Below are positions 1-64,000 of a stretch of DNA of 64,000 nucleotides, one piece after another; within the stretch, counting starts at the first letter, position 1; each line of letters opens with the position of its first letter. Both the position numbers and the translations under genes were made by a program. The notes beneath the pieces are model-generated. The model ran no database searches, was not told the DNA's origin, and saw only the letters and a list, made by a program, of their open reading frames with translations. This DNA is from Fontisphaera persica (GTDB lineage Bacteria; Verrucomicrobiota; Verrucomicrobiia; Limisphaerales; Fontisphaeraceae): assembly GCF_024832785.1 (NCBI RefSeq), contig NZ_CP116615.1, forward strand, positions 3,906,001-3,970,000, written 5' to 3'.

Positions 1-3000
1 GGCGTTTTCGTCCTCCGCCTCTGCGTCGGCGTCTTCAAGCGGCACGTACACGGCGACTTCGCGGGGGATGTGGAGTTCCTCCGGACGGTTGCGGCGGCGC
101 GGGGTTGGGGGTGGCGGGGGCAGTTCCTCGCTGGGATTGAAGGCCAGAAAGTCCAGGCGCACTTCGGCGGTCAACGGCGGGGGGACGGATTCGCCCTTGA
201 GCCGGGCGATGCTTTGGCGGAGGAGGCGGCAGTAGAGGTCAAAGCCGACGGCGTTGATGTGGCCGCTTTGCTCGGTGCCGAGGATGTTGCCGGCGCCGCG
301 AATTTCGAGGTCGCGCATGGCGACTTTGAAGCCGCTGCCGGGGGTGGAATACTGGCGGATGGCGCTGATGCGTTTGCGGGCATCGTTGAGGAGCGCGGCG
401 TGGCGGGGGATAAGGAGGTAGGCGTAGGCCTGGTGTTTGTAGCGGCCGACGCGGCCGCGGAGCTGGTACAGGTCGCTCAAGCCGTAACGGTCGGCGCGGT
501 CAATGATGATGGTGTTGGCGTTGGGGATGTCGAGGCCGCTTTCGATGATGGTGGTGGAGACGAGCACATCGGCCTCGCCGTTGACGAATTGCGTCATGAC
601 ACGCTCGAGGTCGCGGGCGGGCATCTGGCCGTGGCCCATGACGACGCGGGCGTGGGGCACGAGCGCCTTGACGCGATGCGCTACGGCTGCGAGGTCCTCA
701 ATGCGGTTGTGGAGGTAGAACACCTGGCCCTGGCGGTTGAGTTCGCGCTGGATGGCCTCGCGGATGAGGCGCTCGTCAAATTCCGCCACCTGCGTTTCAA
801 TGGGCAGGCGGTCGGGGGGCGGGGTTTCGATGATGCTCATGTCGCGGGCGCCCATCAAGGCGAGGTGCAGGGTGCGGGGGATGGGGGTGGCGCTGAGGGT
901 CAGCACATCCACCAGGGCGCGCAGGCGTTTGAGCTGTTCCTTGTGCTCGACGCCAAAGCGCTGCTCTTCGTCAATGATGACCAGGCCCAGGTCTTTGAAC
1001 ACCACGTCCGCCTGCAGCAGCCGGTGGGTGCCGATGAGAATGTCCACCCCGCCCCCCGCCAGCCGGCGCAAAATATCCGCCTGCTCGCGGCGGCTGCGGA
1101 AGCGGGACAGCACTTCGACGGTGACGGGGTAGGCGGCCATGCGCTCGGTGAAAGTGCGATAATGCTGCTGGGCCAGGACGGTGGTGGGGGCGAGCATGGC
1201 CACCTGTTTGCCGCCCATGACGACTTTGAAGGCGGCGCGGATGGCCACTTCTGTTTTGCCGAAGCCGACATCGCCGCAGATAAGGCGGTCCATGGGCCGG
1301 GGCTGTTCCAAGTCCCTTTTTGTTTCGTGAATGGCCTTCCATTGGTCCGGTGTTTCCTCGAAGGGAAAAGCGTTTTCAAATTCCATTTGCCAGGGGCCAT
1401 CCGGGGGGAAGGCGTGGCCGGGCTGGGTGGCGCGCAGGGCCTGCACCTGCAGCAGCTCCGCGGCCAGGGCCTGGGCGGCGGCCTCGGCGTCGGCGCGCGT
1501 TTTGGCCCAGCGGCGGCTGCCCAGCACGCTGAGTTTGGGCCGCGCCCTGCCCGCGCCAACGTAGCGGCTGACGAGGTGGGCTTCGGTGACGGGCACGTAG
1601 AGCTTGGGCGGCGGCTGGCCTTCGCGCGCGGGGGCATACTCGATGACCAGACATTCCTGGCCGCCGGCCGTGTCGGGGGCAGGCTCGCCGGGACGACGTG
1701 AGGGGGCGAGGCGTTGGAGACCGAGGTAGCGGCCGATGCCGTGGCGCACATGCACCACCAGGTCGCCCGGGGCCATTTCGGAAAAGTCCAGCGCCCAGGC
1801 GGCGCGTGCGGCTTGCGCCTGGGGCGACTTGAGCCGGCGGGGACGCGCCGCCTTGTACCGGCCAAAGATTTCCGCGTCGGTGGCCACCACCCAGCGCGCG
1901 GCAGGGCAGAGGAAACCCTGGCTCACCGCGGCCAGCTCCATCCGGGGTTGCAAGGGTTTGCCCTCCGGGCCTTCGTCCAGCCGGAGTTCCTGCCACAATT
2001 CGCGCGCGCGGCGGCACTGGCTTTCCTCGTGGCAGAGCAGCCAGACGGCAAACCCCTGGCGCATCCAGCGATGGAGCTGTTGCAGGAATTCGCGGCGTTG
2101 CCGGTCGGCCACGGTGGGGTCGGGCGCGGCCGGGGCGGCCGGGCGGAAAGCCTCCAAAGATTGGAGGGAGATTTCGTTGCCGGATTCGGTGAGGAGTCCC
2201 AGGACATCCGAGACTTCCACGATGGCGCGTGGCCCGCTGGCCAGATTTTCCCGCGCCGTATTCCAGTCCAGCAACAGGGGTTCGTCGGCGGGGGCTTGCT
2301 GCCGCCAGGCGTTGGCCTGCTCCACCAGCCGGGCAGGGTCATGCAACAGCACGATGGCATTGGCGGGGAGATGCTCGCTCCAGGCGGCGGTGGCGAGGCG
2401 TCCCTGGCGCAGCAGGCCCAGTTCACCCGCCGGCGCGAGGGTCACCTGCTCCACAGCTTCGCGGGAAATCTGGGTGGCCGGGTCGAAAAAACGGAGGGAC
2501 TCGATTTCGTTGCCAAAGAATTCGATTCGCACCGGCCAGGGGTTGGCTGGGGGATAGATATCGAGGATGCCGCCGCGCAAAGCCAGGGTGCCGGGCAGGG
2601 TGGCTTTGGCCTCCGGCTCGTAACCTTCCTCCTCCAGCCATTCCACCAGGTCGAGCGGATGCAGGGTGTCGCCACGGCGGAGCAGGCGGGAATGCGCGCG
2701 CCAGGCCGCGGGGGCGATGGTTTTCTGCATGAGCGCCTGTACCTGGGTAACAATGACGGGCGCGCGCGAGGCGGGGGAAAGGCTCTGCAAGGCCATGAGC
2801 GTGGCCAGCCGTTCACTCAAAGTTTCAATGGAGGGCAGGCGGCCCTCGTGGGGAAAGGTTTCCCAGGCGGGATAGTTCAGCACGGGCGGCGGCGGGGTGG
2901 AAGCGGGGGCCAGCGCGAGCCAGCTTGAGATGTCCTGGAGGCGTTCTTCTTGGGTTTTGACGCCGTCTTCCACCACCACCAGCACGCGCTGGGGAAATTC

Positions 3001-3159
3001 ATGGGCCAGCCAGGATGCCAGAAAGGCGACTCCCGGCGGCGCCACGCGGGACAAAGAAAAGATCCCCCCCTTCTCCAGCGCTTCACGGAGGGCCCGTGCA
3101 GCGGGAGTTTGACCAAAGGCGGCCCAGCCACCCTTTGCCTCAGCCGCCGGCATGTGCAT
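1..3159 (-). CDS. mfd: Transcription-repair coupling factor Mfd (3' end cut by window edge)
   Basis: Superfamily 2 DNA translocase that removes stalled RNA polymerase and recruits UvrA to lesions. The frame is open from the start at 3159 to the window edge: 1053 codons are visible of the roughly 1150 usual for the family, so about 100 C-terminal residues (UvrA-interacting end) are missing. Order seen: UvrB-like N-terminal region (YPAWETFP near residue 95), RNA polymerase-interaction domain (DLVVHVRHGIGRYLG), Walker A GDVGFGKTE near residue 630, DEEQ box DEEQRFGVEHKE near 729, THRLL, SATPIPRTL, and the helicase C motifs GRVGRY and TIIESGLDIPN. ATG 3159 is used; ATG 3153 is an alternative two codons in. 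A long ORF on the opposite strand is a shadow. Identification is secure. Confidence 0.96.
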   Translation of the reverse strand, partial: MHMPAAEAKGGWAAFGQTPAARALREALEKGGIFSLSRVAPPGVAFLASWLAHEFPQRVLVVVEDGVKTQEERLQDISSWLALAPASTPPPPVLNYPAWETFPHEGRLPSIETLSERLATLMALQSLSPASRAPVIVTQVQALMQKTIAPAAWRAHSRLLRRGDTLHPLDLVEWLEEEGYEPEAKATLPGTLALRGGILDIYPPANPWPVRIEFFGNEIESLRFFDPATQISREAVEQVTLAPAGELGLLRQGRLATAAWSEHLPANAIVLLHDPARLVEQANAWRQQAPADEPLLLDWNTARENLASGPRAIVEVSDVLGLLTESGNEISLQSLEAFRPAAPAAPDPTVADRQRREFLQQLHRWMRQGFAVWLLCHEESQCRRARELWQELRLDEGPEGKPLQPRMELAAVSQGFLCPAARWVVATDAEIFGRYKAARPRRLKSPQAQAARAAWALDFSEMAPGDLVVHVRHGIGRYLGLQRLAPSRRPGEPAPDTAGGQECLVIEYAPAREGQPPPKLYVPVTEAHLVSRYVGAGRARPKLSVLGSRRWAKTRADAEAAAQALAAELLQVQALRATQPGHAFPPDGPWQMEFENAFPFEETPDQWKAIHETKRDLEQPRPMDRLICGDVGFGKTEVAIRAAFKVVMGGKQVAMLAPTTVLAQQHYRTFTERMAAYPVTVEVLSRFRSRREQADILRRLAGGGVDILIGTHRLLQADVVFKDLGLVIIDEEQRFGVEHKEQLKRLRALVDVLTLSATPIPRTLHLALMGARDMSIIETPPPDRLPIETQVAEFDERLIREAIQRELNRQGQVFYLHNRIEDLAAVAHRVKALVPHARVVMGHGQMPARDLERVMTQFVNGEADVLVSTTIIESGLDIPNANTIIIDRADRYGLSDLYQLRGRVGRYKHQAYAYLLIPRHAALLNDARKRISAIRQYSTPGSGFKVAMRDLEIRGAGNILGTEQSGHINAVGFDLYCRLLRQSIARLKGESVPPPLTAEVRLDFLAFNPSEELPPPPPTPRRRNRPEELHIPREVAVYVPLEDADAEAEDENA

Positions 3160-3208
3160 TCACCAGCAAAGCCTCCGCCGCAGCCGGGCGGGGCCGCCGG
3201 TTGGAGTT

Positions 3209-3214
3209 AGTATA
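3209..3214 (-). promoter_or_regulatory. Possible -10 element upstream of mfd
   Basis: TATACT on the minus strand, in an AT-rich island about 50 bp upstream of the mfd start, inside otherwise very GC-rich DNA. No convincing -35 hexamer sits at 16-18 bp, so this is only a candidate. Confidence 0.3.
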
Positions 3215-3394
3215 ACCTTAAAAGGACAGATTGGATAGGAAACATGCGGACGATGCGCGGAGCACGCCCAAGCCGAATTAGGCCGGCGGGGAGGCGAAAA
3301 ATCCTAGAGCCGGCCGGCTCGAGGCGGGCATGCCCCGGCAGGAGTTGGGACGGCGGGCTGGGCCGGGGGCGAGGGCCGGCGCGCCCGGCAATGT

Positions 3395-4750
<1,356 letters not shown>

Positions 4751-5078
4751 AGGACAGGGCACAAGGGGTGTTGGACCATGGGGCAGGCCACGGGCGCGAG
4801 CCGCGCGCTGCCGGCGCGCAGGCGGTGGGGGCCCATGGTCATCTGCATGGCGGATAATGTGCGTGGTTTGGGGCGGGACGGCAAGTCCAAGCACACAGTC
4901 GGGGGGGTGCATCACGAAAGACTTGTTGCCAGAATGTTACAACTTTGCCAAAGATGTCGCCAGCCCATTGTGCCCCTGCGCCGGCGAAGCTTTGGCGGAC
5001 GCATGGCGTTCTTGCTGTGCGGTGGTCAACTGGCGGTGGCAACTTGGTCACAGATGGGTTACTTTTTAGCGTTAAAGC
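4751..5078. other. Divergent intergenic region with nested inverted repeat
   Basis: 328 bp between the Tat oxidoreductase (leftward) and the giant CotH protein (rightward). No gene is seen. It holds a nested inverted repeat: GACCATGGG at 4774-4782 pairs with 4832-4840, and inside it GCGCGC at 4803-4808 pairs with 4814-4819. This would lie in the leader of the leftward transcript. The right half, near 4920-5070, is less GC-rich and probably carries promoters, but no clean -35/-10 pair stands out. Confidence 0.4.
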
Positions 5079-8000
5079 ATGAAAAAATTGCCGTTGCCCC
5101 AAGCCTGGTGGCGGGTGGGGTTGTCGTTATGGGCCGCAGGTATTGCGCTGATGGCGCAAACTCCGTCGCTGCATATCAATGAATTTGTTTGTTTGAATCT
5201 GCCGCGGGTCAACGACCCCAATGCGCCGGTGGACATGGACGGAGAGTATCCAGACTGGCTTGAGTTGAAGAACAACACCGGCAGTCCCATTGATTTGACG
5301 GGCTATGGGTTGTCGGATGACCCGGCGCAGCCGGGCAAGTGGCGGTTTGTGGGGGCGACGCTGCCGGCCAATGGTTATTTGCTGGTGTTTGCCAGCGGCA
5401 AAAACCGGGCGATTGCCGGGGTGCAGCCGCATACCAGTTTCCGGCTGCGCGCCTCAGGTTATCTGGTGTTGAGCGCGCCTTCGGGCCAGGTGATTCATTC
5501 TTTTCCTTATGACAACCAACGCCAGACGGTGTCGTTTGGTTTTCCCAACAACAGCCCCACCGGGGCGATGACTTATCTCACGCGGCCCACGCCCGGCGCG
5601 GCCAACAATGCGGCGAGCGCGGTGAATGAGTTTTGCAAGGACACGAAGTTTTCGGTGGACCGCGGGTTTTACACCAATGCCTTTACGCTGCAAATCACCA
5701 GCGAAACGCCCGGGGCCACCATTGCTTACACGTTGAATGGCAGCGAGCCAACGCCCACCAATGGCTTTCAGGTGCCCGCCGCCAACGGCCAGGTGGCGCC
5801 CACGGCCACGGTGCAAATCACGCGCACGACGCTCGTGCGCGCCCGTGCCTGGAAAACCGGCCTGGGTTCGAGTGATGTGGACACGCAAAGTTATATTTTT
5901 CTTCAGGACGTCCTGACCCAAAACGGCCCGCCGGCCTCCATGAATTTAAGTCCGTCGGACACCCTCACCTGGGGCACGACGGGGGGCAATTTGTCCAGTT
6001 TGTCAGCCTTTCCGGGGCTGACGTTCTGGGGGGTGAATCCGCAGATTGTGAATGACAGCAACCCGACCAATCGTTTTGGGGTGGAGCATCTCAAAGACAT
6101 CGCAGTGGTGTCGCTGGTCATGGACTGGCGGCACTTGTGGGGGCCCAACAGCCCCGGGCAGACGGATGGGGGCATTTATCCGCCGGCCTCCGGAGTGGCC
6201 AATGAAGGGGTGGACCGGGCGGCGTCGCTGGAGTTAATCAATCCGAAGGGTGACCCGGTGGATGCCAATGCCGAGCGCGGCTTCCAGATTAATGGCAATG
6301 TGCACATTTTTGGCGGCACCAGCCAGGACCGCTGGAAATCGTACAAGCTCTCGATGCGTTTTCAGTGCGCGGGGGACGCGGAGTTTCCGCTGTACGAAAA
6401 ATACGGCAAAGGCGGGGCCACAAAGTTTTCCAATTTCATTCTGGATGCGCGCATCAACAACACGTGGAATCATCCCGACCCCAACACGCAGGGGGTGCGC
6501 GGGGATTACGTGAATGACCAGGTGGTGGCGGATTTGCAGAACGCGGTCTCCGGGCGCGGGGGCTGGCGGAGCCGGCCGGTCCATTTGTTTCTTAATGGCT
6601 TGTATTGGGGTTTATACAGCCTGCATGAGCGGCCGGACCACCATTTTGCCGAGTCTTATTACGGCGGCGACGCCAGCCAGTGGGATGTGTTCAAGCATTC
6701 GGTGTCCTCGGCGTTCACGGAGAGTGACCCTTTGGTGAACACGATGCCCGCGAATCCAGCGCAGCCCATCAGCCGCAACAACGCGACGGTGATTACGAAT
6801 TATGAGTACATGCTGGATTTGGTGGGCGTGGGCTACATCGCGCCCAATCCGGCGCCGGATTTGTCCATCCTGACCAATTACGAGGCGGTGGCGCGGGTGT
6901 TGGACATAGACGATTTCATTGATTACATGATTGTGAACTATCTGGCCGGCAACTGGGACTGGTCTGATAAAAATTTGTATGCCACCTATTACCGCGGGGG
7001 CGATGGGAAATGGCGGTTTCATTCGTGGGATTCTGAGCACACCTTCCGCACCGGCTCCGAAAACTTCCTGACCGGCAACGGCAATGAAACGCCGCGCCTG
7101 GGCCAGCCCAAGGGCATTGACCGCAAGTTGCGGACCAACCCGGAATACCGCCTGCGTTTTGCGGACCGCATCCGCAAGCACTTATTCAATGACGGCGCGC
7201 TGACCGTCACGGGCATGAGCAACATCTTCGCCATGCGCTTCAGTGAAATTGACAACGCCATTCGCGGCGAGTCGGCCCGGTGGGGGCACATTCGCGCCAG
7301 CGCGCGCTCTTCGCCCAACACCAACATCCCCTTCAAACGGCAGGACTGGCTGGCGCGGGTGCGGCAGATGCTGGTGAGCGAAACGGGCAGCGGGCCGTCG
7401 CTGTTGCAAAACCGGTGGAACATGCTCATGGCGCCGGCGCCCGCGGCGGGGAGCTTTCGGACGGTGGGCTATTATCCCAACACGGCGGCGCCGGATTTCA
7501 GCCGTTACTCCGGCGCGGTGCCGCTGGGCTTTCAGTTGACCATCAGCCATACCAATGCCGGCGGGGTGATTTATTACACCACCGACGGCACCGACCCGCG
7601 GGTCTATGGCTCGGGGGCGGTGGCCCCGACGGCGCGGGCGTATGACACGCCGCTGACCCTCAACAGCCCCACGCTGGTCAAGGCGCGCGTGTGGCAAAGC
7701 GGCGAATGGAGTGCGCTGACGGAAGCGATGTATTACACCGAGCAGGACCTCACGGCGCTGGTCATCACGGAAGTCATGTACAATCCCCTGCCGGAGGGCA
7801 TTACCAGCGGCGATGAGTTTGAGTTTCTGGAGCTGAAGAATGTGGGGACGAACACCTTGAACCTCAGCGGCCTGGCGTTCACCGAGGGCATCAGCTTCAC
7901 CTTCACCAACAACACGCGGCTGGCGCCTGGGCAATTCTTTTTGCTGGTGCGCAATCCCGAGCAGTTTGCCCGGCGGTATCCCGGGGTGACCATCCACGGC

Positions 8001-10925
8001 GTGTTCAGCGGGCGGCTGGATAATGGCGGCGAACGCCTGCGCCTGGTGCACGAAGTCCTGGGTACCACGCTGCTCTCCTTCAATTACAACGACCGCGAGC
8101 CCTGGCCGGTGACGCCGGACGGGTTTGGCTTTGCGCTGGTGCTGAAAAATCCCGCCGCGCGGCCGGATTTGGACGACGCCCAGAACTGGCGCGCCAGCAC
8201 GCAGGTGGGGGGATCGCCGGGCGCGGATGATCCGGCGACGCCCATCTTGCCGGTGCTGGTCAATGAGGTATTGTCCGCCCCCGTGGGCAACGGCAAGGAT
8301 TTCATTGAGCTGTATAATCCCAACTCCGTGGCAGTGAACCTTGAGGGATGGTTCATCACCGATGCCCCTTCCACCCCGATGAAATACCGCATTCCTGCCG
8401 GCACGGTCATTCCGGCGGGCGGTTATTGGGTTTTTACGGAAGACGATTTCAATCCCACCCCCGGCACCAACAACAGCTTCGGTTTGGGCGCGCTGGGGGA
8501 TGCGGCCTATCTCTTCAGCGGAGATGCGGCCACCAATCTGACGGGGTACAGCCACGGCTTCAATTTTGGCGCGGCGGTTCCTGGCGTGACCTTTGGCCGG
8601 TACGTGAACAGCCTGGGGCGGGAGCAATTCGTGCGGCAAATCCAGCCCACCCCGGGCGCCGCCAATGCCGGGCCGCAGGTGGGGCCGGTGGTGATTGCGG
8701 AAATCATGTATCACCCGCCTGACATCGGGACCAATGACAACAGCCGCGATGAGTTCATTGAGCTGGCCAATATCAGCGGCGCGCCGGTGCCGTTATATGA
8801 TGCGGCGGCGCCCACCAACACCTGGCGGCTGGGCAATGCGGTGGATTACAGCTTCCCCCCGGATACCGTGCTCCAACCGGGCGAGCGCGTGCTGGTGGTG
8901 AATTTTGACCCGGTCAATGACCCCCTGACCGCGGCCGTGTTCCGACAGGGCTACAGCATGGCGCCGGACACCCGCCTTTTTGGGCCGTATGGCGGCAAAT
9001 TGGACAACTCGGATGAGACCATCGAGCTGCTGGAGCCGGTGCTCAGCGCCAGCAACGAAGTGGGGTGGGCGGAGGTGGAGCGGGTGGCTTACCGCGACCG
9101 CGCGCCGTGGCCCGGCGGGGCGGATGGGAGCGGGGCTTCGTTGCAGCGCGTGCGATTGTCGGCGTATGGCAATGACCCCACCAACTGGGTGGCGGCCATG
9201 CCGTCGGCCGGCCAGCTTTTGCCCAGCGGCACGCCGCCGGCGATAATTCAGCAGCCGCTCGCGCAAACCGTGGTGGAAATGAACGATGCCACCTTCCTGG
9301 TGCAGGTGACGGGGACGGGGCCGTTCACCTATTTGTGGCGGCGCAATGGGGTCATCATCGCCACCAATTACGCCGGGCTGCTGACACTGGAAAATGTGCG
9401 GCCCGAGCAGGCGGGGGATTATTCGGTCATCGTGCTGGGGGCGGCCGGAGTGGTGGTCAGCGCCGATGCGCGCCTGACGGTGGTGCGCCTGCCGCAAATT
9501 GTGGCGCAGCCGGTGGGCACCAATATTCTCATCGGCGGCAATGCGACATTGAGCGTCAGCGCCGTCAGTGATTATGCGCTGCGGTATCAATGGTTTCGGG
9601 ACGGCATCACGCTGGTGGGCGCCACCAATGCGACGCTGGTCATCACCAATGTGCAAATCGAGCATGAGGGCAACTACCAGGTGGCCGTGACGGACCAGGT
9701 GGGCACGCGCCTGAGCGACGTGGCGCGGGTGCAACCGCTCCGCCGCATTGCCTTTGTCACCACGCTGCCCAGCAGCCTCACGGTCACGGCGGGCGTGGAC
9801 GTGGTGTTCAGCGCCGCCATTTCCGGCTATCCGCCGCCGTTCACGTATCGTTTCCAGAAAGTCAGCACCACGCTGGAGGAGGTGGTGACAGACGCCACGA
9901 ACATCACCTTCACGTTGCGGAATGTGGTGTTCACCAACGCCGGCATTTACCGCATTCTGGCCTTGAATCTCGCCACCAGCAACGGTTTGTCCACGTTGTG
10001 CAATCTGACGGTGGTTTCGTGGCCGTTCATTACCGCCCAGCCCACCAATGTGGTGGTGAATCCGGGAAGCAACGCGACGTTTGCGGTGACGGCGGTGGGC
10101 ACCGGCACGCTTACTTATCAATGGTACTACAACGGCACCAACCTGCTGGCGGGCGCGGTGGGCAATTCGCTGTTGGTGACCAACGCGCAAGTGCAGGGGA
10201 ATGCCGGTGCCTATCATGTGGTCATCAGCAATGCCTACGGCGTGGTCACCAGCGAGGTGGCCACCCTCACGGTCCGCCAGCCAGCCTTTATTGTGCAGGA
10301 TTTGGCAGATGTGACTGTGGCGCAGGGGGGGACGGCCAGCTTCAATGTGGTGGCCGGTGGAGGCGGGCCCTACACGTACACGTGGTACTTCAATGGGAGC
10401 CCGCTGGTGTCGGGCGCCAGTTCCAGTTTAACCCTGAATCCGGTGCAATCACAGCATGCGGGCAACTATCAGGTCATCGTTTCCAACGCGCTGGGGACGG
10501 CTGCCAGCCGCGTAGCCCGGCTGACCCTGGGCACGAACGATGCCAATGGCAACGGCATTCCCGATGCGTGGGAGGCGGCGCATGGGCTGACGGCGGAGGT
10601 GGGCAACGGGCGCAATGATGACCCGGACGGCGACGGCGCCACCAACTGGGAGGAATACATCGCAGGCACGCATCCGCTGGACGCCACCAGCGTGTTGCGG
10701 CTGGTGTTGCGGGGCGGCAATGGCTCGGGAGCGGAGCTGACCTTCACCGCGATGCCCAACGTGGGATATACCATCCTGTACCAGACCAACTTGAATGGCG
10801 TGGGGTGGGCGCGGTGGACCAACATTGCCCCGCAGCCGGGCACCAATCTCATCCGCTTGTACGACCCGGCGGCCACCGCGGAGCGCAACCGGTTTTACCG
10901 CATTGCCACCCCGCCGCTGCCGTAA
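5079..10925 (+). CDS. Giant secreted CotH / lamin-tail / Ig-like multidomain protein
   Basis: 1948 residues. Signal peptide 1-27 (cut near ALMAQ). Domains by eye: lamin-tail domain about 31-175; chitobiase C-terminal/Fn3-associated-like module 188-270; CotH kinase-like domain about 338-750 (NGLYWGLYSLHERPD, HSWDSEHTFR); second chitobiase-like module 804-887; lamin-tail domains about 894-1047, 1056-1196 and 1202-1378; five Ig-like domains about 1386-1817 with the recurrent pattern W-x-n-G ... L-x-n-V ... GxYxvxVxN; a calcium-binding thrombospondin-3/dockerin-like segment 1820-1872 (DANGNGIPDAWE, DPDGDGATNWEEY); a C-terminal module ending in FYRI. Probably an extracellular adhesion or matrix-modifying protein; whether the CotH domain is an active kinase is unknown. 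No Shine-Dalgarno is visible. Stands alone, flanked by oppositely oriented genes. Confidence 0.9.
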   Translation: MKKLPLPQAWWRVGLSLWAAGIALMAQTPSLHINEFVCLNLPRVNDPNAPVDMDGEYPDWLELKNNTGSPIDLTGYGLSDDPAQPGKWRFVGATLPANGYLLVFASGKNRAIAGVQPHTSFRLRASGYLVLSAPSGQVIHSFPYDNQRQTVSFGFPNNSPTGAMTYLTRPTPGAANNAASAVNEFCKDTKFSVDRGFYTNAFTLQITSETPGATIAYTLNGSEPTPTNGFQVPAANGQVAPTATVQITRTTLVRARAWKTGLGSSDVDTQSYIFLQDVLTQNGPPASMNLSPSDTLTWGTTGGNLSSLSAFPGLTFWGVNPQIVNDSNPTNRFGVEHLKDIAVVSLVMDWRHLWGPNSPGQTDGGIYPPASGVANEGVDRAASLELINPKGDPVDANAERGFQINGNVHIFGGTSQDRWKSYKLSMRFQCAGDAEFPLYEKYGKGGATKFSNFILDARINNTWNHPDPNTQGVRGDYVNDQVVADLQNAVSGRGGWRSRPVHLFLNGLYWGLYSLHERPDHHFAESYYGGDASQWDVFKHSVSSAFTESDPLVNTMPANPAQPISRNNATVITNYEYMLDLVGVGYIAPNPAPDLSILTNYEAVARVLDIDDFIDYMIVNYLAGNWDWSDKNLYATYYRGGDGKWRFHSWDSEHTFRTGSENFLTGNGNETPRLGQPKGIDRKLRTNPEYRLRFADRIRKHLFNDGALTVTGMSNIFAMRFSEIDNAIRGESARWGHIRASARSSPNTNIPFKRQDWLARVRQMLVSETGSGPSLLQNRWNMLMAPAPAAGSFRTVGYYPNTAAPDFSRYSGAVPLGFQLTISHTNAGGVIYYTTDGTDPRVYGSGAVAPTARAYDTPLTLNSPTLVKARVWQSGEWSALTEAMYYTEQDLTALVITEVMYNPLPEGITSGDEFEFLELKNVGTNTLNLSGLAFTEGISFTFTNNTRLAPGQFFLLVRNPEQFARRYPGVTIHGVFSGRLDNGGERLRLVHEVLGTTLLSFNYNDREPWPVTPDGFGFALVLKNPAARPDLDDAQNWRASTQVGGSPGADDPATPILPVLVNEVLSAPVGNGKDFIELYNPNSVAVNLEGWFITDAPSTPMKYRIPAGTVIPAGGYWVFTEDDFNPTPGTNNSFGLGALGDAAYLFSGDAATNLTGYSHGFNFGAAVPGVTFGRYVNSLGREQFVRQIQPTPGAANAGPQVGPVVIAEIMYHPPDIGTNDNSRDEFIELANISGAPVPLYDAAAPTNTWRLGNAVDYSFPPDTVLQPGERVLVVNFDPVNDPLTAAVFRQGYSMAPDTRLFGPYGGKLDNSDETIELLEPVLSASNEVGWAEVERVAYRDRAPWPGGADGSGASLQRVRLSAYGNDPTNWVAAMPSAGQLLPSGTPPAIIQQPLAQTVVEMNDATFLVQVTGTGPFTYLWRRNGVIIATNYAGLLTLENVRPEQAGDYSVIVLGAAGVVVSADARLTVVRLPQIVAQPVGTNILIGGNATLSVSAVSDYALRYQWFRDGITLVGATNATLVITNVQIEHEGNYQVAVTDQVGTRLSDVARVQPLRRIAFVTTLPSSLTVTAGVDVVFSAAISGYPPPFTYRFQKVSTTLEEVVTDATNITFTLRNVVFTNAGIYRILALNLATSNGLSTLCNLTVVSWPFITAQPTNVVVNPGSNATFAVTAVGTGTLTYQWYYNGTNLLAGAVGNSLLVTNAQVQGNAGAYHVVISNAYGVVTSEVATLTVRQPAFIVQDLADVTVAQGGTASFNVVAGGGGPYTYTWYFNGSPLVSGASSSLTLNPVQSQHAGNYQVIVSNALGTAASRVARLTLGTNDANGNGIPDAWEAAHGLTAEVGNGRNDDPDGDGATNWEEYIAGTHPLDATSVLRLVLRGGNGSGAELTFTAMPNVGYTILYQTNLNGVGWARWTNIAPQPGTNLIRLYDPAATAERNRFYRIATPPLP

Positions 10926-11054
10926 TGGCTGAGGGGGGCCGGTGGGGGAAAGAGGGCTGGGCCGCCCGCGCACCAGGGGCGGTGGGCCAAGATTTTTGGG
11001 ACAAGGCGCCCCCGGCCGCAGGCCGAGCGCCGCCGCGCTGGTCGGGCGGTTGAT

Positions 11055-11810
11055 TTATTCCTTCAACTCGCGCAGGGCGTCGCGCAGCTTGGCGGCTTCC
11101 TCGAAGTTTTCTTTGCGCAGCGCCTCGGCCAGCGCCACCTCCAGCGCCTCGCGCTTGCTCAAGGGCCGGCGCTCGCGGATGTCCTCGAGCCAGGCTTCGA
11201 GCGAGAAAATTTCCGGGGATTCCTCGGCCATTTCCTCGCGGCCCATGACCTCGTAGAAATCGCGCAAATACTCGATTTCATTCTGGACGAGGGTGATGGC
11301 TTCGTCGTAGAGGCCGCCCTGCATCAGGAGGGTGGCCCAGGCGCGGGAGCGCATCATGATGAGCTGGGGGCGGAGCATTTGCACATTCCAGGCCAGCTCG
11401 TCGCTCTCGGCGTATTCATCCACAAAATCCATCATTTCCAGGTTGCGCTCGGTGTCGCGGATGACGCGGTCGTAGTCCTCGAGCTGGAGGAAGCAGATGT
11501 AACGGTGGTGGTATTGGAGGGCTTCCATTTGCAGCCGCGCGCAATCCTCCACGTCCAGCACGAAGCCCTCGTCGTTGCCGCCGTGTTCGGCGCGGTATTT
11601 TTCCAGCCGGTCCTGGTAATACTCGAGCAGGGAAGGAAAGCCAAACGGCCGTTTGCCATCGGGGCGGCCGTCGGCGTTCATTTGCATGATGCCGAGGTCC
11701 ACGCGGAGTTGGATTTTCTCCTGGCCATCCTTGCCGTGAAAGCGCCGCACCGATACTTGACCGGCTTTGTATTCCCAACTTTCCAGCAGGTGGGAAATGT
11801 CAAAATTCAT
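11055..11810 (-). CDS. UVR (UvrB/UvrC) motif-containing protein of unknown function
   Basis: 251-residue soluble protein. The last 35 residues form a UVR motif (LSKREALEVALAEALRKENFEEAAKLRDALREL), the helical hairpin used by UvrB/UvrC and by McsA/ClpC adaptors. The rest is acidic and rich in aromatic and helical residues, with TPR-like spacing in 95-200, but shows no zinc fingers or nuclease motif. The start is placed at MNFDISHLLESW (11810); the in-frame extension to 12083 overlaps the symporter and has low-complexity composition. A GAGGG about 15 nt upstream is a weak ribosome site. Function is unassigned. Confidence 0.8.
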   Translation of the reverse strand: MNFDISHLLESWEYKAGQVSVRRFHGKDGQEKIQLRVDLGIMQMNADGRPDGKRPFGFPSLLEYYQDRLEKYRAEHGGNDEGFVLDVEDCARLQMEALQYHHRYICFLQLEDYDRVIRDTERNLEMMDFVDEYAESDELAWNVQMLRPQLIMMRSRAWATLLMQGGLYDEAITLVQNEIEYLRDFYEVMGREEMAEESPEIFSLEAWLEDIRERRPLSKREALEVALAEALRKENFEEAAKLRDALRELKE

Positions 11811-11995
11811 GTCCAAAATATGGCCCTCGTTGCTGCGCAAGTCAATCGCGCATCCTTCCCGCCATGGTCCCGGAATCAGGCCGGAGTGGTGCTGCAGACG
11901 GCAAGGGGGGCGGCGGCAAGCCGGGAAGCACCGGGGTTCACCAACCGGCGGTGAAGAGCCTTCTGCTTCAGCCCGCCGGAACGGGGGCCAACGTT

Positions 11996-13669
11996 CTACC
12001 GCAGCCAGAAGCTGAAGTAGAGATACATGCCCAGCACGGCCACCAGGATGACCGCCACCATGACCTTGTTGCCGGTGTCCCAACTGCGCCGGATTTCCTC
12101 GCCGTACACCTGGTGGATGGAGCCGTAGGTCAGGCCGCGGATTTTTTCCTCCGGGGGCGGAGGGCTGAGCAGGGAGGCGACAATCATGATGACCGCGCTG
12201 ATGGCGAAGAGGATGCCGGTGGCGTAGAGGAAATTGAAATCCCCAATCTGGGCCAGGATGGCAGGATTTTCGATTTTGCCCTTGCCGAAGAAGGCCTGGA
12301 TGGTGAGTTTGACCATGCCCAGGATGAAGCCGCAGCTCAGCGCCCAGGTGGCGCCGGTGCTGTTGATGCGCTTCCAGAAGAGGCCCAGGAAAAACACGGC
12401 CGTGATGGGGGGCGCCAGATAGCCCTGGACGCTTTGCAGGTACTGGTAGAGGCCGCCGCCGGAAACTTTGGCCATGACGGGAATCCAGATGATGCCCAGC
12501 ACCACCACGGTGGCGGTGGCAATGCGGCCGACGTTGAGCAGGTGCCGCTCGGAGCGCCCGGGAAAGAGTTTCTCATAGATGTCCACCGTGAAGAGGGAGG
12601 CGCTGGAGTTGAAGAGCGAGGCCAGCGAGCTCATGAGCGCGGCCAGCAGGCAGGCGACAATCAAACCGCGAATGCCCGGCGGGAGCAGCAGCTTGACCAG
12701 GGTGGGAAAGACCTGGTCGCCGTCAATGGTCGAGCCGTCCGCCTTCATGGGCAGTTGAATGATGCCCTTGGTGTGCAGCGCCCAGCCAATCATGCCGGGC
12801 ACCAGAAAGATGAGCACCGGCCACACCTTCAACAGGCCGCCAAAGAGCGCGCCGCGGCGGGCGGTGGCCAGGTCTTTGGCCGAAAGCGCGCGCTGCACGA
12901 TGTATTGGTCGGTGCACCAGTACCACAGACCGACAATCGGCGACGCAATGAGGATGCCCAGCCACGGGAAACTGGGGTCTGAGAGCGGCCGCCAGAGGGC
13001 GAAGTTGTCGGCATTGGCCTTGCAGGTGGCCACCAGCTCGCTCCAGCCGCCCAGTTTGCTTAGGCCGATGGTGGTGATGACGGCCGAGCCAAACAAAATA
13101 ATCACCGCCTGCGGCGTGGCGGTGGACATGATGGCGCGCATGCCGCCAAACACGGTGTAAATGCCTGTAATCACCACGGTGGAGAAGGCGCCAATCCAGA
13201 ACGCGTTTTGCGGCGAGCCAAAGGTGTCGGGCAGCAGGGCTTGAAATACAATCGCGCCGGCATACACCGTCACGCTGACCTTGGTGAACACGTAGGCCAC
13301 CAGCGAAACCACCGACAAAATCCAGCGGGTGCGGGCGCTGAAGCGTTTTTCGAGAAACTCGGGAATCGTCTGGACGCCTGATTTGTAATAGAACGGCACA
13401 AACAGCCCGGCCAGCACAATGAGGCACCAGGCGTGCAGCTCCCAGTGAGCCATGGCCATGCCGGTGGCGGCACCCTGCCCCGCCAGCCCCACGATGTGCT
13501 CGGAGCCGATGTTGGAGGTGAAAATGGACGCGCCAATGACAATCCACCCGGCGTTGCGCCCGGCCAGGAAGTAGTCCACGCTGTCCTTCTGGTGCCGCCC
13601 GTACCACCAGGCCACCACCCCAATCACCACGAAATACAAGCCGATGACAATCCAATCAAGCCAATGCAT
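11996..13669 (-). CDS. Sodium:solute symporter (SSS/SGLT family), probably sugar
   Basis: 557-residue integral membrane transporter with at least 13 hydrophobic segments. Diagnostic SSS features: FLAGRNAGWIVIGASIFTSNIGSEHIVGLAGQGAATG (first transmembrane segments and Na2 site region), then KRFSARTRWILS and a central GGMRAIMSTATPQAVI. It is most like bacterial SGLT-type Na+/sugar symporters. It is divergent from the GH51 arabinofuranosidase across about 220 bp, so arabinose or an arabino-oligosaccharide is a reasonable guess for the substrate. An AAAGG lies 7 nt before ATG 13669, one of the few recognisable ribosome sites in the window. Confidence 0.9.
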   Translation of the reverse strand: MHWLDWIVIGLYFVVIGVVAWWYGRHQKDSVDYFLAGRNAGWIVIGASIFTSNIGSEHIVGLAGQGAATGMAMAHWELHAWCLIVLAGLFVPFYYKSGVQTIPEFLEKRFSARTRWILSVVSLVAYVFTKVSVTVYAGAIVFQALLPDTFGSPQNAFWIGAFSTVVITGIYTVFGGMRAIMSTATPQAVIILFGSAVITTIGLSKLGGWSELVATCKANADNFALWRPLSDPSFPWLGILIASPIVGLWYWCTDQYIVQRALSAKDLATARRGALFGGLLKVWPVLIFLVPGMIGWALHTKGIIQLPMKADGSTIDGDQVFPTLVKLLLPPGIRGLIVACLLAALMSSLASLFNSSASLFTVDIYEKLFPGRSERHLLNVGRIATATVVVLGIIWIPVMAKVSGGGLYQYLQSVQGYLAPPITAVFFLGLFWKRINSTGATWALSCGFILGMVKLTIQAFFGKGKIENPAILAQIGDFNFLYATGILFAISAVIMIVASLLSPPPPEEKIRGLTYGSIHQVYGEEIRRSWDTGNKVMVAVILVAVLGMYLYFSFWLR

Positions 13670-13888
13670 AAGGCAACCTTTCTGCGGCCGTGGCAGCCGC
13701 TCCCCAAGCGGCCTCCGGCATGGTTTTCCGCCATACCCGGCTTTTTGGGAGGCCGGGCATGATTGCGCTGAACATGCCCAAGCCGCCCGCGCGGTGCAAT
13801 CCTTAAGTGGGGACGGCCTGTCACCAATTCATGCGACTTGCGAGGCCCGGCCGCGGCGGCATGATGACCTTTCTTGACCATCCATCTT

Positions 13889-15424
13889 ATGAAAAAGCTC
13901 TTCCTCCTCCTGAGCCTGGCGGCGGTGGCGGCCGTGACGGCGGCCGAGACCGAAAATCAACTGGTCATCCACGCCGAGCAGGGCCGGTTCAAAATTGACC
14001 GCAATATTTACGGCCATTTTGCCGAGCATCTGGGCCGCTGCATATATGAAGGTTTCTGGGTGGGCGAAAACAGCCCCATCCCCAACACCCGCGGCATCCG
14101 GCGGGACGTGGTGGAGGCGCTCAAGAAAATCAAAGTGCCGGTGCTCCGTTGGCCGGGCGGCTGTTTTGCCGATGAATACCATTGGAAGGACGGCGTCGGC
14201 CCCCGCGAGCAGCGCCCGCGCATGGTCAACACCCACTGGGGCAAGGTGGTGGAGAACAATCATTTTGGCACGCATGAGTTCATGGATTTGTGCGAACAGT
14301 TGCAGTGCGAGCCGTACATCTGCGGCAACGTGGGCAGCGGCACCGTGCTCGAAATGCAGCAATGGGTGGAGTACCTCACTTTTGATGGCGAGAGTCCCAT
14401 GGCCGACTGGCGCCGCCGCAACGGGCGGGACAAGCCGTGGGGGCTGCGCTACTTCGGCGTGGGCAATGAAAACTGGGGCTGCGGCGGCAACATGACTCCG
14501 GAGTACTACGCCAATGAATACAAACGTTACGCGACGTATGTGCGCAACTTCGGCACCAACCGCATCTTCAAAATCGCCTGCGGCCCCAACAGCGGCGACA
14601 CCAACTGGACGGAGGTGGTCATGCGCGAGGCCGGGCGCCGGATGGACGGGCTGGCGCTGCATTACTATTGCGGCAGCGGCCGCAAGAGCCGGTCGGCCAC
14701 CCAGTTTGCAGAGGACGACTGGATTTGGCTGTTGCGCAGCGCGCTGCGGATGGACCAGCTCATCACCGCCCACAGCGCCATCATGGACAAATATGACCCG
14801 AAAAAGCGCGTGGCGTTGATTGTGGACGAATGGGGCACCTGGCACGCCGTCGAGCCGGGCACCAATCCGGGGTTCCTTTACCAGCAGAACACGCTGCGCG
14901 ATGCCCTGGTGGCGGCGCTCACCTTTCACATCTTCCACCAGCATTGCGAGCGCGTGCGCATGGCCAACATCGCGCAGACGGTGAATGTGCTGCAGGCCAT
15001 GGTGTTGACGGACGGCCCCCGCATGTTGCTCACGCCCACTTATCACATCTTTGAAATGTACACGGTGCATCATGATGCCACCCTGCTGCCGGTGGAGCTC
15101 AAGAGCGCCACGTATGCCCTGGGCGAGGTGAGCATCCCGGCCGTCAGCGCCTCAGCCTCGCGCCAGCCCGGCGGGGCCATTCACCTCTCGCTCGTCAACA
15201 CTGACCCCCATCAATCCGCGCGCGTGCTTTGCGCCATCACCGGCGCGGAAGTGAAGGAAATCGCGCAGGGCCGCGTGCTCACCGCGGCGGCCATTACCGC
15301 GCACAATACTTTTGACCAGCCGGAGGCCGTCAAACCGGCGGCGTTTCATGCGTGGAAGAAAACGGACGCCGGGTGGGAGATTACGCTGCCGCCCAAATCG
15401 GTGGCGGTGGTGGAGATGCGTTAA
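13889..15424 (+). CDS. Secreted alpha-L-arabinofuranosidase, GH51
   Basis: 511 residues with a signal peptide ([20 protein letters not shown]). (beta/alpha)8 barrel typical of GH51: [13 protein letters not shown] near the N-terminus, acid/base Glu194 in GNENWGCGG, nucleophile Glu314 in VDEWGTWH, and a beta-sandwich C-terminal part ending in KSVAVVEM. Hydrolyses terminal alpha-L-arabinofuranosyl residues from arabinan or arabinoxylan; the signal peptide puts it outside the cytoplasm. The start at 13889 is preferred over 13874 because it begins the signal peptide directly. It probably feeds the divergent sodium symporter. Confidence 0.92.
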
Positions 15425-15429
15425 GCCGC

Positions 15430-15451
15430 CTGCCTTGCGGCCGGAAGGCAG
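15430..15451 (+). terminator. Weak hairpin between convergent genes
   Basis: CTGCCTT pairs with AAGGCAG (7 bp, 8-nt loop) just after the GH51 stop and before the convergent CotH gene ends. There is no good T-tract, so termination here is tentative. Confidence 0.3.
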
Positions 15452-15487
15452 CCTTGGTGAGCGGAAGGCGCGGGCGCCGGCGGCGCG

Positions 15488-17068
15488 TCACCGTTTGCGC
15501 AGATGGAGCGTCTCCAGCACAAACCAGGCGGCGCCGCTGCGCGCAAAAAGTTCGCAGCGCAGCTCCAGAGAGCGGCCGGGTGGGGGGATGGTAAAGGGGA
15601 CTTCGAGGTGTTGGCCGCGGACGTCGCCGGTAAGTTTGTGCGGGGGTTGGGGGTAGTCCTGCACGGCCAGGCCGGCGCCCTGCTGGCGCACGTTTTCCAG
15701 GGGGGCGACCCCTTGCAGGACGACTTCACCTGCGAAGACATACATGCCCGGCTCCAGCCAGACGGTGGTGCGCCAGGAGGCGGCCGTGCGGGGGCCGGCC
15801 TGAATCATCAGCGCGGGGCGGCCATCGGGGGCGCGGTGGGTTTCCAGGCGTCCGCCGGCGGGCACATCCACGGCGCGCCAGCCGGTCAACCGGGCGAGGC
15901 CATTGGAAAAAACCAGGGGGGCGGGCAGCGGCTCGGCAAGCTGGCGTTGCAGGCTGGCGTAGCGTTGTTCCAGGCGCTGGCACAGTTTTTCGGCTTCCTG
16001 CAACAAAGGCCGCGCTTCGGCGCGGGGAAGCTCGGCGGCCAGCCGGCGGGCCTGTTCCTGGAGGCGGGGGGTCCAATCCCCGGGCTGGAAATGGGTCTGG
16101 AGGAGCTGAGCCAGACGCTGGCGGTACAGCGTGGTTCCTTGCGGGGTTTCCATGAAGGCGCGGGCCACCAGGCCCCGCCAATAAGGCCGCCAGGGAAAAT
16201 CCGGCGTGCCGAGGAGCGTGTCCATGCCATGCGGAATGAAATGGGCGCGGCGGGCGGCGGCGTCGTAAAAGAGGCGGTAATTGTTGCGCGCCAGTCCGTA
16301 ACCATCGCGATGGCCCAGGAGCACTTCGCCGGCCAGGAAGGTGGCGAATTTTTCGCGGTCCAGGAAAACGCCCAGGTGCTCCCAGCGTTTCTGCAGGTCA
16401 GGCTCGGCGGCGGCGGCGGCGAGCTCGCGCAAGCCGGCGCGGGTATCCTGGGCGGGGCCGAACACAATCTCCAAGCGGCCGGTGACGTCCTGCGCCTGCA
16501 CGGGTTCGTAAAAGGGGCCGGTGGTGGGACCATAATGGCGCTCGAGCCAGGGGCGGTTGTAGCCCTCTTTGACCACATACAGGCCCAGGCGGCGGCCGTT
16601 GAGGCTCACCAGCGCATGGGTGGTGCGGGCGGTGGGAATGCCGGCAGCGCGAAAGACTTCACTTCCCAGCCATTCACATAAAAAACTGGGGTCTTCCGCG
16701 GCATTGTTGAGGTGAATTTTCTCATACCCGCGGAGGCCGGGCGCAGGAAATTTGAGCGTCCAGGAGGGCTTTTCGTCCAACGGACGGAAACTGCCGGTGG
16801 CGCCTTTGAGGTGGGCCTGGACGTTGGTGTAAAGGCGGCCCTCACATTGGACGAGGAGGAGGACATCGTCGCGAGGGTTTTGGCGGAGGGCGTTCAGGGC
16901 AGTCTCGGCAGCGGTCAGTTCAAGGTGCCAGACGTGAGGCGAAGCGAACAAATCCTCGGGCGCGGGGCGGGCAGGGGTTTGCCGCGGCCACAGCGCCCGC
17001 GTCAACCAGACAGCCGGAATGAGCAGCAGCAGCCACAGCCAGCGGGTATGGCGGCCATTAACTGTCAT
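15488..17068 (-). CDS. Membrane-anchored CotH family protein
   Basis: 526 residues. One hydrophobic segment at 9-26 (RWLWLLLLIPAVWL) acts as anchor or signal. The CotH core is visible: KIHLNNAAEDPSFLCEWL, GLYVVKEGYNR (GLYxxxE), HRDGYGLARNNYRLFYD (the HxDxxxxNxxLY-type motif), and FIPHGMD where the family usually has an aromatic-D-x-D. CotH proteins are atypical protein kinases first described in Bacillus spore coats; here it is probably extracytoplasmic. The C-terminal 120 residues form a separate beta-rich, carbohydrate-binding-like region (WLEPGMYVFAGEV). The last kinase motif is altered (HGMD), so activity is uncertain. No ribosome site is clear. Confidence 0.85.
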   Translation of the reverse strand: MTVNGRHTRWLWLLLLIPAVWLTRALWPRQTPARPAPEDLFASPHVWHLELTAAETALNALRQNPRDDVLLLVQCEGRLYTNVQAHLKGATGSFRPLDEKPSWTLKFPAPGLRGYEKIHLNNAAEDPSFLCEWLGSEVFRAAGIPTARTTHALVSLNGRRLGLYVVKEGYNRPWLERHYGPTTGPFYEPVQAQDVTGRLEIVFGPAQDTRAGLRELAAAAAEPDLQKRWEHLGVFLDREKFATFLAGEVLLGHRDGYGLARNNYRLFYDAAARRAHFIPHGMDTLLGTPDFPWRPYWRGLVARAFMETPQGTTLYRQRLAQLLQTHFQPGDWTPRLQEQARRLAAELPRAEARPLLQEAEKLCQRLEQRYASLQRQLAEPLPAPLVFSNGLARLTGWRAVDVPAGGRLETHRAPDGRPALMIQAGPRTAASWRTTVWLEPGMYVFAGEVVLQGVAPLENVRQQGAGLAVQDYPQPPHKLTGDVRGQHLEVPFTIPPPGRSLELRCELFARSGAAWFVLETLHLRKR

Positions 17069-17215
17069 GCGGGCAGAGTACTACAAGGGCCGGGAGGGAG
17101 GCCAGTATTTGCCGGAGGGACGGGCATGACCGGAGAGGGGTGGTGGCGAGGGCAGCGCCAAAGCCTGTGGGCAGGAAGGATTTGGATGGGGGGGTGAACC
17201 AAGCTACTTTGGGTT

Positions 17216-19267
<2,052 letters not shown>

Positions 19268-19388
19268 AGGGTGAGCTGGCCCAGAGCGGCTGGGGCATAT
19301 GGCCAGCCGGCTCAGCGCCCCGCGCGGGGCGGGATGATGAATTTCCCCATTGTCACCCCCGGCGGGTTTCCGCATTATTTGCAGCCTT

Positions 19389-22343
19389 ATGGCGAGTGTT
19401 CGTCCGCAATATCCGTTTGATTTGATTGAGCCGAAGTGGCAGCGGCGCTGGCTGGAGGAGCAGACCTTCCGGGCGTGGAATCCCGGGGAGGCGGTGCCGC
19501 CGGCGCATCCGTTTGCGCAGCGGCATGCGCCGGCCCTGGCGGCGGGGCAACTGCCGCCGAAGTTTTACATATTGGACATGTTTCCTTATCCGTCCGGGGC
19601 GGGCCTGCACGTGGGGCATCCGGAGGGTTACACCGCCACGGACATTCTGGCGCGGTACAAGCGGGCGCGCGGTTATCACGTGCTGCATCCGATGGGATGG
19701 GATGCTTTCGGGCTGCCGGCCGAGCAATACGCCATCAAGACCGGGCAGCATCCGCGCGTGACGACGGAGCAGAACATTGCCAATTTCAAGCGGCAGATTC
19801 AGGCTTTGGGGTTCAGTTATGATTGGAGCCGGGAGGTGGACACCACCGACCCGGGTTATGTGAAGTGGACGCAGTGGATTTTTTTGCAGCTTTACAACGC
19901 CTGGTTCAACCCGGAGACCAACCGGGCCGAGCCCATCAGCACGCTGACCTATCCACCGGACCTTAAAACGGAGGAGGAACGGCGGGCTTACCGCGACTCC
20001 AAGCGGCTGGCGTATGTGAGCGAGGCGCCGGTGAACTGGTGCCCGGAGCTGGGCACGGTGCTGGCCAACGAGGAGGTCATCAACGGCCGGAGCGAGGTGG
20101 GCGGTTTTCCGGTCATCCGCAAGCCGATGCGGCAATGGATGCTGCGGATTACGGCGTATGCGGAGCGGTTGTTGCGCGACCTGGACACGATTGACTGGAG
20201 CGACTCGCTCAAAGAAATGCAGCGCAACTGGATTGGCCGCAGCGAAGGGGCGGAGGTGGACTTTGCGCTGGCGGAGCCGCCGCCGGGCCTGCCGGAGGCG
20301 CAGCGGAAATTGCGCGTGTTCACCACCCGGCCGGACACCTTGTTTGGGGCGACGTACATGGTGCTGGCGCCGGAGCATCCGCTGGTGGGGCTTATCACCA
20401 CGCCGGCGCAAAAGGCGGCGGTGGAGCAATACCAGGCCTATGCCGCCACCCGGAGCGATTTGGAGCGCACCGAGCTGGCCAAGGAGAAAACCGGCGTGTT
20501 CACCGGCGCGTATGCCATCAACCCGGTGAACGGCGAGAAAATCCCCATCTGGATTGCGGATTACGTGCTCATCAGCTACGGCACGGGCGCCATCATGGCG
20601 GTGCCGGCGCATGACACGCGCGACCTGGAGTTTGCCACCAAGTTCAACCTGCCCATCGTGCAAGTGGTACAGCCGCCCGACCCCGCCACGGACTGGCGTG
20701 GGTTTGTGGACGATGGGGTGTCGGTCAACTCGACCGGCCCCGAGGTGTCCATCACGGGGCTGCCCACGCCGGAAGCGAAGCAGAAAATTACCGCCTGGCT
20801 GGAGAGCAGGGGGCTGGGCAAGAAAGTGGTGAATTACAAGTTGCGCGACTGGCTGTTCAGCCGGCAGCGGTATTGGGGCGAGCCGTTTCCCATTGTCTGG
20901 CGGGATGGTCATCATGAGGCGCTGCCGGAGAGCGCGCTGCCGGTGCTGCCGCCGCCGCTGGAGGATTTCAAGCCCACCCGGGACGGCCAGCCGCCGCTGG
21001 CGCGGGCCACGGACTGGGTGAACCTGCCGGATGGCGCCGTGCGGGAAACCAACACCATGCCGCAGTGGGCGGGGAGCTGCTGGTATTACCTGCGTTATCT
21101 GGATGCGCGGAATGACCGGCAGTTTTGCTCGCCTGTGGCCGAGCGTTACTGGATGGGGACGGAGGCACCGGCCGGGCAGCGGGCCACGCCGGGGGTGGAC
21201 TTGTACGTGGGCGGCACCGAGCACGCGGTGTTGCACCTGCTCTATGCGCGATTCTGGCACAAGGTGCTCTATGATTTGGGCCATGTTTCCACGCCGGAGC
21301 CGTTTTTCAAGCTGGTCAATCAGGGGCTGATTCTGGGCGAAATGGAGTACACCGTGTTTCGCAACGCCGCCGGCCAGCTCGTCAGCGCGGCGGAATTGCG
21401 CGACCTCAGCGAGGAGGCCACCGCCACGGGCCCGCGCATGGTGGGTTGGCACAAGGCCACCGGCGAGAAGGTCCTGGGCGAGCGGGTGGACGAGGAGGCC
21501 GTGGAAAAACAGGGCGCCGCGTTTGTGTTGAAGGAGCAGCCGCACATTCAGGTGGATGCCCGCAGCTTCAAGATGTCCAAATCCCGCGGCAATGTGGTCA
21601 ACCCCGACCACATTCTGGCGCAGTACGGCGCGGACGCCTTCCGGCTGTATGAGATGTTCATGGGCCCGCTGGAAATGAGCAAACCGTGGAGCACGCGCGG
21701 CGTGGAGGGGGTGTATCGTTTCCTGGGGCGGGTGTGGCGGCTGTTTGTGGACGAGGACAGCAAGACGGCGCTGGACCAGGCGCGCACCACCGCCGCCGCG
21801 CCGGGGCCGGAGCTGCTGGAGCTGGTGAAGTTGAACGCGAACATTCAGGACGTTGCGCCCACGCCGGCGCAGCTCAAGAGCCTGCATGCCTGCATTAAAA
21901 AAGTGACCGAGGACCTGGAGGGCCTGCGGTTCAACACCGCCATTTCCGCCATGATGGTGTTGGTGAATGAAGCCTTGGAATGGCCCGTGCGGCCGGCAGC
22001 GGCGCTGCGCGATTTTCTGCAGCTTCTCCAGCCGTTTGCGCCGCACCTGGCGGAGGAATTGTGGGGGCGGCTGCATCAGCATGTGGGATGGGCCACGCCC
22101 AACCTGGCCTATGCGCCCTGGCCGCAGTTTAATGCGGCCCTGCTGGAAGAGGCCACCCTCGAAGTGCCGGTGCAGGTCAACGGCCGGTTGCGGGGGCGGG
22201 TGACGGTGCCGGCCACGGCCACGCAGGAGGAAGTGGAGGCCGCCGCGCGCGCCTGCGAGAGCGTGCAACCGTTTCTGGCGGGCAAGACCGTGCGCAAAAC
22301 CATTTACGTGCCGCGCAAAATGGTCAACCTGGTGGTAGGCTGA
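19389..22343 (+). CDS. leuS: Leucyl-tRNA synthetase
   Basis: 984 residues, class I synthetase charging tRNA-Leu. The HIGH signature is HVGH at 74-77 ([15 protein letters not shown]) and KMSKS is at 728-732. The CP1 editing domain lies between them ([21 protein letters not shown]), and the C-terminal anticodon-binding and tRNA-contact region ends in VNLVVG. An insertion of about 20 residues precedes the first signature ([17 protein letters not shown]). Start 19389 ([17 protein letters not shown]) matches the family N-terminus; the upstream in-frame extension does not. No ribosome site is visible. Confidence 0.97.
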
Positions 22344-22700
22344 AGTGCTCTGAAAACGCCGCCAAGCCAGGGTTCAGTCGGCGCTTTCCACCCCCGGTCG
22401 GGCAGGGCGGGAGAGGGCGGAGGGTGGGGATGGGGATTTAGTCCTTGTTTTGGAGCGGGGCGGGTGGTACTTTGACTGGCAAGCCAGCGCTCTTTCCGGG
22501 CGGCGGTGTGCCGTGGCCGGGGAAGTGCGGCCGCGTGGCCAGTTGGGTAAAGATGGAGAGCCAGAGGTTGCTCCACGCGCCAGCGGTTCAGGGGCGAATC
22601 AGCACCAATGCGGCAAATGGCGGGCACAGCAGCGACCAGGGTGGTGGTGTCAGCACCGCAGGGGAGGAGATTTGTTCGCGCGCCTAGCTTAAAGCATATC
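22344..22700. other. Intergenic region between leuS and the two-component pair
   Basis: 357 bp without a gene. Just after leuS, GAAA-A-CGCCG at 22352-22361 can pair with CGGCG-C-TTTC at 22379-22388, a weak terminator candidate. The rest is GC-rich without clear structure apart from a 5-bp hairpin around CTGGCAAGCCAG. A TTGTTC/CATATC pair with 17-bp spacing ends directly at the next start codon and is therefore an unlikely promoter for that gene. Confidence 0.4.
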
Positions 22701-23876
22701 ATGGCCAGAGTTTTGTTGGTCGAAGATGACCCACCGGTGCTGCGGACTTTGGAGCGGATGCTCAAGTCTGACGGGCATGAGGTGTATGCGGTGGGGGAAA
22801 TGCCCAGCGCTTTGCAGGTGCTGGAAGCGCAACCGGTGGATGTGGTGATTACGGACCTCATGTTGCCCGGAGCCTCGGGGGTGGAGCTGCTGCGGTTTCT
22901 GCAAGATCACCATCCCCACCTGCCCGCCATTGTCATCACCGGCGAGCCTACCCTGGAGTCGGCGGTGGAAGCGGTGCGCACGCGGGCGTTTGAGTACCTC
23001 TCGAAGCCGGTCTCCCGCAGCCAGCTTTCGCGCGCGGTGGCGCGGGCGGCGCGGCTGAAGCATCTGGAGGACGAGCGGCAGCGGCTGGAGGCGGCCAACC
23101 GCGCCTATCAGGAAAACCTGGAGGAGCTGGTGGCCCAACGCACGCTGGCCCTGCAGGAGAGCGAGGCCCGCCTGCGGCAGTCGGAGCAGCAATTGCACGC
23201 GCTGGCGGCGCGGCTGATTCATGTGCGCGAAGCCGAGCGCGCGCAAATGGCCCGGGAAATTCACGATGAACTGGGGCAGTTGCTGACAGGATTGAAAATG
23301 GATTTGCACTGGCTGCTGCGCCAATGCCAGTGCCCGCCGGAGAAACGCTCCTACGAGGCCATTGCCAGCCGGTTGCAGGATGCCCTGGCCATTGCCGATG
23401 ACACCATCAAATGCGTGCAGCGGCTGTCGGCCGAATTGCGGCCCAGCGCGCTCGACAAGCTGGGTTTGGGCGCGGCGTTGCGGCAGGAGCTGCGCCAGTT
23501 TGGCGAGCGCTCCGGTTTGGCGGTGAGCTTGCGCCTGCCCGAGGAGGAGCCGGCCCTGCCGGCGGAGCAGGCGCTGGCGTTGTTTCGCATTGTGCAGGAG
23601 GCGCTGACCAATGTGGCCCGCCATGCCCAGGCCACTGCGGTGACCGTCACGCTGGAGGAAACGAAGGGCGGCTGGGAATTGCGCGTCACCGACAACGGCC
23701 GGGGCATCCGGGAGGAGGAAACGCAGCGGCCACAGTCGCTGGGCCTGCTGGGCATGAAAGAGCGCGTGCTGCCTTGGCGGGGCACGGTATCCTTTGAGCG
23801 GCCAGCCGGCGGCGGCACGTGTGTGCGGGTATTTTTGCCCCGTCCCGCGGCCGGGGCCTCAGGAGATTCGCCATGA
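22701..23876 (+). CDS. REC domain-histidine kinase hybrid (HisKA_3 type)
   Basis: 391-residue cytoplasmic sensor kinase with an N-terminal receiver instead of a membrane sensor. Receiver: acidic pocket EDD at 8-10, phospho-acceptor Asp52 (VVITDLMLPG), conserved Thr and Lys (VITGEP, LSKPVS). A coiled-coil linker follows (residues about 120-170). The HisKA_3 dimerisation helix carries His188 in AREIHDELGQLLTGLKMD, and the HATPase_c domain has the N-box EALTNVARHAQA and G1 box VTDNGRGI. Start at 22701 is set by the receiver N-terminus; the upstream in-frame extension is discarded. The stop overlaps the next start as ATGA, so kinase and regulator are translationally coupled and are probably partners. 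Confidence 0.92.
   Translation: MARVLLVEDDPPVLRTLERMLKSDGHEVYAVGEMPSALQVLEAQPVDVVITDLMLPGASGVELLRFLQDHHPHLPAIVITGEPTLESAVEAVRTRAFEYLSKPVSRSQLSRAVARAARLKHLEDERQRLEAANRAYQENLEELVAQRTLALQESEARLRQSEQQLHALAARLIHVREAERAQMAREIHDELGQLLTGLKMDLHWLLRQCQCPPEKRSYEAIASRLQDALAIADDTIKCVQRLSAELRPSALDKLGLGAALRQELRQFGERSGLAVSLRLPEEEPALPAEQALALFRIVQEALTNVARHAQATAVTVTLEETKGGWELRVTDNGRGIREEETQRPQSLGLLGMKERVLPWRGTVSFERPAGGGTCVRVFLPRPAAGASGDSP
23861..23865 (+). promoter_or_regulatory. Shine-Dalgarno AGGAG for the coupled response regulator
   Basis: AGGAG 7 nt before ATG 23873, inside the end of the kinase gene. It decides the regulator start and is one of the few consensus ribosome sites in the window. Confidence 0.7.
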
Positions 23877-24505
23877 GAAACATTCTCATTGTGGATGATC
23901 ATGAAGTGGTGCGGCGCGGTTTGCGCAGCCTGCTGGCCGAGAAGATGCCGGGCAGCCGTTTCGTGGAGGCCGCCACTTCCGCGGAAGCCGAGGCCCGGAT
24001 TTTTGAGGGGCGCTGGGATTTGATCCTGCTGGATTTGAACCTGCCCGGGCGCAATGGGCTGGAGGTGCTGGACCTGTCGCGCAAGCATTGTCCCAAAACG
24101 CCGGTGATTGTGCTCTCGATGTATCCGGAGGCGGAATTTGCGTTGCGCGCCATCAAACTGGGCGCGCAGGCCTACCTGAACAAACAAAGCGCCTCCGAGG
24201 AATTGCTGGCGGCGGTGAACAAGGTGCTGGCGGGCGGCAAATACATCACCACCAGTCTGGCGGAGCAGCTTGCCTCGGCCCTTACTGCCGAGACGGCCAC
24301 CGCGCCGCACGAGAGCCTGACGGAGCGCGAGTTGCAGGTGCTGCGGCTGGTGGCGATGGGCAAAACCACCAAGGAAATCGCGGCGGAATTGCATCTGAGC
24401 GCCAAAACCATAGCCACCTACCGCTCGCGCATTGCGGCCAAGACCGGTTTGTCCACGACCGTGGGCATCACCCGCTACGCCATGCAACATCACCTGGTGG
24501 AATGA
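23873..24505 (+). CDS. NarL/FixJ-type response regulator
   Basis: 210 residues. Receiver domain with DDH at 8-10, phospho-acceptor Asp54 (LILLDLNLPGRNG), Ser/Thr switch (IVLSMYPE) and Lys (YLNKQSA). C-terminal LuxR helix-turn-helix: LTERELQVLRLVAMGKTTKEIA and LHLSAKTIATYRSRI. Binds DNA when phosphorylated, presumably by the kinase whose stop codon it overlaps. The regulon cannot be read from the sequence; the nearest downstream gene on the same strand is a sulfatase with its own candidate promoter. It resembles the second regulator near 37.5-38.1 kb in layout. Confidence 0.93.
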   Translation: MRNILIVDDHEVVRRGLRSLLAEKMPGSRFVEAATSAEAEARIFEGRWDLILLDLNLPGRNGLEVLDLSRKHCPKTPVIVLSMYPEAEFALRAIKLGAQAYLNKQSASEELLAAVNKVLAGGKYITTSLAEQLASALTAETATAPHESLTERELQVLRLVAMGKTTKEIAAELHLSAKTIATYRSRIAAKTGLSTTVGITRYAMQHHLVE

Positions 24506-24635
24506 GAGGGTACCGCGCCGATTTCCGGGCTTGCCGCGGGGGTGGTGGCGCCTGGGGGAGGTTGAGTAGCCATGCCGCCGGCCGTTGCACGCAGGATGGG
24601 TCCAGGGGAGTTTCCGCCCCAAGGGCAGTGCAAGC

Positions 24636-24663
24636 TTGAAAAAGGAGGGGAGCCGTCTAGATT
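24636..24663 (+). promoter_or_regulatory. Candidate promoter for the sulfatase gene
   Basis: TTGAAA (24636-24641) and TAGATT (24658-24663) separated by 16 bp. The predicted leader is only about 10 nt before ATG 24680, consistent with the absence of a strong ribosome site. Confidence 0.4.
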
Positions 24664-24679
24664 GGGGGTGGGTTCCTTT

Positions 24680-26155
24680 ATGCAACTTCTGGCCTGTCTG
24701 CTGACGGTGGTTTGCGTGCTGGCGCTAAGCAACGCCGGCGCGGCCACGTCCCCCAATGTGGTGATTATCTTCGCCGATGACCTGGGCTACGGGGATGTGG
24801 GGTGTTATGGGGCGAGGGACCTGGCCACGCCGCATTTGGACCGGCTGGCGGCGGAGGGGGTCAAGTTCACGCGCTTTTATGTGTCGCAACCGGTGTGTTC
24901 GGCTTCGCGGGCGTCGTTGCTCACGGGCTGCTACGCCAACCGTGTGAGCATTTACGGGGCGCTAGGCCCGCGGGCCCAGGTGGGTTTGCATCCCCAGGAA
25001 GTGACGCTGGCGGAAGTGTTGAAGACGCGCGGGTACGCCACGGCGGCCATTGGCAAATGGCATCTGGGGGACCAGCCGGAGTTTTTGCCCACCCGGCAGG
25101 GTTTTGACACGTATTTTGGCCTGCCCTACTCCAATGACATGTGGCCGTATCATCCCGAGTACGCGGATGCGCCACCGAATTCTCCGCGACGCAAGGCCGG
25201 TTATCCGGATTTGCCGTTGTACGAAAACGAGCGCGTCAAGCTGGCGCCGGTGACCGCGGAGCATCAGGCCCGGCTCACCACGTGGTACACTGAGCGCGCC
25301 GTGCAATTCATCGAGCAAAACCGCCGTCGTCCGTTCTTTCTGTATCTGGCCCATTCCATGCCGCACGTGCCGCTGTTTGTTTCCGAAAAATTCAAAGGCC
25401 GTTCCGGGCGGGGGCTTTACGGGGATGTCATCATGGAAATTGACTGGTCCGTGGGCCAGATTCTGGCGGCGCTGGAGCGGCACCGGCTGGCGGAGCGCAC
25501 GCTGGTCATATTTACCTCCGACAATGGCCCGTGGCTGTCGTATGGCAACCATGCCGGCTCGGCGGGCGGCTTGCGCGAGGGGAAGGGGACGGTATGGGAG
25601 GGCGGCGTGCGCGTTCCTTGTTTGATGCGCTGGCCGGGCAAAATCCCGGCTGGCACGGTCTGCGCACAACCCGCGATGACCCTGGATTTGCTGCCCACCC
25701 TTGCGCGGCTGGCGGGAGCGGCGCTGCCCACCAACAAGTTGGACGGCAAGGATATCTGGCCGTTGATGGCAGGACACCCCGGCGCCGTCAGCCCCCAGGA
25801 GGCTTATTATTTTTATTATCAGCAGAACGAATTGCAGGCATTGACCAGCGGCCCGTGGAAATTAATCCTGCCGCACACCTATCGCACCATGCAGGGGCAG
25901 CCGCCGGGCAGGGATGGCAAGCCAGGCCCGTACCGCAATGTCAAATTGGCGCAACCCGAGCTGTATCACCTGGAGAAAGACCCGGCTGAAACCACCAATG
26001 TGGCGGCTGCGCATCCTGAGGTCATGGCCCGCTTGCTGGCGCTGGCCGAGCGCGCCCGCGCGGAGCTGGGCGATGCCTTGACCGGACGGCAGGGCACGGA
26101 GGTGCGGCCGCCGGGGCGTGTCCGCGTCTCCGCCAGCACAGCTCCCAAACCCTGA
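24680..26155 (+). CDS. Secreted formylglycine-dependent sulfatase (S1 family)
   Basis: 491 residues with a signal peptide (about 1-22). Type I sulfatase fold: metal-binding Asp33-Asp34 in [14 protein letters not shown], the modification motif C-S-A-S-R with Cys73 to be converted to formylglycine, GKWHLG, and DNGPW of the C-terminal metal site. Removes sulfate esters, probably from an algal or animal-type sulfated polysaccharide. It needs a formylglycine-generating enzyme, which is not in the window. Start 24680 chosen at the signal peptide. Substrate subfamily cannot be assigned by eye. Confidence 0.93.
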
Positions 26156-26159
26156 AATA

Positions 26160-28379
26160 ATGTCAAACGCGAATACTTCAAACACCCGGACGCATGCGTT
26201 GCATCGTTGGCGGTTTTTCATGGCGGGCGGGTTTGACCAGGTTCACCTCACCACCGGCGAGGATTTGCGCGCCCTGGCGCAACTCGACCAAACCCTCTGG
26301 GTCGCCCTGGCGTGTCCCACGCGCGGCCTGGAGCTGGACCCCGCCACGCTCGATTTAATTGATACCGACCAAGACGGGCGGATTCGCCCGCCGGAGCTGT
26401 TGGCCGCCGTGCAGTGGGTCTGCGCCGTGGTGAAGGACCCCGGCTGTATTTTAACGCCGGGCGAGACGCTGCCGCTGGCGCAGTTGAATGACCAGCATCC
26501 CGAGGGCCAGGCCTTGCTGGCGGCGGCCCGCCAAATCCTGGCCAATCTGGGCAAACCGGACGCGGCGGAGATTGCCCTGGCGGATACCACTGACCCGGGG
26601 CGCATCTTTGCGCACACCGTTTTCAACGGCGATGGCGTGGTGCCGCCGGAAGCCGCGCAGGACGAGGAAACCCGCGGCGTCTTGCAGGACATGCTGGCGT
26701 GTGTGGGCGGGGTGCCCGACCGCAGCGGCAAGGCCGGGGTCAACCAGGCCAAGGTGGAGCAATTTTTCAACGCGGCTGCGGCTTTTGTGACGTGGCGGGA
26801 AAAGGGGGCGGGCGATGCAGCCATCTGGCCCTTGGGGGAGACCGCCACGCTCGCCGCCGTGCAGGCCCTGCAGACCGTGCGGGCCAAGGTGGACGATTAC
26901 TTTGCGCGTTGCCGGCTGGCGGCCTTTGACGCCCGGGCGGCGGGGCCGCTCAACCGGGATGAAAAGGAATATGCCGCTGTGGCAGCGGGCGAGCTGAGCG
27001 CCGAGGCCAAAGAATGCCGCAGCCTGCCCCTGGCGCGGGTGGAGGCGGGGCGGCCGCTGCCGCTGGCGGAGGGATTGAATCCGGCCTGGGCGGCGGACAT
27101 GGCGGCGTTTCGCGCGCTGGCGGTGACACCGCTGCTGGGGGAGCGGACGGCGTTGACGGAGCACGATTGGACGCAGTTGCAGGCTCGCCTGGGACCCTGC
27201 CAGGCGTGGCTGGCGGCCAAGGCGGGCGCGGAGGTGGAGGCGCTGGGGCAGGCGCGATTGCAGGCGCTGCTGTCCGGACCGGCGCGGAAAAACGTGGAGG
27301 CATTGATCGCGCGCGATCTGGCGGTCAGCGTGGAGTCCAATGCCGTCCTGTCCGTCCACAAGCTGCTGCGTTACCGGCGGGATTTGGGCCGGTTGCTGGT
27401 GAATTTTGTCAATTTCCGCGACTTTTACAGCCGGCGGGAAAAGGCCATCTTTCAGGCGGGCTCCCTGTACCTGGACCAGCGGCGGTGCGATTTGTGTTTG
27501 CGGGTGGAGGATGCGGGCCGCCATGCCACCATGGCCGGCCTGGCAGGGACATACCTGGCCTACTGCGATTGTGTGCGCCGGGCCACGGGAGAAAAAATGC
27601 AGATTGTGGCCGCGTTCACCGATGGCAGCTCGGACAACCTCATGGTGGGCCGCAACGGCGTGTTTTATGACCGGCAGGGTCGCGATTGGGACGCCACCAT
27701 CACGCGGATTGTGGACAATCCCATCAGCCTGCGGCAGGCGTTCTGGGCGCCCTACAAAAAGTTTGTGCGGTTGATTGAGCAGCAGGTGGCCAAACGCGCC
27801 GCGGCCGCCGAGGCGGCCTCCACCGCCAAACTTGAAAGCGCGGCTGCCACCGCGGCCACGCTTGACAAGGCCAAACCGGCCGAGCCGAAAAAAATAGACG
27901 TGGGCACGGTGGCCGCCTTGGGCGTGGCAGTGGGGTCCATTGGCACGGCGCTGAGCATTTTGGCCACGGGGTTGATGAAAATTGAGTACTGGCAAATCCC
28001 GCTGGTCTTTGTGGGGCTGATGCTATTGATTAGCGGGCCGTCAGTCATCATGGCCTGGCTGAAATTGCGCCAGCGGAACCTGGGGCCGATTCTGGATGCC
28101 AACGGTTGGGCCATCAATGCGCGCGCGCGGCTGAACGTGCCGTTTGGCGCGGCCCTGACCCGGGTGGCGCGGCTGCCGGAAGGGGCGCAGCGGGATTTGG
28201 TGGACCCCTTTGCCGAGAAGAAAAGCCTGTGGCCGTATGTGGCGGTGCTGGTGGTGTTGCTCTGGCTGACCTACCTCGTGCTGGACCGCCAGGGACTCAT
28301 TCATACCTGGACGCATGGCTGGCTGGGGAAACCGGCGGCCGCGGCGGCGCCCACGCCGCCAGCCGAAAAACCCAAATAA
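26160..28379 (+). CDS. Uncharacterised EF-hand membrane protein
   Basis: 739 residues, no named function. It begins 4 nt after the sulfatase stop, so the two are probably co-transcribed. Visible: a canonical EF-hand loop at 68-79 (DTDQDGRIRPPE), a second degenerate one (FNGDGVVPPEAA), a long soluble alpha-rich region, a conserved-looking stretch SLYLDQRRCDLCLRVED, a segment GRNGVFYDRQGRDWDATITRIVDNP before residue 560, then an alanine-rich linker and three transmembrane segments at about 580-607, 608-634 and 690-711, with a short proline/alanine tail. No signal peptide, so the bulk is cytoplasmic if the topology is simple. I recall similar uncharacterised proteins in Bacteroidetes and Planctomycetes; that needs a database search. 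Confidence 0.8.
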   Translation: MSNANTSNTRTHALHRWRFFMAGGFDQVHLTTGEDLRALAQLDQTLWVALACPTRGLELDPATLDLIDTDQDGRIRPPELLAAVQWVCAVVKDPGCILTPGETLPLAQLNDQHPEGQALLAAARQILANLGKPDAAEIALADTTDPGRIFAHTVFNGDGVVPPEAAQDEETRGVLQDMLACVGGVPDRSGKAGVNQAKVEQFFNAAAAFVTWREKGAGDAAIWPLGETATLAAVQALQTVRAKVDDYFARCRLAAFDARAAGPLNRDEKEYAAVAAGELSAEAKECRSLPLARVEAGRPLPLAEGLNPAWAADMAAFRALAVTPLLGERTALTEHDWTQLQARLGPCQAWLAAKAGAEVEALGQARLQALLSGPARKNVEALIARDLAVSVESNAVLSVHKLLRYRRDLGRLLVNFVNFRDFYSRREKAIFQAGSLYLDQRRCDLCLRVEDAGRHATMAGLAGTYLAYCDCVRRATGEKMQIVAAFTDGSSDNLMVGRNGVFYDRQGRDWDATITRIVDNPISLRQAFWAPYKKFVRLIEQQVAKRAAAAEAASTAKLESAAATAATLDKAKPAEPKKIDVGTVAALGVAVGSIGTALSILATGLMKIEYWQIPLVFVGLMLLISGPSVIMAWLKLRQRNLGPILDANGWAINARARLNVPFGAALTRVARLPEGAQRDLVDPFAEKKSLWPYVAVLVVLLWLTYLVLDRQGLIHTWTHGWLGKPAAAAAPTPPAEKPK

Positions 28380-28390
28380 ATCCGTTCCTT

Positions 28391-28412
28391 GGCCCCGCCC
28401 GGGCGGGCTTTT
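28391..28412 (+). terminator. Probable rho-independent terminator
   Basis: GC-rich palindrome (CCCGC/GCGGG core with CCGG loop) followed by TTTT, 12 nt after the EF-hand protein stop. Confidence 0.5.
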
Positions 28413-28573
28413 CGCCGAAGGCTGGCACCCAGCGTGCAGCGGACGCCTCCTTGTTTGATTCTGGCCTGCGGCCAGGGAGGTGCGGGTGTTTTGCCGGAGG
28501 GGGGATGATTTTTGATGGCCGTTGCCATCCGCCTCGTCTATATCTTTGGCAGCATCAATAAACAGCGATTTTT

Positions 28574-30472
28574 ATGAAATACACCCTTGGTTTTCGCGTG
28601 GGTCTGGTCTGGCTGACTTTGCTGGCTTCCCTGTCGGCGGCGCCGCTGGGCAGCGCCTTTCTATATCAGGGGCGGCTGGTGCAACAAGGCCAGCCGGCCC
28701 AGGGTCTTTATGATTTGACTTTTACCCTGTATGACGCGCCCACCGGCGGCGTGCCGCTGGCCGGGCCGGTGACCAATTTGCAGGTCAACGTGTCCAACGG
28801 TCTGTTCACGGTGGAGGTGGATTTTGGGCCGTCGGTGTTCAACGGCACGGCTTATTGGGTGGCGCTGGCGGTGCGGCCGTCGGGGGTCGGGGCGTTCACG
28901 GCGCTGGCGCCGCGGCAGCCGCTGCTGGCGGCGCCGTATGCGTGGCATGCCGCCAATGCGGGGGTGGCGGCGGCGCTGGTGGCCAATGCGGTGAACACCG
29001 CCAGTTTGAAGGATGGCGCGGTGACGGCGGTCAAGATTGCCAGCAATCAAGTGGTCACCAGCCTGAACGGTTTGCGCGACGCGGTGCAACTGAGCGGCAC
29101 CAATGGCATCACCATCAACAGCCAGGGCAACGCGCTGGTCATCAGTGGCAGCGGCGGGGGCGGGGGGGGCTGGGCCTTGAGCGGCAACGCCGGCACCACG
29201 CCGGCGAATTTCCTGGGCACCACCGATGCCCAGCCTTTGGAGCTGCGCGTGAATAACACCCGTTTTTTGCGCGCGGAACCCACGGTCAGCGTGCCCAATT
29301 TGATTGGGGGCGACGCCGCCAACCAGACCTACCCGGGCACGGTGGGGGCCGTCGTGGCCGGGGGAGGGCAGGGCCCGGAGGCCAACGTGGTGGGCGGGGC
29401 CTTTGGCTTCATCGGGTCCGGCCGTTACAACCTGGTGCACAGCAACGCCAATGAATCCGCGGTGGTGGGCGGGTACGGCAATGTAGTCTATACCAATGCC
29501 TGGTCTTCGTTCATTGGCGGCGGCGCCAATAATTGGGTGGACAGCTTCAGCCATTTTTCCTTCGTGGGCGGCGGTGAGGATAATTTTGTCAATACCAACA
29601 GCGAGCATGCGGTCATTGCCGGCGGCCGCTACAACACGGTGGGCGCAGAAACGGCCGCCGGATGGATTGGCGGAGGGGCGTATAATACGTTGCAGGCCGG
29701 GGCGTCCAGCTCCGGCATTGGCGGGGGCCGCTACAATTCGATTGGCCAGAATGCGGCCGGCAGTTTCATTGGCGGGGGGTTGTACAACACCAATCAGGGC
29801 AGCGTCTCGGTGGTGGTGGGCGGTTTCAGCAATTTGGTGAGCGAACTGGCCTACGCGGTGACGGTGGGCGGCGGCGAGCTGAATTACGTGGGCAACAGCG
29901 ATGACGCCACCATTGCCGGCGGTTATTACAATTATGTGGACGACGACGCGCACTTTGGCACGGTGGGCGGGGGGGCGGACAACTGGGTGCAACCGGGCGC
30001 GATATATGCCACCATTCCCGGTGGGGCACAGGCCGCCGCCATCAGCTTCGGGCAGATGGCCTATGCCAGCGGCATGGACAGCTCCTGGGGGGACGCTCAG
30101 ACGTCGCTTTATGTTTTGCGGCGCACGACCACCAATGCCACCACGCTGGAATTGTTCCTCGATGGCGCGCAGGAGCGGATGCAGGTGCCCAACAATGGGA
30201 CGTGGACATTTCAGGCGATGGTGGCCGCGCGCAACAACAGCGGTGGCTCGGCCGGCTTCCGCATTGAAGGGGTCATCAAAAACGTCAACGGCACGGTCAG
30301 CCTGGTGGGCACGCCCACGGTGACGGGGCTAGGCTCGGACATTGCCGGCCTGACCAACCCGCAGGCGGCGGCAGACAACACCAACAAGGCGCTCATCCTG
30401 CGCGTGACGGGCGTGGCAGGCCAGCGCATCAAATGGGTGGCCCGCGTGCAGACCACTGAGTTGAAGTTCTAG
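28574..30472 (+). CDS. Secreted protein with head-like GGG repeats and phage-fibre-like tip
   Basis: 632 residues with a signal peptide (about 1-24). Residues 25-125 resemble a secreted-protein module recalled from other bacteria (FLYQGRLVQQGQP...GLYDLTFTLYD...LLAAPYAWHA). After a glycine-rich linker near 195, about 12 tandem units of 16-17 residues run from about 293 to 490 with the pattern x-x-[IV]-x-G-G-G-x-x-N-x-V, like the beta-roll head repeats of trimeric autotransporter adhesins. The last 130 residues (GDAQTSLYVLRRTTTNATTLELF ... IKWVARVQTTE) resemble, from memory, the C-terminal part of phage tail-fibre proteins. No outer-membrane anchor is seen. Probably a trimeric surface or secreted fibre. 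Confidence 0.8.
   Translation: MKYTLGFRVGLVWLTLLASLSAAPLGSAFLYQGRLVQQGQPAQGLYDLTFTLYDAPTGGVPLAGPVTNLQVNVSNGLFTVEVDFGPSVFNGTAYWVALAVRPSGVGAFTALAPRQPLLAAPYAWHAANAGVAAALVANAVNTASLKDGAVTAVKIASNQVVTSLNGLRDAVQLSGTNGITINSQGNALVISGSGGGGGGWALSGNAGTTPANFLGTTDAQPLELRVNNTRFLRAEPTVSVPNLIGGDAANQTYPGTVGAVVAGGGQGPEANVVGGAFGFIGSGRYNLVHSNANESAVVGGYGNVVYTNAWSSFIGGGANNWVDSFSHFSFVGGGEDNFVNTNSEHAVIAGGRYNTVGAETAAGWIGGGAYNTLQAGASSSGIGGGRYNSIGQNAAGSFIGGGLYNTNQGSVSVVVGGFSNLVSELAYAVTVGGGELNYVGNSDDATIAGGYYNYVDDDAHFGTVGGGADNWVQPGAIYATIPGGAQAAAISFGQMAYASGMDSSWGDAQTSLYVLRRTTTNATTLELFLDGAQERMQVPNNGTWTFQAMVAARNNSGGSAGFRIEGVIKNVNGTVSLVGTPTVTGLGSDIAGLTNPQAAADNTNKALILRVTGVAGQRIKWVARVQTTELKF
29452..30040 (+). repeat. Tandem ~16-residue head-like repeats within the fibre-like protein
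   Basis: About 12 imperfect units of 48-54 bp coding for [IV]xGGGxxNxV-type turns, e.g. SSFIGGGANNWV, SFVGGGEDNFV, AVIAGGRYNTV, AGWIGGGAYNTL, SSGIGGGRYNSI, AVTVGGGELNYV. DNA identity between units is lower than protein similarity, suggesting old duplication under selection. Confidence 0.8.
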
Positions 30473-30526
30473 GATGCCTGCGCCGGTTTTCCCGTTGGCA
30501 AAAGCGGGGGCCGGCGGTTTAATATC

Positions 30527-32662
30527 ATGGAAAAGCTCTTCATCATTATGCGCGCCCGATATTGGTTTTTGTTGTCGTGTCTGGGAGTGGCCCTGGGTTT
30601 TTTCAGTGCCTGCCGGCAAGGGCCGTCCCAGAAGGCTGCCCGCGCCCCGCAGCCGGGGCCGGGGGTGATTTTTGTGGCGCCCAGCGGCCATGACACGGCC
30701 AACGGCGCCTACCCCATCGTCAAAGGCAAGGACGGTCCGGTGGCCTCGCTTGAGCGCGCCCTTGAACTGGCCCGGCAGGTGCGCGCCACCAATGCCAGCC
30801 TGCCGCTCAAGATTTACCTGGCCGCCGGCACGTACCGGCTGACGCGCCCCCTGGTGCTCAAGGCGGGCGACCACCACCTTGAATTCGCCGCCATGCCTGG
30901 CGCGGTGGTCGTCCTGAGCGGGGGCCGCCCTCTCACGGGCTGGCAGGCGGTGACCCGCGAAGGCAAGAATCTCTGGATGCTGGAATTGCCCGAGGTGCGG
31001 GAGGGGAAATGGTACTTCCGCCAGCTCTGGGCCGGCGAGCAGCGGCTGGTGCGCGCGCGGCATCCCAACCAGGGTTATTTTGAAATCGCCGCCGTGCCGG
31101 ACGCCAAACCCGAGACAGAATGGACGGTGGGGCAGGCGCGTTTCCGCGTCAAACCCGGTGAAATCCAGGACTGGCCCACGCTGAAGGAGGGCGAGGTGCG
31201 GGCCATGACGCGCTGGGTGGAATCGCATCTGCCGGTGCGGGCCTTTGACGCGGCCCAGCACGAGCTGAGCTTCACCAAGAACAGCGTGTTCAAACTGGAT
31301 CCCGGCGACCAGTACTACCTGGAAAACACTTTTGAAACGCTGGATCAACCCGGCGAGTGGTATTTGGAAAAAGCGAGCGGCCGTTTGTACTACTGGCCGC
31401 GCGCGGGCGAGTCGCGGGACACCTTCACCGTGGTGGCCCCCGTGTTGCAGCAACTGGTGCGGATGGAGGGCGCCTCCAATCAACCCATTGCGCAGGTGGC
31501 CTTTCGCGGGCTGACTTTTGCGCACACGGAATGGTATTTCCCCCAGGGCTACGATACGGGCCGCGAGAAGGTGGAAATCTGGCCGCCGCCCAAGGCGAGC
31601 GTTGGCGGTTTTGCGCAGGCGGCGGTGGGCGTGAGCGGCGCGGTGTGGGGGCAGCATGTGCACCAGGCGGTGTTTGAGCAATGCCGCTTTGCGCATCTGG
31701 GCGGTTACGCGCTGGAGCTGGCGCGCGGCTGCCAGGAGAACGTGGTGCGGCGATGTGAGATGGCCGACCTGGGCGCTGGCGGCGTGAAGCTGGGCGAAAC
31801 TGCCCTGCGCACTGCCGAGGCCGATATGACGCGGAACAATGAAATAGCCGACTGCCACATCCATGACGGCGGCCAGATATTTCACAGTGCCATCGGCATC
31901 TGGCTGGGGCAGACGCCCGGCAACCGCATCGTGCACAATCACATTCACGATTTTTATTACACGGGCATCAGCATCGGGTGGACATGGGGCTACAGCCGGG
32001 CGCTGGCCACCAACAACCTGGTGGAGTACAATCATGTTCATCACATCGGCAAAAAGAGCCATGGGGACGGCCCGATTTTGAGCGACATGGGCGGGATTTA
32101 CACCTTGGGGCTGCACGAGGGCACGGTCATCCGCAACAATCTCTGGCATGATTGTTACGGGCGCCGTTACGGCGGCTGGGGCATATATTTCGATGAGGGG
32201 ACCACGCGCATTCTGGCGGAAAACAACCTGGTGTACGGCACCACGCACGGGGGCTTTCATCAACATTATGGGCGCGATAATGTGGTGCGGAACAACATTT
32301 TTGCCTTTGCGCGGGACCACCAAATCCAGCGCTCGCGCAACGAGCCGCACTTGAGTTTCACTTTTGCCCACAACCTCGTATTGTGGAAGGAAGGCGTGGC
32401 GCTGGGTGGCACCTGGGCGGGCGGCCCCACCAATTTCCTCATGGTCTCCAACCTTTACTGGCGCGTGGACGGCGGCGAGATTCGCTTTGGCAAGCAGACC
32501 TTGAGCGAGTGGCAGCAGCGCGGACAGGACCAGGGCAGCCTGGTGGCGGACCCGCTGTTTGTGGAGCCGACCCAGGGCAATTTCACACTGAAACCGGGGT
32601 CGCCCGCCGCCCGGGTGGGTTTCCAGCCGTTTGATTTGAGCAAGGTGGGGCCAAGAAAGTAG
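30527..32662 (+). CDS. Right-handed beta-helix lipoprotein, possibly GH141/GH120-like
   Basis: 711 residues. The lipobox FSAC at 26-29 makes this a probable lipoprotein. An N-terminal pectate-lyase-like edge (VIFVAPSGHDTANGAY, KIYLAAGTYRLTRPL) is followed by a beta-sandwich insertion (WYLEKASGRLYYWPRAGE) and a parallel beta-helix with histidine/asparagine-rich turns (NRIVHNHIHDFYYTGISIG, NNLVEYNHVHHIGK, GRDNVVRNNIFAF). This architecture occurs in several glycosidase families including GH141 and GH120; which one applies cannot be told by eye. It starts 54 nt after the fibre-like gene. ATG 30548 is an alternative start. No Shine-Dalgarno. Confidence 0.8.
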   Translation: MEKLFIIMRARYWFLLSCLGVALGFFSACRQGPSQKAARAPQPGPGVIFVAPSGHDTANGAYPIVKGKDGPVASLERALELARQVRATNASLPLKIYLAAGTYRLTRPLVLKAGDHHLEFAAMPGAVVVLSGGRPLTGWQAVTREGKNLWMLELPEVREGKWYFRQLWAGEQRLVRARHPNQGYFEIAAVPDAKPETEWTVGQARFRVKPGEIQDWPTLKEGEVRAMTRWVESHLPVRAFDAAQHELSFTKNSVFKLDPGDQYYLENTFETLDQPGEWYLEKASGRLYYWPRAGESRDTFTVVAPVLQQLVRMEGASNQPIAQVAFRGLTFAHTEWYFPQGYDTGREKVEIWPPPKASVGGFAQAAVGVSGAVWGQHVHQAVFEQCRFAHLGGYALELARGCQENVVRRCEMADLGAGGVKLGETALRTAEADMTRNNEIADCHIHDGGQIFHSAIGIWLGQTPGNRIVHNHIHDFYYTGISIGWTWGYSRALATNNLVEYNHVHHIGKKSHGDGPILSDMGGIYTLGLHEGTVIRNNLWHDCYGRRYGGWGIYFDEGTTRILAENNLVYGTTHGGFHQHYGRDNVVRNNIFAFARDHQIQRSRNEPHLSFTFAHNLVLWKEGVALGGTWAGGPTNFLMVSNLYWRVDGGEIRFGKQTLSEWQQRGQDQGSLVADPLFVEPTQGNFTLKPGSPAARVGFQPFDLSKVGPRK

Positions 32663-32808
32663 AAGCCGCAGATGGTGGTCCAGCGCCCAAGCGAGGCCCC
32701 TGCCCGCTGGCCCGGGCCTTCTTTGGCATTGCCTTGGCGGGGCAAAGTCTTTTAGGTTGAGGCCGCGCGCCGAAGCCAGCTCTTGGTTTGTTGCGGCGTT
32801 TTACCGAG

Positions 32809-33585
32809 ATGAAAGTGGTCATTTTGTGCGGTGGACTAGGGACGCGTTTGCGCGAGGAAACGGAGTTCCGGCCCAAGCCGATGGTGCCCATCGGCGGGCG
32901 CCCTATTTTGTGGCATATCATGAAAATCTACGCCCAGCACGGGCACAAGGAGTTCATCCTGTGCCTGGGCTACAAGGGTGAGATTATCAAGGATTATTTC
33001 CGCAATTACCAGTGGAACACCAGCGATGTGACTCTGCGGCTGGGTCGCGTGCCGGAAATCCGCTACCACACCCAGCACGATGAGGAGGATTGGACGGTGA
33101 CACTGGTGGACACGGGACTGGAGACCCAGACTGGCGGCCGGTTGCGGCGGGTCATGCCGTACATTGACAGTGACACGTTTCTGATGACCTACGGCGATGG
33201 CCTGACCAACAGCAACATCAACGAGACCATCCGCTTTCATGAGCAGCACGGCGCCATTGCCACGCTGACCGCCGTGCAGCCGTCCGGCCGTTTTGGCCGG
33301 CTGGCCCTCGAGGGCGACAAAATCGTGCTGTTTCACGAAAAGCCTGAAAAGGAAAGCGGCTTCATCAGCGGCGGATTTTTTGTGTTCAACCGCGCCATTG
33401 AAAAGTACCTGGGCGAGGATGACTCCTGCATCCTCGAGCACGAGCCGTTTCAGCGACTGGCGGCCGAGGGGCAGTTGCGGGCCTACCTGCACACCGGTTT
33501 CTGGCAGTGCATGGATACCTTCCGCGAGGCTGAGCTGCTGAACAAAATGTGGAAAACCGGCCAGGCGCCATGGAAAATCTGGTAG
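32809..33585 (+). CDS. rfbF: Glucose-1-phosphate cytidylyltransferase
   Basis: 258 residues. Makes CDP-glucose from CTP and glucose-1-phosphate, the entry step to CDP-linked deoxysugars. Nucleotidyltransferase signature MKVVILCGGLGTRLREET with FRPKPMVPIGG right after it, then the family motif YKGEIIKDYFRNY and TYGDGL. Length is normal for RfbF/DdhA. The start is fixed by the signature; an in-frame TTG 21 nt upstream is rejected. First gene of a five-gene cassette; the next gene begins 2 nt after its stop. Confidence 0.95.
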   Translation: MKVVILCGGLGTRLREETEFRPKPMVPIGGRPILWHIMKIYAQHGHKEFILCLGYKGEIIKDYFRNYQWNTSDVTLRLGRVPEIRYHTQHDEEDWTVTLVDTGLETQTGGRLRRVMPYIDSDTFLMTYGDGLTNSNINETIRFHEQHGAIATLTAVQPSGRFGRLALEGDKIVLFHEKPEKESGFISGGFFVFNRAIEKYLGEDDSCILEHEPFQRLAAEGQLRAYLHTGFWQCMDTFREAELLNKMWKTGQAPWKIW

Positions 33586-33587
33586 GC

Positions 33588-34688
33588 ATGTTTCAGGGAT
33601 TTTATGCGGGCCGCCGCGTGTTGGTGACGGGCCACACCGGTTTCAAAGGGGCGTGGCTGTGCCTCTGGCTCCGCGCGTTGGGGGCCCGGGTGTCGGGTTT
33701 CAGCCTGCCGCCGCCCACCCAGCCCAGTTTGTACGAGCTGCTGGACCCCGCCGAGTTTGAACAGGAGCGCCTGGCCGATGTGCGCAATTTTGAGGCCCTG
33801 GCCCAGACCCTCCGCGAGACCCGGCCAGACATTGTGTTCCATCTGGCCGCCCAGGCGCTGGTGCGGCGCTCCTATCGCGAGCCGCTGGAAACGTTCAGCA
33901 TCAACGCCCTGGGGACCGCCCACCTGCTGGAAGCGCTGCGCCAGATGGAGTCACCCGCCGCCGTGGTGGTGGTGACCAGCGACAAGTGCTACGACAATCA
34001 AGGTTGGGATTATGCTTATCGCGAAGGGGACCCGCTGGGCGGCCACGATGTTTACAGCATGAGCAAGGGCGCCGCCGAGCTGGTCACCCAGGCCTGGCGC
34101 CGCTCGTTTTTTGAGCCGCATCCGGCCCTCGGCCCCGTGGCCAGCGCGCGGGCGGGCAATGTCATTGGCGGCGGCGATTACGCGGAAGACCGGCTCATTC
34201 CCGATTGTGTGCGCGCCCTGTTGCAGCAGCGCGCGATTGGCATCCGCAATCCCGCGGCCACGCGGCCCTGGCAGCATGTGTTGGACTGCCTGAGCGGTTA
34301 TTTGTGGCTGGGAGCCCGGCTGGCCACTGCCGGCCGGCCCAACCCGCTGGCTACAGCCTTCAACTTTGGCCCGGGTCCGCTGGGGAATGTGCCCGTGCAA
34401 AAGGTGGTGGAGCTGTTTTTGCAACATTGGCCGGGCCAGTGGCAGCGTTTGCAGGAAACGGCCCCGCCCAAGGAGGCGCCGCTGCTGAATCTGGCCATAG
34501 ACAAGGCCGTGCGCCTGCTGGAATGGCAGCCGGTGTGGGGCTTGGGCGAGGCGGTGGCGCACACCGCCCGCTGGTATTACGAGCGGCACGTGGTGAAAAA
34601 TGCCGACATGGCCGCCTGGAGCCGCCAGCAGATTGAGCAATACTGCGCCGACGCGGCCGCCCGCGGCGCGGTTTGGACACGCTCATGA
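33588..34688 (+). CDS. rfbG: CDP-glucose 4,6-dehydratase
   Basis: 366 residues, extended short-chain dehydrogenase. Converts CDP-glucose to CDP-4-keto-6-deoxyglucose using bound NAD. Rossmann motif VLVTGHTGFKGAWLCLWL, the catalytic YxxxK as YSMSKGAAEL, and SARAGNVIGGGDYAEDRLIPD typical of this branch. Start 33588 (MFQGFYAGRRVLVTG) fits the family best; ATG 33570, overlapping rfbF, is an alternative. Its stop overlaps the next start as ATGA. Confidence 0.95.
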   Translation: MFQGFYAGRRVLVTGHTGFKGAWLCLWLRALGARVSGFSLPPPTQPSLYELLDPAEFEQERLADVRNFEALAQTLRETRPDIVFHLAAQALVRRSYREPLETFSINALGTAHLLEALRQMESPAAVVVVTSDKCYDNQGWDYAYREGDPLGGHDVYSMSKGAAELVTQAWRRSFFEPHPALGPVASARAGNVIGGGDYAEDRLIPDCVRALLQQRAIGIRNPAATRPWQHVLDCLSGYLWLGARLATAGRPNPLATAFNFGPGPLGNVPVQKVVELFLQHWPGQWQRLQETAPPKEAPLLNLAIDKAVRLLEWQPVWGLGEAVAHTARWYYERHVVKNADMAAWSRQQIEQYCADAAARGAVWTRS

Positions 34689-35923
34689 GCCACCCGTTGC
34701 CAGATTTCCGTTGCCGCTCCTGCGGGGCCGCCGGGGCGCGGCTGATTCTGGATTTGGGCACGCAGCCGCTGGCCAACAATCTCTTGCGCGAGGAAGATCT
34801 GGCCCGGCCGGAGCCGCGGTTTCCGCTGCGCCTGGTGGTGTGCCCGGCCTGCTGGCTTTTGCAGATTGCCGATGACGTGCCGCCCGTGCAGCTTTTCAGC
34901 GAGTATCTGTATTTCTCCTCGTTCTCGGACACCATGCTGCGGCACGCGCAGTCGGCGGCGGAGCGGTACTGCCGCGAGTTTCAATTGGGGCCGCAGAACC
35001 TGGTGATTGAAATTGCCAGCAATGACGGGTACCTGCTGAAAAACTTTGTGGCGGCCGGCGTTCCGTGCCTGGGCATTGAACCCGCCGCCAACATTGCCCG
35101 CGTGGCTGTGGAAAAAGGCATTCCTACGCTGGTGGAGTTTTTCGGCCTGGCCCTCGCCCGGCGGCTGGCGCAGGAAGGGCGGCAGGCGGATGTGATTTTG
35201 GGCAACAACGTGTTTGCCCACGCGCCGGACACCAATGATTTTGTGGCCGGCCTGAAGCACCTGCTCAAGCCGGGGGGGCGCGTGATATTGGAGTTTCCCT
35301 ACGGGGTGGAATTTCTGCAAAACACTGAATTTGACACCATCTACCACGAGCACGTGTATTACTTCACACTGACCGCCCTGCAGCCGTTGTTTGCGCGGCA
35401 CGGTCTGAAGATGGTGGACGTGGAGCGACTGCCGATTCACGGCGGCTCGCTGCGCTTGTTTGCGGCCCATGCGGGGAGTCTGCGTCCGGCGCCGTCCGTG
35501 GCTGCTCGGCTGGAGGAGGAAGCGCGGCTGGGGCTGACCACGCTGGCGCCGTACGAGGCTTTTGCCGCGCGCGTGCGCCGGCTGAAAGAAGAGCTGACGG
35601 CGTTGCTGGCGCGCCTCAAGGCCGAAGGCCGCACCGTGGCGGCCTATGGCGCCTCGGCCAAGGGCAGCACGCTGCTGAATTATTTCGGACTGGGCCGCGA
35701 ACACCTGGATTTCATTGCCGATCGCAGCACGTACAAGCAGGGCCGGCTCAGCCCCGGCCTGCACCTGCCCATTGTGCCGCCGGAGGAGCTGTTGCGCCGG
35801 CGGCCGGATTACACGCTGCTGCTGACCTGGAATTTTGCCGAGGAAATCCTGCAGCAACAGGCCGCCTACCGCGCCGCCGGCGGCAGGTTCATCCTTCCCA
35901 TCCCCGAGGTGCGCATCGTCTGA
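34685..35923 (+). CDS. NDP-hexose C-methyltransferase (TylC3/NovU type)
   Basis: 412 residues. N-terminal zinc site with Cys10, Cys13, Cys53 and Cys56 (CRSCG, CPACW), central SAM-binding fold (VIEIASNDGYLLKNF), catalytic-region motif YHEHVYYFTL, and a C-terminal domain (AAYGASAKGSTLLNYFG) as in sugar C-methyltransferases that act next to a 4-keto group. Likely transfers a methyl to C3 (or C5) of CDP-4-keto-6-deoxyglucose or its derivative. Translationally coupled to rfbG through ATGA. Regiochemistry is inferred from family and context only. Confidence 0.9.
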   Translation: MSHPLPDFRCRSCGAAGARLILDLGTQPLANNLLREEDLARPEPRFPLRLVVCPACWLLQIADDVPPVQLFSEYLYFSSFSDTMLRHAQSAAERYCREFQLGPQNLVIEIASNDGYLLKNFVAAGVPCLGIEPAANIARVAVEKGIPTLVEFFGLALARRLAQEGRQADVILGNNVFAHAPDTNDFVAGLKHLLKPGGRVILEFPYGVEFLQNTEFDTIYHEHVYYFTLTALQPLFARHGLKMVDVERLPIHGGSLRLFAAHAGSLRPAPSVAARLEEEARLGLTTLAPYEAFAARVRRLKEELTALLARLKAEGRTVAAYGASAKGSTLLNYFGLGREHLDFIADRSTYKQGRLSPGLHLPIVPPEELLRRRPDYTLLLTWNFAEEILQQQAAYRAAGGRFILPIPEVRIV

Positions 35924-35932
35924 CCTGCCCGC

Positions 35933-36469
35933 ATGATTTTCACGCCCGCCCAACTGCCCGGCCTGTGGGTGATTGACCTGGAAAAACGCGAGGACGAACG
36001 CGGCTTTTTGGCGCGCACCTATTGCGAGCGCGAGTTTGCCGCGCATGGCCTGAACACGCGCTGGCCACAATGCAATCTCACCCTCACCCGCCGCCGCGGC
36101 TGCCTGCGCGGGCTGCATTTCCAGGCCGAGCCGCATCCGGAAATCAAGCTCATCCGCTGCGCGGTCGGGGCCATTTTTGATGTGCTGGTGGATGTGCGCC
36201 GTGGCTCGCCCACCTTCGGCGAGTGGCAGGCCTTCGAGCTGACGGCCGCCAGCGGGCGCATGTTGTATGTGCCCGGCGGCTTTGCCCACGGCTTTCAATG
36301 TTTGACGGACCATTGCGAGGTTTTCTATCAGATGTCCGAATTTTATTACCCCGAGCTGGCGCGTGGCGTGCGCTGGGATGACCCGCAACTGGCCATTCCG
36401 TGGCCTGTGCCGGACCCCGTTTTGAGCGAGCGGGACCGCCAGTGGCCGCGCCTGAGTGAACTGCCATGA
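35933..36469 (+). CDS. rfbC: NDP-4-keto-6-deoxyhexose 3,5-epimerase (RmlC/RfbC family)
   Basis: 178-residue cupin-fold epimerase, normal family length. Catalytic His in CLRGLHFQ, the ALDVRRGSPTFG-like segment (VLVDVRRGSPTFGEW), and YVPGGFAHGFQ. Inverts C3 and/or C5 of the 4-keto sugar. In this cassette it should act on the CDP-linked, possibly C-methylated intermediate rather than the dTDP sugar, since the neighbours are CDP-specific; that is inference. The stop overlaps the next start as ATGA. Confidence 0.9.
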   Translation: MIFTPAQLPGLWVIDLEKREDERGFLARTYCEREFAAHGLNTRWPQCNLTLTRRRGCLRGLHFQAEPHPEIKLIRCAVGAIFDVLVDVRRGSPTFGEWQAFELTAASGRMLYVPGGFAHGFQCLTDHCEVFYQMSEFYYPELARGVRWDDPQLAIPWPVPDPVLSERDRQWPRLSELP

Positions 36470-37374
36470 ACCTGCTGCTCACGGGGCCGACGGGATTCAT
36501 TGGGCGGGCCGTGTTGCGGCGGGCGCTGGCGCGGGGCCATGCCGTCACGGCCCTGCTGCTGCCGGGGGAGCATCTGCCGCCGGATTTGCCGCATCCGGAG
36601 CGCCTGCGCGTGTGCCCGGGCACGCTGGCCGCGCCGCCATGGGCCGAGCTGGGGGCGGAGCCGCTGGAAGCCTGCCTGCACACGGCGTGGGTCACCACCC
36701 CCGGCGTTTATCTGGAATCACCGGACAACGAGCTGTTCCTTGAATGGAGCCGGTCTTTTGCCCGTGATTTTTTCGCGCGCGGCGGCCGTTTTTTCATGGG
36801 GCTGGGCAGTTGCGCGGAATATCGGCCGGCACGGCAGCCCCTGGCCGAGACCACCGCCACGCTCAATGATTCCACCCGCTATGCCCGCTGCAAAAATCAA
36901 CTGCGGCTGGAGCTGGCAGAAATGGCGCGCGAGTTTTCCGTCACCGTCTGCTGGGGCCGCGTGTTTTATCCCTTTGGCGTGGGGGAACATCCGGAGCGGC
37001 TGTGCAGCGCGTTAATCCGCAAACTGGCCCGCAGCGAGCCGGTGACCTTGAAAACACCGCAGAGCACGAAGGATTACATTTACCTTGATGACCTGGCACT
37101 GGGGATTTTGCTGGCCCTGGAGCAACGCTGCTCCGGCCCGCTCAACCTGGGCACCGGCCGCGGCGTCACCGTGCGCCAGATGGCGGAGACCATTGCGGCG
37201 TTGCTGGGAAAAACCGGGCTGGTCAGCGACGCGGTGGAAGTGACCGCCGACCCGCTGGATTACATGGTGGCCGACGCGACGCGCCTGCGGGCGTTGGGCT
37301 GGCGTGAGGAAGTGGGTTTGGAGGAGGGCCTGCGGCGGCTGTGCCGTCATCTTAGTGCCCAGGATGGCCGGTAA
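36466..37374 (+). CDS. NAD-dependent epimerase/dehydratase, likely 4-ketoreductase
   Basis: 302-residue extended SDR. Rossmann motif LLLTGPTGFIGRAVL, Ser in GLGSCAEY, YxxxK as YARCK, and the sugar-SDR motifs VFYPFG and DYIYLDDLA. As last gene of a cassette that would leave a 4-keto group, it is best read as the C4 reductase that completes the deoxysugar. Coupled by ATGA to the epimerase. Sugar stereochemistry cannot be predicted. Confidence 0.88.
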   Translation: MNLLLTGPTGFIGRAVLRRALARGHAVTALLLPGEHLPPDLPHPERLRVCPGTLAAPPWAELGAEPLEACLHTAWVTTPGVYLESPDNELFLEWSRSFARDFFARGGRFFMGLGSCAEYRPARQPLAETTATLNDSTRYARCKNQLRLELAEMAREFSVTVCWGRVFYPFGVGEHPERLCSALIRKLARSEPVTLKTPQSTKDYIYLDDLALGILLALEQRCSGPLNLGTGRGVTVRQMAETIAALLGKTGLVSDAVEVTADPLDYMVADATRLRALGWREEVGLEEGLRRLCRHLSAQDGR

Positions 37375-37385
37375 GGCCGGCGAGA

Positions 37386-37425
37386 CGCAGGCCAAGTCCC
37401 GTGTTGCGGGACGAGGACGCCTGCG
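37386..37425. terminator. Two-tier hairpin between convergent genes
   Basis: CGCAGGC (37386-37392) pairs with GCCTGCG (37419-37425), and inside it GTCCCG pairs with CGGGAC (37396-37412). It lies between the deoxysugar cassette and the convergent regulator. No T-tract on either side, so it may be a processing or transcript-end structure rather than a classic terminator. Confidence 0.35.
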
Positions 37426-37516
37426 CTACCGGAGTGTCTTGGGCAGGCAGTAGATGAATGGTTGACGCGGGAGAGGGGCGAGGGTTTGTTCGCTGGCCGC
37501 GGACGGGATTGCCCGC

Positions 37517-38143
37517 TCAATCCACCAGCCGCTCTTCGATGGCAAAGCGCATCAGCTCGGCATTGGTCCTCATGCGCAGTTTGGCCAGGAGCCGCACACG
37601 GTAGGTGCTCACGGTTTTGACGCTGAGCGAGAGCAGGCCGGCAATTTCCTTGACGGTGCGGCCGCTGCCGATGAGCCGCAGGACTTCCATCTCCCGGTCG
37701 CTCAATCGTTCGAGGGCGGATTTGGCCTGGCGGCGGCCGCGCATTTCATCGGCCAGTTTTTCGGCCAGGGCAGGGCTGATGAAAGTGCGCCCGCCAAGGA
37801 TGCGCTCGACGGCCAGGAGAAACTGCTCGGGGGCGGAGTCTTTGCTCAGGTAGCCGGCGGCGCCGGCCTTGAGGGCGCGCAGCGCATATTGGTCTTCGGA
37901 GTGGACGCTGATGACCAGGGTGGGGGTCTTGATGTTCGCCGATTTCATTTCCTTGAGCACGTCCAGACCGGAGCGGCCCGGCATGTTGATGTCCAGCACC
38001 AGCAAATCCCACGGCTGGCTGCGCAAGGACGCCAGCGTTTCCGGCACGGTGGAGGCTTCGCCGAACTCGGCGGTCGGGAAGGCATCGGCGAGGATTTGGC
38101 GCAGCCCGCGCCGGACGAGGGAATGGTCGTCGGCAATCAGCAT
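37517..38143 (-). CDS. NarL/FixJ-type response regulator (orphan)
   Basis: 208 residues from ATG 38143. Receiver with ADDH near the N-terminus, phospho-acceptor Asp51 (LLVLDINMPGRSG), SVHSE and YLSKDSA; LuxR helix-turn-helix LSDREMEVLRLIGSGRTVKEIA and LSLSVKTVSTYRVRL. No kinase lies next to it. The frame is open to a TTG at 38215, so the N-terminus is uncertain by up to 24 residues; MLIADDH fits the usual receiver start. It reads away from a structured intergenic island that may contain its control region. Confidence 0.9.
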   Translation of the reverse strand: MLIADDHSLVRRGLRQILADAFPTAEFGEASTVPETLASLRSQPWDLLVLDINMPGRSGLDVLKEMKSANIKTPTLVISVHSEDQYALRALKAGAAGYLSKDSAPEQFLLAVERILGGRTFISPALAEKLADEMRGRRQAKSALERLSDREMEVLRLIGSGRTVKEIAGLLSLSVKTVSTYRVRLLAKLRMRTNAELMRFAIEERLVD

Positions 38144-38223
38144 GCGCAAAGCATGCGGTTGTCCGCTTCTGGCGTGGGTCAAGCCATGTGTATGACTTTG
38201 CACTTTCACAATCAACCTCGCCT

Positions 38224-38278
38224 CTCAAACACTCTCTGGGGTGCCCTGGAGAAAAGGCCTTAAGGCTAAGTGTTTGAG
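38224..38278. repeat. Inverted repeat upstream of the orphan regulator
   Basis: CTCAAACACT at 38224-38233 is a perfect inverted copy of AGTGTTTGAG at 38269-38278. Between the arms lies a 10-bp palindrome GCCTTAAGGC (38257-38266). About 80 bp upstream of the regulator start on the minus strand, so it may be an operator or a leader hairpin. Confidence 0.55.
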
Positions 38279-38463
38279 AAGACCTTAGGCCAATGACCGT
38301 ACATCAATATAACAGCTGGAGCCTACCATAGCCAGCAATTAAGGGGCTGCCTATTCATCCTTGCGCCGACAAGGTCGAGAGCAGGGTAGGACTAAGGCCG
38401 ACATGATTTTCGGATTCCTGCTGCATGGCATTTTAATTCTTAAGAAGGTTAAAGTAATCGTGC

Positions 38464-38590
38464 GTTCGGGAGCGGTGTTCCCGTCTGCACGTGACGCTGC
38501 TGCGCACCCCACGCCTCGAGCTGGCCAGAGGCAAGCGTGGCACTTAAAGCGTTACGACGAGACGGGAACCCTCGCTCCCGAACCTTTTTT
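38464..38590 (+). ncRNA. Candidate structured RNA or palindromic element with T-tract
   Basis: GTTCGGGAGCG-x-TTCCCGTCT at 38464-38486 is a near-perfect inverted copy of 38560-38583. Nested inside, CGTGACGCT (38490-38498) pairs with AGCGTTACG (38548-38556, one G-U), and CCACGC (38509-38514) pairs with GCGTGG (38535-38540). The whole element ends in CTTTTTT (38584-38590), which on the plus strand looks like a factor-independent terminator. An AT-rich stretch lies just upstream (TAAAGT at 38450) but without a clear -35. It could equally be a small palindromic mobile repeat; a single copy is seen in this window. Confidence 0.5.
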
Positions 38591-38612
38591 GTGCCGGCGT
38601 CATGGCCGGCAC
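38591..38612. repeat. Perfect 8-bp hairpin next to the structured element
   Basis: GTGCCGGC (38591-38598) and GCCGGCAC (38605-38612) with a 6-nt loop, directly after the T-tract. On the minus strand it would follow the terminase gene by 36 bp, but there it is followed by As rather than Ts. Confidence 0.5.
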
Positions 38613-38647
38613 CGGGAGCCGATTGCCGGAGACTGGTTCCCGCCGGC

Positions 38648-40150
38648 TCATTCCATCACCACCGCCTGCACTACCGCCTCCTGCTGGCGCGCGCGGCTGG
38701 CGAGCGCACCCGCCCAGGCCAAATCCCCATGGGAGGCGGCATTCAGCGGATTGGCGCTTTCGCGAAAATACCACCGGCCCTGCCGGCAGCATTTGCGGAG
38801 CGCGAAGTAATCCGCCGCCACGTCCGGCTCGCCGCGGGGAAAACGTTTGCGCACGGCGGTCAATTCCTGCATGAGCTGGAAGCCCAGCGCGGGCTTTTCC
38901 CGCGCGAAGTTGACGGGCAGAAAACGGCCGGGGTACCGCCGTGCCCCCTCCCAGCAGATTTGCCGACCCAGTCCGGTTTCATCGCCCGCCGCGCGCAAGC
39001 GAGGGAAAGTTTCCATGAAAAAAGCGAGCGCCATTTCCAGAAAATGCCAGTCCTGGGTGCGGCAGGTGAGCAGCGCGGCGAGCCGGGCTTCGCCGGGGTG
39101 GAGGCGGTCCAGGTAGAAGGCCGAAAGGTCGCCCGTGCCCGAGGCAGCCACATCAAAGCCCAGTGCGTATTCCGCCCCGGGGTCTGCCCGCGCGGTTTCC
39201 AGAGCCTGCGCCAGCATCGCCCGGATGCGTTGCCCTCGTGCGTCCGCCTGGGGAGGGTGATGTGCGCCAAACAGGCTGGCGATTTCTGCCTCCTCGAGAT
39301 GCAGCCGCGCGATGCGGTCGTCAGTGAGGCATTGTTCAATCACCGCCCACGGGACCAGGGCGCCGGCCGTGCCAGAAGGCTGGCAGAGGTATTCCTGCTC
39401 AAAAATTTCCGGCAATCGGGCCCGTGCGCGGCAATCTTCCAGGAAGGTTTCACGCGTGAAGCGCGCGCCGGAGGCTTCATTGATTTTCTCCACCAGCCCC
39501 AGGGCGATGGCATCGGGCAGCGTCACGCGGTAATAACTCCAGCCGCCCTTGCCGGCGGCGGCCTCCTGGGCCAGACGATGAAAGAGAGTTTGGCTGCCGC
39601 TGTGCGAGGACCACAGCGCCAGGTCGAAGCCCCACGTCACCCGCCCCGCGATGGTGGACCACAATTCATCGGGCCGGGGATGAAAAGCAAATTCGTCCAC
39701 GCCCACGTCCCCGCCAAAAGCGCGGAGGGCATGCGGATTGGAGCTGAAGGCCAGGATGCGGGAGCGGTTGGCAAACTTGATGACGCCCGCTTTGAACTCC
39801 ATCACCTGCCAGGGATGTCGCGCTCCCGGCCGGGGCGCGCGGAGCCACTCCACTCCCTGCGTGAGCACCACGCCCGCCCCGCCAAACCAGTCGCAGAACT
39901 GGCGGCAAAGGCGGATGTACTCCAGGGCGGTGACCTCGTCCTTGGTGGTGAACAAATAATCGCGGCGGGGATGGAGGAGGCGCTTGCGCACATTTTTGAA
40001 GGCATCGGCAAACGTCCAGCCGATGCGCACCGATTTCTCGGCCAGGCAAAGGCGCGCGTCATCCAGAATCCAGGCGACCTGGTAGGGCAGGAAAATGCGC
40101 GCCATGGCCTCCGCGCGGCCCGGCGGCGGGGCAGGGAAAATGGCTGCCAT
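38648..40150 (-). CDS. Orphan phage terminase large subunit (Mu gp28-like)
   Basis: 500 residues. ATPase half: adenine/Q-like LPYQVAWILDD near 21-31, Walker A variant EKSVRIGWT at 38-46 (the family form is EKSRRIGWT), Walker B VGVDEFAFH with Asp152-Glu153, coupling motif LWSSHSG. Nuclease half with an RNase H-like fold: Asp333 in GFDVAASGTGDLSAFYL and Asp341. All key motifs are intact and length is normal for a DNA-packaging motor, yet no portal, capsid, small terminase, integrase or lysis gene is within reach on either side. Start 40150 follows GGTGAG; ATG 40105 is an alternative. Either a prophage remnant or a domesticated gene. Confidence 0.82.
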   Translation of the reverse strand: MAAIFPAPPPGRAEAMARIFLPYQVAWILDDARLCLAEKSVRIGWTFADAFKNVRKRLLHPRRDYLFTTKDEVTALEYIRLCRQFCDWFGGAGVVLTQGVEWLRAPRPGARHPWQVMEFKAGVIKFANRSRILAFSSNPHALRAFGGDVGVDEFAFHPRPDELWSTIAGRVTWGFDLALWSSHSGSQTLFHRLAQEAAAGKGGWSYYRVTLPDAIALGLVEKINEASGARFTRETFLEDCRARARLPEIFEQEYLCQPSGTAGALVPWAVIEQCLTDDRIARLHLEEAEIASLFGAHHPPQADARGQRIRAMLAQALETARADPGAEYALGFDVAASGTGDLSAFYLDRLHPGEARLAALLTCRTQDWHFLEMALAFFMETFPRLRAAGDETGLGRQICWEGARRYPGRFLPVNFAREKPALGFQLMQELTAVRKRFPRGEPDVAADYFALRKCCRQGRWYFRESANPLNAASHGDLAWAGALASRARQQEAVVQAVVME

Positions 40151-40319
40151 AACTCACCGGGCGCAGCATGGGACATGGCCCGGCACGGGCGACTGCTCCC
40201 GGAGCGTGAAGGCGATGGAACCGGCCAATGATGGACCGCGCAGGGGCGGCGCGCGCAGTTATCCTGGTTGTCCGCGCCGGCGTTGGCGGGGGAGGCAGCG
40301 GGTTCCCGCAACCTGGAGC

Positions 40320-41129
40320 TCAGGCCACGGACGGCTCGCCGCGCTCTTGCGGGAGGGGGCGGACGGGAATGCCGCGGCTGGCCAGATACGCTTTCACCTG
40401 GCCCACGGTGTACCGGCCATAATGAAACACGCTGGCCGCCAGAACCGCGCTGGCATGGCCCTCGAGCACCACCTCGGCCATGTGTTCGAGGGTACCGGCG
40501 CCGCCGCTGGCCACCAGCGGCACGGTGAGCACTTCGCTCAACCGGCGCATGATGGCGAGGTCGTAGCCGGTTTGCATGCCGTCGGCATTGATGCTGTTGA
40601 GCACGATTTCCCCCGCGCCCAGCGCCACCGCCCGTTGGGCCCATTCGATGGCGTCCAGCCCGGTGGCTTTGCGGCCGCCGGCCACATAAACTTCCCAGCG
40701 CTCCTCGCCGGCCACGCGGCGGGCGTCAATGGAAACTACAATGCACTGGCTGCCAAATTTTTCCGCGCCGGCGCGGATTAAATCGGGGTTGGCCACGGCC
40801 GAGGAATTGATGCTGACCTTGTCGGCGCCGGCCTTGAGCATGGTGCGCATGTCCTCCACCGTGCGCAAACCGCCGCCCACGGTCAGGGGCATGAAACATT
40901 GGTCGGCCACGCGCTGGATGACGTCCAGCATGGTGGCGCGCCCGTGGGCGGTGGCGGTGATGTCATAAAACACCAGTTCATCGGCGCCCTGCTCGTTGTA
41001 GCGCAGGGCCAGTTCCACCGGGTCACCCACATTGCGCAGGCCGCCTTTTTCAGCGATGCCAAACTGCTGGCCGCGGGTGACCTGGCCGTCGTGCACATCC
41101 AGACAAGGTATGATGCGTATTGCCAACAT
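40320..41129 (-). CDS. hisF: Imidazole glycerol phosphate synthase, cyclase subunit
   Basis: 269-residue (beta/alpha)8 enzyme. With HisH it converts PRFAR plus ammonia to imidazole glycerol phosphate and AICAR in histidine synthesis. Catalytic Asp11 (IIPCLDV) and Asp135 (VVSIDARR), phosphate-binding GGGLRT and ASGGAG. The C-terminal end ([15 protein letters not shown]) is slightly longer than usual. No other his gene is nearby. The start is fixed by [12 protein letters not shown]; the longer frame to 41258 is not protein-like. A strong hairpin sits just upstream of the start. Confidence 0.96.
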
Positions 41130-41137
41130 GCTTTGCT

Positions 41138-41176
41138 GTTGCCGGTGGCGGCTTTGCCGCCCCGCCGCCCGGCAAC
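41138..41176 (-). promoter_or_regulatory. Hairpin abutting the hisF start codon
   Basis: GTTGCCGG (41138-41145) pairs with CCGGCAAC (41169-41176); inside, GGCGGC pairs with GCCGCC around TTT. The foot is 8 nt from the hisF ATG, where a ribosome site would be. No T-tract follows, so it is more likely to affect translation or mRNA stability than termination. Confidence 0.4.
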
Positions 41177-41306
41177 CTAACACGCCGCCTGCGGCCCGAA
41201 AAGGCCAAAGGGGCTGGGGGACGGCTGGAAATTGCGGGGGGCCACAGGCGAACCGCATGGGCCGTCTTGAATTGCCTGCCCTGCTTCTGTCCTGCCGCGG
41301 AGCAGC

Positions 41307-43172
41307 TCAGGGGTTGCCGTGGTACAAGCCCTGGCGGCGGGCCATGCTGGCGAACACACCGTTGCGAGCCAGTAATTCGGCAAAGGTTCCCTGCTCGATG
41401 ATGCGCCCTTTTTCAAGCACCACGATGCAATCCATCTTTTGCAGGGTGGAAAGCCGGTGGGCCACGCAGATGACCGTGCGATTTTCCTCCAGCCGCTCAA
41501 TGGCCGCCTGCACTTCGGCTTCGGCCTGGGCGTCCAGCGCCGCAGTGGCTTCATCCAAAACCAGGATGGGGGCGTTGCGAATGAAGGCGCGGGCGATGCA
41601 AATGCGCTGCCGCTGGCCGGCGCTCAGTTCGACCCCCCGCTCGCCCACCGGCGCGTCGTAGCCCTGCGGCCGGGCCATGATGAACTCATGCGCGTAGGCC
41701 ATGCGCGCCGCCTGCTCAATTTCCTCGCGCGTGGCGCCCGGTTTGCCGCAGGCGATGTTCTCGGCAATGGTGCCGTCAAACAGGACCACTTCCTGGCTGA
41801 CGAGCGCCATTTGGCGGCGCAAGGCCGCGCTGTCCATCTGGCGGAGGTCCACGCCGTCCAGCCGAATGGCGCCCTGCTGGGGGTCGTAAAACCGGAAGAG
41901 CAAATTGACCAGCGTGCTCTTGCCGGAGCCGCTTTCGCCGGCGATACCCAGGCGCATGCCCTTGGGGATGGTGAGGTGAATGTCCTGCAACACCGGCTGG
42001 TCGTGGTAGGCAAAACTCACGTGCTCCAGCGTGATGGCCTGGGCAAACGCCGGCACGGGCCGGGGATTTGGTGGCTCCTGCACGGTGGGCCGCTCGGCAA
42101 AAATCTGCATGAGCCGCTGCACCCCCACGCTGGCCTGGGCGAAGAACATCGGCACATTGGCCAGCCTTTTGATGGGGGTGAACATCACTGCCACGCCCGT
42201 GAAGAAGCCCACCAGGTCCGGCACGGAGACCTGCCGGTAAAACACCACCACGATGAGCAGCCCCAGGCCCAGCATGCCGATGACTTCCATCAGCGGATTC
42301 ACCAGCTCCTTGGCCTGGACGTTTTTCATGCTGTGATGCACCGACTGCCGGATGTATTCGCGGTAACGGCGGCTTTGCTCCGCTTCCAGCCCGAAAGCCT
42401 TCACCACGCGAATGGCGCCCAGGGCCTCCACCAGGAGATTGGCCTGCGAGACGGTGGCCTGCACCAGGCGCTGCATGGCCCGGCGGACCTTGCGGCCCAG
42501 GATGATGAGCGGCACGACGCACAACGGCAGAAACACCATGGCCAGCAGCGTGAGGGGGGCGTTGACCATGAGCAGGGCCAGGAAGACCACGGCAATGGTG
42601 AACGGCTCCTTGATGAGGTCATTGAAGCCGTTGGTCATGCACCGCTGCAACGCGGCGGTATCGCTGTTGATGCGGGTCAACAAATCGCCCAGGGTGGAGC
42701 GGTTGAAAAAATCGAGCGACAACGTGTAGAGCTTTTCCAGCAGGCTCACCCGCACATCGGCGATGAAGCGCTCGCCCACCCAGTTGTTGCAGTAGGTGGC
42801 GAGGTAGCCCAGATAGCGGCTCACGGCCACCATCAACGGCAGGATTAACAAGCCGCCGAGCATCTGGCGCCAGTCCGGCGTCCGCCCCGCCTTGGGCAGC
42901 CAGGGGTCCAAGGCGGCCTGCACGGCGCCGGAGACCCGGCCGGGCCAGTCGGTTTTGACCAGCACCGGCGCGGCGGCGGGGCGGGCCTTTTCCTCGGCGC
43001 GGCGGGCCGCGTAGGCCGGGTCCATGCGTTCAAACAAGGTGCGTGAAACCCACACAAAACTGGCATTGGTCAGGCCGAAACTCACGGCCAGAAAAATGCC
43101 CATGAGCAGGCGCGGCCAATACTTGCGCAAGTATGGCCAGCCAAATTTCAGCACCGTCCAAATGTGGCTCAT
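41307..43172 (-). CDS. ABC exporter, MsbA-like (fused permease-ATPase)
   Basis: 621-residue half-transporter that should work as a homodimer, exporting lipid or another hydrophobic substrate. Six-helix membrane domain (about 15-340), including an unusual proline/alanine-rich loop of about 50 residues (AEEKARPAAAPVLVKTDW) between TM1 and TM2. ATPase: Walker A GESGSGKSTL, Q-loop SQEVVLFDG, signature LSAGQ, Walker B ILVLDEATAALD, H-loop CVAHRLST. ATG 43172 starts the first membrane region; longer in-frame starts are rejected. hisF follows on the same strand after 177 bp. The Lipid A flippase role is the default for this type, not proven. Confidence 0.92.
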   Translation of the reverse strand: MSHIWTVLKFGWPYLRKYWPRLLMGIFLAVSFGLTNASFVWVSRTLFERMDPAYAARRAEEKARPAAAPVLVKTDWPGRVSGAVQAALDPWLPKAGRTPDWRQMLGGLLILPLMVAVSRYLGYLATYCNNWVGERFIADVRVSLLEKLYTLSLDFFNRSTLGDLLTRINSDTAALQRCMTNGFNDLIKEPFTIAVVFLALLMVNAPLTLLAMVFLPLCVVPLIILGRKVRRAMQRLVQATVSQANLLVEALGAIRVVKAFGLEAEQSRRYREYIRQSVHHSMKNVQAKELVNPLMEVIGMLGLGLLIVVVFYRQVSVPDLVGFFTGVAVMFTPIKRLANVPMFFAQASVGVQRLMQIFAERPTVQEPPNPRPVPAFAQAITLEHVSFAYHDQPVLQDIHLTIPKGMRLGIAGESGSGKSTLVNLLFRFYDPQQGAIRLDGVDLRQMDSAALRRQMALVSQEVVLFDGTIAENIACGKPGATREEIEQAARMAYAHEFIMARPQGYDAPVGERGVELSAGQRQRICIARAFIRNAPILVLDEATAALDAQAEAEVQAAIERLEENRTVICVAHRLSTLQKMDCIVVLEKGRIIEQGTFAELLARNGVFASMARRQGLYHGNP

Positions 43173-43353
43173 GATGATGCTCCGCGTGACCGCCGCCGCC
43201 ACCATAGCGGTTTTCCCGGCGGCCCGTCGAGCGCGAAGCGTGCCTCCAACGGGCAGGAAAGGGAATGCTGGTTCTGGCCGCGGGTGCGGCCATGGTGGAG
43301 ACCTTCGCCACGCCGCGCGGGGCAGGCGATGGGGAGGGGTGGACGGGCCCGTT

Positions 43354-43968
43354 TTACAGCTTTCTGGCCCGCAACAAAAACAGGTCTGCCTGGTCCACGC
43401 CTTCTTCGTACGCCAGGCCGGCGTCGCGCAGCATCACGGGCCAGCAGTCCAGCGGGGGCAGGTGGTCATGATTCACCGGCGGGTTAAGCTGGTGGTGAAA
43501 TTGATTGAGCGCCTCGCTGCCGCACAAATGCAGCACCAGCAGCACGCCGCCCGGCTGCAAGGCCGCGGCCAGATGCCGCAGGGCGGCGTCCTGGTCGCGG
43601 AAATGGGGAAAGGCATTGAAACACAAGGCCGCGTCAAAGGGTCCGCCCGGCGGCGGGCCCTGGCAGATGTCCGCCTGGCAGAAAACCGCCCCGGGAATGC
43701 CGCGGGCGCGGGCGATTTCCAGCATGGCGGGGGAAAAATCCACGGCAACCACCTGCCCGGGCGCCACCTGGGCGGCCAGCCAGCCGGTAATCTGGCCGGT
43801 GCCGCAGCCCACTTCCAGCAGGTGGAGACCCGGCCGCAGCGGCAGGCGGGCGCGCAGGGATGCCAGGCGTTGCAAGACGGCGGCGGGGTTGCTGCATTGG
43901 GTGTCCCAACGGGGAGCCAGTTGGTCGAAGTAGGCGATGCGCGGGTCCGGGGCGGCGGCGATATTCAT
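43354..43968 (-). CDS. Class I SAM-dependent methyltransferase
   Basis: 204 residues. Motif I LLEVGCGTGQITGWL, motif II VVAVDFSPAMLEIARARG, motif III region FDAALCFNAFPHF, and ALQPGGVLLVLHLCG. A small-molecule or quinone-type methyltransferase by fold; the substrate is not evident. ATG 43968 is used; a GTG at 43995 would add nine residues. It is separated from the next gene on the minus strand by 181 bp and diverges from the secreted protein at 44104. Confidence 0.88.
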   Translation of the reverse strand: MNIAAAPDPRIAYFDQLAPRWDTQCSNPAAVLQRLASLRARLPLRPGLHLLEVGCGTGQITGWLAAQVAPGQVVAVDFSPAMLEIARARGIPGAVFCQADICQGPPPGGPFDAALCFNAFPHFRDQDAALRHLAAALQPGGVLLVLHLCGSEALNQFHHQLNPPVNHDHLPPLDCWPVMLRDAGLAYEEGVDQADLFLLRARKL

Positions 43969-43980
43969 ACGAAAATTATC

Positions 43981-44029
43981 TTGCGTAACACTCACACTGT
44001 CGTCATACTATTTACATAAATCGTAACAA
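43981..44029. promoter_or_regulatory. Overlapping divergent promoter candidates
   Basis: Plus strand: TTGCGT (43981-43986), 17 bp, CATACT (44004-44009). Minus strand: TTGTTA (44024-44029), 16 bp, TATGAC (44002-44007). The two -10 elements overlap, so the methyltransferase and the secreted protein would compete for polymerase. The region is strikingly AT-rich for this genome. Hexamer matches are only moderate. Confidence 0.35.
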
Positions 44030-44103
44030 CTCTGGGCGGGTTGGTCAAGCCCCGCCGCCGCCCGGGGCACAGCCGGGGGCTGCAACATCAGGATAGAGCC
44101 AAC

Positions 44104-45291
44104 ATGCAATGGAAATCAACCTGCCTGCCGGTGGCAATGGCCTGCGCCGGACTGCTGGCTGGCGCCATGGCGCTGCCGGCCGCGGAAACCCATGCCAACC
44201 TGCAATCCGTCACCACCAATGGCACCAGCGCGTGGTCGGGCACGTTTCCCTTCACGATTCGCGGAGTGCTGCTGACCGATCCGGAGGAGATGCTGAATCC
44301 CACGCCCAACTTCATACCCTACGATCCGGCCTACCAGGGGCCGACGCGGATGGGGGGCGAGTGGCAGATTGTCTTCCAGGCCGTGGAGCCGGGAGACCGC
44401 GGCGGCACGACGTGCTGGCTGGGGCAGAACTACGGCAACCTGCCGTGGGTGCGGGACAGCGAATTGAGCTACACCAACGCGGCGTGGGTGGCGGAAGTCC
44501 TGCGGCTGAGCCATGACCCGGAAACGGGGCGCAAGTTCCGCAAGGGCGATTTGATTGAGGTGACGGTGCGCCGCTCCCTGTTTTATGGGGGCAAACGCAA
44601 CATCAATGAAGCTCATGACCTTTCCCCGGACGCCAATTTTGAGGTTCGCCTGGTTACGCCAGATTACGGCCTGCCGGCGCCGGAAACTGTTACGTTGGCG
44701 CAGGTGAAGCGTGTGGACGACGGCAACCCGGCCACGCACGAGGACATATTTGAGGTCACGCGGCAGTCCGGCGGCGAGTATTACCAGGGGATGCGTGTCC
44801 GTTTGGTGAACCTGCAATTGGTGAATGATCCCGCCTTGACCAACTCCCTGGGTTCCCGTTACTATGGCACCAACGGCTGGAATCCCAATGCAGTGTGGAG
44901 TCAGCGTTTGTGCACGGTGACCGATGGCGAAGGGCGGTACTTTACCCTGCGAATGCCTCGTTACAGCGTGGGGCCGATGCCGGCGGGGCGCTTTGATGCG
45001 ATTGGCGTGTTCACGCAGGAATCGGGGTCGGGCACAGACGGGAGGATGGGCTACGAGCTGTTTGTGCAGGAAATCCAGCCGCACACCGCGCCGGGGCTGG
45101 CGATTGGCCAGGCGGTGTGGGTTGGTTGGGCGCCCCAAGGGCGCTGGCAACTGGAATGGGCGCCGCGGGTGGATGCCCAGACTTGGACGCCGGTGACCAA
45201 CGCGCCCGTGGTTTATGGGGGCATGAACATTTTATTGGAAGCGCCGCAGGGGGCCCAGCGCTTCTACCGATTGCGACCGGCCAACGAATGA
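44104..45291 (+). CDS. Secreted protein of unknown function with FYR C-terminal module
   Basis: 395 residues with a signal peptide (about 1-27, ending LPAAE). I do not recognise the central region (about 30-310), which is beta-rich and has an OB-like pattern (FTIRGVLLTDPEEML, VRLVNLQLVND, YFTLRMPRYSVG). The last 65 residues (WQLEWAPRVDAQTWTPV ... AQRFYRL) match the terminal module of the giant CotH protein at 5-11 kb and probably form a small beta domain common in this organism's exported proteins. AGGA lies about 14 nt before the start. A good terminator follows. Confidence 0.75.
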   Translation: MQWKSTCLPVAMACAGLLAGAMALPAAETHANLQSVTTNGTSAWSGTFPFTIRGVLLTDPEEMLNPTPNFIPYDPAYQGPTRMGGEWQIVFQAVEPGDRGGTTCWLGQNYGNLPWVRDSELSYTNAAWVAEVLRLSHDPETGRKFRKGDLIEVTVRRSLFYGGKRNINEAHDLSPDANFEVRLVTPDYGLPAPETVTLAQVKRVDDGNPATHEDIFEVTRQSGGEYYQGMRVRLVNLQLVNDPALTNSLGSRYYGTNGWNPNAVWSQRLCTVTDGEGRYFTLRMPRYSVGPMPAGRFDAIGVFTQESGSGTDGRMGYELFVQEIQPHTAPGLAIGQAVWVGWAPQGRWQLEWAPRVDAQTWTPVTNAPVVYGGMNILLEAPQGAQRFYRLRPANE

Positions 45292-45310
45292 GTTGGCAGG
45301 GGTCGCTCCC

Positions 45311-45355
45311 GCCGCCGGTGGCGTGAGGCGAGGCGCGCTGCCGGCGGCTTTTTTT
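45311..45355 (+). terminator. Rho-independent terminator
   Basis: GCCGCCGG (45311-45318) pairs perfectly with CCGGCGGC (45341-45348), followed by T7 (45349-45355), 20 nt after the secreted-protein stop. Confidence 0.7.
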
Positions 45356-45443
45356 CAGGCGCAACCGGCGCAGGCAGGGCAAGGAAGGAGTCCAGTGTCG
45401 CCCGCCGCCGGCCGGCGTGGGTCAGGCACGCGGCCCGGCGGTT

Positions 45444-46244
45444 TCAAAGCCCGCGCTCCAACCTTCGTTCGTAAGCCCGGTTCAGGAGGTAATCCCGGCC
45501 CAGCGCGTCCCGCAGGGGGTCGTCTGTTTCCTCGCAAAAACCATAGTGCAAATGCCGCCGCCAGCCCTCGGCATAGGTGAATCGGCGGGACATCCGGCCC
45601 AGCTCGCGCGCCAATTGCTCCATGACGTGGAGGTAGGAATCCATGCCCTGGGTGGTGTCGAGCCAGCGTTTCTGGCTTTGATGGGCGGCCAGGGCGGCTT
45701 TTTTGCGTTCATGGACGCGCGTGGTATTGACAAAAATGCCGGGCAGGATGCGGCGGCGCAAGGGGTCGCGCAACCCGTGCGGCATGGCATGGTACACCGT
45801 CACCGGCCCTGCCACCGGCGGGCGCGGGGGACGGGTTTTGACGTTGGGCATGCCCCGCACAAACGCCGCGCTGACCGCCAGCCGGCAGGCGTTGGTATGG
45901 TCCTCCATGTAATCCTGGGGTGAAGGCACCAGCAATATCCGCGGCTGCACCGCGCGGATGACGGCCGCCACGCGCAGGATGGTGTCCAGGTCATAGAAAA
46001 TTTCCAGGTCATCCACCAGCGGCGGATGCCAGGTTGCGCCCAGGAGGCGGCAGGCGGCTTGCGCCTCGCGGGCGCGCATCCGGCGCACCACGGCGGAGGG
46101 ATGCTCCATGCTGCCGCAGTTGCCGCTGGCCAGATTCAGATAATGCAGCTCCCAGCCGGCTTCGCCCAGCAACAGCAACGTGCCGGCCATCATAAATTCA
46201 ATGTCGTCCGGATGCGCGGCAACGGCCATGACCACGGGTTTCAT
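45444..46244 (-). CDS. PIG-L family deacetylase
   Basis: 266 residues. Zinc-dependent N-deacetylase fold: AHPDD at 10-14 (VAAHPDDIEFMMAG), and the second zinc-site region SPQDYMEDHTNACRLA. Family members remove acetyl from GlcNAc-linked molecules, for example in bacillithiol or mycothiol synthesis or polysaccharide turnover; the substrate here is unknown. The frame continues open far upstream through the antisense of gatB, but the true N-terminus is MKPVVMAVAAHPDD at 46244, at the expected distance from the zinc motif. Divergent from gatB over 123 bp. Confidence 0.9.
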   Translation of the reverse strand: MKPVVMAVAAHPDDIEFMMAGTLLLLGEAGWELHYLNLASGNCGSMEHPSAVVRRMRAREAQAACRLLGATWHPPLVDDLEIFYDLDTILRVAAVIRAVQPRILLVPSPQDYMEDHTNACRLAVSAAFVRGMPNVKTRPPRPPVAGPVTVYHAMPHGLRDPLRRRILPGIFVNTTRVHERKKAALAAHQSQKRWLDTTQGMDSYLHVMEQLARELGRMSRRFTYAEGWRRHLHYGFCEETDDPLRDALGRDYLLNRAYERRLERGL

Positions 46245-46367
46245 GCCGCCCACTGAAGCATGGGCAGCCCCTTCAAGGCGAGTTGATTTTCCAAGCGGCA
46301 GGCGGAGCACGAGCGCCTGCATTAAACAGTGTTCAAGGGCGGCGGTTTGTGGCACAAGGAAAGGCGT

Positions 46368-47795
46368 ATGGAATACGAAGCGGTGATTGGCCTGGAAACG
46401 CATGTCCAGCTCAAAACCCGGTCCAAGATGTGGTGTGGCTGCGCCAATGCCTTTGGCGCGCCGCCCAATACGCACGTATGCCCGGTGTGCCTGGGGCTGC
46501 CCGGGGTGTTGCCGGTGGCCAACGAGGAAGCCCTGCGTCTCACGGTGCTCACCGGGCTGCTGTTGAACTGTGAAATCCCGGCGCGCGCAAAGTTTGACCG
46601 GAAGAATTATTTTTACCCGGACATGCCCAAGAATTACCAGATTACCCAGTATGATTTGCCTTCCACGCGGCAGGGGTATCTGGATTTTGAATTCGAGGGC
46701 CGCGTGGTGCGCGTGCGCATCACCCGGGCGCATCTGGAGGAGGACGTGGGGAAGAGTTTTCATTTTGAGCGGTTCAGCGGGGTGGACTTCAACCGGGCGG
46801 GCGTGCCGCTGCTGGAAATTGTGAGCGAGCCGGACCTTTCCAGCGCGGACATGGCCTACGCCTATTTGAACGCGCTGAAAGAAACACTCATCCAGGGCGG
46901 CATCAGTGATTGCGACATGGAAAAGGGGATGGTGCGGTGCGATGTGAACGTGAGCCTTCGCCCCCGCGGCGCCACCACGCTGGGGGCCAAGATTGAAATC
47001 AAAAACATGAACTCCTTCAGTGGTGTGCGGCGCGCGCTGGAGTACGAGATTCAGCGCCAGATGGATGTGCTGGCGGCGGGCGGCACGTTGCGCCAGGAGA
47101 CCCGCCGCTGGGATGACGTGGCCGGCATCACCGAACCCATGCGCACCAAGGAAGAGGCGCATGATTACCGTTATTTTCCGGAGCCGGACCTCATGCCGCT
47201 GGCGCCCACCGAGGCCTGGATGGCCGAAGTGCGCGCCCGGCTGGTGGAGCTGCCGCTGGCCCGCAAACAGCGTTTCATGCGGGAGTATCAACTGCCGGCC
47301 TCCGATGCCGAAACCTTCAAAAACGACAAACCACTGGCGGATTACTACGAACGGCTGGCGGTCCAGACGCCCCACAAAAAGACGCTGGCCAACTGGGTCA
47401 TCAACAATTTGCGCGCCCAGATGAGCGCCACCGGCACGGGCCTGGAGCAGCTTCGGTTCACCCCGGCGGCCTTGCTGAAGCTGGTGGATTTGGTGGAAAC
47501 TGGGAAGCTGAGCAGCAAAGCCGCGCAGGAGGTGTTTGGGGAAATGTTCCAAACCGGCCAGGACCCCGCGCACATCATGGAACAAAAGGGCCTGGTGCAG
47601 GTCAGCGATGCCGCGGCCCTTGAAGCGTTGTGCGAGCAGGCCATTGCGGAAAATCCGCGCGCCGTGGCTGATTACCGCGCGGGCAAGGCGGCGGCCTTGA
47701 ACGCCTTGAAGGGCTGCGTGATGAAGCTGAGCAAGGGGAAGGCCAATCCCGCGGTGGCCGGCGAAATCCTGGAACGGAAACTCAAGGCCCAATAA
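46368..47795 (+). CDS. gatB: Aspartyl/glutamyl-tRNA amidotransferase subunit B
   Basis: 475 residues. With GatA and GatC it converts Glu-tRNA-Gln (and Asp-tRNA-Asn) to the amide, so this organism probably lacks one of the direct synthetases. Signature YEAVIGLETHVQLKT, zinc cluster MWCGCANAFGAPPNTHVCPVCLGLPG, RKNYFYPDMPKNYQITQYD, and the C-terminal helical YqeY-like tail. An AAGGA motif sits 8 nt before ATG 46368 and supports that start. gatA and gatC are not in the window. Confidence 0.96.
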   Translation: MEYEAVIGLETHVQLKTRSKMWCGCANAFGAPPNTHVCPVCLGLPGVLPVANEEALRLTVLTGLLLNCEIPARAKFDRKNYFYPDMPKNYQITQYDLPSTRQGYLDFEFEGRVVRVRITRAHLEEDVGKSFHFERFSGVDFNRAGVPLLEIVSEPDLSSADMAYAYLNALKETLIQGGISDCDMEKGMVRCDVNVSLRPRGATTLGAKIEIKNMNSFSGVRRALEYEIQRQMDVLAAGGTLRQETRRWDDVAGITEPMRTKEEAHDYRYFPEPDLMPLAPTEAWMAEVRARLVELPLARKQRFMREYQLPASDAETFKNDKPLADYYERLAVQTPHKKTLANWVINNLRAQMSATGTGLEQLRFTPAALLKLVDLVETGKLSSKAAQEVFGEMFQTGQDPAHIMEQKGLVQVSDAAALEALCEQAIAENPRAVADYRAGKAAALNALKGCVMKLSKGKANPAVAGEILERKLKAQ

Positions 47796-47861
47796 CGGCG
47801 GCAGGCAAGTTGCTCCTTGGAGAAACCGGACGGGGTGGGGGGAAGGCCCTTGGGCGCGGGT

Positions 47862-48752
47862 TTATTCGGTGTTCTGGCGCTGGGCCAGTTCGAGGGCGAG
47901 GAGGTCGTCCAGCTCATCGGGCGCAATCCATGCGCCTTCGAGGCCCGCCCGCTCGCTTAGTTGCCGGTTGCGGCGGGGACCGGCTTCATAAAAGGCCTGC
48001 AACCGCGCGAGGTCCCGCTCCGCCATGCGGCGCACATCGGGCGGCAGGTTGGGGGGGAGGTGGGCGGCCAGTTGCGCCAGTAATTCTGGCCGGCGGCCGG
48101 CAAAGAAATCTTCCCACAGGGCAAGCTCCTGCAACGGCGCTGGCAGCGCGGTGGGCAGGGGGATTTCCGGGGGAAGCTTTTCCGCGTAGGCCAGGCGGGG
48201 CAGTTGATGGAGGGAAGGGGGAATCGCGGCGATGCACCAGGTCAGCCGGGCCAGGGCGCGCAGGGTGTCGCGCAACCGTCCCGGCCCTTTGAAGGCGCCA
48301 TACCACGGGCCGGATGCCTCGGTGGGCGGATGACCGCGGCCCCAGCGCAGCACCCGCGCGCCGGCGGCATTCTGGGCCAGGGCCACGCGGGCGTATTGTT
48401 CGGGGCGGGTGTTAAGCCGGTTGAATTTGGGTTTCCAGAGGCGCAGCAGCTCGTTTTCGCGGAGCAGGGCGGCGGCGGCGCCGGGCAACACTTCCCAGGA
48501 GATGGCGTGGGTCTCGCGAATCAGGCGGGCGGTTTTGCGGGAGCACCGCTCGAGGGGGAGATGCAGGTAGCTTTGCAGTCGGCGGCGCAAATTCACGGCC
48601 TTGCCCACATACAGCAGCCGGCCCTGGCCGTCGCCCAGCAAATACACTCCCGGCTGCGCGGGGATGCGGCGAAACAAGGCCGGCCCGAAGCGCGCCACCC
48701 ACAGGTTGGGCGGCGGCCAAAGGGTGAGTTGGCGGGCGGCGGTTTTGCCCAT
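47862..48752 (-). CDS. GIY-YIG nuclease-domain protein (UvrC N-terminal-like)
   Basis: 296 residues. The GIY-YIG fold aligns well with UvrC/Cho: GVY at 35-37, YVG at 48-50, Arg57-59, and catalytic Glu99 in ALLRENELLRLWKPKFN. No UVR motif, helix-hairpin-helix or RNase H-like half is present, so it is not full UvrC. The C-terminal 150 residues are basic and alpha-helical without a known motif. Related short proteins (Cho-like or DNA polymerase III epsilon C-terminal) make single incisions in repair; the role here is unproven. The upstream ABC-2 permease stop is only 6 nt from this start, so the two are one transcript. Confidence 0.82.
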   Translation of the reverse strand: MGKTAARQLTLWPPPNLWVARFGPALFRRIPAQPGVYLLGDGQGRLLYVGKAVNLRRRLQSYLHLPLERCSRKTARLIRETHAISWEVLPGAAAALLRENELLRLWKPKFNRLNTRPEQYARVALAQNAAGARVLRWGRGHPPTEASGPWYGAFKGPGRLRDTLRALARLTWCIAAIPPSLHQLPRLAYAEKLPPEIPLPTALPAPLQELALWEDFFAGRRPELLAQLAAHLPPNLPPDVRRMAERDLARLQAFYEAGPRRNRQLSERAGLEGAWIAPDELDDLLALELAQRQNTE

Positions 48753-48758
48753 GGCGGT

Positions 48759-49562
48759 TCAACCTCCCACCGCGCTGTAGCGGCGAATGCCCCGGGCCCA
48801 AACCAGGCGGGCCAGCGCATAGGCGGCCACCACCCAGCACGCCTGCATGGCCAGGCCGCCCCACAGCGCTTCATGCTGCACCCGCCCCAGATAAACGCTG
48901 ATGGGGAAATAGAGCATGTAAGGAAAGGGGGTGTACATCAGGGCTTCGGCCAGGCCCGGCGGCAGGATGTCAATGGGAAACAAATGACCGCCTGCCAGAT
49001 ATTCCAACGCGAACAGAATGAAAATGAACGTGGCCACTTCCAGCACCCAAAACGCCAGCAACGCCATGGTGAAGGACGTCAGAAAATTCAGCAGGGCGGT
49101 CAGCGCCACCGAGACGGCAAAACAGAGGGCGGTGGCGGCGTCGGGCGGCAGGACGAAGTATTCCCGATGCCACAGGATGAACAACGTGACGGGGGTTGCC
49201 GCCACCGCCGTATAAACGAGGCGGCCCGAAACAAACAGGCTCAGCCGGTACCATAAATAGTCCATGGGCTTGAGCAAAAACTGGCTGATGAGACCGTCCT
49301 TGATGTCGGCGGCAATCTGCCAGTCATCCTCGGTGACCGCGGTCAGGGCATCGGTGACGGTGACCAGCAGGTAATAGGAAATCATCTGGGCCAGGTCATA
49401 GGCGCCCACGGCGCCGCCCGCGGCGCCGGCGTAAATGGTTTTCCACAACATCACCATGGCCGTCAACGGCACCAGCGCAAAAGTGGCGCGAAACAGAAAG
49501 TTCACCCGGTACACCAGGGTGTTCTGGATGCCCACTTTCAGCACCTGCCAATATTTGCCCAT
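48759..49562 (-). CDS. ABC-2 type transporter permease (DUF990-like)
   Basis: 267 residues with six predicted transmembrane segments. Looks like the ABC2_membrane_6 group: KYWQVLKVGIQNTLVYRVNFLFR at the N-terminus, a short amphipathic loop DDWQIAADIKDGLISQFLLKP, and TPFPYMLYFPISVYLGR near the end. Such permeases normally occur as a pair with a second permease and an ATPase in one operon; neither is in the visible neighbourhood. The next gene is a GIY-YIG protein 6 nt away, an unusual partner. Substrate unknown. Confidence 0.85.
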   Translation of the reverse strand: MGKYWQVLKVGIQNTLVYRVNFLFRATFALVPLTAMVMLWKTIYAGAAGGAVGAYDLAQMISYYLLVTVTDALTAVTEDDWQIAADIKDGLISQFLLKPMDYLWYRLSLFVSGRLVYTAVAATPVTLFILWHREYFVLPPDAATALCFAVSVALTALLNFLTSFTMALLAFWVLEVATFIFILFALEYLAGGHLFPIDILPPGLAEALMYTPFPYMLYFPISVYLGRVQHEALWGGLAMQACWVVAAYALARLVWARGIRRYSAVGG

Positions 49563-49715
49563 GGCCCTGCATTTTAACCTGCCCGGGACTCTTTCCCAAA
49601 CAGAAAGGCAGCCGGGCGCCGCGCCGTGGGGTGTTACGCTGGGTGGTTAAGCGGGAAAAGCTTTGGCGCCAAGGCCCTCGCCAGTGGGGATGCTGGCCAG
49701 CCTAATCTGTCCCCT

Positions 49716-50228
49716 TCAACCTGCCCCCGTGCGACGGCGCCATTCCCGCCAGATGAGGGGAAAGGTGGGGGCAAACTCCTGGGGGGCCTCGGCGAGCCAG
49801 CGGTCCACGGCTTCCGCCGCAAACCAGCGGCCTTCGTCAATTTCCTCTGAATTCAAGGAAAACGGGCCTTCGGCCTCGCAGCGGTACACCCAAACGAACT
49901 CCATGCCGGTTTCGGGACAGGCGGAAACCTTGAAAAGCCGGGCTGGGGGGGATGAAAGGCGCAAGCCAATTTCCTCCTCCGCCTCCCGCACAGCCGCGTG
50001 GTCGTAATCTTCGCCGGCATCCAGATGGCCGGAGGCGGAAGAATCCCATACGCCGGGGTGGTTGTCTTTGCGCAGGCTGCGTTTTTGCAAAAAAATCTCG
50101 CCGCGCCGGTTGAAGACCAACACATGCACCGCCCGGTGGCGCCAGCGGCGTGCGTGCACCTCCCGCCGCGGGGCCTGGCCCACCACCTCATCCTGCTCGT
50201 TGACCACATCAAACATTTCGTCCGGCAT
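49716..50228 (-). CDS. NUDIX hydrolase (IDI/YfcD-like)
   Basis: 170 residues. The Nudix box is exact: GHLDAGEDYDHAAVREAEEEIGL (GX5EX7REUXEEXGU). The N-terminus MPDEMFDVVNEQDEVVGQ and HRAVHVLVFNRRGEIFLQKRS match the branch that includes YfcD and isopentenyl-diphosphate isomerase-like proteins. Hydrolyses a nucleoside diphosphate-X or similar compound; the substrate is not evident. ATG 50240 and a TTG at 50264 are alternative starts. Confidence 0.92.
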   Translation of the reverse strand: MPDEMFDVVNEQDEVVGQAPRREVHARRWRHRAVHVLVFNRRGEIFLQKRSLRKDNHPGVWDSSASGHLDAGEDYDHAAVREAEEEIGLRLSSPPARLFKVSACPETGMEFVWVYRCEAEGPFSLNSEEIDEGRWFAAEAVDRWLAEAPQEFAPTFPLIWREWRRRTGAG

Positions 50229-50374
50229 GGCGCGGAGCATGGAATGAGCGTGCGTTCCACGCAAACGGATTTTTGCGCGCCTGCCGTGGGGCGGGCGGCG
50301 GCGCGGGCCTTTTCCGCGCTTGCCCTGCCCTGACGGGCTGTGCCAACATCTGCGCCAAACAACACCAACCGCTT

Positions 50375-51304
50375 ATGAGCAAAACCTGTCCGCAACTGGG
50401 ATTATTCACGGCGATATTGCCGGACCTGAACCTCAAACAAATCGTCGAGTTCGCCGCCCGCGAGGGGCTGAGCTGCCTGGAGATTGCGTGCTGGCCGGTG
50501 GGCAAGGCCGAGCGCAAATTTGCGGGGGTTACCCACATTGACGTGGACACGCTGACCGAGGCGCAGGCCGACGACATCCGCGCCATGTGCGCCCAGAGCG
50601 GCGTGACCCTTAGTGGGCTGGGGTATTACCCCAATCCGCTGGACCCCGATGCCGAAGTGTCCCGCAAGGCCGTGACGCACCTCAAAAAGGTCATTCGCGC
50701 CGCCCGCCGCCTGGGCTTGCGGCAGGTCAACACCTTCGTGGGGCGCGACTGGACCAAAACGGTGGACGAAAACTGGCCGCGCTTTCTGCGGGTGTGGAAG
50801 CCGTTGATTGCCTATGCGGAGGAGAACGATGTGCGCATCGGCATTGAGAATTGCCCCATGCTTTTCACCCGCGACGAATGGCCGGGCGGCAAAAACCTTG
50901 CCACCTCGCCGGTCATCTGGCGGCGCATGTTCAGTGACATTTCCTCGCCCTATTTTGGGCTGAATTATGACCCATCGCACTTCATCCTCCAGCGCATGGA
51001 CCCCATCAGCCCGCTGGCGGAATTCAAGGACAAACTCTTTCACCTGCACGCCAAAGACATGCAGATTCAGCAGGACCGCCTGAACGAAGTGGGCGCGTTT
51101 GCCTTTCCCAAGGAATGGCACAAGCCGCGCATTCCCGGCTATGGCGACATCAACTGGGCGGCATTTTTCGCCAAGCTGCAGGAGATTGGCTACACCGGCC
51201 CGGTGTGCATTGAGGTGGAAGACCCCACTTTTGGCCAGACCCTGGAAGGGCGGCAGGCGGCCATCCGCGTGGCGCGGAATGTACTGGCGCCGTTCTGCGT
51301 GTAA
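50375..51304 (+). CDS. Sugar phosphate isomerase/epimerase (xylose isomerase-like TIM barrel)
   Basis: 309 residues. (beta/alpha)8 barrel of the AP-endonuclease 2/xylose isomerase group. Probable metal ligands: Glu in IGIENCPML, Asp/His in NYDPSHFIL, His in LFHLHAKD, Glu in VCIEVEDP. Family members isomerise or epimerise sugars, inositols or hydroxypyruvate and often occur with Gfo/Idh/MocA oxidoreductases in Verrucomicrobia. No signal peptide. The start is fixed by MSKTCPQLGLFTAILPD. Convergent with the membrane pyrophosphatase; a strong terminator separates them. Confidence 0.88.
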   Translation: MSKTCPQLGLFTAILPDLNLKQIVEFAAREGLSCLEIACWPVGKAERKFAGVTHIDVDTLTEAQADDIRAMCAQSGVTLSGLGYYPNPLDPDAEVSRKAVTHLKKVIRAARRLGLRQVNTFVGRDWTKTVDENWPRFLRVWKPLIAYAEENDVRIGIENCPMLFTRDEWPGGKNLATSPVIWRRMFSDISSPYFGLNYDPSHFILQRMDPISPLAEFKDKLFHLHAKDMQIQQDRLNEVGAFAFPKEWHKPRIPGYGDINWAAFFAKLQEIGYTGPVCIEVEDPTFGQTLEGRQAAIRVARNVLAPFCV

Positions 51305-51328
51305 AAAAAACTGCTCCGCCGGAAAAGC

Positions 51329-51359
51329 AACGGGCCGCGTCCGAAAACGCGGCCCGTTT
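51329..51359. terminator. Bidirectional rho-independent terminator
   Basis: AACGGGCCGCGT (51329-51340) pairs with ACGCGGCCCGTT (51347-51358) around a 6-nt loop. T-rich on the plus side and A-rich on the other, so it can serve both the isomerase and the convergent hppA gene. Confidence 0.8.
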
Positions 51360-51400
51360 GGTTTACAGTCAAGCTGTCCTGTGACAGCGTGGCGCGCCGG

Positions 51401-53875
51401 TTACTTGTCTTCCGGAATCCGCATGCCGTAGAAGGAGCGGTACACGAAGATTAGCGCGATGATGAAGAGGGTGATGCCGATGCCCAGTTTCAGGCCGGCC
51501 TTGCCACCCTTCTGCATGGCCACGGCGATTTCAGTGGCCAGCAGGCCGAACAGCGTGGTGAACTTGATGATGGGATTCATGGCCACCGAGCTGGTGTCCT
51601 TGAACGGATCGCCCACGGTGTCGCCCACCACGGTGGCGGCGTGGAGGTCGGTGCCCTTCTGGCGGAGGTCCACTTCGACGATTTTCTTGGCGTTGTCCCA
51701 CGCGCCGCCGGCATTGGCCATGAAGATGGCCTGATAGAGGCCGAAGAAGGCGATGGAGATGAGGTAGCCGATGAAGAAGTAGGGGTCAAAGAACGCCAGG
51801 GCCAGCGAGAGGCAGAAGATGGCCACGAAGATGTTGAACATGCCCTTCTGCGCGTAGATGGTGCAGATTTTCACCACTTCCTTGGAGTCCTGAATGGAGG
51901 CCGCCTTGGCGCTCAGGTCCATGTTTTCCTTGATGTACACCACCGCGCGATAGGCGCCGGTGACCACCGCCTGGCAGGAGGCGCCCGTGAACCAGTAAAT
52001 CACCGCGCCACCCATCAGGAAGCCCAGCACCACCTGCGGCTGCACCAGCGAGAGGTTCTTCACCACGTCGCCGAATTCCTTGTCCAGCAGCAGGATGATG
52101 GCAAACAACATGGTCAGCGCGCCCACCACCGCCGTGCCGATGAGCACCGGCTTGGCCGTGGCCTTGAAGGTGTTGCCCGCGCCGTCGTTCTTCTCCAGGT
52201 TGTGCTTGGCCGCCTTGAAGTCGGGCTTGAAGCCAAAGTTTTTCTCGATGTCCTTCTCGATGTTGGGCACCGATTCAATCTGGCTCAGCTCATAGACGGA
52301 CTGGGCGTTGTCGGACACCGGGCCGAAGCTGTCCACGGCGATGGTCACCGGGCCCATGCCCAGGAAGCCGAAGGCCACCAGACCAAACGCGAAGATGGGG
52401 CCGGCGAACTCGATGCCCTTGGGCATGATGGCCAGCAGGTCCTGATTGCCGGCAATCACGGCCGCAATCAGCATCAGCACCAGCATCAGCAAGCCTTCCC
52501 AGAAGGCCGAGAAATTGCCCGCCACAAAGCCGGACAGGATGTTCAGCGAGCTGCCGCCCTGGCGGGAGGCGGTCACGATTTCCTTGGTGTGCCGCGCCTC
52601 GGTGCTGGTGAAAATCTTGGTGAACTCGGGGATCAACGCGCCCGCGGCGGTGCCGCAGGAGATGATCACCGACAGCACCCACCACAAATCGGGCAGCGCC
52701 TTGCCGTCAATGCTGAAGTTGCCCAGCATGAGCTTGCTCACCACGAAGGTCAGCACGATGGAAATCGCCGAGGTCAGCCACACCAGCCAGGTCAGGGGCT
52801 TCTCCGGATGGAAATCCTTGGATTCGCTGTATTTGCTGGTGAAAATGGCGTCATTCACGAAGTAGGCCACCAGCGAGGTGATAATCATCATGATGCGCAT
52901 CACAAAAATCCACGTGATGAGCACCGCGCAGGCCGGGGTCAAGCCGAGGGTCAGCGCCAGGAAGGTAATCAGCGCCACGCCCGTCACGCCGTAGGTCTCG
53001 AAACCGTCCGCCGTCGGCCCCACCGAGTCGCCGGCGTTGTCACCGGTGCAGTCCGCAATGACGCCCGGATTCTTCGGGTCGTCTTCGGGCAGCTTGAAGA
53101 CAATCTTCATCAAGTCGGAGCCGATGTCGGCAATCTTGGTGAAGATGCCGCCGCAGATGCGCAGCGCCGAGGCGCCCAGCGATTCACCAATGGCGAAGCC
53201 GATGAAGCAGGGGCCGGTGAGGTCGGCGGGCAGGAAAATCAAAATGCTGATCATGAAGAACAGCTCCACGGTGATGAGCAGCAGGCCCACGCTCATGCCC
53301 GAGCGCATGGGGATGGCCAGCGGCGCCCACGGCAGCCCGCGCAGGGCGGCAAAGGCCGAGCGGCTGTTGGCCTGCGTGTTGATGCGCATGCCGAACCAGG
53401 CCACGCCGTAGCTGCCCAGGATGCCGAGGATGGAGGCCAGCAGGATGACCACCACCTTGCCCACGCCCATGCCCTTGTGCACCTGGCCGGCGGCGTCCTT
53501 GTGCTCGGTCAGGAAGCCAAAGTAGTAGGCGATGCAGATGCCAATCAGCACCCAGAGGATGGCCAGGAATTTGCCCTGCTGAATCAGATAGCTTTTGCAC
53601 GTCTCCCAGATGATGTTCGAGACGTTGCGCATCGAATCATGCACCGGCAGGGCCTTGGTGCGCTGGTATTGCCAGATGCCAAACACCGCTGCCAGCGCGC
53701 AGACGAGAATGCCGCACAACATCAGCGTGTAGCCGGTGGCGCCTCCCAGGGAGGGGAAGTTCACCGTCCGCAAATCCGGCAGCACCAGTGATGCCTCACT
53801 CGCGGCAGCCGTCGCCGCGCCGAGGCCCGTCAGGACCAATGTCCAAGCCAATTTCTTATTATTAACGTTAATCAT
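51401..53875 (-). CDS. hppA: Membrane-bound proton/sodium pyrophosphatase
   Basis: 824 residues, about 100 or more longer than typical bacterial members, with a signal-like N-terminal segment (residues 1-27). Hydrolyses pyrophosphate to pump H+ or Na+. Substrate-site motifs are intact: GGIFTKIADIGSDLM, PEDDPKNPGVIADCTGDNAGDSVG (three spaced Asp), and C-terminal DTVGDPFKDTSSVAMN. The cation-control motif is GNTFKATAKP with Lys571 where K+-dependent enzymes have Ala, which predicts K+ independence. The PTADGFETYG segment differs from the common type and points to the divergent group for which Na+-regulated H+ pumping has been described; this is inference from memory. Transcribed towards the shared terminator. 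Confidence 0.93.
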   Translation of the reverse strand: MINVNNKKLAWTLVLTGLGAATAAASEASLVLPDLRTVNFPSLGGATGYTLMLCGILVCALAAVFGIWQYQRTKALPVHDSMRNVSNIIWETCKSYLIQQGKFLAILWVLIGICIAYYFGFLTEHKDAAGQVHKGMGVGKVVVILLASILGILGSYGVAWFGMRINTQANSRSAFAALRGLPWAPLAIPMRSGMSVGLLLITVELFFMISILIFLPADLTGPCFIGFAIGESLGASALRICGGIFTKIADIGSDLMKIVFKLPEDDPKNPGVIADCTGDNAGDSVGPTADGFETYGVTGVALITFLALTLGLTPACAVLITWIFVMRIMMIITSLVAYFVNDAIFTSKYSESKDFHPEKPLTWLVWLTSAISIVLTFVVSKLMLGNFSIDGKALPDLWWVLSVIISCGTAAGALIPEFTKIFTSTEARHTKEIVTASRQGGSSLNILSGFVAGNFSAFWEGLLMLVLMLIAAVIAGNQDLLAIMPKGIEFAGPIFAFGLVAFGFLGMGPVTIAVDSFGPVSDNAQSVYELSQIESVPNIEKDIEKNFGFKPDFKAAKHNLEKNDGAGNTFKATAKPVLIGTAVVGALTMLFAIILLLDKEFGDVVKNLSLVQPQVVLGFLMGGAVIYWFTGASCQAVVTGAYRAVVYIKENMDLSAKAASIQDSKEVVKICTIYAQKGMFNIFVAIFCLSLALAFFDPYFFIGYLISIAFFGLYQAIFMANAGGAWDNAKKIVEVDLRQKGTDLHAATVVGDTVGDPFKDTSSVAMNPIIKFTTLFGLLATEIAVAMQKGGKAGLKLGIGITLFIIALIFVYRSFYGMRIPEDK

Positions 53876-53913
53876 AATCCGCGCATTATTGCAGTAGTTA
53901 TCCCGATTTTGCC

Positions 53914-53942
53914 AAGTAAAAGTTTTTTACGTTTTTTGTTCA
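53914..53942 (-). promoter_or_regulatory. Candidate hppA promoter
   Basis: TTGAAC (53937-53942) and TTTACT (53914-53919) with 17-bp spacing on the minus strand; the spacer holds two A-tracts. The predicted leader is about 32 nt. An ATAAT/ATTAT inverted repeat overlaps the start codon (53874-53889). Confidence 0.5.
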
Positions 53943-54057
53943 ACTTTTGCCCTGCCACCCCGGCAAGCCCGGCCCGCGGCGGCCACCGGCCCCCGGGATG
54001 ACGGATTTTTTTATTTTGCGTGCATCGAAGGGCCCCTTTCCCTAAGATGACAGTGTT

Positions 54058-55761
54058 ATGAAACCGCATTCGATGTGGGCAAGGAGCATCTTCGCAACGT
54101 GGCGGTGCGCAGGGTGTTTGTGGTGGTTATCGGGAGTTCTGGGCTTGTTGTGCGCCGCCCCGCGCCCGCCGCTGGTGCCGCAATGGGACCAACACGAGCT
54201 TGTCCTGACCAGCACCAAAAACTACACCAACCCCGTGCAGGAAGCCGCGCTGACGGCCATTTTCGTCTCCCCTCAGGGCGAGCGCCTGCGCGTGCCCGGA
54301 TTCTGGGACGGCGGCCGCACGTGGCGGGTGCGGTTCATGCCGCGCACTCCCGGCCCATGGACCTGGCAAACCGAGTGTACCGATGCCGCCAATCGCGGCT
54401 TGCACGGCGTGGCGGGCCGTTTCATCTGCTCCGCTGCGCGCAGCGCCGGCGGCAGCCGCTTCGCCCAACACGGCCCGATTCGTGTTTCTCCGGATGGGCG
54501 ATATTTGGTGCACGATGACATGACCCCCTTTTTCTGGCTGGCCGATACCGCCTGGAATGGCCCGCTGAGAGCCACGGATGCCGAATGGGAGTATTATGTG
54601 CAAACCCGTGCGCGGCAAAAGTTTACCGCTGTTCAATGGGTCACCACGCAATGGCGCGCCGCCCCTGACGGCAACCGTGAAGGCGAGCTGGCTTACACCG
54701 GCAGGGAGCGCATTGCCGTCAACCCGGCCTTTTTCCAGAAGTTGGACCGCCGCGTGGAGGTCATGCATCGGGCCGGTTTGTTGAGCGTGCCGGTGCTTTT
54801 GTGGGCCATTCAGGGCGGCTCCAATCCGCAAATCAATCCGGGTGTTTCCTTGCCGGAAGACCAGGCCATCCTGCTGGCCCGTTACATGGTGGCTCGCTGG
54901 CAGGCTCGTGCGGTGGTCTGGATACTGAATGGCGACGGCGATTACCGGGGCGAAAAGGCGGCCAGGTGGCAGCGCATTGGGCGGGGGGTGTTTGGCGACA
55001 TTGCCCATGCCCCCGTGACCTGCCATCCCGGCGGGCGCATGTGGGTGCGGCAGGAGTTTATTCAGGAGCCGTGGTATGACCTGGTGGGTTATCAAAGCGG
55101 CCACAATGACCGGGACGACAACCTGCGCTGGATTACCAGCGGCCCGGCGGCCCGGGAATGGCGGCTGCCGCCGTTCAAACCGTTCATCAGTCTGGAAGCG
55201 CCCTATGAGAATCACGTCGGCGGGGCGGCTGGTCCCATGGGGGCCGAGGTGGTCCGCCGGGCGCACTACTGGTCGCTCCTCAACGCCCCCACCGCCGGCA
55301 TCACTTACGGCGGGCACGGCATCTGGGGCTGGGACGATGGGACCCGCCCGCCGGTGGACCATCCCAATACCGGCGTCCCGCTGCCGTGGCGGGAGGCCTT
55401 GATGATGCCCGGCGCCCAGCAGATGACGGTGCTGGCCGACTTTTTCCAGAGCCTTGATTTCTGGCGGCTTCGCCCGGCGCCGGAGGTGCTGGCGTCCCAA
55501 CCGGGGCTGGCACAGCCGCGCCGGTTCATTGCTGCGGCCCGCTCCGAGCGCAACGATTTCATGGTTATTTACGTGCCGGAAGACCGGGTGGTGGAATTGC
55601 AGCTCGCCGCGCTAACCAGCATGAAAGGTTCACCGGTGCTTACCTGGGTCAACCCCCGCAATGGTGAGCGCCGCGCCGCGGTGGCCGTGCTTGGCCCTAC
55701 CACCTGCCAGGTGCCCACCCCCGAACCCGGGGACTGGCTGCTGCTGGTGACAACGCAATAG
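54058..55761 (+). CDS. Secreted apiosidase-like glycoside hydrolase (DUF5060/DUF4038)
   Basis: 567 residues with a signal peptide (about 1-34). N-terminal beta-sandwich of the DUF5060 type (FWDGGRTWRVRFMPRTPGPWTWQTEC), then a TIM barrel of the DUF4038/GH140-like group: FFWLADTAWNGPL, VVWILNGDGDY, YDLVGYQSGHND, PFISLEAPYENH (a likely catalytic Glu), YGGHGIWGWDDG. C-terminal small beta domain (DFMVIYVPEDRVVELQL) like the collagen-binding-type domain seen in this family. GH140 members release apiose from pectin; the exact substrate here is a guess. No Shine-Dalgarno. Confidence 0.88.
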   Translation: MKPHSMWARSIFATWRCAGCLWWLSGVLGLLCAAPRPPLVPQWDQHELVLTSTKNYTNPVQEAALTAIFVSPQGERLRVPGFWDGGRTWRVRFMPRTPGPWTWQTECTDAANRGLHGVAGRFICSAARSAGGSRFAQHGPIRVSPDGRYLVHDDMTPFFWLADTAWNGPLRATDAEWEYYVQTRARQKFTAVQWVTTQWRAAPDGNREGELAYTGRERIAVNPAFFQKLDRRVEVMHRAGLLSVPVLLWAIQGGSNPQINPGVSLPEDQAILLARYMVARWQARAVVWILNGDGDYRGEKAARWQRIGRGVFGDIAHAPVTCHPGGRMWVRQEFIQEPWYDLVGYQSGHNDRDDNLRWITSGPAAREWRLPPFKPFISLEAPYENHVGGAAGPMGAEVVRRAHYWSLLNAPTAGITYGGHGIWGWDDGTRPPVDHPNTGVPLPWREALMMPGAQQMTVLADFFQSLDFWRLRPAPEVLASQPGLAQPRRFIAAARSERNDFMVIYVPEDRVVELQLAALTSMKGSPVLTWVNPRNGERRAAVAVLGPTTCQVPTPEPGDWLLLVTTQ

Positions 55762-55784
55762 AATACCCAGGCTTTACCTATTCT

Positions 55785-55809
55785 CCTCTTTCCCCTTAGC
55801 GGAAAGGGG
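55785..55809. repeat. Hairpin after the apiosidase-like gene
   Basis: CCTCTTTCC (55785-55793) pairs with GGAAAGGGG (55801-55809, one G-U) around a 7-nt loop, 24 nt after the stop. No T-tract follows; possible transcript-end structure. Confidence 0.35.
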
Positions 55810-55956
55810 TGGAATGGAACTGCGGGGGGTGCAGACTACCGCTACGGCCGGCGGTTTGCCTTGCGCTTGCTCCGTGGTGCGCCTCGCCAAGTTCAAAAAT
55901 ATCTAAAGTCCACCTTGCTGTTTTCCGATATCCGACGGTAGATGTCGTGTTTTGTC

Positions 55957-55965
55957 TGATACGAT
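55957..55965 (+). promoter_or_regulatory. Possible extended -10 for the chemoreceptor gene
   Basis: TGATACGAT (TGn plus TACGAT) about 80 nt before ATG 56045, in a relatively AT-rich stretch, without a clear -35. No sigma-54 or flagellar sigma-type element was found. Confidence 0.3.
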
Positions 55966-56044
55966 ATTGGGCAGTCAACATACAGACATCAGCAGGCTGG
56001 AGGCTTTTGCATTCCCAAGCCGCCCCGCCCTATAGCTTAGAAAT

Positions 56045-58549
56045 ATGAAAATTAGTCTTGGCGCCAAGATAGCCGGCGGGTTCGCCGGCGTCGTTCTACT
56101 TGGCCTGCTTGTGGGCGGGCTGGGTTACTACAACCTTTCCCGAACCTCCAAAGCCTTGGAAGACGTGGCCCAGCATCGCATGGTGGCCATGAGAATCCTG
56201 GGGGACCTGACCCACCACGCCGACTCGCTGGAAACGGCTCTGGCGGAGCTGCTCAATCCTGATATTTCCCCGGCGGCCGCCCAGGCCGCCTTTCAGGCGA
56301 TTGCGGAAAGCAGGGTTAAAATAAAAGAGGCCGGGCAGCAGTTTGCCGGCCTGCCGCGCACAAAGGAGGAGGAGCAGTTATGGCAGCAGTGGCAGGCCCA
56401 GAACAAGACCTATGAGCAAGCGCTCGAGGAGTGTCTGGCGCTGGCACAAAAATGGGTGGCGCTGGATTTGGGCAATCCCAACCTGCTCCAGGCGAACATC
56501 AATCGTTTCATCGGGGACCATTACGCGGTGGAAATGAAACTCATGGAACGGATGTATGAGGAGCAAAACTTTACTGGCGGCACAGACCACACCGCCTGCA
56601 ATTTTGGCCAATGGATGGCCACCTATAAATCCACCAATCCCGAAGTGCAGCAAATCCTTGCCGCCGTGGCCCAGCCGCATCAGCAATTTCATGCCGCCGT
56701 GAAACGCATTCTGGCGCTGGTGGAAGCGAAGGATGAAGCCAACGCGCTGAGCGCCCGGGCGTATGAACTGGAGAAAGCGGTCAGCGGCACCCTTGAACAA
56801 TTCACCCGCCTTCAACAAATGGCGGACCAGGCGGTGGGGTTGCAGCGGCAATTGACGGATAATTTCCACAGCCGTTGCCAGCCGGTGCAGGCAGCGGCGC
56901 TGGCTTCGTTGCAGCAATTGCAGCAGCTTGGCCAGAAATTGAGCGGCGAAGCGGCGGCGGCGGCCATCGCCCAGGCCCGGACGGCAAAAATGGTAGCTGT
57001 GGCGGCTCCCCTGCTGGCGTTGGTGGTAGGCGCGTTGCTGGCCTGGGTCATCACTCGCATGGTGACGCAGCCCTTGCGGCAGGGCATGCAACTGGCCACG
57101 CGCATGGCCACCGGCGATTTGACCCAGACGCTGGCCGTGCAGCGTTCCGATGAACTGGGGGCCTGGGCGCAGGCGATGAACTCGATGGTCATTGGGTTGC
57201 GCAAGAGCCTCAAGCAGGTTTCCGAAAACTCCACGGCCGTGGCTGGCACCGCGCAGGAGCTGAGCGCCACCAACCAGCAGGTCAGCGCCAATGCCGAGGA
57301 AACCTCCACCCAGGCGCAGGTGGTGGCCAGCGCCTCCGAGCAGATTAGCAAGAGCGTTTCCACCGTGGCCACCGCCGCCGAGCAGATGAGCGCGAGCATT
57401 CGGGAAATCGCCCGGCAGGCCGTGGATGCCGCCAAGGTGGCCGGGGAGGCGGCGCGCATGGCGCAGGAAACCAACCAGACCATCAGCCGCCTGGGGGCCA
57501 GCAGCGCGGATATTGAAGAAGTCGTGCAGGTCATCAACACCATCGCGGCGCAAACTAATTTGCTGGCGCTTAATGCCACCATTGAGGCCGCTCGCGCCGG
57601 CGAGGCCGGCAAGGGCTTTGCGGTGGTGGCCAACGAGGTGAAGGAGCTGGCGCGCCAGACGGCTCAGGCCACCGAGCAAATCAGCCGCAAAATCAATGCC
57701 ATCCAATCGGATGCCACCGCCTCCGTCCAGGCCATTCAGGGCATCAGCGAGGTCATCCGGAAGATTGACCAGATTCAAACGGTCATTGCCAGCGCTGTGG
57801 AGCAACAGGCCGCCACCACCAATGAAATCACGCGCAATGCCACCGAAGCCGCCCGCGGCAGCCAGGAAATTGCCCGCAACATTGCGGGTGTTTCGCAGGC
57901 GGCGCGCGACACTTCGCAGGCCGTGACCGGTGCGGCGGCCGCCACCATGGAGCTGGCCCGGCTGGCCACCCAGTTGCAGCAGGTCGTGCAGCGCTTCAAA
58001 CTGGATCTGGCCAGCGCCCGCGCCGAAGCCCCGGCCGGCGAGCCGGCCGCCTCCGCTCCCGACCCCGCCACGCCCCGCGCGCTCCTGGTGTGGGATGCCA
58101 AAACCATGGCCACCGGCGTGCCCGAGGTGGACGCGCAACACCAGGAATTGATTGCCCGCCTCAACCGCCTCCACGAGGCCATTCGCCGCTGTGCCGGCCC
58201 CGAGGAAGTGCAGCCCATGCTTCAGTTTTTAGGGGAGTACGCCCAGCGGCACTTTGGCGATGAAGAAGCCGTGATGGAGAAGCGCCGCTGCCCGGCGCAT
58301 CAGGCGAACAAGGCCGCCCACCGGCGGTTTCTGGAGCAATACACGCGGCTGGTGCAGGAGTATGAGCGCAAGGGCGCCAGCCTGACGGTGCTCAATCAAT
58401 TGCGGGAAATGACGGAAAACTGGCTGGTCAATCACATTCTGAAGGTGGATACACAGCTCCGTCATTGCGGCGGCAACGGCTCCTGCCACGTGCAGGGCAA
58501 CGGCCACGGCCATCACCACCCGGAAACGGCGTCAGCGGCCCGCCATTGA
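56045..58549 (+). CDS. Chemoreceptor with extracytoplasmic CZB domain and C-terminal hemerythrin
   Basis: 834 residues. TM1 about 7-29 and TM2 about 316-340 enclose an extracytoplasmic helical domain that contains a CZB zinc signature: His159, Cys185 in CNFGQW, His212 and His216 (HQQFH), matching the published spacing except Val at one hydrophobic position. HAMP about 341-395, then the MCP signalling domain with the tip [25 protein letters not shown]. After a proline/alanine linker a bacteriohemerythrin domain (about 685-805): His699, His736, Glu740, His759, His797, Asp802 are kept, but the seventh ligand position is Asn755, with His752 nearby. A tail [13 protein letters not shown] follows. 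Probably couples metal and oxygen or redox sensing to taxis. No che genes in the window. The stop overlaps the convergent coaX by 18 bp. Confidence 0.93.
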
Positions 58550-59299
58550 CGGGTGGTGCGCCAGCCAGGTCAAGCGCAGCCCCTCGAGCGTCAGGTGGGG
58601 CAGGACCGCCTGGATTTCTGGCAATCCTTTGGCCATGAGGGCCGCGTAACCGCCCGTTGCCACCACCGGCAGGCGGCGGCAGCCCAACTCTTTTTTCAAC
58701 TCGCGGATGAGCTCGCGAATCAGCCCCCGATACCCATGCACGGCGCCAATGCGCATGGCTTCCTTGGTGCTTTTGCCCACGGCCCGCCGGACATCCCGGA
58801 TGGTGATGCGCGGCAACAGCGCGGTTTTTTCGTGCAGGTATTCCGTCATCGCCGCCAGCCCCGGCGCAATGATGCCGCCGATGTAATCGCCCCGGGCGTC
58901 CACCACATCAAAGGTGACGGCGGTGCCAAAATCCACCACCACCACCGGTGCGCCCACCAGCACTTTGGCCGCCAGCGCATTGGCCAGGCGGTCGGCGCCA
59001 ATGGTATGCGGCCGCGGATAGCGTATGCCCACTCCGCGCAGTGTGCGGTGATTCAATTCCAGGACCGCGTTGACCCCGGCCGCCGCCGCCAGGGCGCGCA
59101 TCGCGGGGGTGGCGGCGGGCACCACGCTGCAGACACCAAGGCCCGCGGGCACGTGCCGGCCCAACCAACGGCGCAATGTCCGTTGCGCGGCCGGTTCGCC
59201 CAGGCCGCGGGTGGCCACGTCCATGGCGCGCCGCACCCGCTGCGCATCCGCCAGGCCCAGGTGAGTATGGGTGTTGCCAATGTCGGCCAGTAGAATCAT
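58532..59299 (-). CDS. coaX: Type III pantothenate kinase
   Basis: 255 residues. First step of coenzyme A synthesis by the ASKHA-fold, K+/NH4+-dependent isoform. Motifs: [12 protein letters not shown] near the N-terminus, [37 protein letters not shown], and [12 protein letters not shown]. Start 59299 ([10 protein letters not shown]) is set by the ATP-binding motif. It lies 7 bp after birA in the operon nadC-birA-coaX. Its end overlaps the convergent chemoreceptor gene by 18 bp. Confidence 0.95.
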
Positions 59300-59306
59300 G
59301 GAAAAC

Positions 59307-60302
59307 TCAAGAACCCAGCATGACATCCCCGCCAATGATGCGCTCCAGCCGCCCGCGAGGGTTGCGCAACAGGAGCGCGCCATCATGGTCCAGCCCTTCG
59401 GCGCGGCCTTCGATGCGGCGCTCGCCTTGGAGGATGACCACGCGCTGGCCCAGCGTGCGGCAATGGCGGCTCCATTCCTCGGCTACAGCATCAAAGTGCC
59501 CGGAGGTCACGCGGGCATAATCGGTGTCCAGCTCGCGCAATAGTTCCGCCGCCAGTTCCGGGCGGGGGATGGGCCGGCCGAGGACCTGCCGCAAGGAGGT
59601 GGCCACCCGCCGGAGCTCCGGCGGAAAATCGGCCTCCGCCAGGTTCACATTCACCCCGATGCCGATGATGAGGTATTTGATTTTGTCCAGCTCCGCCCCC
59701 ATTTCGGTGAGGATGCCGGCGGTTTTGCGGCCGTCCAGGAGCAGGTCATTGGGCCATTTGATGTCCGGCTCCAGGCCGGTGACGCGATGAATGGCGCGCC
59801 GCGCGGCGGTGGCGGCGGCAATGGTCAATTGCGTGGCGGATTGCGGCGTGAGCCGCGGGCGCAACACCACCGAAAACCACAGGCCCAGCCCCGGGGGGGA
59901 GGCCCATGCGCGCCCCATCCGGCCGCGGCCGCGGCTTTGTTTTTCGGCAAAGACCACCACGCCCTCCTCCGCGCCGTCGCGTGCGAGGCGGTCGGCCAGG
60001 TCATTGGTGGAATTGGTTTCCTGGAACACCCGGATGTCGCGCCCGATGATGCGGGTGGAGCCCAGACGCGATTTCAAATCATCGCCGTACAGCCGGTCCG
60101 GCGCGCTTAACAGACGGTAGCCGTGATGTGGGCTGGCCTCGATGTCAAAGCCCAGCGCGCGCAAGGCTTCAATGCGCGCCCAGATGGCGGCGCGGGTCAC
60201 CTTCAGGCGCGCGGCCAGGTCGGCGCCTGATACGGAACCTTCCTGCGCCTGGCGCAGGGCGGTCAGGATGGCGGTATCCAGTGCGGAATCACTGCGGCTC
60301 AT
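59307..60302 (-). CDS. birA: Bifunctional biotin-protein ligase / biotin operon repressor
   Basis: 331 residues. An N-terminal winged-helix domain (VSGADLAARLKVTRAAIWARIEALRALGF) is present, so it may also repress transcription. Central ligase domain with GRGRMGRAWASP (biotinyl-5'-AMP loop), KWPNDLLLDGRKTAGIL, and GIGVNVN; a C-terminal SH3-like domain follows. Attaches biotin to acetyl-CoA carboxylase. ATG 60302 (MSRSDSALDTAIL) overlaps the end of nadC by 14 bp, supporting coupled translation. No biotin synthesis gene is in the window. Confidence 0.95.
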   Translation of the reverse strand: MSRSDSALDTAILTALRQAQEGSVSGADLAARLKVTRAAIWARIEALRALGFDIEASPHHGYRLLSAPDRLYGDDLKSRLGSTRIIGRDIRVFQETNSTNDLADRLARDGAEEGVVVFAEKQSRGRGRMGRAWASPPGLGLWFSVVLRPRLTPQSATQLTIAAATAARRAIHRVTGLEPDIKWPNDLLLDGRKTAGILTEMGAELDKIKYLIIGIGVNVNLAEADFPPELRRVATSLRQVLGRPIPRPELAAELLRELDTDYARVTSGHFDAVAEEWSRHCRTLGQRVVILQGERRIEGRAEGLDHDGALLLRNPRGRLERIIGGDVMLGS

Positions 60303-61212
60303 GTTCAGGTCTGGAGACCGGCGCGCGTCGCCGGCTTGCGGGCTGGTTAAACCCCGGCGCCGGGGCAAAGTCAAGCGCCACATCCACCGCTGGCGCGGAG
60401 TGGGTCAAGGCTCCCACACTGATGAAATCCACACCTGTCCGCGCGATGGCGCGCACCGTCCGCAGCGTGACGCCCCCGCTGGCCTCGGTCCGGGCGCGGC
60501 CGGCCACGCGGCGCACGGCCGCCCGCAACTGGCGCGGTGTCATGTTGTCCAGCAAAATGAAATCCACCCCTGCTTCCACGGCTTCCTCCACCTGCGGCAG
60601 GGTGTCGGCCTCCACCTCCACCTTGAGGTGGGGGTAGCGGGCGCGGGCGCGCTGGACGGCGCGCACAATGGGCCGGGGGCCTTCCTGGGCCAGCGCCGCC
60701 AGATGATTGTCCTTGATGAGGACCATGTCATGCAGCCCCAGGCGGTGATTGCTGCCACCGCCGCAGGCCACGGCATATTTCTCGAATAGGCGAAGCCCCG
60801 GAGTGGTCTTGCGGGTGTCCAGAATTTGCGCGCCGGTGCCGCGCACGGCCTTGACGAAGGCCGCGGTGAGCGTGGCAATGCCGCTGAGGCGCTGGACGAA
60901 GTTGAGGGCCACCCGCTCGGCGGTGAGCAGCGCCCGCGCCGGGCCGGTAATCTCCATGAGTACCGCGCCGCGTTTCACCGCCTGGCCATCGCGGGCGTGG
61001 CATTGGATGCGCATCCCCCGGTGCTGGCTTTGAAAAGCCAGCCGGGCCGCCTCCAGCCCGCACACCACCAGCGGCTGCCGCGCCTTCATCCAGGCCCGGG
61101 CCTGCAACGCGGGAGGCACCACCGCCAGGGAGGTCACATCGCCCGGGCCTACATCCTCTTCCAGCGCGCGGCGCACGGCTTCGCGCCAGACTTTTTCCGG
61201 CACCTGTCGCAT
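60289..61212 (-). CDS. nadC: Nicotinate-nucleotide pyrophosphorylase (quinolinate phosphoribosyltransferase)
   Basis: 307 residues. Makes nicotinate mononucleotide from quinolinate and PRPP in NAD synthesis. Motifs: EEDVGPGDVTS at the N-terminus, LNFVQRLSGIATLT, ILDTRKTTPGLR, CGGGSNHRLGLHDMVLIKDNH, EVEADTL, and ISVGALTHS. Starts the nadC-birA-coaX operon, a cofactor cluster. About 30 extra basic/proline-rich residues at the C-terminus overlap birA. nadA and nadB are not visible. Confidence 0.96.
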   Translation of the reverse strand: MRQVPEKVWREAVRRALEEDVGPGDVTSLAVVPPALQARAWMKARQPLVVCGLEAARLAFQSQHRGMRIQCHARDGQAVKRGAVLMEITGPARALLTAERVALNFVQRLSGIATLTAAFVKAVRGTGAQILDTRKTTPGLRLFEKYAVACGGGSNHRLGLHDMVLIKDNHLAALAQEGPRPIVRAVQRARARYPHLKVEVEADTLPQVEEAVEAGVDFILLDNMTPRQLRAAVRRVAGRARTEASGGVTLRTVRAIARTGVDFISVGALTHSAPAVDVALDFAPAPGFNQPASRRRAPVSRPEHEPQ

Positions 61213-61314
61213 GAGGGCATCTTGGGGCAGGAGGCTGCCGCCGAAAAGGGGAAAAGTGCGGTCATGGCGGGGAGGCCCGGATGACCGGCTGCTGCCTGCC
61301 GGATTTCGCTGGCC

Positions 61315-64000
61315 TCAGGGCGACTCGGGTTCTGCCGCCACGCCGGCCGCGGCCGGCAAATCTTCCTCCACCGGCCTTGGCGCTTCGGCGGCGTGTTCGC
61401 GGGCCAGGAGCAGGTAGAGCGACGGAATCACCAGCAGGGTGAAAATCGTGCCCAGGAACATGCCCGCCACCACCACAATGCCAATGGAATTGCGTGCCGC
61501 CGCCCCCGCGCCGGTGACCAGCGTGAGCGGGAAATGGCCGCATACCGTGGCGGCGGAGGTCATGAGGACGGGACGCAGCCGCACCATGGCGGCTTCGCGC
61601 ACGGCCTGGGCCTTGGTGCGCCCGCGGCGTTGCAATTCGTTGGCGAATTCCACAATCAAAATGCCGTTTTTGGAGACCAGCCCCACCAGCGTGACCAGGC
61701 CAATTTGCGAGTAAATGTTCAAGGTGGTGGTCCAGCCTTTGGTCCAGAAGGGCGTATTCGGGTCCGGCATCATGAGGAAGGTGAAGGTCAACGCCCCAAA
61801 CATGGCCAGCGGCACCGAGCCCAACAGGATGACAAACGGGTCGCGGAAACTGTTGAACTGCGCGGCCAGCACCAGAAAAATCATCACCACCGCCAGCCCG
61901 AAGGCGGGCAGAAACTTGCTGCCCTCCACCCGCAGTTGGCGGGACTCGCCGGTGTAATCCAGTTTGTACCCCTGCGGCAGGATTTGCGCCGCCTCCTTTT
62001 CCAGAAAGGCCAGGGCTTCCTCGAGCGGCCGGATGGCCACGCCGCTGATTTTCACCGCGTTGAACTGCTGGAAACGGTTGAGCGAGCGCGGCCCGTTTTT
62101 GGTTTTCAGCTCGGCCAGGGTGCTGAGCTGAATCAACTGCCCCTGCGGGCCGCGGATGTACACGCTTTCCAGTTGCTCGGCGGTGAGGCGCTCCACGCGC
62201 CGGGCCTGGGGGATGACCTTGTAGCTGCGGCCGTCCAAGCTGAAGCGGTTGACATAATTGCCGCCCAGCAACGTGCCGAGGTCCGCCCCCACCTGGGCCA
62301 GATTCAGCCCCAGCGCGGCCACCTTCTCGCGGTCCAACTGAATCTCCACCTCCGGCTGGTCAAACTTGGTGTCAATAATCGGCGGGAAGGCAAACATGCC
62401 GCTCTGGGCCGCCTTGTCCCGCAGTTGCTCCGCAAATTGCAATATGACCTCCGGCTCCGCCGTGGAGGCGATGACCATTTCCACCGGAAACGTCCCCCCG
62501 CCGGGGAGGGCCGGGGGCGTGACCGCCATGGCGCGAATGCCGGTCACCCGGTCAAAACTGGCCTGCACTTCCGGCAACACTTCAAAGACCGTGCGCTGGC
62601 GCTGCTCCCATGGCTTGAGCACCAGCCCGGCAAAGCCGTTGTCCGGAAAGGTGACCTGAAAGGACTGCGCCGCCTCGGGGATTTTCATCATGTCCCGATT
62701 CAAAGCCTCGGTGTAAAACACCGTCTGGTCAATGGTGGCATTGGCCGGGGCTTCAATGATGCCAAAAATCACGCTTTGGTCCTCCATGGGAGCCAGCTCC
62801 TTGGGGGACATTTGGAACATGGGAATGGCCAGCAGGCTCAGGCCCCCCCACAGCAGGTACACCGCCGCCCGATTGGCCAGCGTGGCATCGAGCACCCGGC
62901 CATAGGCCTGGCGGAGGCGGTCAAACAGATGATTGACCGTGCCGCACAAGCCCCGCTCCTCGCGGTCCGGCCGGAGCAGCTTGGAGGACATCACCGGCGA
63001 GAGCGTCAGCGCCACCACCCCCGAGATGAACACCGCCCCCGCCAGGGTGAAGGCAAACTCGCGAAAGAGCGAGCCGGTCAGCCCGCCTTGCAGGCCGATG
63101 GGCGCATAGACCGCCGCCAGGGTGATGGTCATGGCGATGATGGGACTGACCAGCTCCCGCGCCCCCAGCAGGGCCGCCTCCTTCGCGCTGCGGCCTTCGC
63201 GGACGTGGCGCTCCACGTTTTCCACCACCACAATGGCATCGTCCACCACCAGCCCCACCGACAACACAATGGCCAGCAGGGTCAGCAGGTTGAGCGTGAA
63301 GCCCATCACCTGCATGAGAAACGCCGCGCCAATGAGGGAAATCGGGATGGCCACCAGCGGCACCAGCACCGAGCGCACCGAGCCGAGAAACAAAAAGATG
63401 ACCACCGCCACAATGGCGAGAGTTTCGGTCAGTGTTTTGAGCACTTCCCGAATGGCCTGCTCGATATACTCGGTGGCGTCGTAAGCGATGTGCCCCTGCA
63501 AGCCGGTGGGCAAATCTTTTTGAATGGAGGCCATCTCCGCCCGCACCCGCCGGATGACCTCCAGGGAATTGGCGTTGGGCAGCACCCAGACCCCGATGAA
63601 CACCGCCTGCTGGCCCGTGAACCGCACCTCCGCCTCGTAGTCCTCCGCGCCCAGCACCACGTCGGCCACGTCCCGCAGCCGCACGAGCCGGTCGCCGCTT
63701 TGTTTGACGACGAGGTTCTTGAACTCCTCGACGGAGCGCAAATCGGTGTTGGCGGTCAGATTCACCTGCACCAGCGCGCCCTTGGTGCGGCCCACGGCGG
63801 AAAGGAAATTATTGGCCGCCAGCGCCTCGCGCACTTGATAGGGGGTCAGGCCATGGGCCGCCAGGCGGTCCGGCTTGAGCCAGATGCGCATGGCAAAGGT
63901 GCGCCCGCCCAGGATGTCGGCGCGCTGCACGCCGCTGATGGCGGAAAGGCGCGGCTGCACGACACGCACGAGGTAATCGGTGATTTGATTGGCGTCGAGC
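61315..64000 (-). CDS. RND efflux transporter, AcrB/MexB type (5' end beyond window)
   Basis: About 895 C-terminal residues are visible of the usual 1040; the N-terminus lies past position 64000. Proton-driven inner-membrane pump of a tripartite efflux system. Visible: porter-domain motifs (ITDYLVRVVQP, ISGVQRADILGG), the TM4 proton-relay pair Asp-Asp in VGLVVDDAIVVVENVERH, a second large periplasmic loop, and the C-terminal half with GLVSKNGILIVEFANELQ and GAGAAARNSIGIVVVAGM. The tail after the last TM is short (AEAPRPVEEDLPAAAG...). The membrane-fusion partner would lie upstream, outside the window. Confidence 0.95.
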   Translation of the reverse strand, partial: LDANQITDYLVRVVQPRLSAISGVQRADILGGRTFAMRIWLKPDRLAAHGLTPYQVREALAANNFLSAVGRTKGALVQVNLTANTDLRSVEEFKNLVVKQSGDRLVRLRDVADVVLGAEDYEAEVRFTGQQAVFIGVWVLPNANSLEVIRRVRAEMASIQKDLPTGLQGHIAYDATEYIEQAIREVLKTLTETLAIVAVVIFLFLGSVRSVLVPLVAIPISLIGAAFLMQVMGFTLNLLTLLAIVLSVGLVVDDAIVVVENVERHVREGRSAKEAALLGARELVSPIIAMTITLAAVYAPIGLQGGLTGSLFREFAFTLAGAVFISGVVALTLSPVMSSKLLRPDREERGLCGTVNHLFDRLRQAYGRVLDATLANRAAVYLLWGGLSLLAIPMFQMSPKELAPMEDQSVIFGIIEAPANATIDQTVFYTEALNRDMMKIPEAAQSFQVTFPDNGFAGLVLKPWEQRQRTVFEVLPEVQASFDRVTGIRAMAVTPPALPGGGTFPVEMVIASTAEPEVILQFAEQLRDKAAQSGMFAFPPIIDTKFDQPEVEIQLDREKVAALGLNLAQVGADLGTLLGGNYVNRFSLDGRSYKVIPQARRVERLTAEQLESVYIRGPQGQLIQLSTLAELKTKNGPRSLNRFQQFNAVKISGVAIRPLEEALAFLEKEAAQILPQGYKLDYTGESRQLRVEGSKFLPAFGLAVVMIFLVLAAQFNSFRDPFVILLGSVPLAMFGALTFTFLMMPDPNTPFWTKGWTTTLNIYSQIGLVTLVGLVSKNGILIVEFANELQRRGRTKAQAVREAAMVRLRPVLMTSAATVCGHFPLTLVTGAGAAARNSIGIVVVAGMFLGTIFTLLVIPSLYLLLAREHAAEAPRPVEEDLPAAAGVAAEPESP

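Follow-up and report, generated by a model that had tools for sequence, protein, structure and literature searches.

The chemoreceptor encoded in the window, i.e., the whole stretch of 64,000 nucleotides that was analysed, ends in a hemerythrin-fold domain in which asparagine (Asn755) stands in place of a canonical iron-ligand histidine and is accompanied by a cysteine (Cys749). This Asn/Cys hemerythrin branch is the part most worth following; the second conspicuous feature of the protein, a CZB module predicted to lie outside the membrane, is already known in kind. The host, whose 4.7 Mb genome is contained in a single contig, is taken as a member of the Verrucomicrobiota. According to the explanation that we favour, and to which we would give an even chance, the receptor reports oxidising or oxygen conditions twice—outside via zinc occupancy and inside via the modified metal/thiol site.

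The gene (Table 1) begins with an ATG start codon and encodes 834 residues in a frame that is open throughout; a pseudogene or a frame error is ruled out, as no stop interrupts the reading frame. Pfam profiles above their curated cut-offs delineate, in this order, 4HB_MCP_1 (residues 4-136, E 2.6e-15), CZB (residues 169-223; 33.9 bits against a cut-off of 29.4, and 38 bits in the genome-wide profile search), HAMP (residues 336-386), MCPsignal (residues 458-621) and Hemerythrin (PF01814; residues 691-803, 39.1 bits against a cut-off of 25.3), and both the CZB and the hemerythrin domain that an earlier, sequence-only reading of this DNA had named are thereby recovered. The last domain belongs to the bacterial hemerythrin family also by TIGR02481 (106.9 bits, cut-off 51.75) and NF033749 (94.3 bits, cut-off 84). 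Hydropathy analysis reveals two hydrophobic stretches only (residues about 9-28 and 316-338), and the protein has the complete composition of a two-TM methyl-accepting chemotaxis protein (MCP), comprising TM1, a periplasmic sensor, TM2, HAMP and the MCP signalling domain. Since the CZB module lies between TM1 and TM2, upstream of the HAMP and MCP domains, it is assigned an extracytoplasmic location; by hydropathy and domain order, not by a topology program, residues 30-315 are predicted to be extracytoplasmic, including residues 159-216 as the sequence-only reading had it, and the part following TM2 is predicted to be cytoplasmic. A cytoplasmic CZB is ruled out by this hydropathy topology. The receptor architecture itself is close to certain.

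Table 1. Coordinates of the receptor gene and its features in the window, with the basis of each assignment.
Feature	Residues	Positions	Strand	Basis
Chemoreceptor gene (4HB-CZB sensor, HAMP, MCP, hemerythrin-fold, His/Cys tail)	834 aa	56045..58549	+	ORF and Pfam/NCBIfam
TM1	about 9-28	56069..56128	+	hydropathy; inside first helix of the AF2 model
First three helices of membrane-proximal Tar/Tsr-like four-helix bundle	about 29-140	56129..56464	+	4HB_MCP_1; AF2; 9kup/Tsr matches
Membrane-distal CZB module	about 144-262	56474..56830	+	Pfam CZB; 3t9o_B fold match
Predicted zinc ligand	His159	56519..56521	+	alignment of 15 sensors; codon check
Predicted zinc ligand (CNFGQW)	Cys185	56597..56599	+	alignment of 15 sensors; codon check
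Predicted zinc ligands	His212-x3-His216	56678..56692	+	alignment of 15 sensors; codon check
Lower half of long last helix, fourth helix of proximal bundle	about 263-315	56831..56989	+	model helix 229-318
TM2	about 316-338	56990..57058	+	hydropathy
HAMP	336-386	57050..57202	+	Pfam
MCP signalling domain	458-621	57416..57907	+	Pfam; identity to receptor L002
Hemerythrin-fold domain	683-805	58091..58459	+	TIGR02481; alignment to DcrH 2avk
Cysteine where Tyr is usual	Cys749	58289..58291	+	table of 107 domains
Asparagine (AAC) in place of the canonical iron-ligand His of HxxxH	Asn755	58307..58309	+	DcrH alignment, 107-domain table, codon
C-terminal tail with Cys808, Cys814 and HGHHH (821-825)	806-834	58460..58546	+	translation, alignments

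The outer sensor carries a putative zinc site whose residues, i.e., His159, the Cys185-N-F-G-Q-W motif and His212-x3-His216, had been placed between TM1 and TM2 by the sequence-only reading, a placement borne out by translation, hydropathy and codons. An alignment of 15 sensors, among them the present one, shows C185, H212 and H216 without exception (15/15) and H159 in 14/15; together they provide a 3His/1Cys set within a predicted CZB fold; the Pfam match begins at profile position 11, H159 being placed by the family alignment instead. All six checked motif residues are kept in 46 of 57 sensors, a set without rows of fewer than 270 residues and without overlapping copies of the receptor's own gene. 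Of these 57, 50 retain both H159 and C185 and six have lost the two, with C185 alone kept once and H159 alone never; the six losers include two pairs of sister rows (L145/L147 and L159/L169) and, therefore, represent about four losses. Judged from the alignment, the two residues tend to be lost together, which is what a metal site predicts. The full zinc ligand set is kept in all six hemerythrin-fused sensors, that of the present receptor among them.

An AF2 model of the sensor, calculated from the 15 aligned sensors (pLDDT 92.8, pTM 0.79), is composed of two storeys, the proximal bundle consisting of the initial helices plus the terminal part of the last helix. In fold comparisons of this model, the proximal storey resembles 4HB domains of chemoreceptors (9kup, Z 18.3; Tsr, Z 14.4), and the distal module (model 142..260) matches the DgcZ CZB (3t9o_B; Z 14.7, rmsd 2.2, 116 residues). 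A designed, unrelated helical bundle also reached Z 14.4, making fold matches of helical bundles weak evidence alone; their weight here comes from their agreement with the motif and the Pfam match. No Foldseek match of the sensor model reached E 0.001 (PilJ, 0.011, was best; 3t9o_B, 0.03), and a phmmer search of solved chains with the CZB segment returned weak matches only (best E 0.58). The offset of the 3T9O match aligns H159 with His22 of DgcZ; DgcZ presumably also carries His79 and His83. Altogether, conservation and model support a periplasmic CZB with an intact 3His/1Cys set and a predicted zinc site. In its ligand pattern, the module resembles the CZB domains of DgcZ, TlpD and McpA, which, however, are cytosolic, whereas the present module would be located outside the membrane atop a 4HB domain. 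PilJ, McpS and TorS share the stacked helical bundles between the TMs and take the first ranks in Foldseek (E 0.011 or weaker); to our knowledge, the upper storey of these receptors contains no CZB zinc motif.

The ligand-binding 4HB domains that are the closest structural matches of the lower storey could suggest a small-molecule receptor, with the proximal 4HB binding an organic ligand as in Tar, Tsr and MCP2201 and with the CZB zinc being only structural. The distribution of conserved residues argues against it, as 15 of the 18 positions that are invariant or nearly invariant in the 15 aligned sensors are contained in the CZB module and three in TM1/4HB. We regard this reading as very improbable; sensing of a small molecule by the 4HB part instead could nevertheless count against the preferred explanation of a receptor reporting oxidising or oxygen conditions twice.

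An N-terminal CZB between the TMs of a membrane receptor places the protein in the periplasmic subgroup of Perkins et al. 2021, in which 384 putative periplasmic (N-terminal) CZBs make up about 3.9% of the set (PMC8262984). The likeness lies in the N-terminal, periplasmic position of the CZB in a membrane receptor; following the motif Cys, the present receptor has Asn, whereas Ala or poor conservation is described for that set, and the word hemerythrin is absent from the main text of that paper (PMC8262984). In the own phylum of the receptor, CZB matches are present in 15 of 387 genomes, five of which (G000, G162, G169, G181 and the frame-broken G334) possess a 4HB-CZB sensor of the present type. 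A scan of genome contigs with the sensor alignment yielded 17 loci from Ozemobacter, relatives of Desulfovibrio, Bacteroidales, Spirochaetes, Lentisphaerae, Opitutaceae and others; a hemerythrin was not found in the frames of these 17, of which several are cut or broken, so that its absence says little for L036, L041 and L042 (cut by contig ends) and for L016/L045, L018 and L037 (apparently frame-broken). In the phylum of Desulfovibrio sp. UBA6079, at least 48 of 345 genomes reach E 1e-20 or better with the sensor profile, and at least 49 full-sensor matches occur in at least 31 genomes, these counts being lower bounds with at most six sensor candidates scored per genome. The extracytoplasmic CZB receptor is real, but known in kind and present in several phyla.

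At least five of the 49 full-length sensor matches, from four genomes, possess a C-terminal hemerythrin (L158 (= L141), L152, L153, L154 and L164), and the Pfam domains 4HB_MCP_1, CZB, MCPsignal and Hemerythrin are found in all five proteins, with the CZB of L154 remaining below the cut-off. A hemerythrin was not seen in the other 36 of the 41 matches examined, among which at least the frames of L124, L128, L142 and L171 are short or cut; the check was confined to 41 matches by leaving out eight of the 49 with open frames of 690 aa or less. The sequence-only reading had known of no described receptor with this combination, raising the possibility that it is unique; this is ruled out by the five Desulfovibrio-phylum proteins with the same domain order. 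Like the present receptor, they unite 4HB, CZB and MCP with a C-terminal hemerythrin in a single chain, but differ in having His at position 755 and Tyr/Phe at position 749. In the own phylum, six other MCP-hemerythrin proteins from four genomes were recognized among the long hemerythrin frames looked at, and no CZB motif was found in their frames. Within the text available from the open-licence papers searched, no description of a receptor with both CZB and hemerythrin was found, the two domains being mentioned apart.

Turning to the cytoplasmic end, the canonical ligand motif of hemerythrins is H-HxxxE-HxxxH-HxxxxD (PMC9388753). The present domain reads H699 - H736xxxE740 - N755xxxH759 - H797xxxxD802; hence, six of the seven canonical diiron ligands are kept, and it departs from a seven-ligand, oxygen-binding hemerythrin in the replacement of the first His of HxxxH by Asn755. 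In 107 distinct hemerythrin domains—a sample rather than a census, compiled through several searches that in part targeted the Asn/Cys type, and from which the own-gene copies L001, L051, L064 and L215, fragments of fewer than 100 residues and rows gapped at a checked column were left out—position 755 is occupied by His (81), Asn (16) or Gln (10), and 106 of the 107 retain all six remaining ligands. Cys749 accompanies Asn755 in 16 of 16 rows and is found elsewhere in this sample in only two Cys/Gln rows of one genome (G283). In addition, a Cys four to eight residues past D802 is present in 14 of the 16 Asn rows, compared with 7 of the 91 others. The 16 Asn755 rows originate from 12 genomes, all of them Verrucomicrobiota. 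In the Desulfovibrio phylum, 141 of 345 genomes match the profile of the Asn/Cys domain at E 1e-20, and Asn755 is found in none of the 33 rows from that phylum (29 of 30 loci taken from the matches), Gln occurring in one row.

The domain order, with a periplasmic region between two TMs followed by HAMP, MCP and a C-terminal cytoplasmic hemerythrin, is that of DcrH from Desulfovibrio vulgaris (PMC9388753), whose hemerythrin domain aligns over residues 688-804 of the present receptor. Concerning this DcrH-type hemerythrin, the claim of the sequence-only reading holds for the order of domains; oxygen binding as in DcrH is not supported, because Asn755 replaces the His of the HxxxH pair, and the site further differs from that of DcrH in Cys749/Cys808. 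The likeness concerns the domain order and the hemerythrin; the periplasmic sensor of the present receptor is a 4HB-CZB. It would still be conceivable that the protein is a DcrH-like oxygen receptor, which comes close to the version of the sequence-only reading: even with Asn755, its diiron site would function and bind O2, the iron shell being completed by Asn or by water, and the CZB would add a minor second input. Such a receptor is suggested by the best solved relatives of the inner domain, i.e., DcrH and bacteriohemerythrin, by the six ligands kept and by the Gln residues at position 755, which indicate that the position tolerates change; nevertheless, a canonical Fe ligand is missing, a review of the bacterial hemerythrin sensors that have been characterised describes complete ligand conservation with P1B-5 ATPases as the exception (PMC9388753), and the near-exclusive pairing of Cys749 with Asn755 points to a changed rather than a relaxed site. 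We, therefore, consider a DcrH-like oxygen receptor unlikely.

The Asn/Cys rows share descent, and C749 changes only twice on the tree, leaving a phylogenetic pair test without power and inflating Fisher p values for the co-occurrence of Cys and Asn. In the hemerythrin tree, the present domain falls in a group of eleven Verrucomicrobiota domains with a support of 98/95, and with the two trait columns masked, the tree of the 107 rows still has the 16 Asn rows on one side of a branch, with a support of only 78. An alignment of eleven members, chosen for having Asn755, gives identities of 31-46% between the present domain and the others and contains C749 in 11/11 and C808 in 10/11. The gap in bit scores obtained with the Asn/Cys profile cannot be counted as separate support, since eight of the nine domains at the top were themselves rows of the profile; the further Asn/Cys domains L219, L220, L239 and L240 reach 108-119 bits, just above the His/Gln domains (106.9 and less).

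This pattern also bears on a reading of the protein as a receptor of periplasmic zinc or another metal only, with the hemerythrin-fold domain being a degenerate or structural tail that perhaps holds iron for other uses. The zinc ligands, which are intact and are largely lost as a set, would agree with it, as would the majority of sensor homologues without hemerythrin (36/41 in the Desulfovibrio phylum and 17/17 genome-contig loci, several cut or broken). However, decay of the site should leave such rows scattered, whereas a single branch separates the Asn755 rows from the rest (98/95; 78 masked); furthermore, Cys749 and the tail Cys are maintained (16/16 and 14/16) at no more than 46% identity to the present domain, and a hemerythrin appears to have been joined to the 4HB-CZB sensor more than once. 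This zinc-only reading is, in our judgement, improbable. Returning to the preferred explanation, Asn755 may abolish a working diiron site and render the inner sensor mute, which would count against it.

In hemerythrin structures, the equivalents of residues 749-755 lie near the start of helix C, to which the last helix is antiparallel. Because of this helix order and the co-occurrence of the residues, C749, N755 and C808 may be near one another in the fold. From a single-sequence AF2 model of residues 676-834 (pLDDT 54.2), no folds or contacts were drawn. His752 was considered as a replacement of the lost ligand and rejected at the level of the family, since the relatives mostly carry Ala, Leu or another residue there and His recurs only in L103; in the present protein, it may still act as such. 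The HGHHH tail following the hemerythrin, as announced by the sequence-only reading, is there, and is absent from the relatives aligned or tabulated, Cys808 being the more conserved part of the tail. Ligand variants of hemerythrins have been noted before, as uncharacterised (PMC4919030), and a search of open-licence papers retrieved none on Cys/Asn ligands in bacteriohemerythrin. Only tentatively, and as a rather doubtful proposal, we suggest that the inner domain, rather than being an oxygen-binding hemerythrin, represents a receptor-linked member of a distinct Verrucomicrobiota branch, in which the exchange of a diiron His for Asn, together with an adjacent Cys pair formed by Cys749 close to the beginning of helix C and Cys808 past the final ligand, creates a mixed iron/thiol or thiol-gated redox switch.

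Asn/Cys hemerythrins are contained in one other MCP (L101/L172), in a frame containing a run of X, and in eight stand-alone genes examined at seven loci, for which no common neighbour function was found among 14 neighbour ORFs. An MCP adjoins one of these stand-alone genes (L180).

Regarding the origin of the fusion, the hemerythrin label needs four changes on the sensor tree (quick method), the starred branches alone forcing four, and four changes are likewise needed on the hemerythrin tree, where the six fused domains fall apart. Forcing the six fused hemerythrins into one clade, a group defined post hoc, is marginally rejected (AU p 0.046), and the AU test does not reject a larger group comprising the five other fused rows and every Asn/Cys row (p 0.253). 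A single common origin of the sensor-hemerythrin fusions is disfavoured by the former value, to be set beside the latter. The present sensor forms a long branch and has no resolved place on the sensor tree. The simplest reading of these trees would be a repeated joining of 4HB-CZB sensor and hemerythrin.

According to the preferred explanation, zinc occupancy of the CZB would set the packing of the periplasmic bundle, and the kinase-control tip would receive this packing state through TM2 and HAMP. The site would be emptied under oxidising conditions, either through lower soluble zinc or through oxidation of Cys185. Inside, redox changes of the iron, of the Cys749/Cys808 thiols or of both would alter the hemerythrin-fold domain, which would bias the signalling hairpin from its C-terminal end, so that both inputs would be summed on one MCP hairpin and relayed to the chemotaxis cluster of the genome; swimming direction is not predicted by this explanation. 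Precedents are available for the individual steps: the zinc-binding Cys of CZB reacts with HOCl, and zinc loss alters the output (PMC8262984); the CZB receptor McpA is argued to follow zinc speciation, reading soluble zinc as a redox proxy, and to mediate attraction to O2 (PMC13370339, 2026 preprint); and two bacterial hemerythrin enzymes respond to the iron redox state (PMC9388753). The suggestion of the sequence-only reading that zinc or hypochlorite is reported outside and redox state inside is a reasonable, though tentative, one.

The neighbours of the receptor gene in the window, which we take to be a proton pyrophosphatase, a glycoside-hydrolase-like protein, coaX, birA and nadC, look unrelated. 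No sigma-70-like site was found in a promoter scan for the gene (0.6 expected by chance), and Rfam found nothing in positions 54000-60500. At a distance of about 1.05 Mb, which speaks against the preferred explanation, a che cluster encodes CheA (with two CheW stretches), CheW, CheB, CheR, response regulators and two MCPs, and adjoins genes for a flagellar rod protein, FliE, FliF and FliG; the genome has three flagellin matches and three MCP matches, and its only CZB match and its only PF01814 match are both contained in the 834-aa receptor. Residues 304-654 are 65.5% identical to the che-cluster receptor L002 over 351 columns, and the identity of the signalling region to the other che-cluster MCP amounts to 59.9% over 347 columns; therefore, the receptor probably joins the same arrays as the MCPs of the che cluster.

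The joining of 4HB-CZB sensors with hemerythrins in distant phyla suggests that the occupancy of an outer zinc site and the state of an inner iron site report related information, a pairing that bears on the 2026 proposal of CZB reading redox through zinc (PMC13370339). The Asn/Cys branch is a natural change of the diiron site, present in 12 of the genomes covered, and offers a test of what a hemerythrin sensor needs, i.e., O2 binding, iron redox or neither. If the proposed Asn/Cys switch were true, redox would be read by a zinc-thiolate site outside and by an iron/thiol site inside.

Among the Verrucomicrobiota, methyl-accepting chemotaxis proteins (MCPs) were found that carry two tandem CZB modules in their N-terminal region (loci L006, L007, L009, L010, L013, L019, L020, L022–L025, L027 and L029), with three such modules in L009. 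The modules are spaced roughly 90–110 residues apart and, judged by eye, are placed between two transmembrane segments. Copies of the 4HB-CZB receptor in two genomes (L016/L045 and L018) are apparently disrupted by frame changes.

The hemerythrin domain with Asn755 at the canonical iron-ligand histidine position and Cys749 (window receptor numbering) also occurs as a stand-alone gene adjoining a short MCP gene, a neighbourhood hinting that the two partners, fused elsewhere, are paired here in trans. Three receptors adjoin one another in genome G283. The first, an MCP, has a heme-like CxxCH motif (CLMCH) upstream of the second transmembrane segment and a CZB domain at the C-terminus; the two that follow are MCP-hemerythrin receptors, and the hemerythrins of both combine Cys749/Gln755 with two tail cysteines forming a Cys pair. 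CxxCH (CIECH) and CZB likewise co-occur in L021 of this genome. The antisense frames in the window look like non-genes, by-products of G+C-rich codon use.

Coordinates of the features
Feature	Location	Positions	Size
Stand-alone Asn/Cys hemerythrin gene adjoining short MCP gene	L180, genome G396	1942-3574	344 aa (MCP)
Three receptors side by side	L085, genome G283	4410-11118	
Long open frame antisense to real gene	window	56378-58174	598 aa
Long open frame antisense to real gene	window	51641-53791	716 aa

Both His159 and Cys185, two of the predicted zinc ligands, have been lost from six 4HB-CZB sensors of the Desulfovibrio phylum (L142, L145, L147, L150, L159 and L169), which are likely zinc-free members of the sensor family and could reveal a role of the sensor without zinc.
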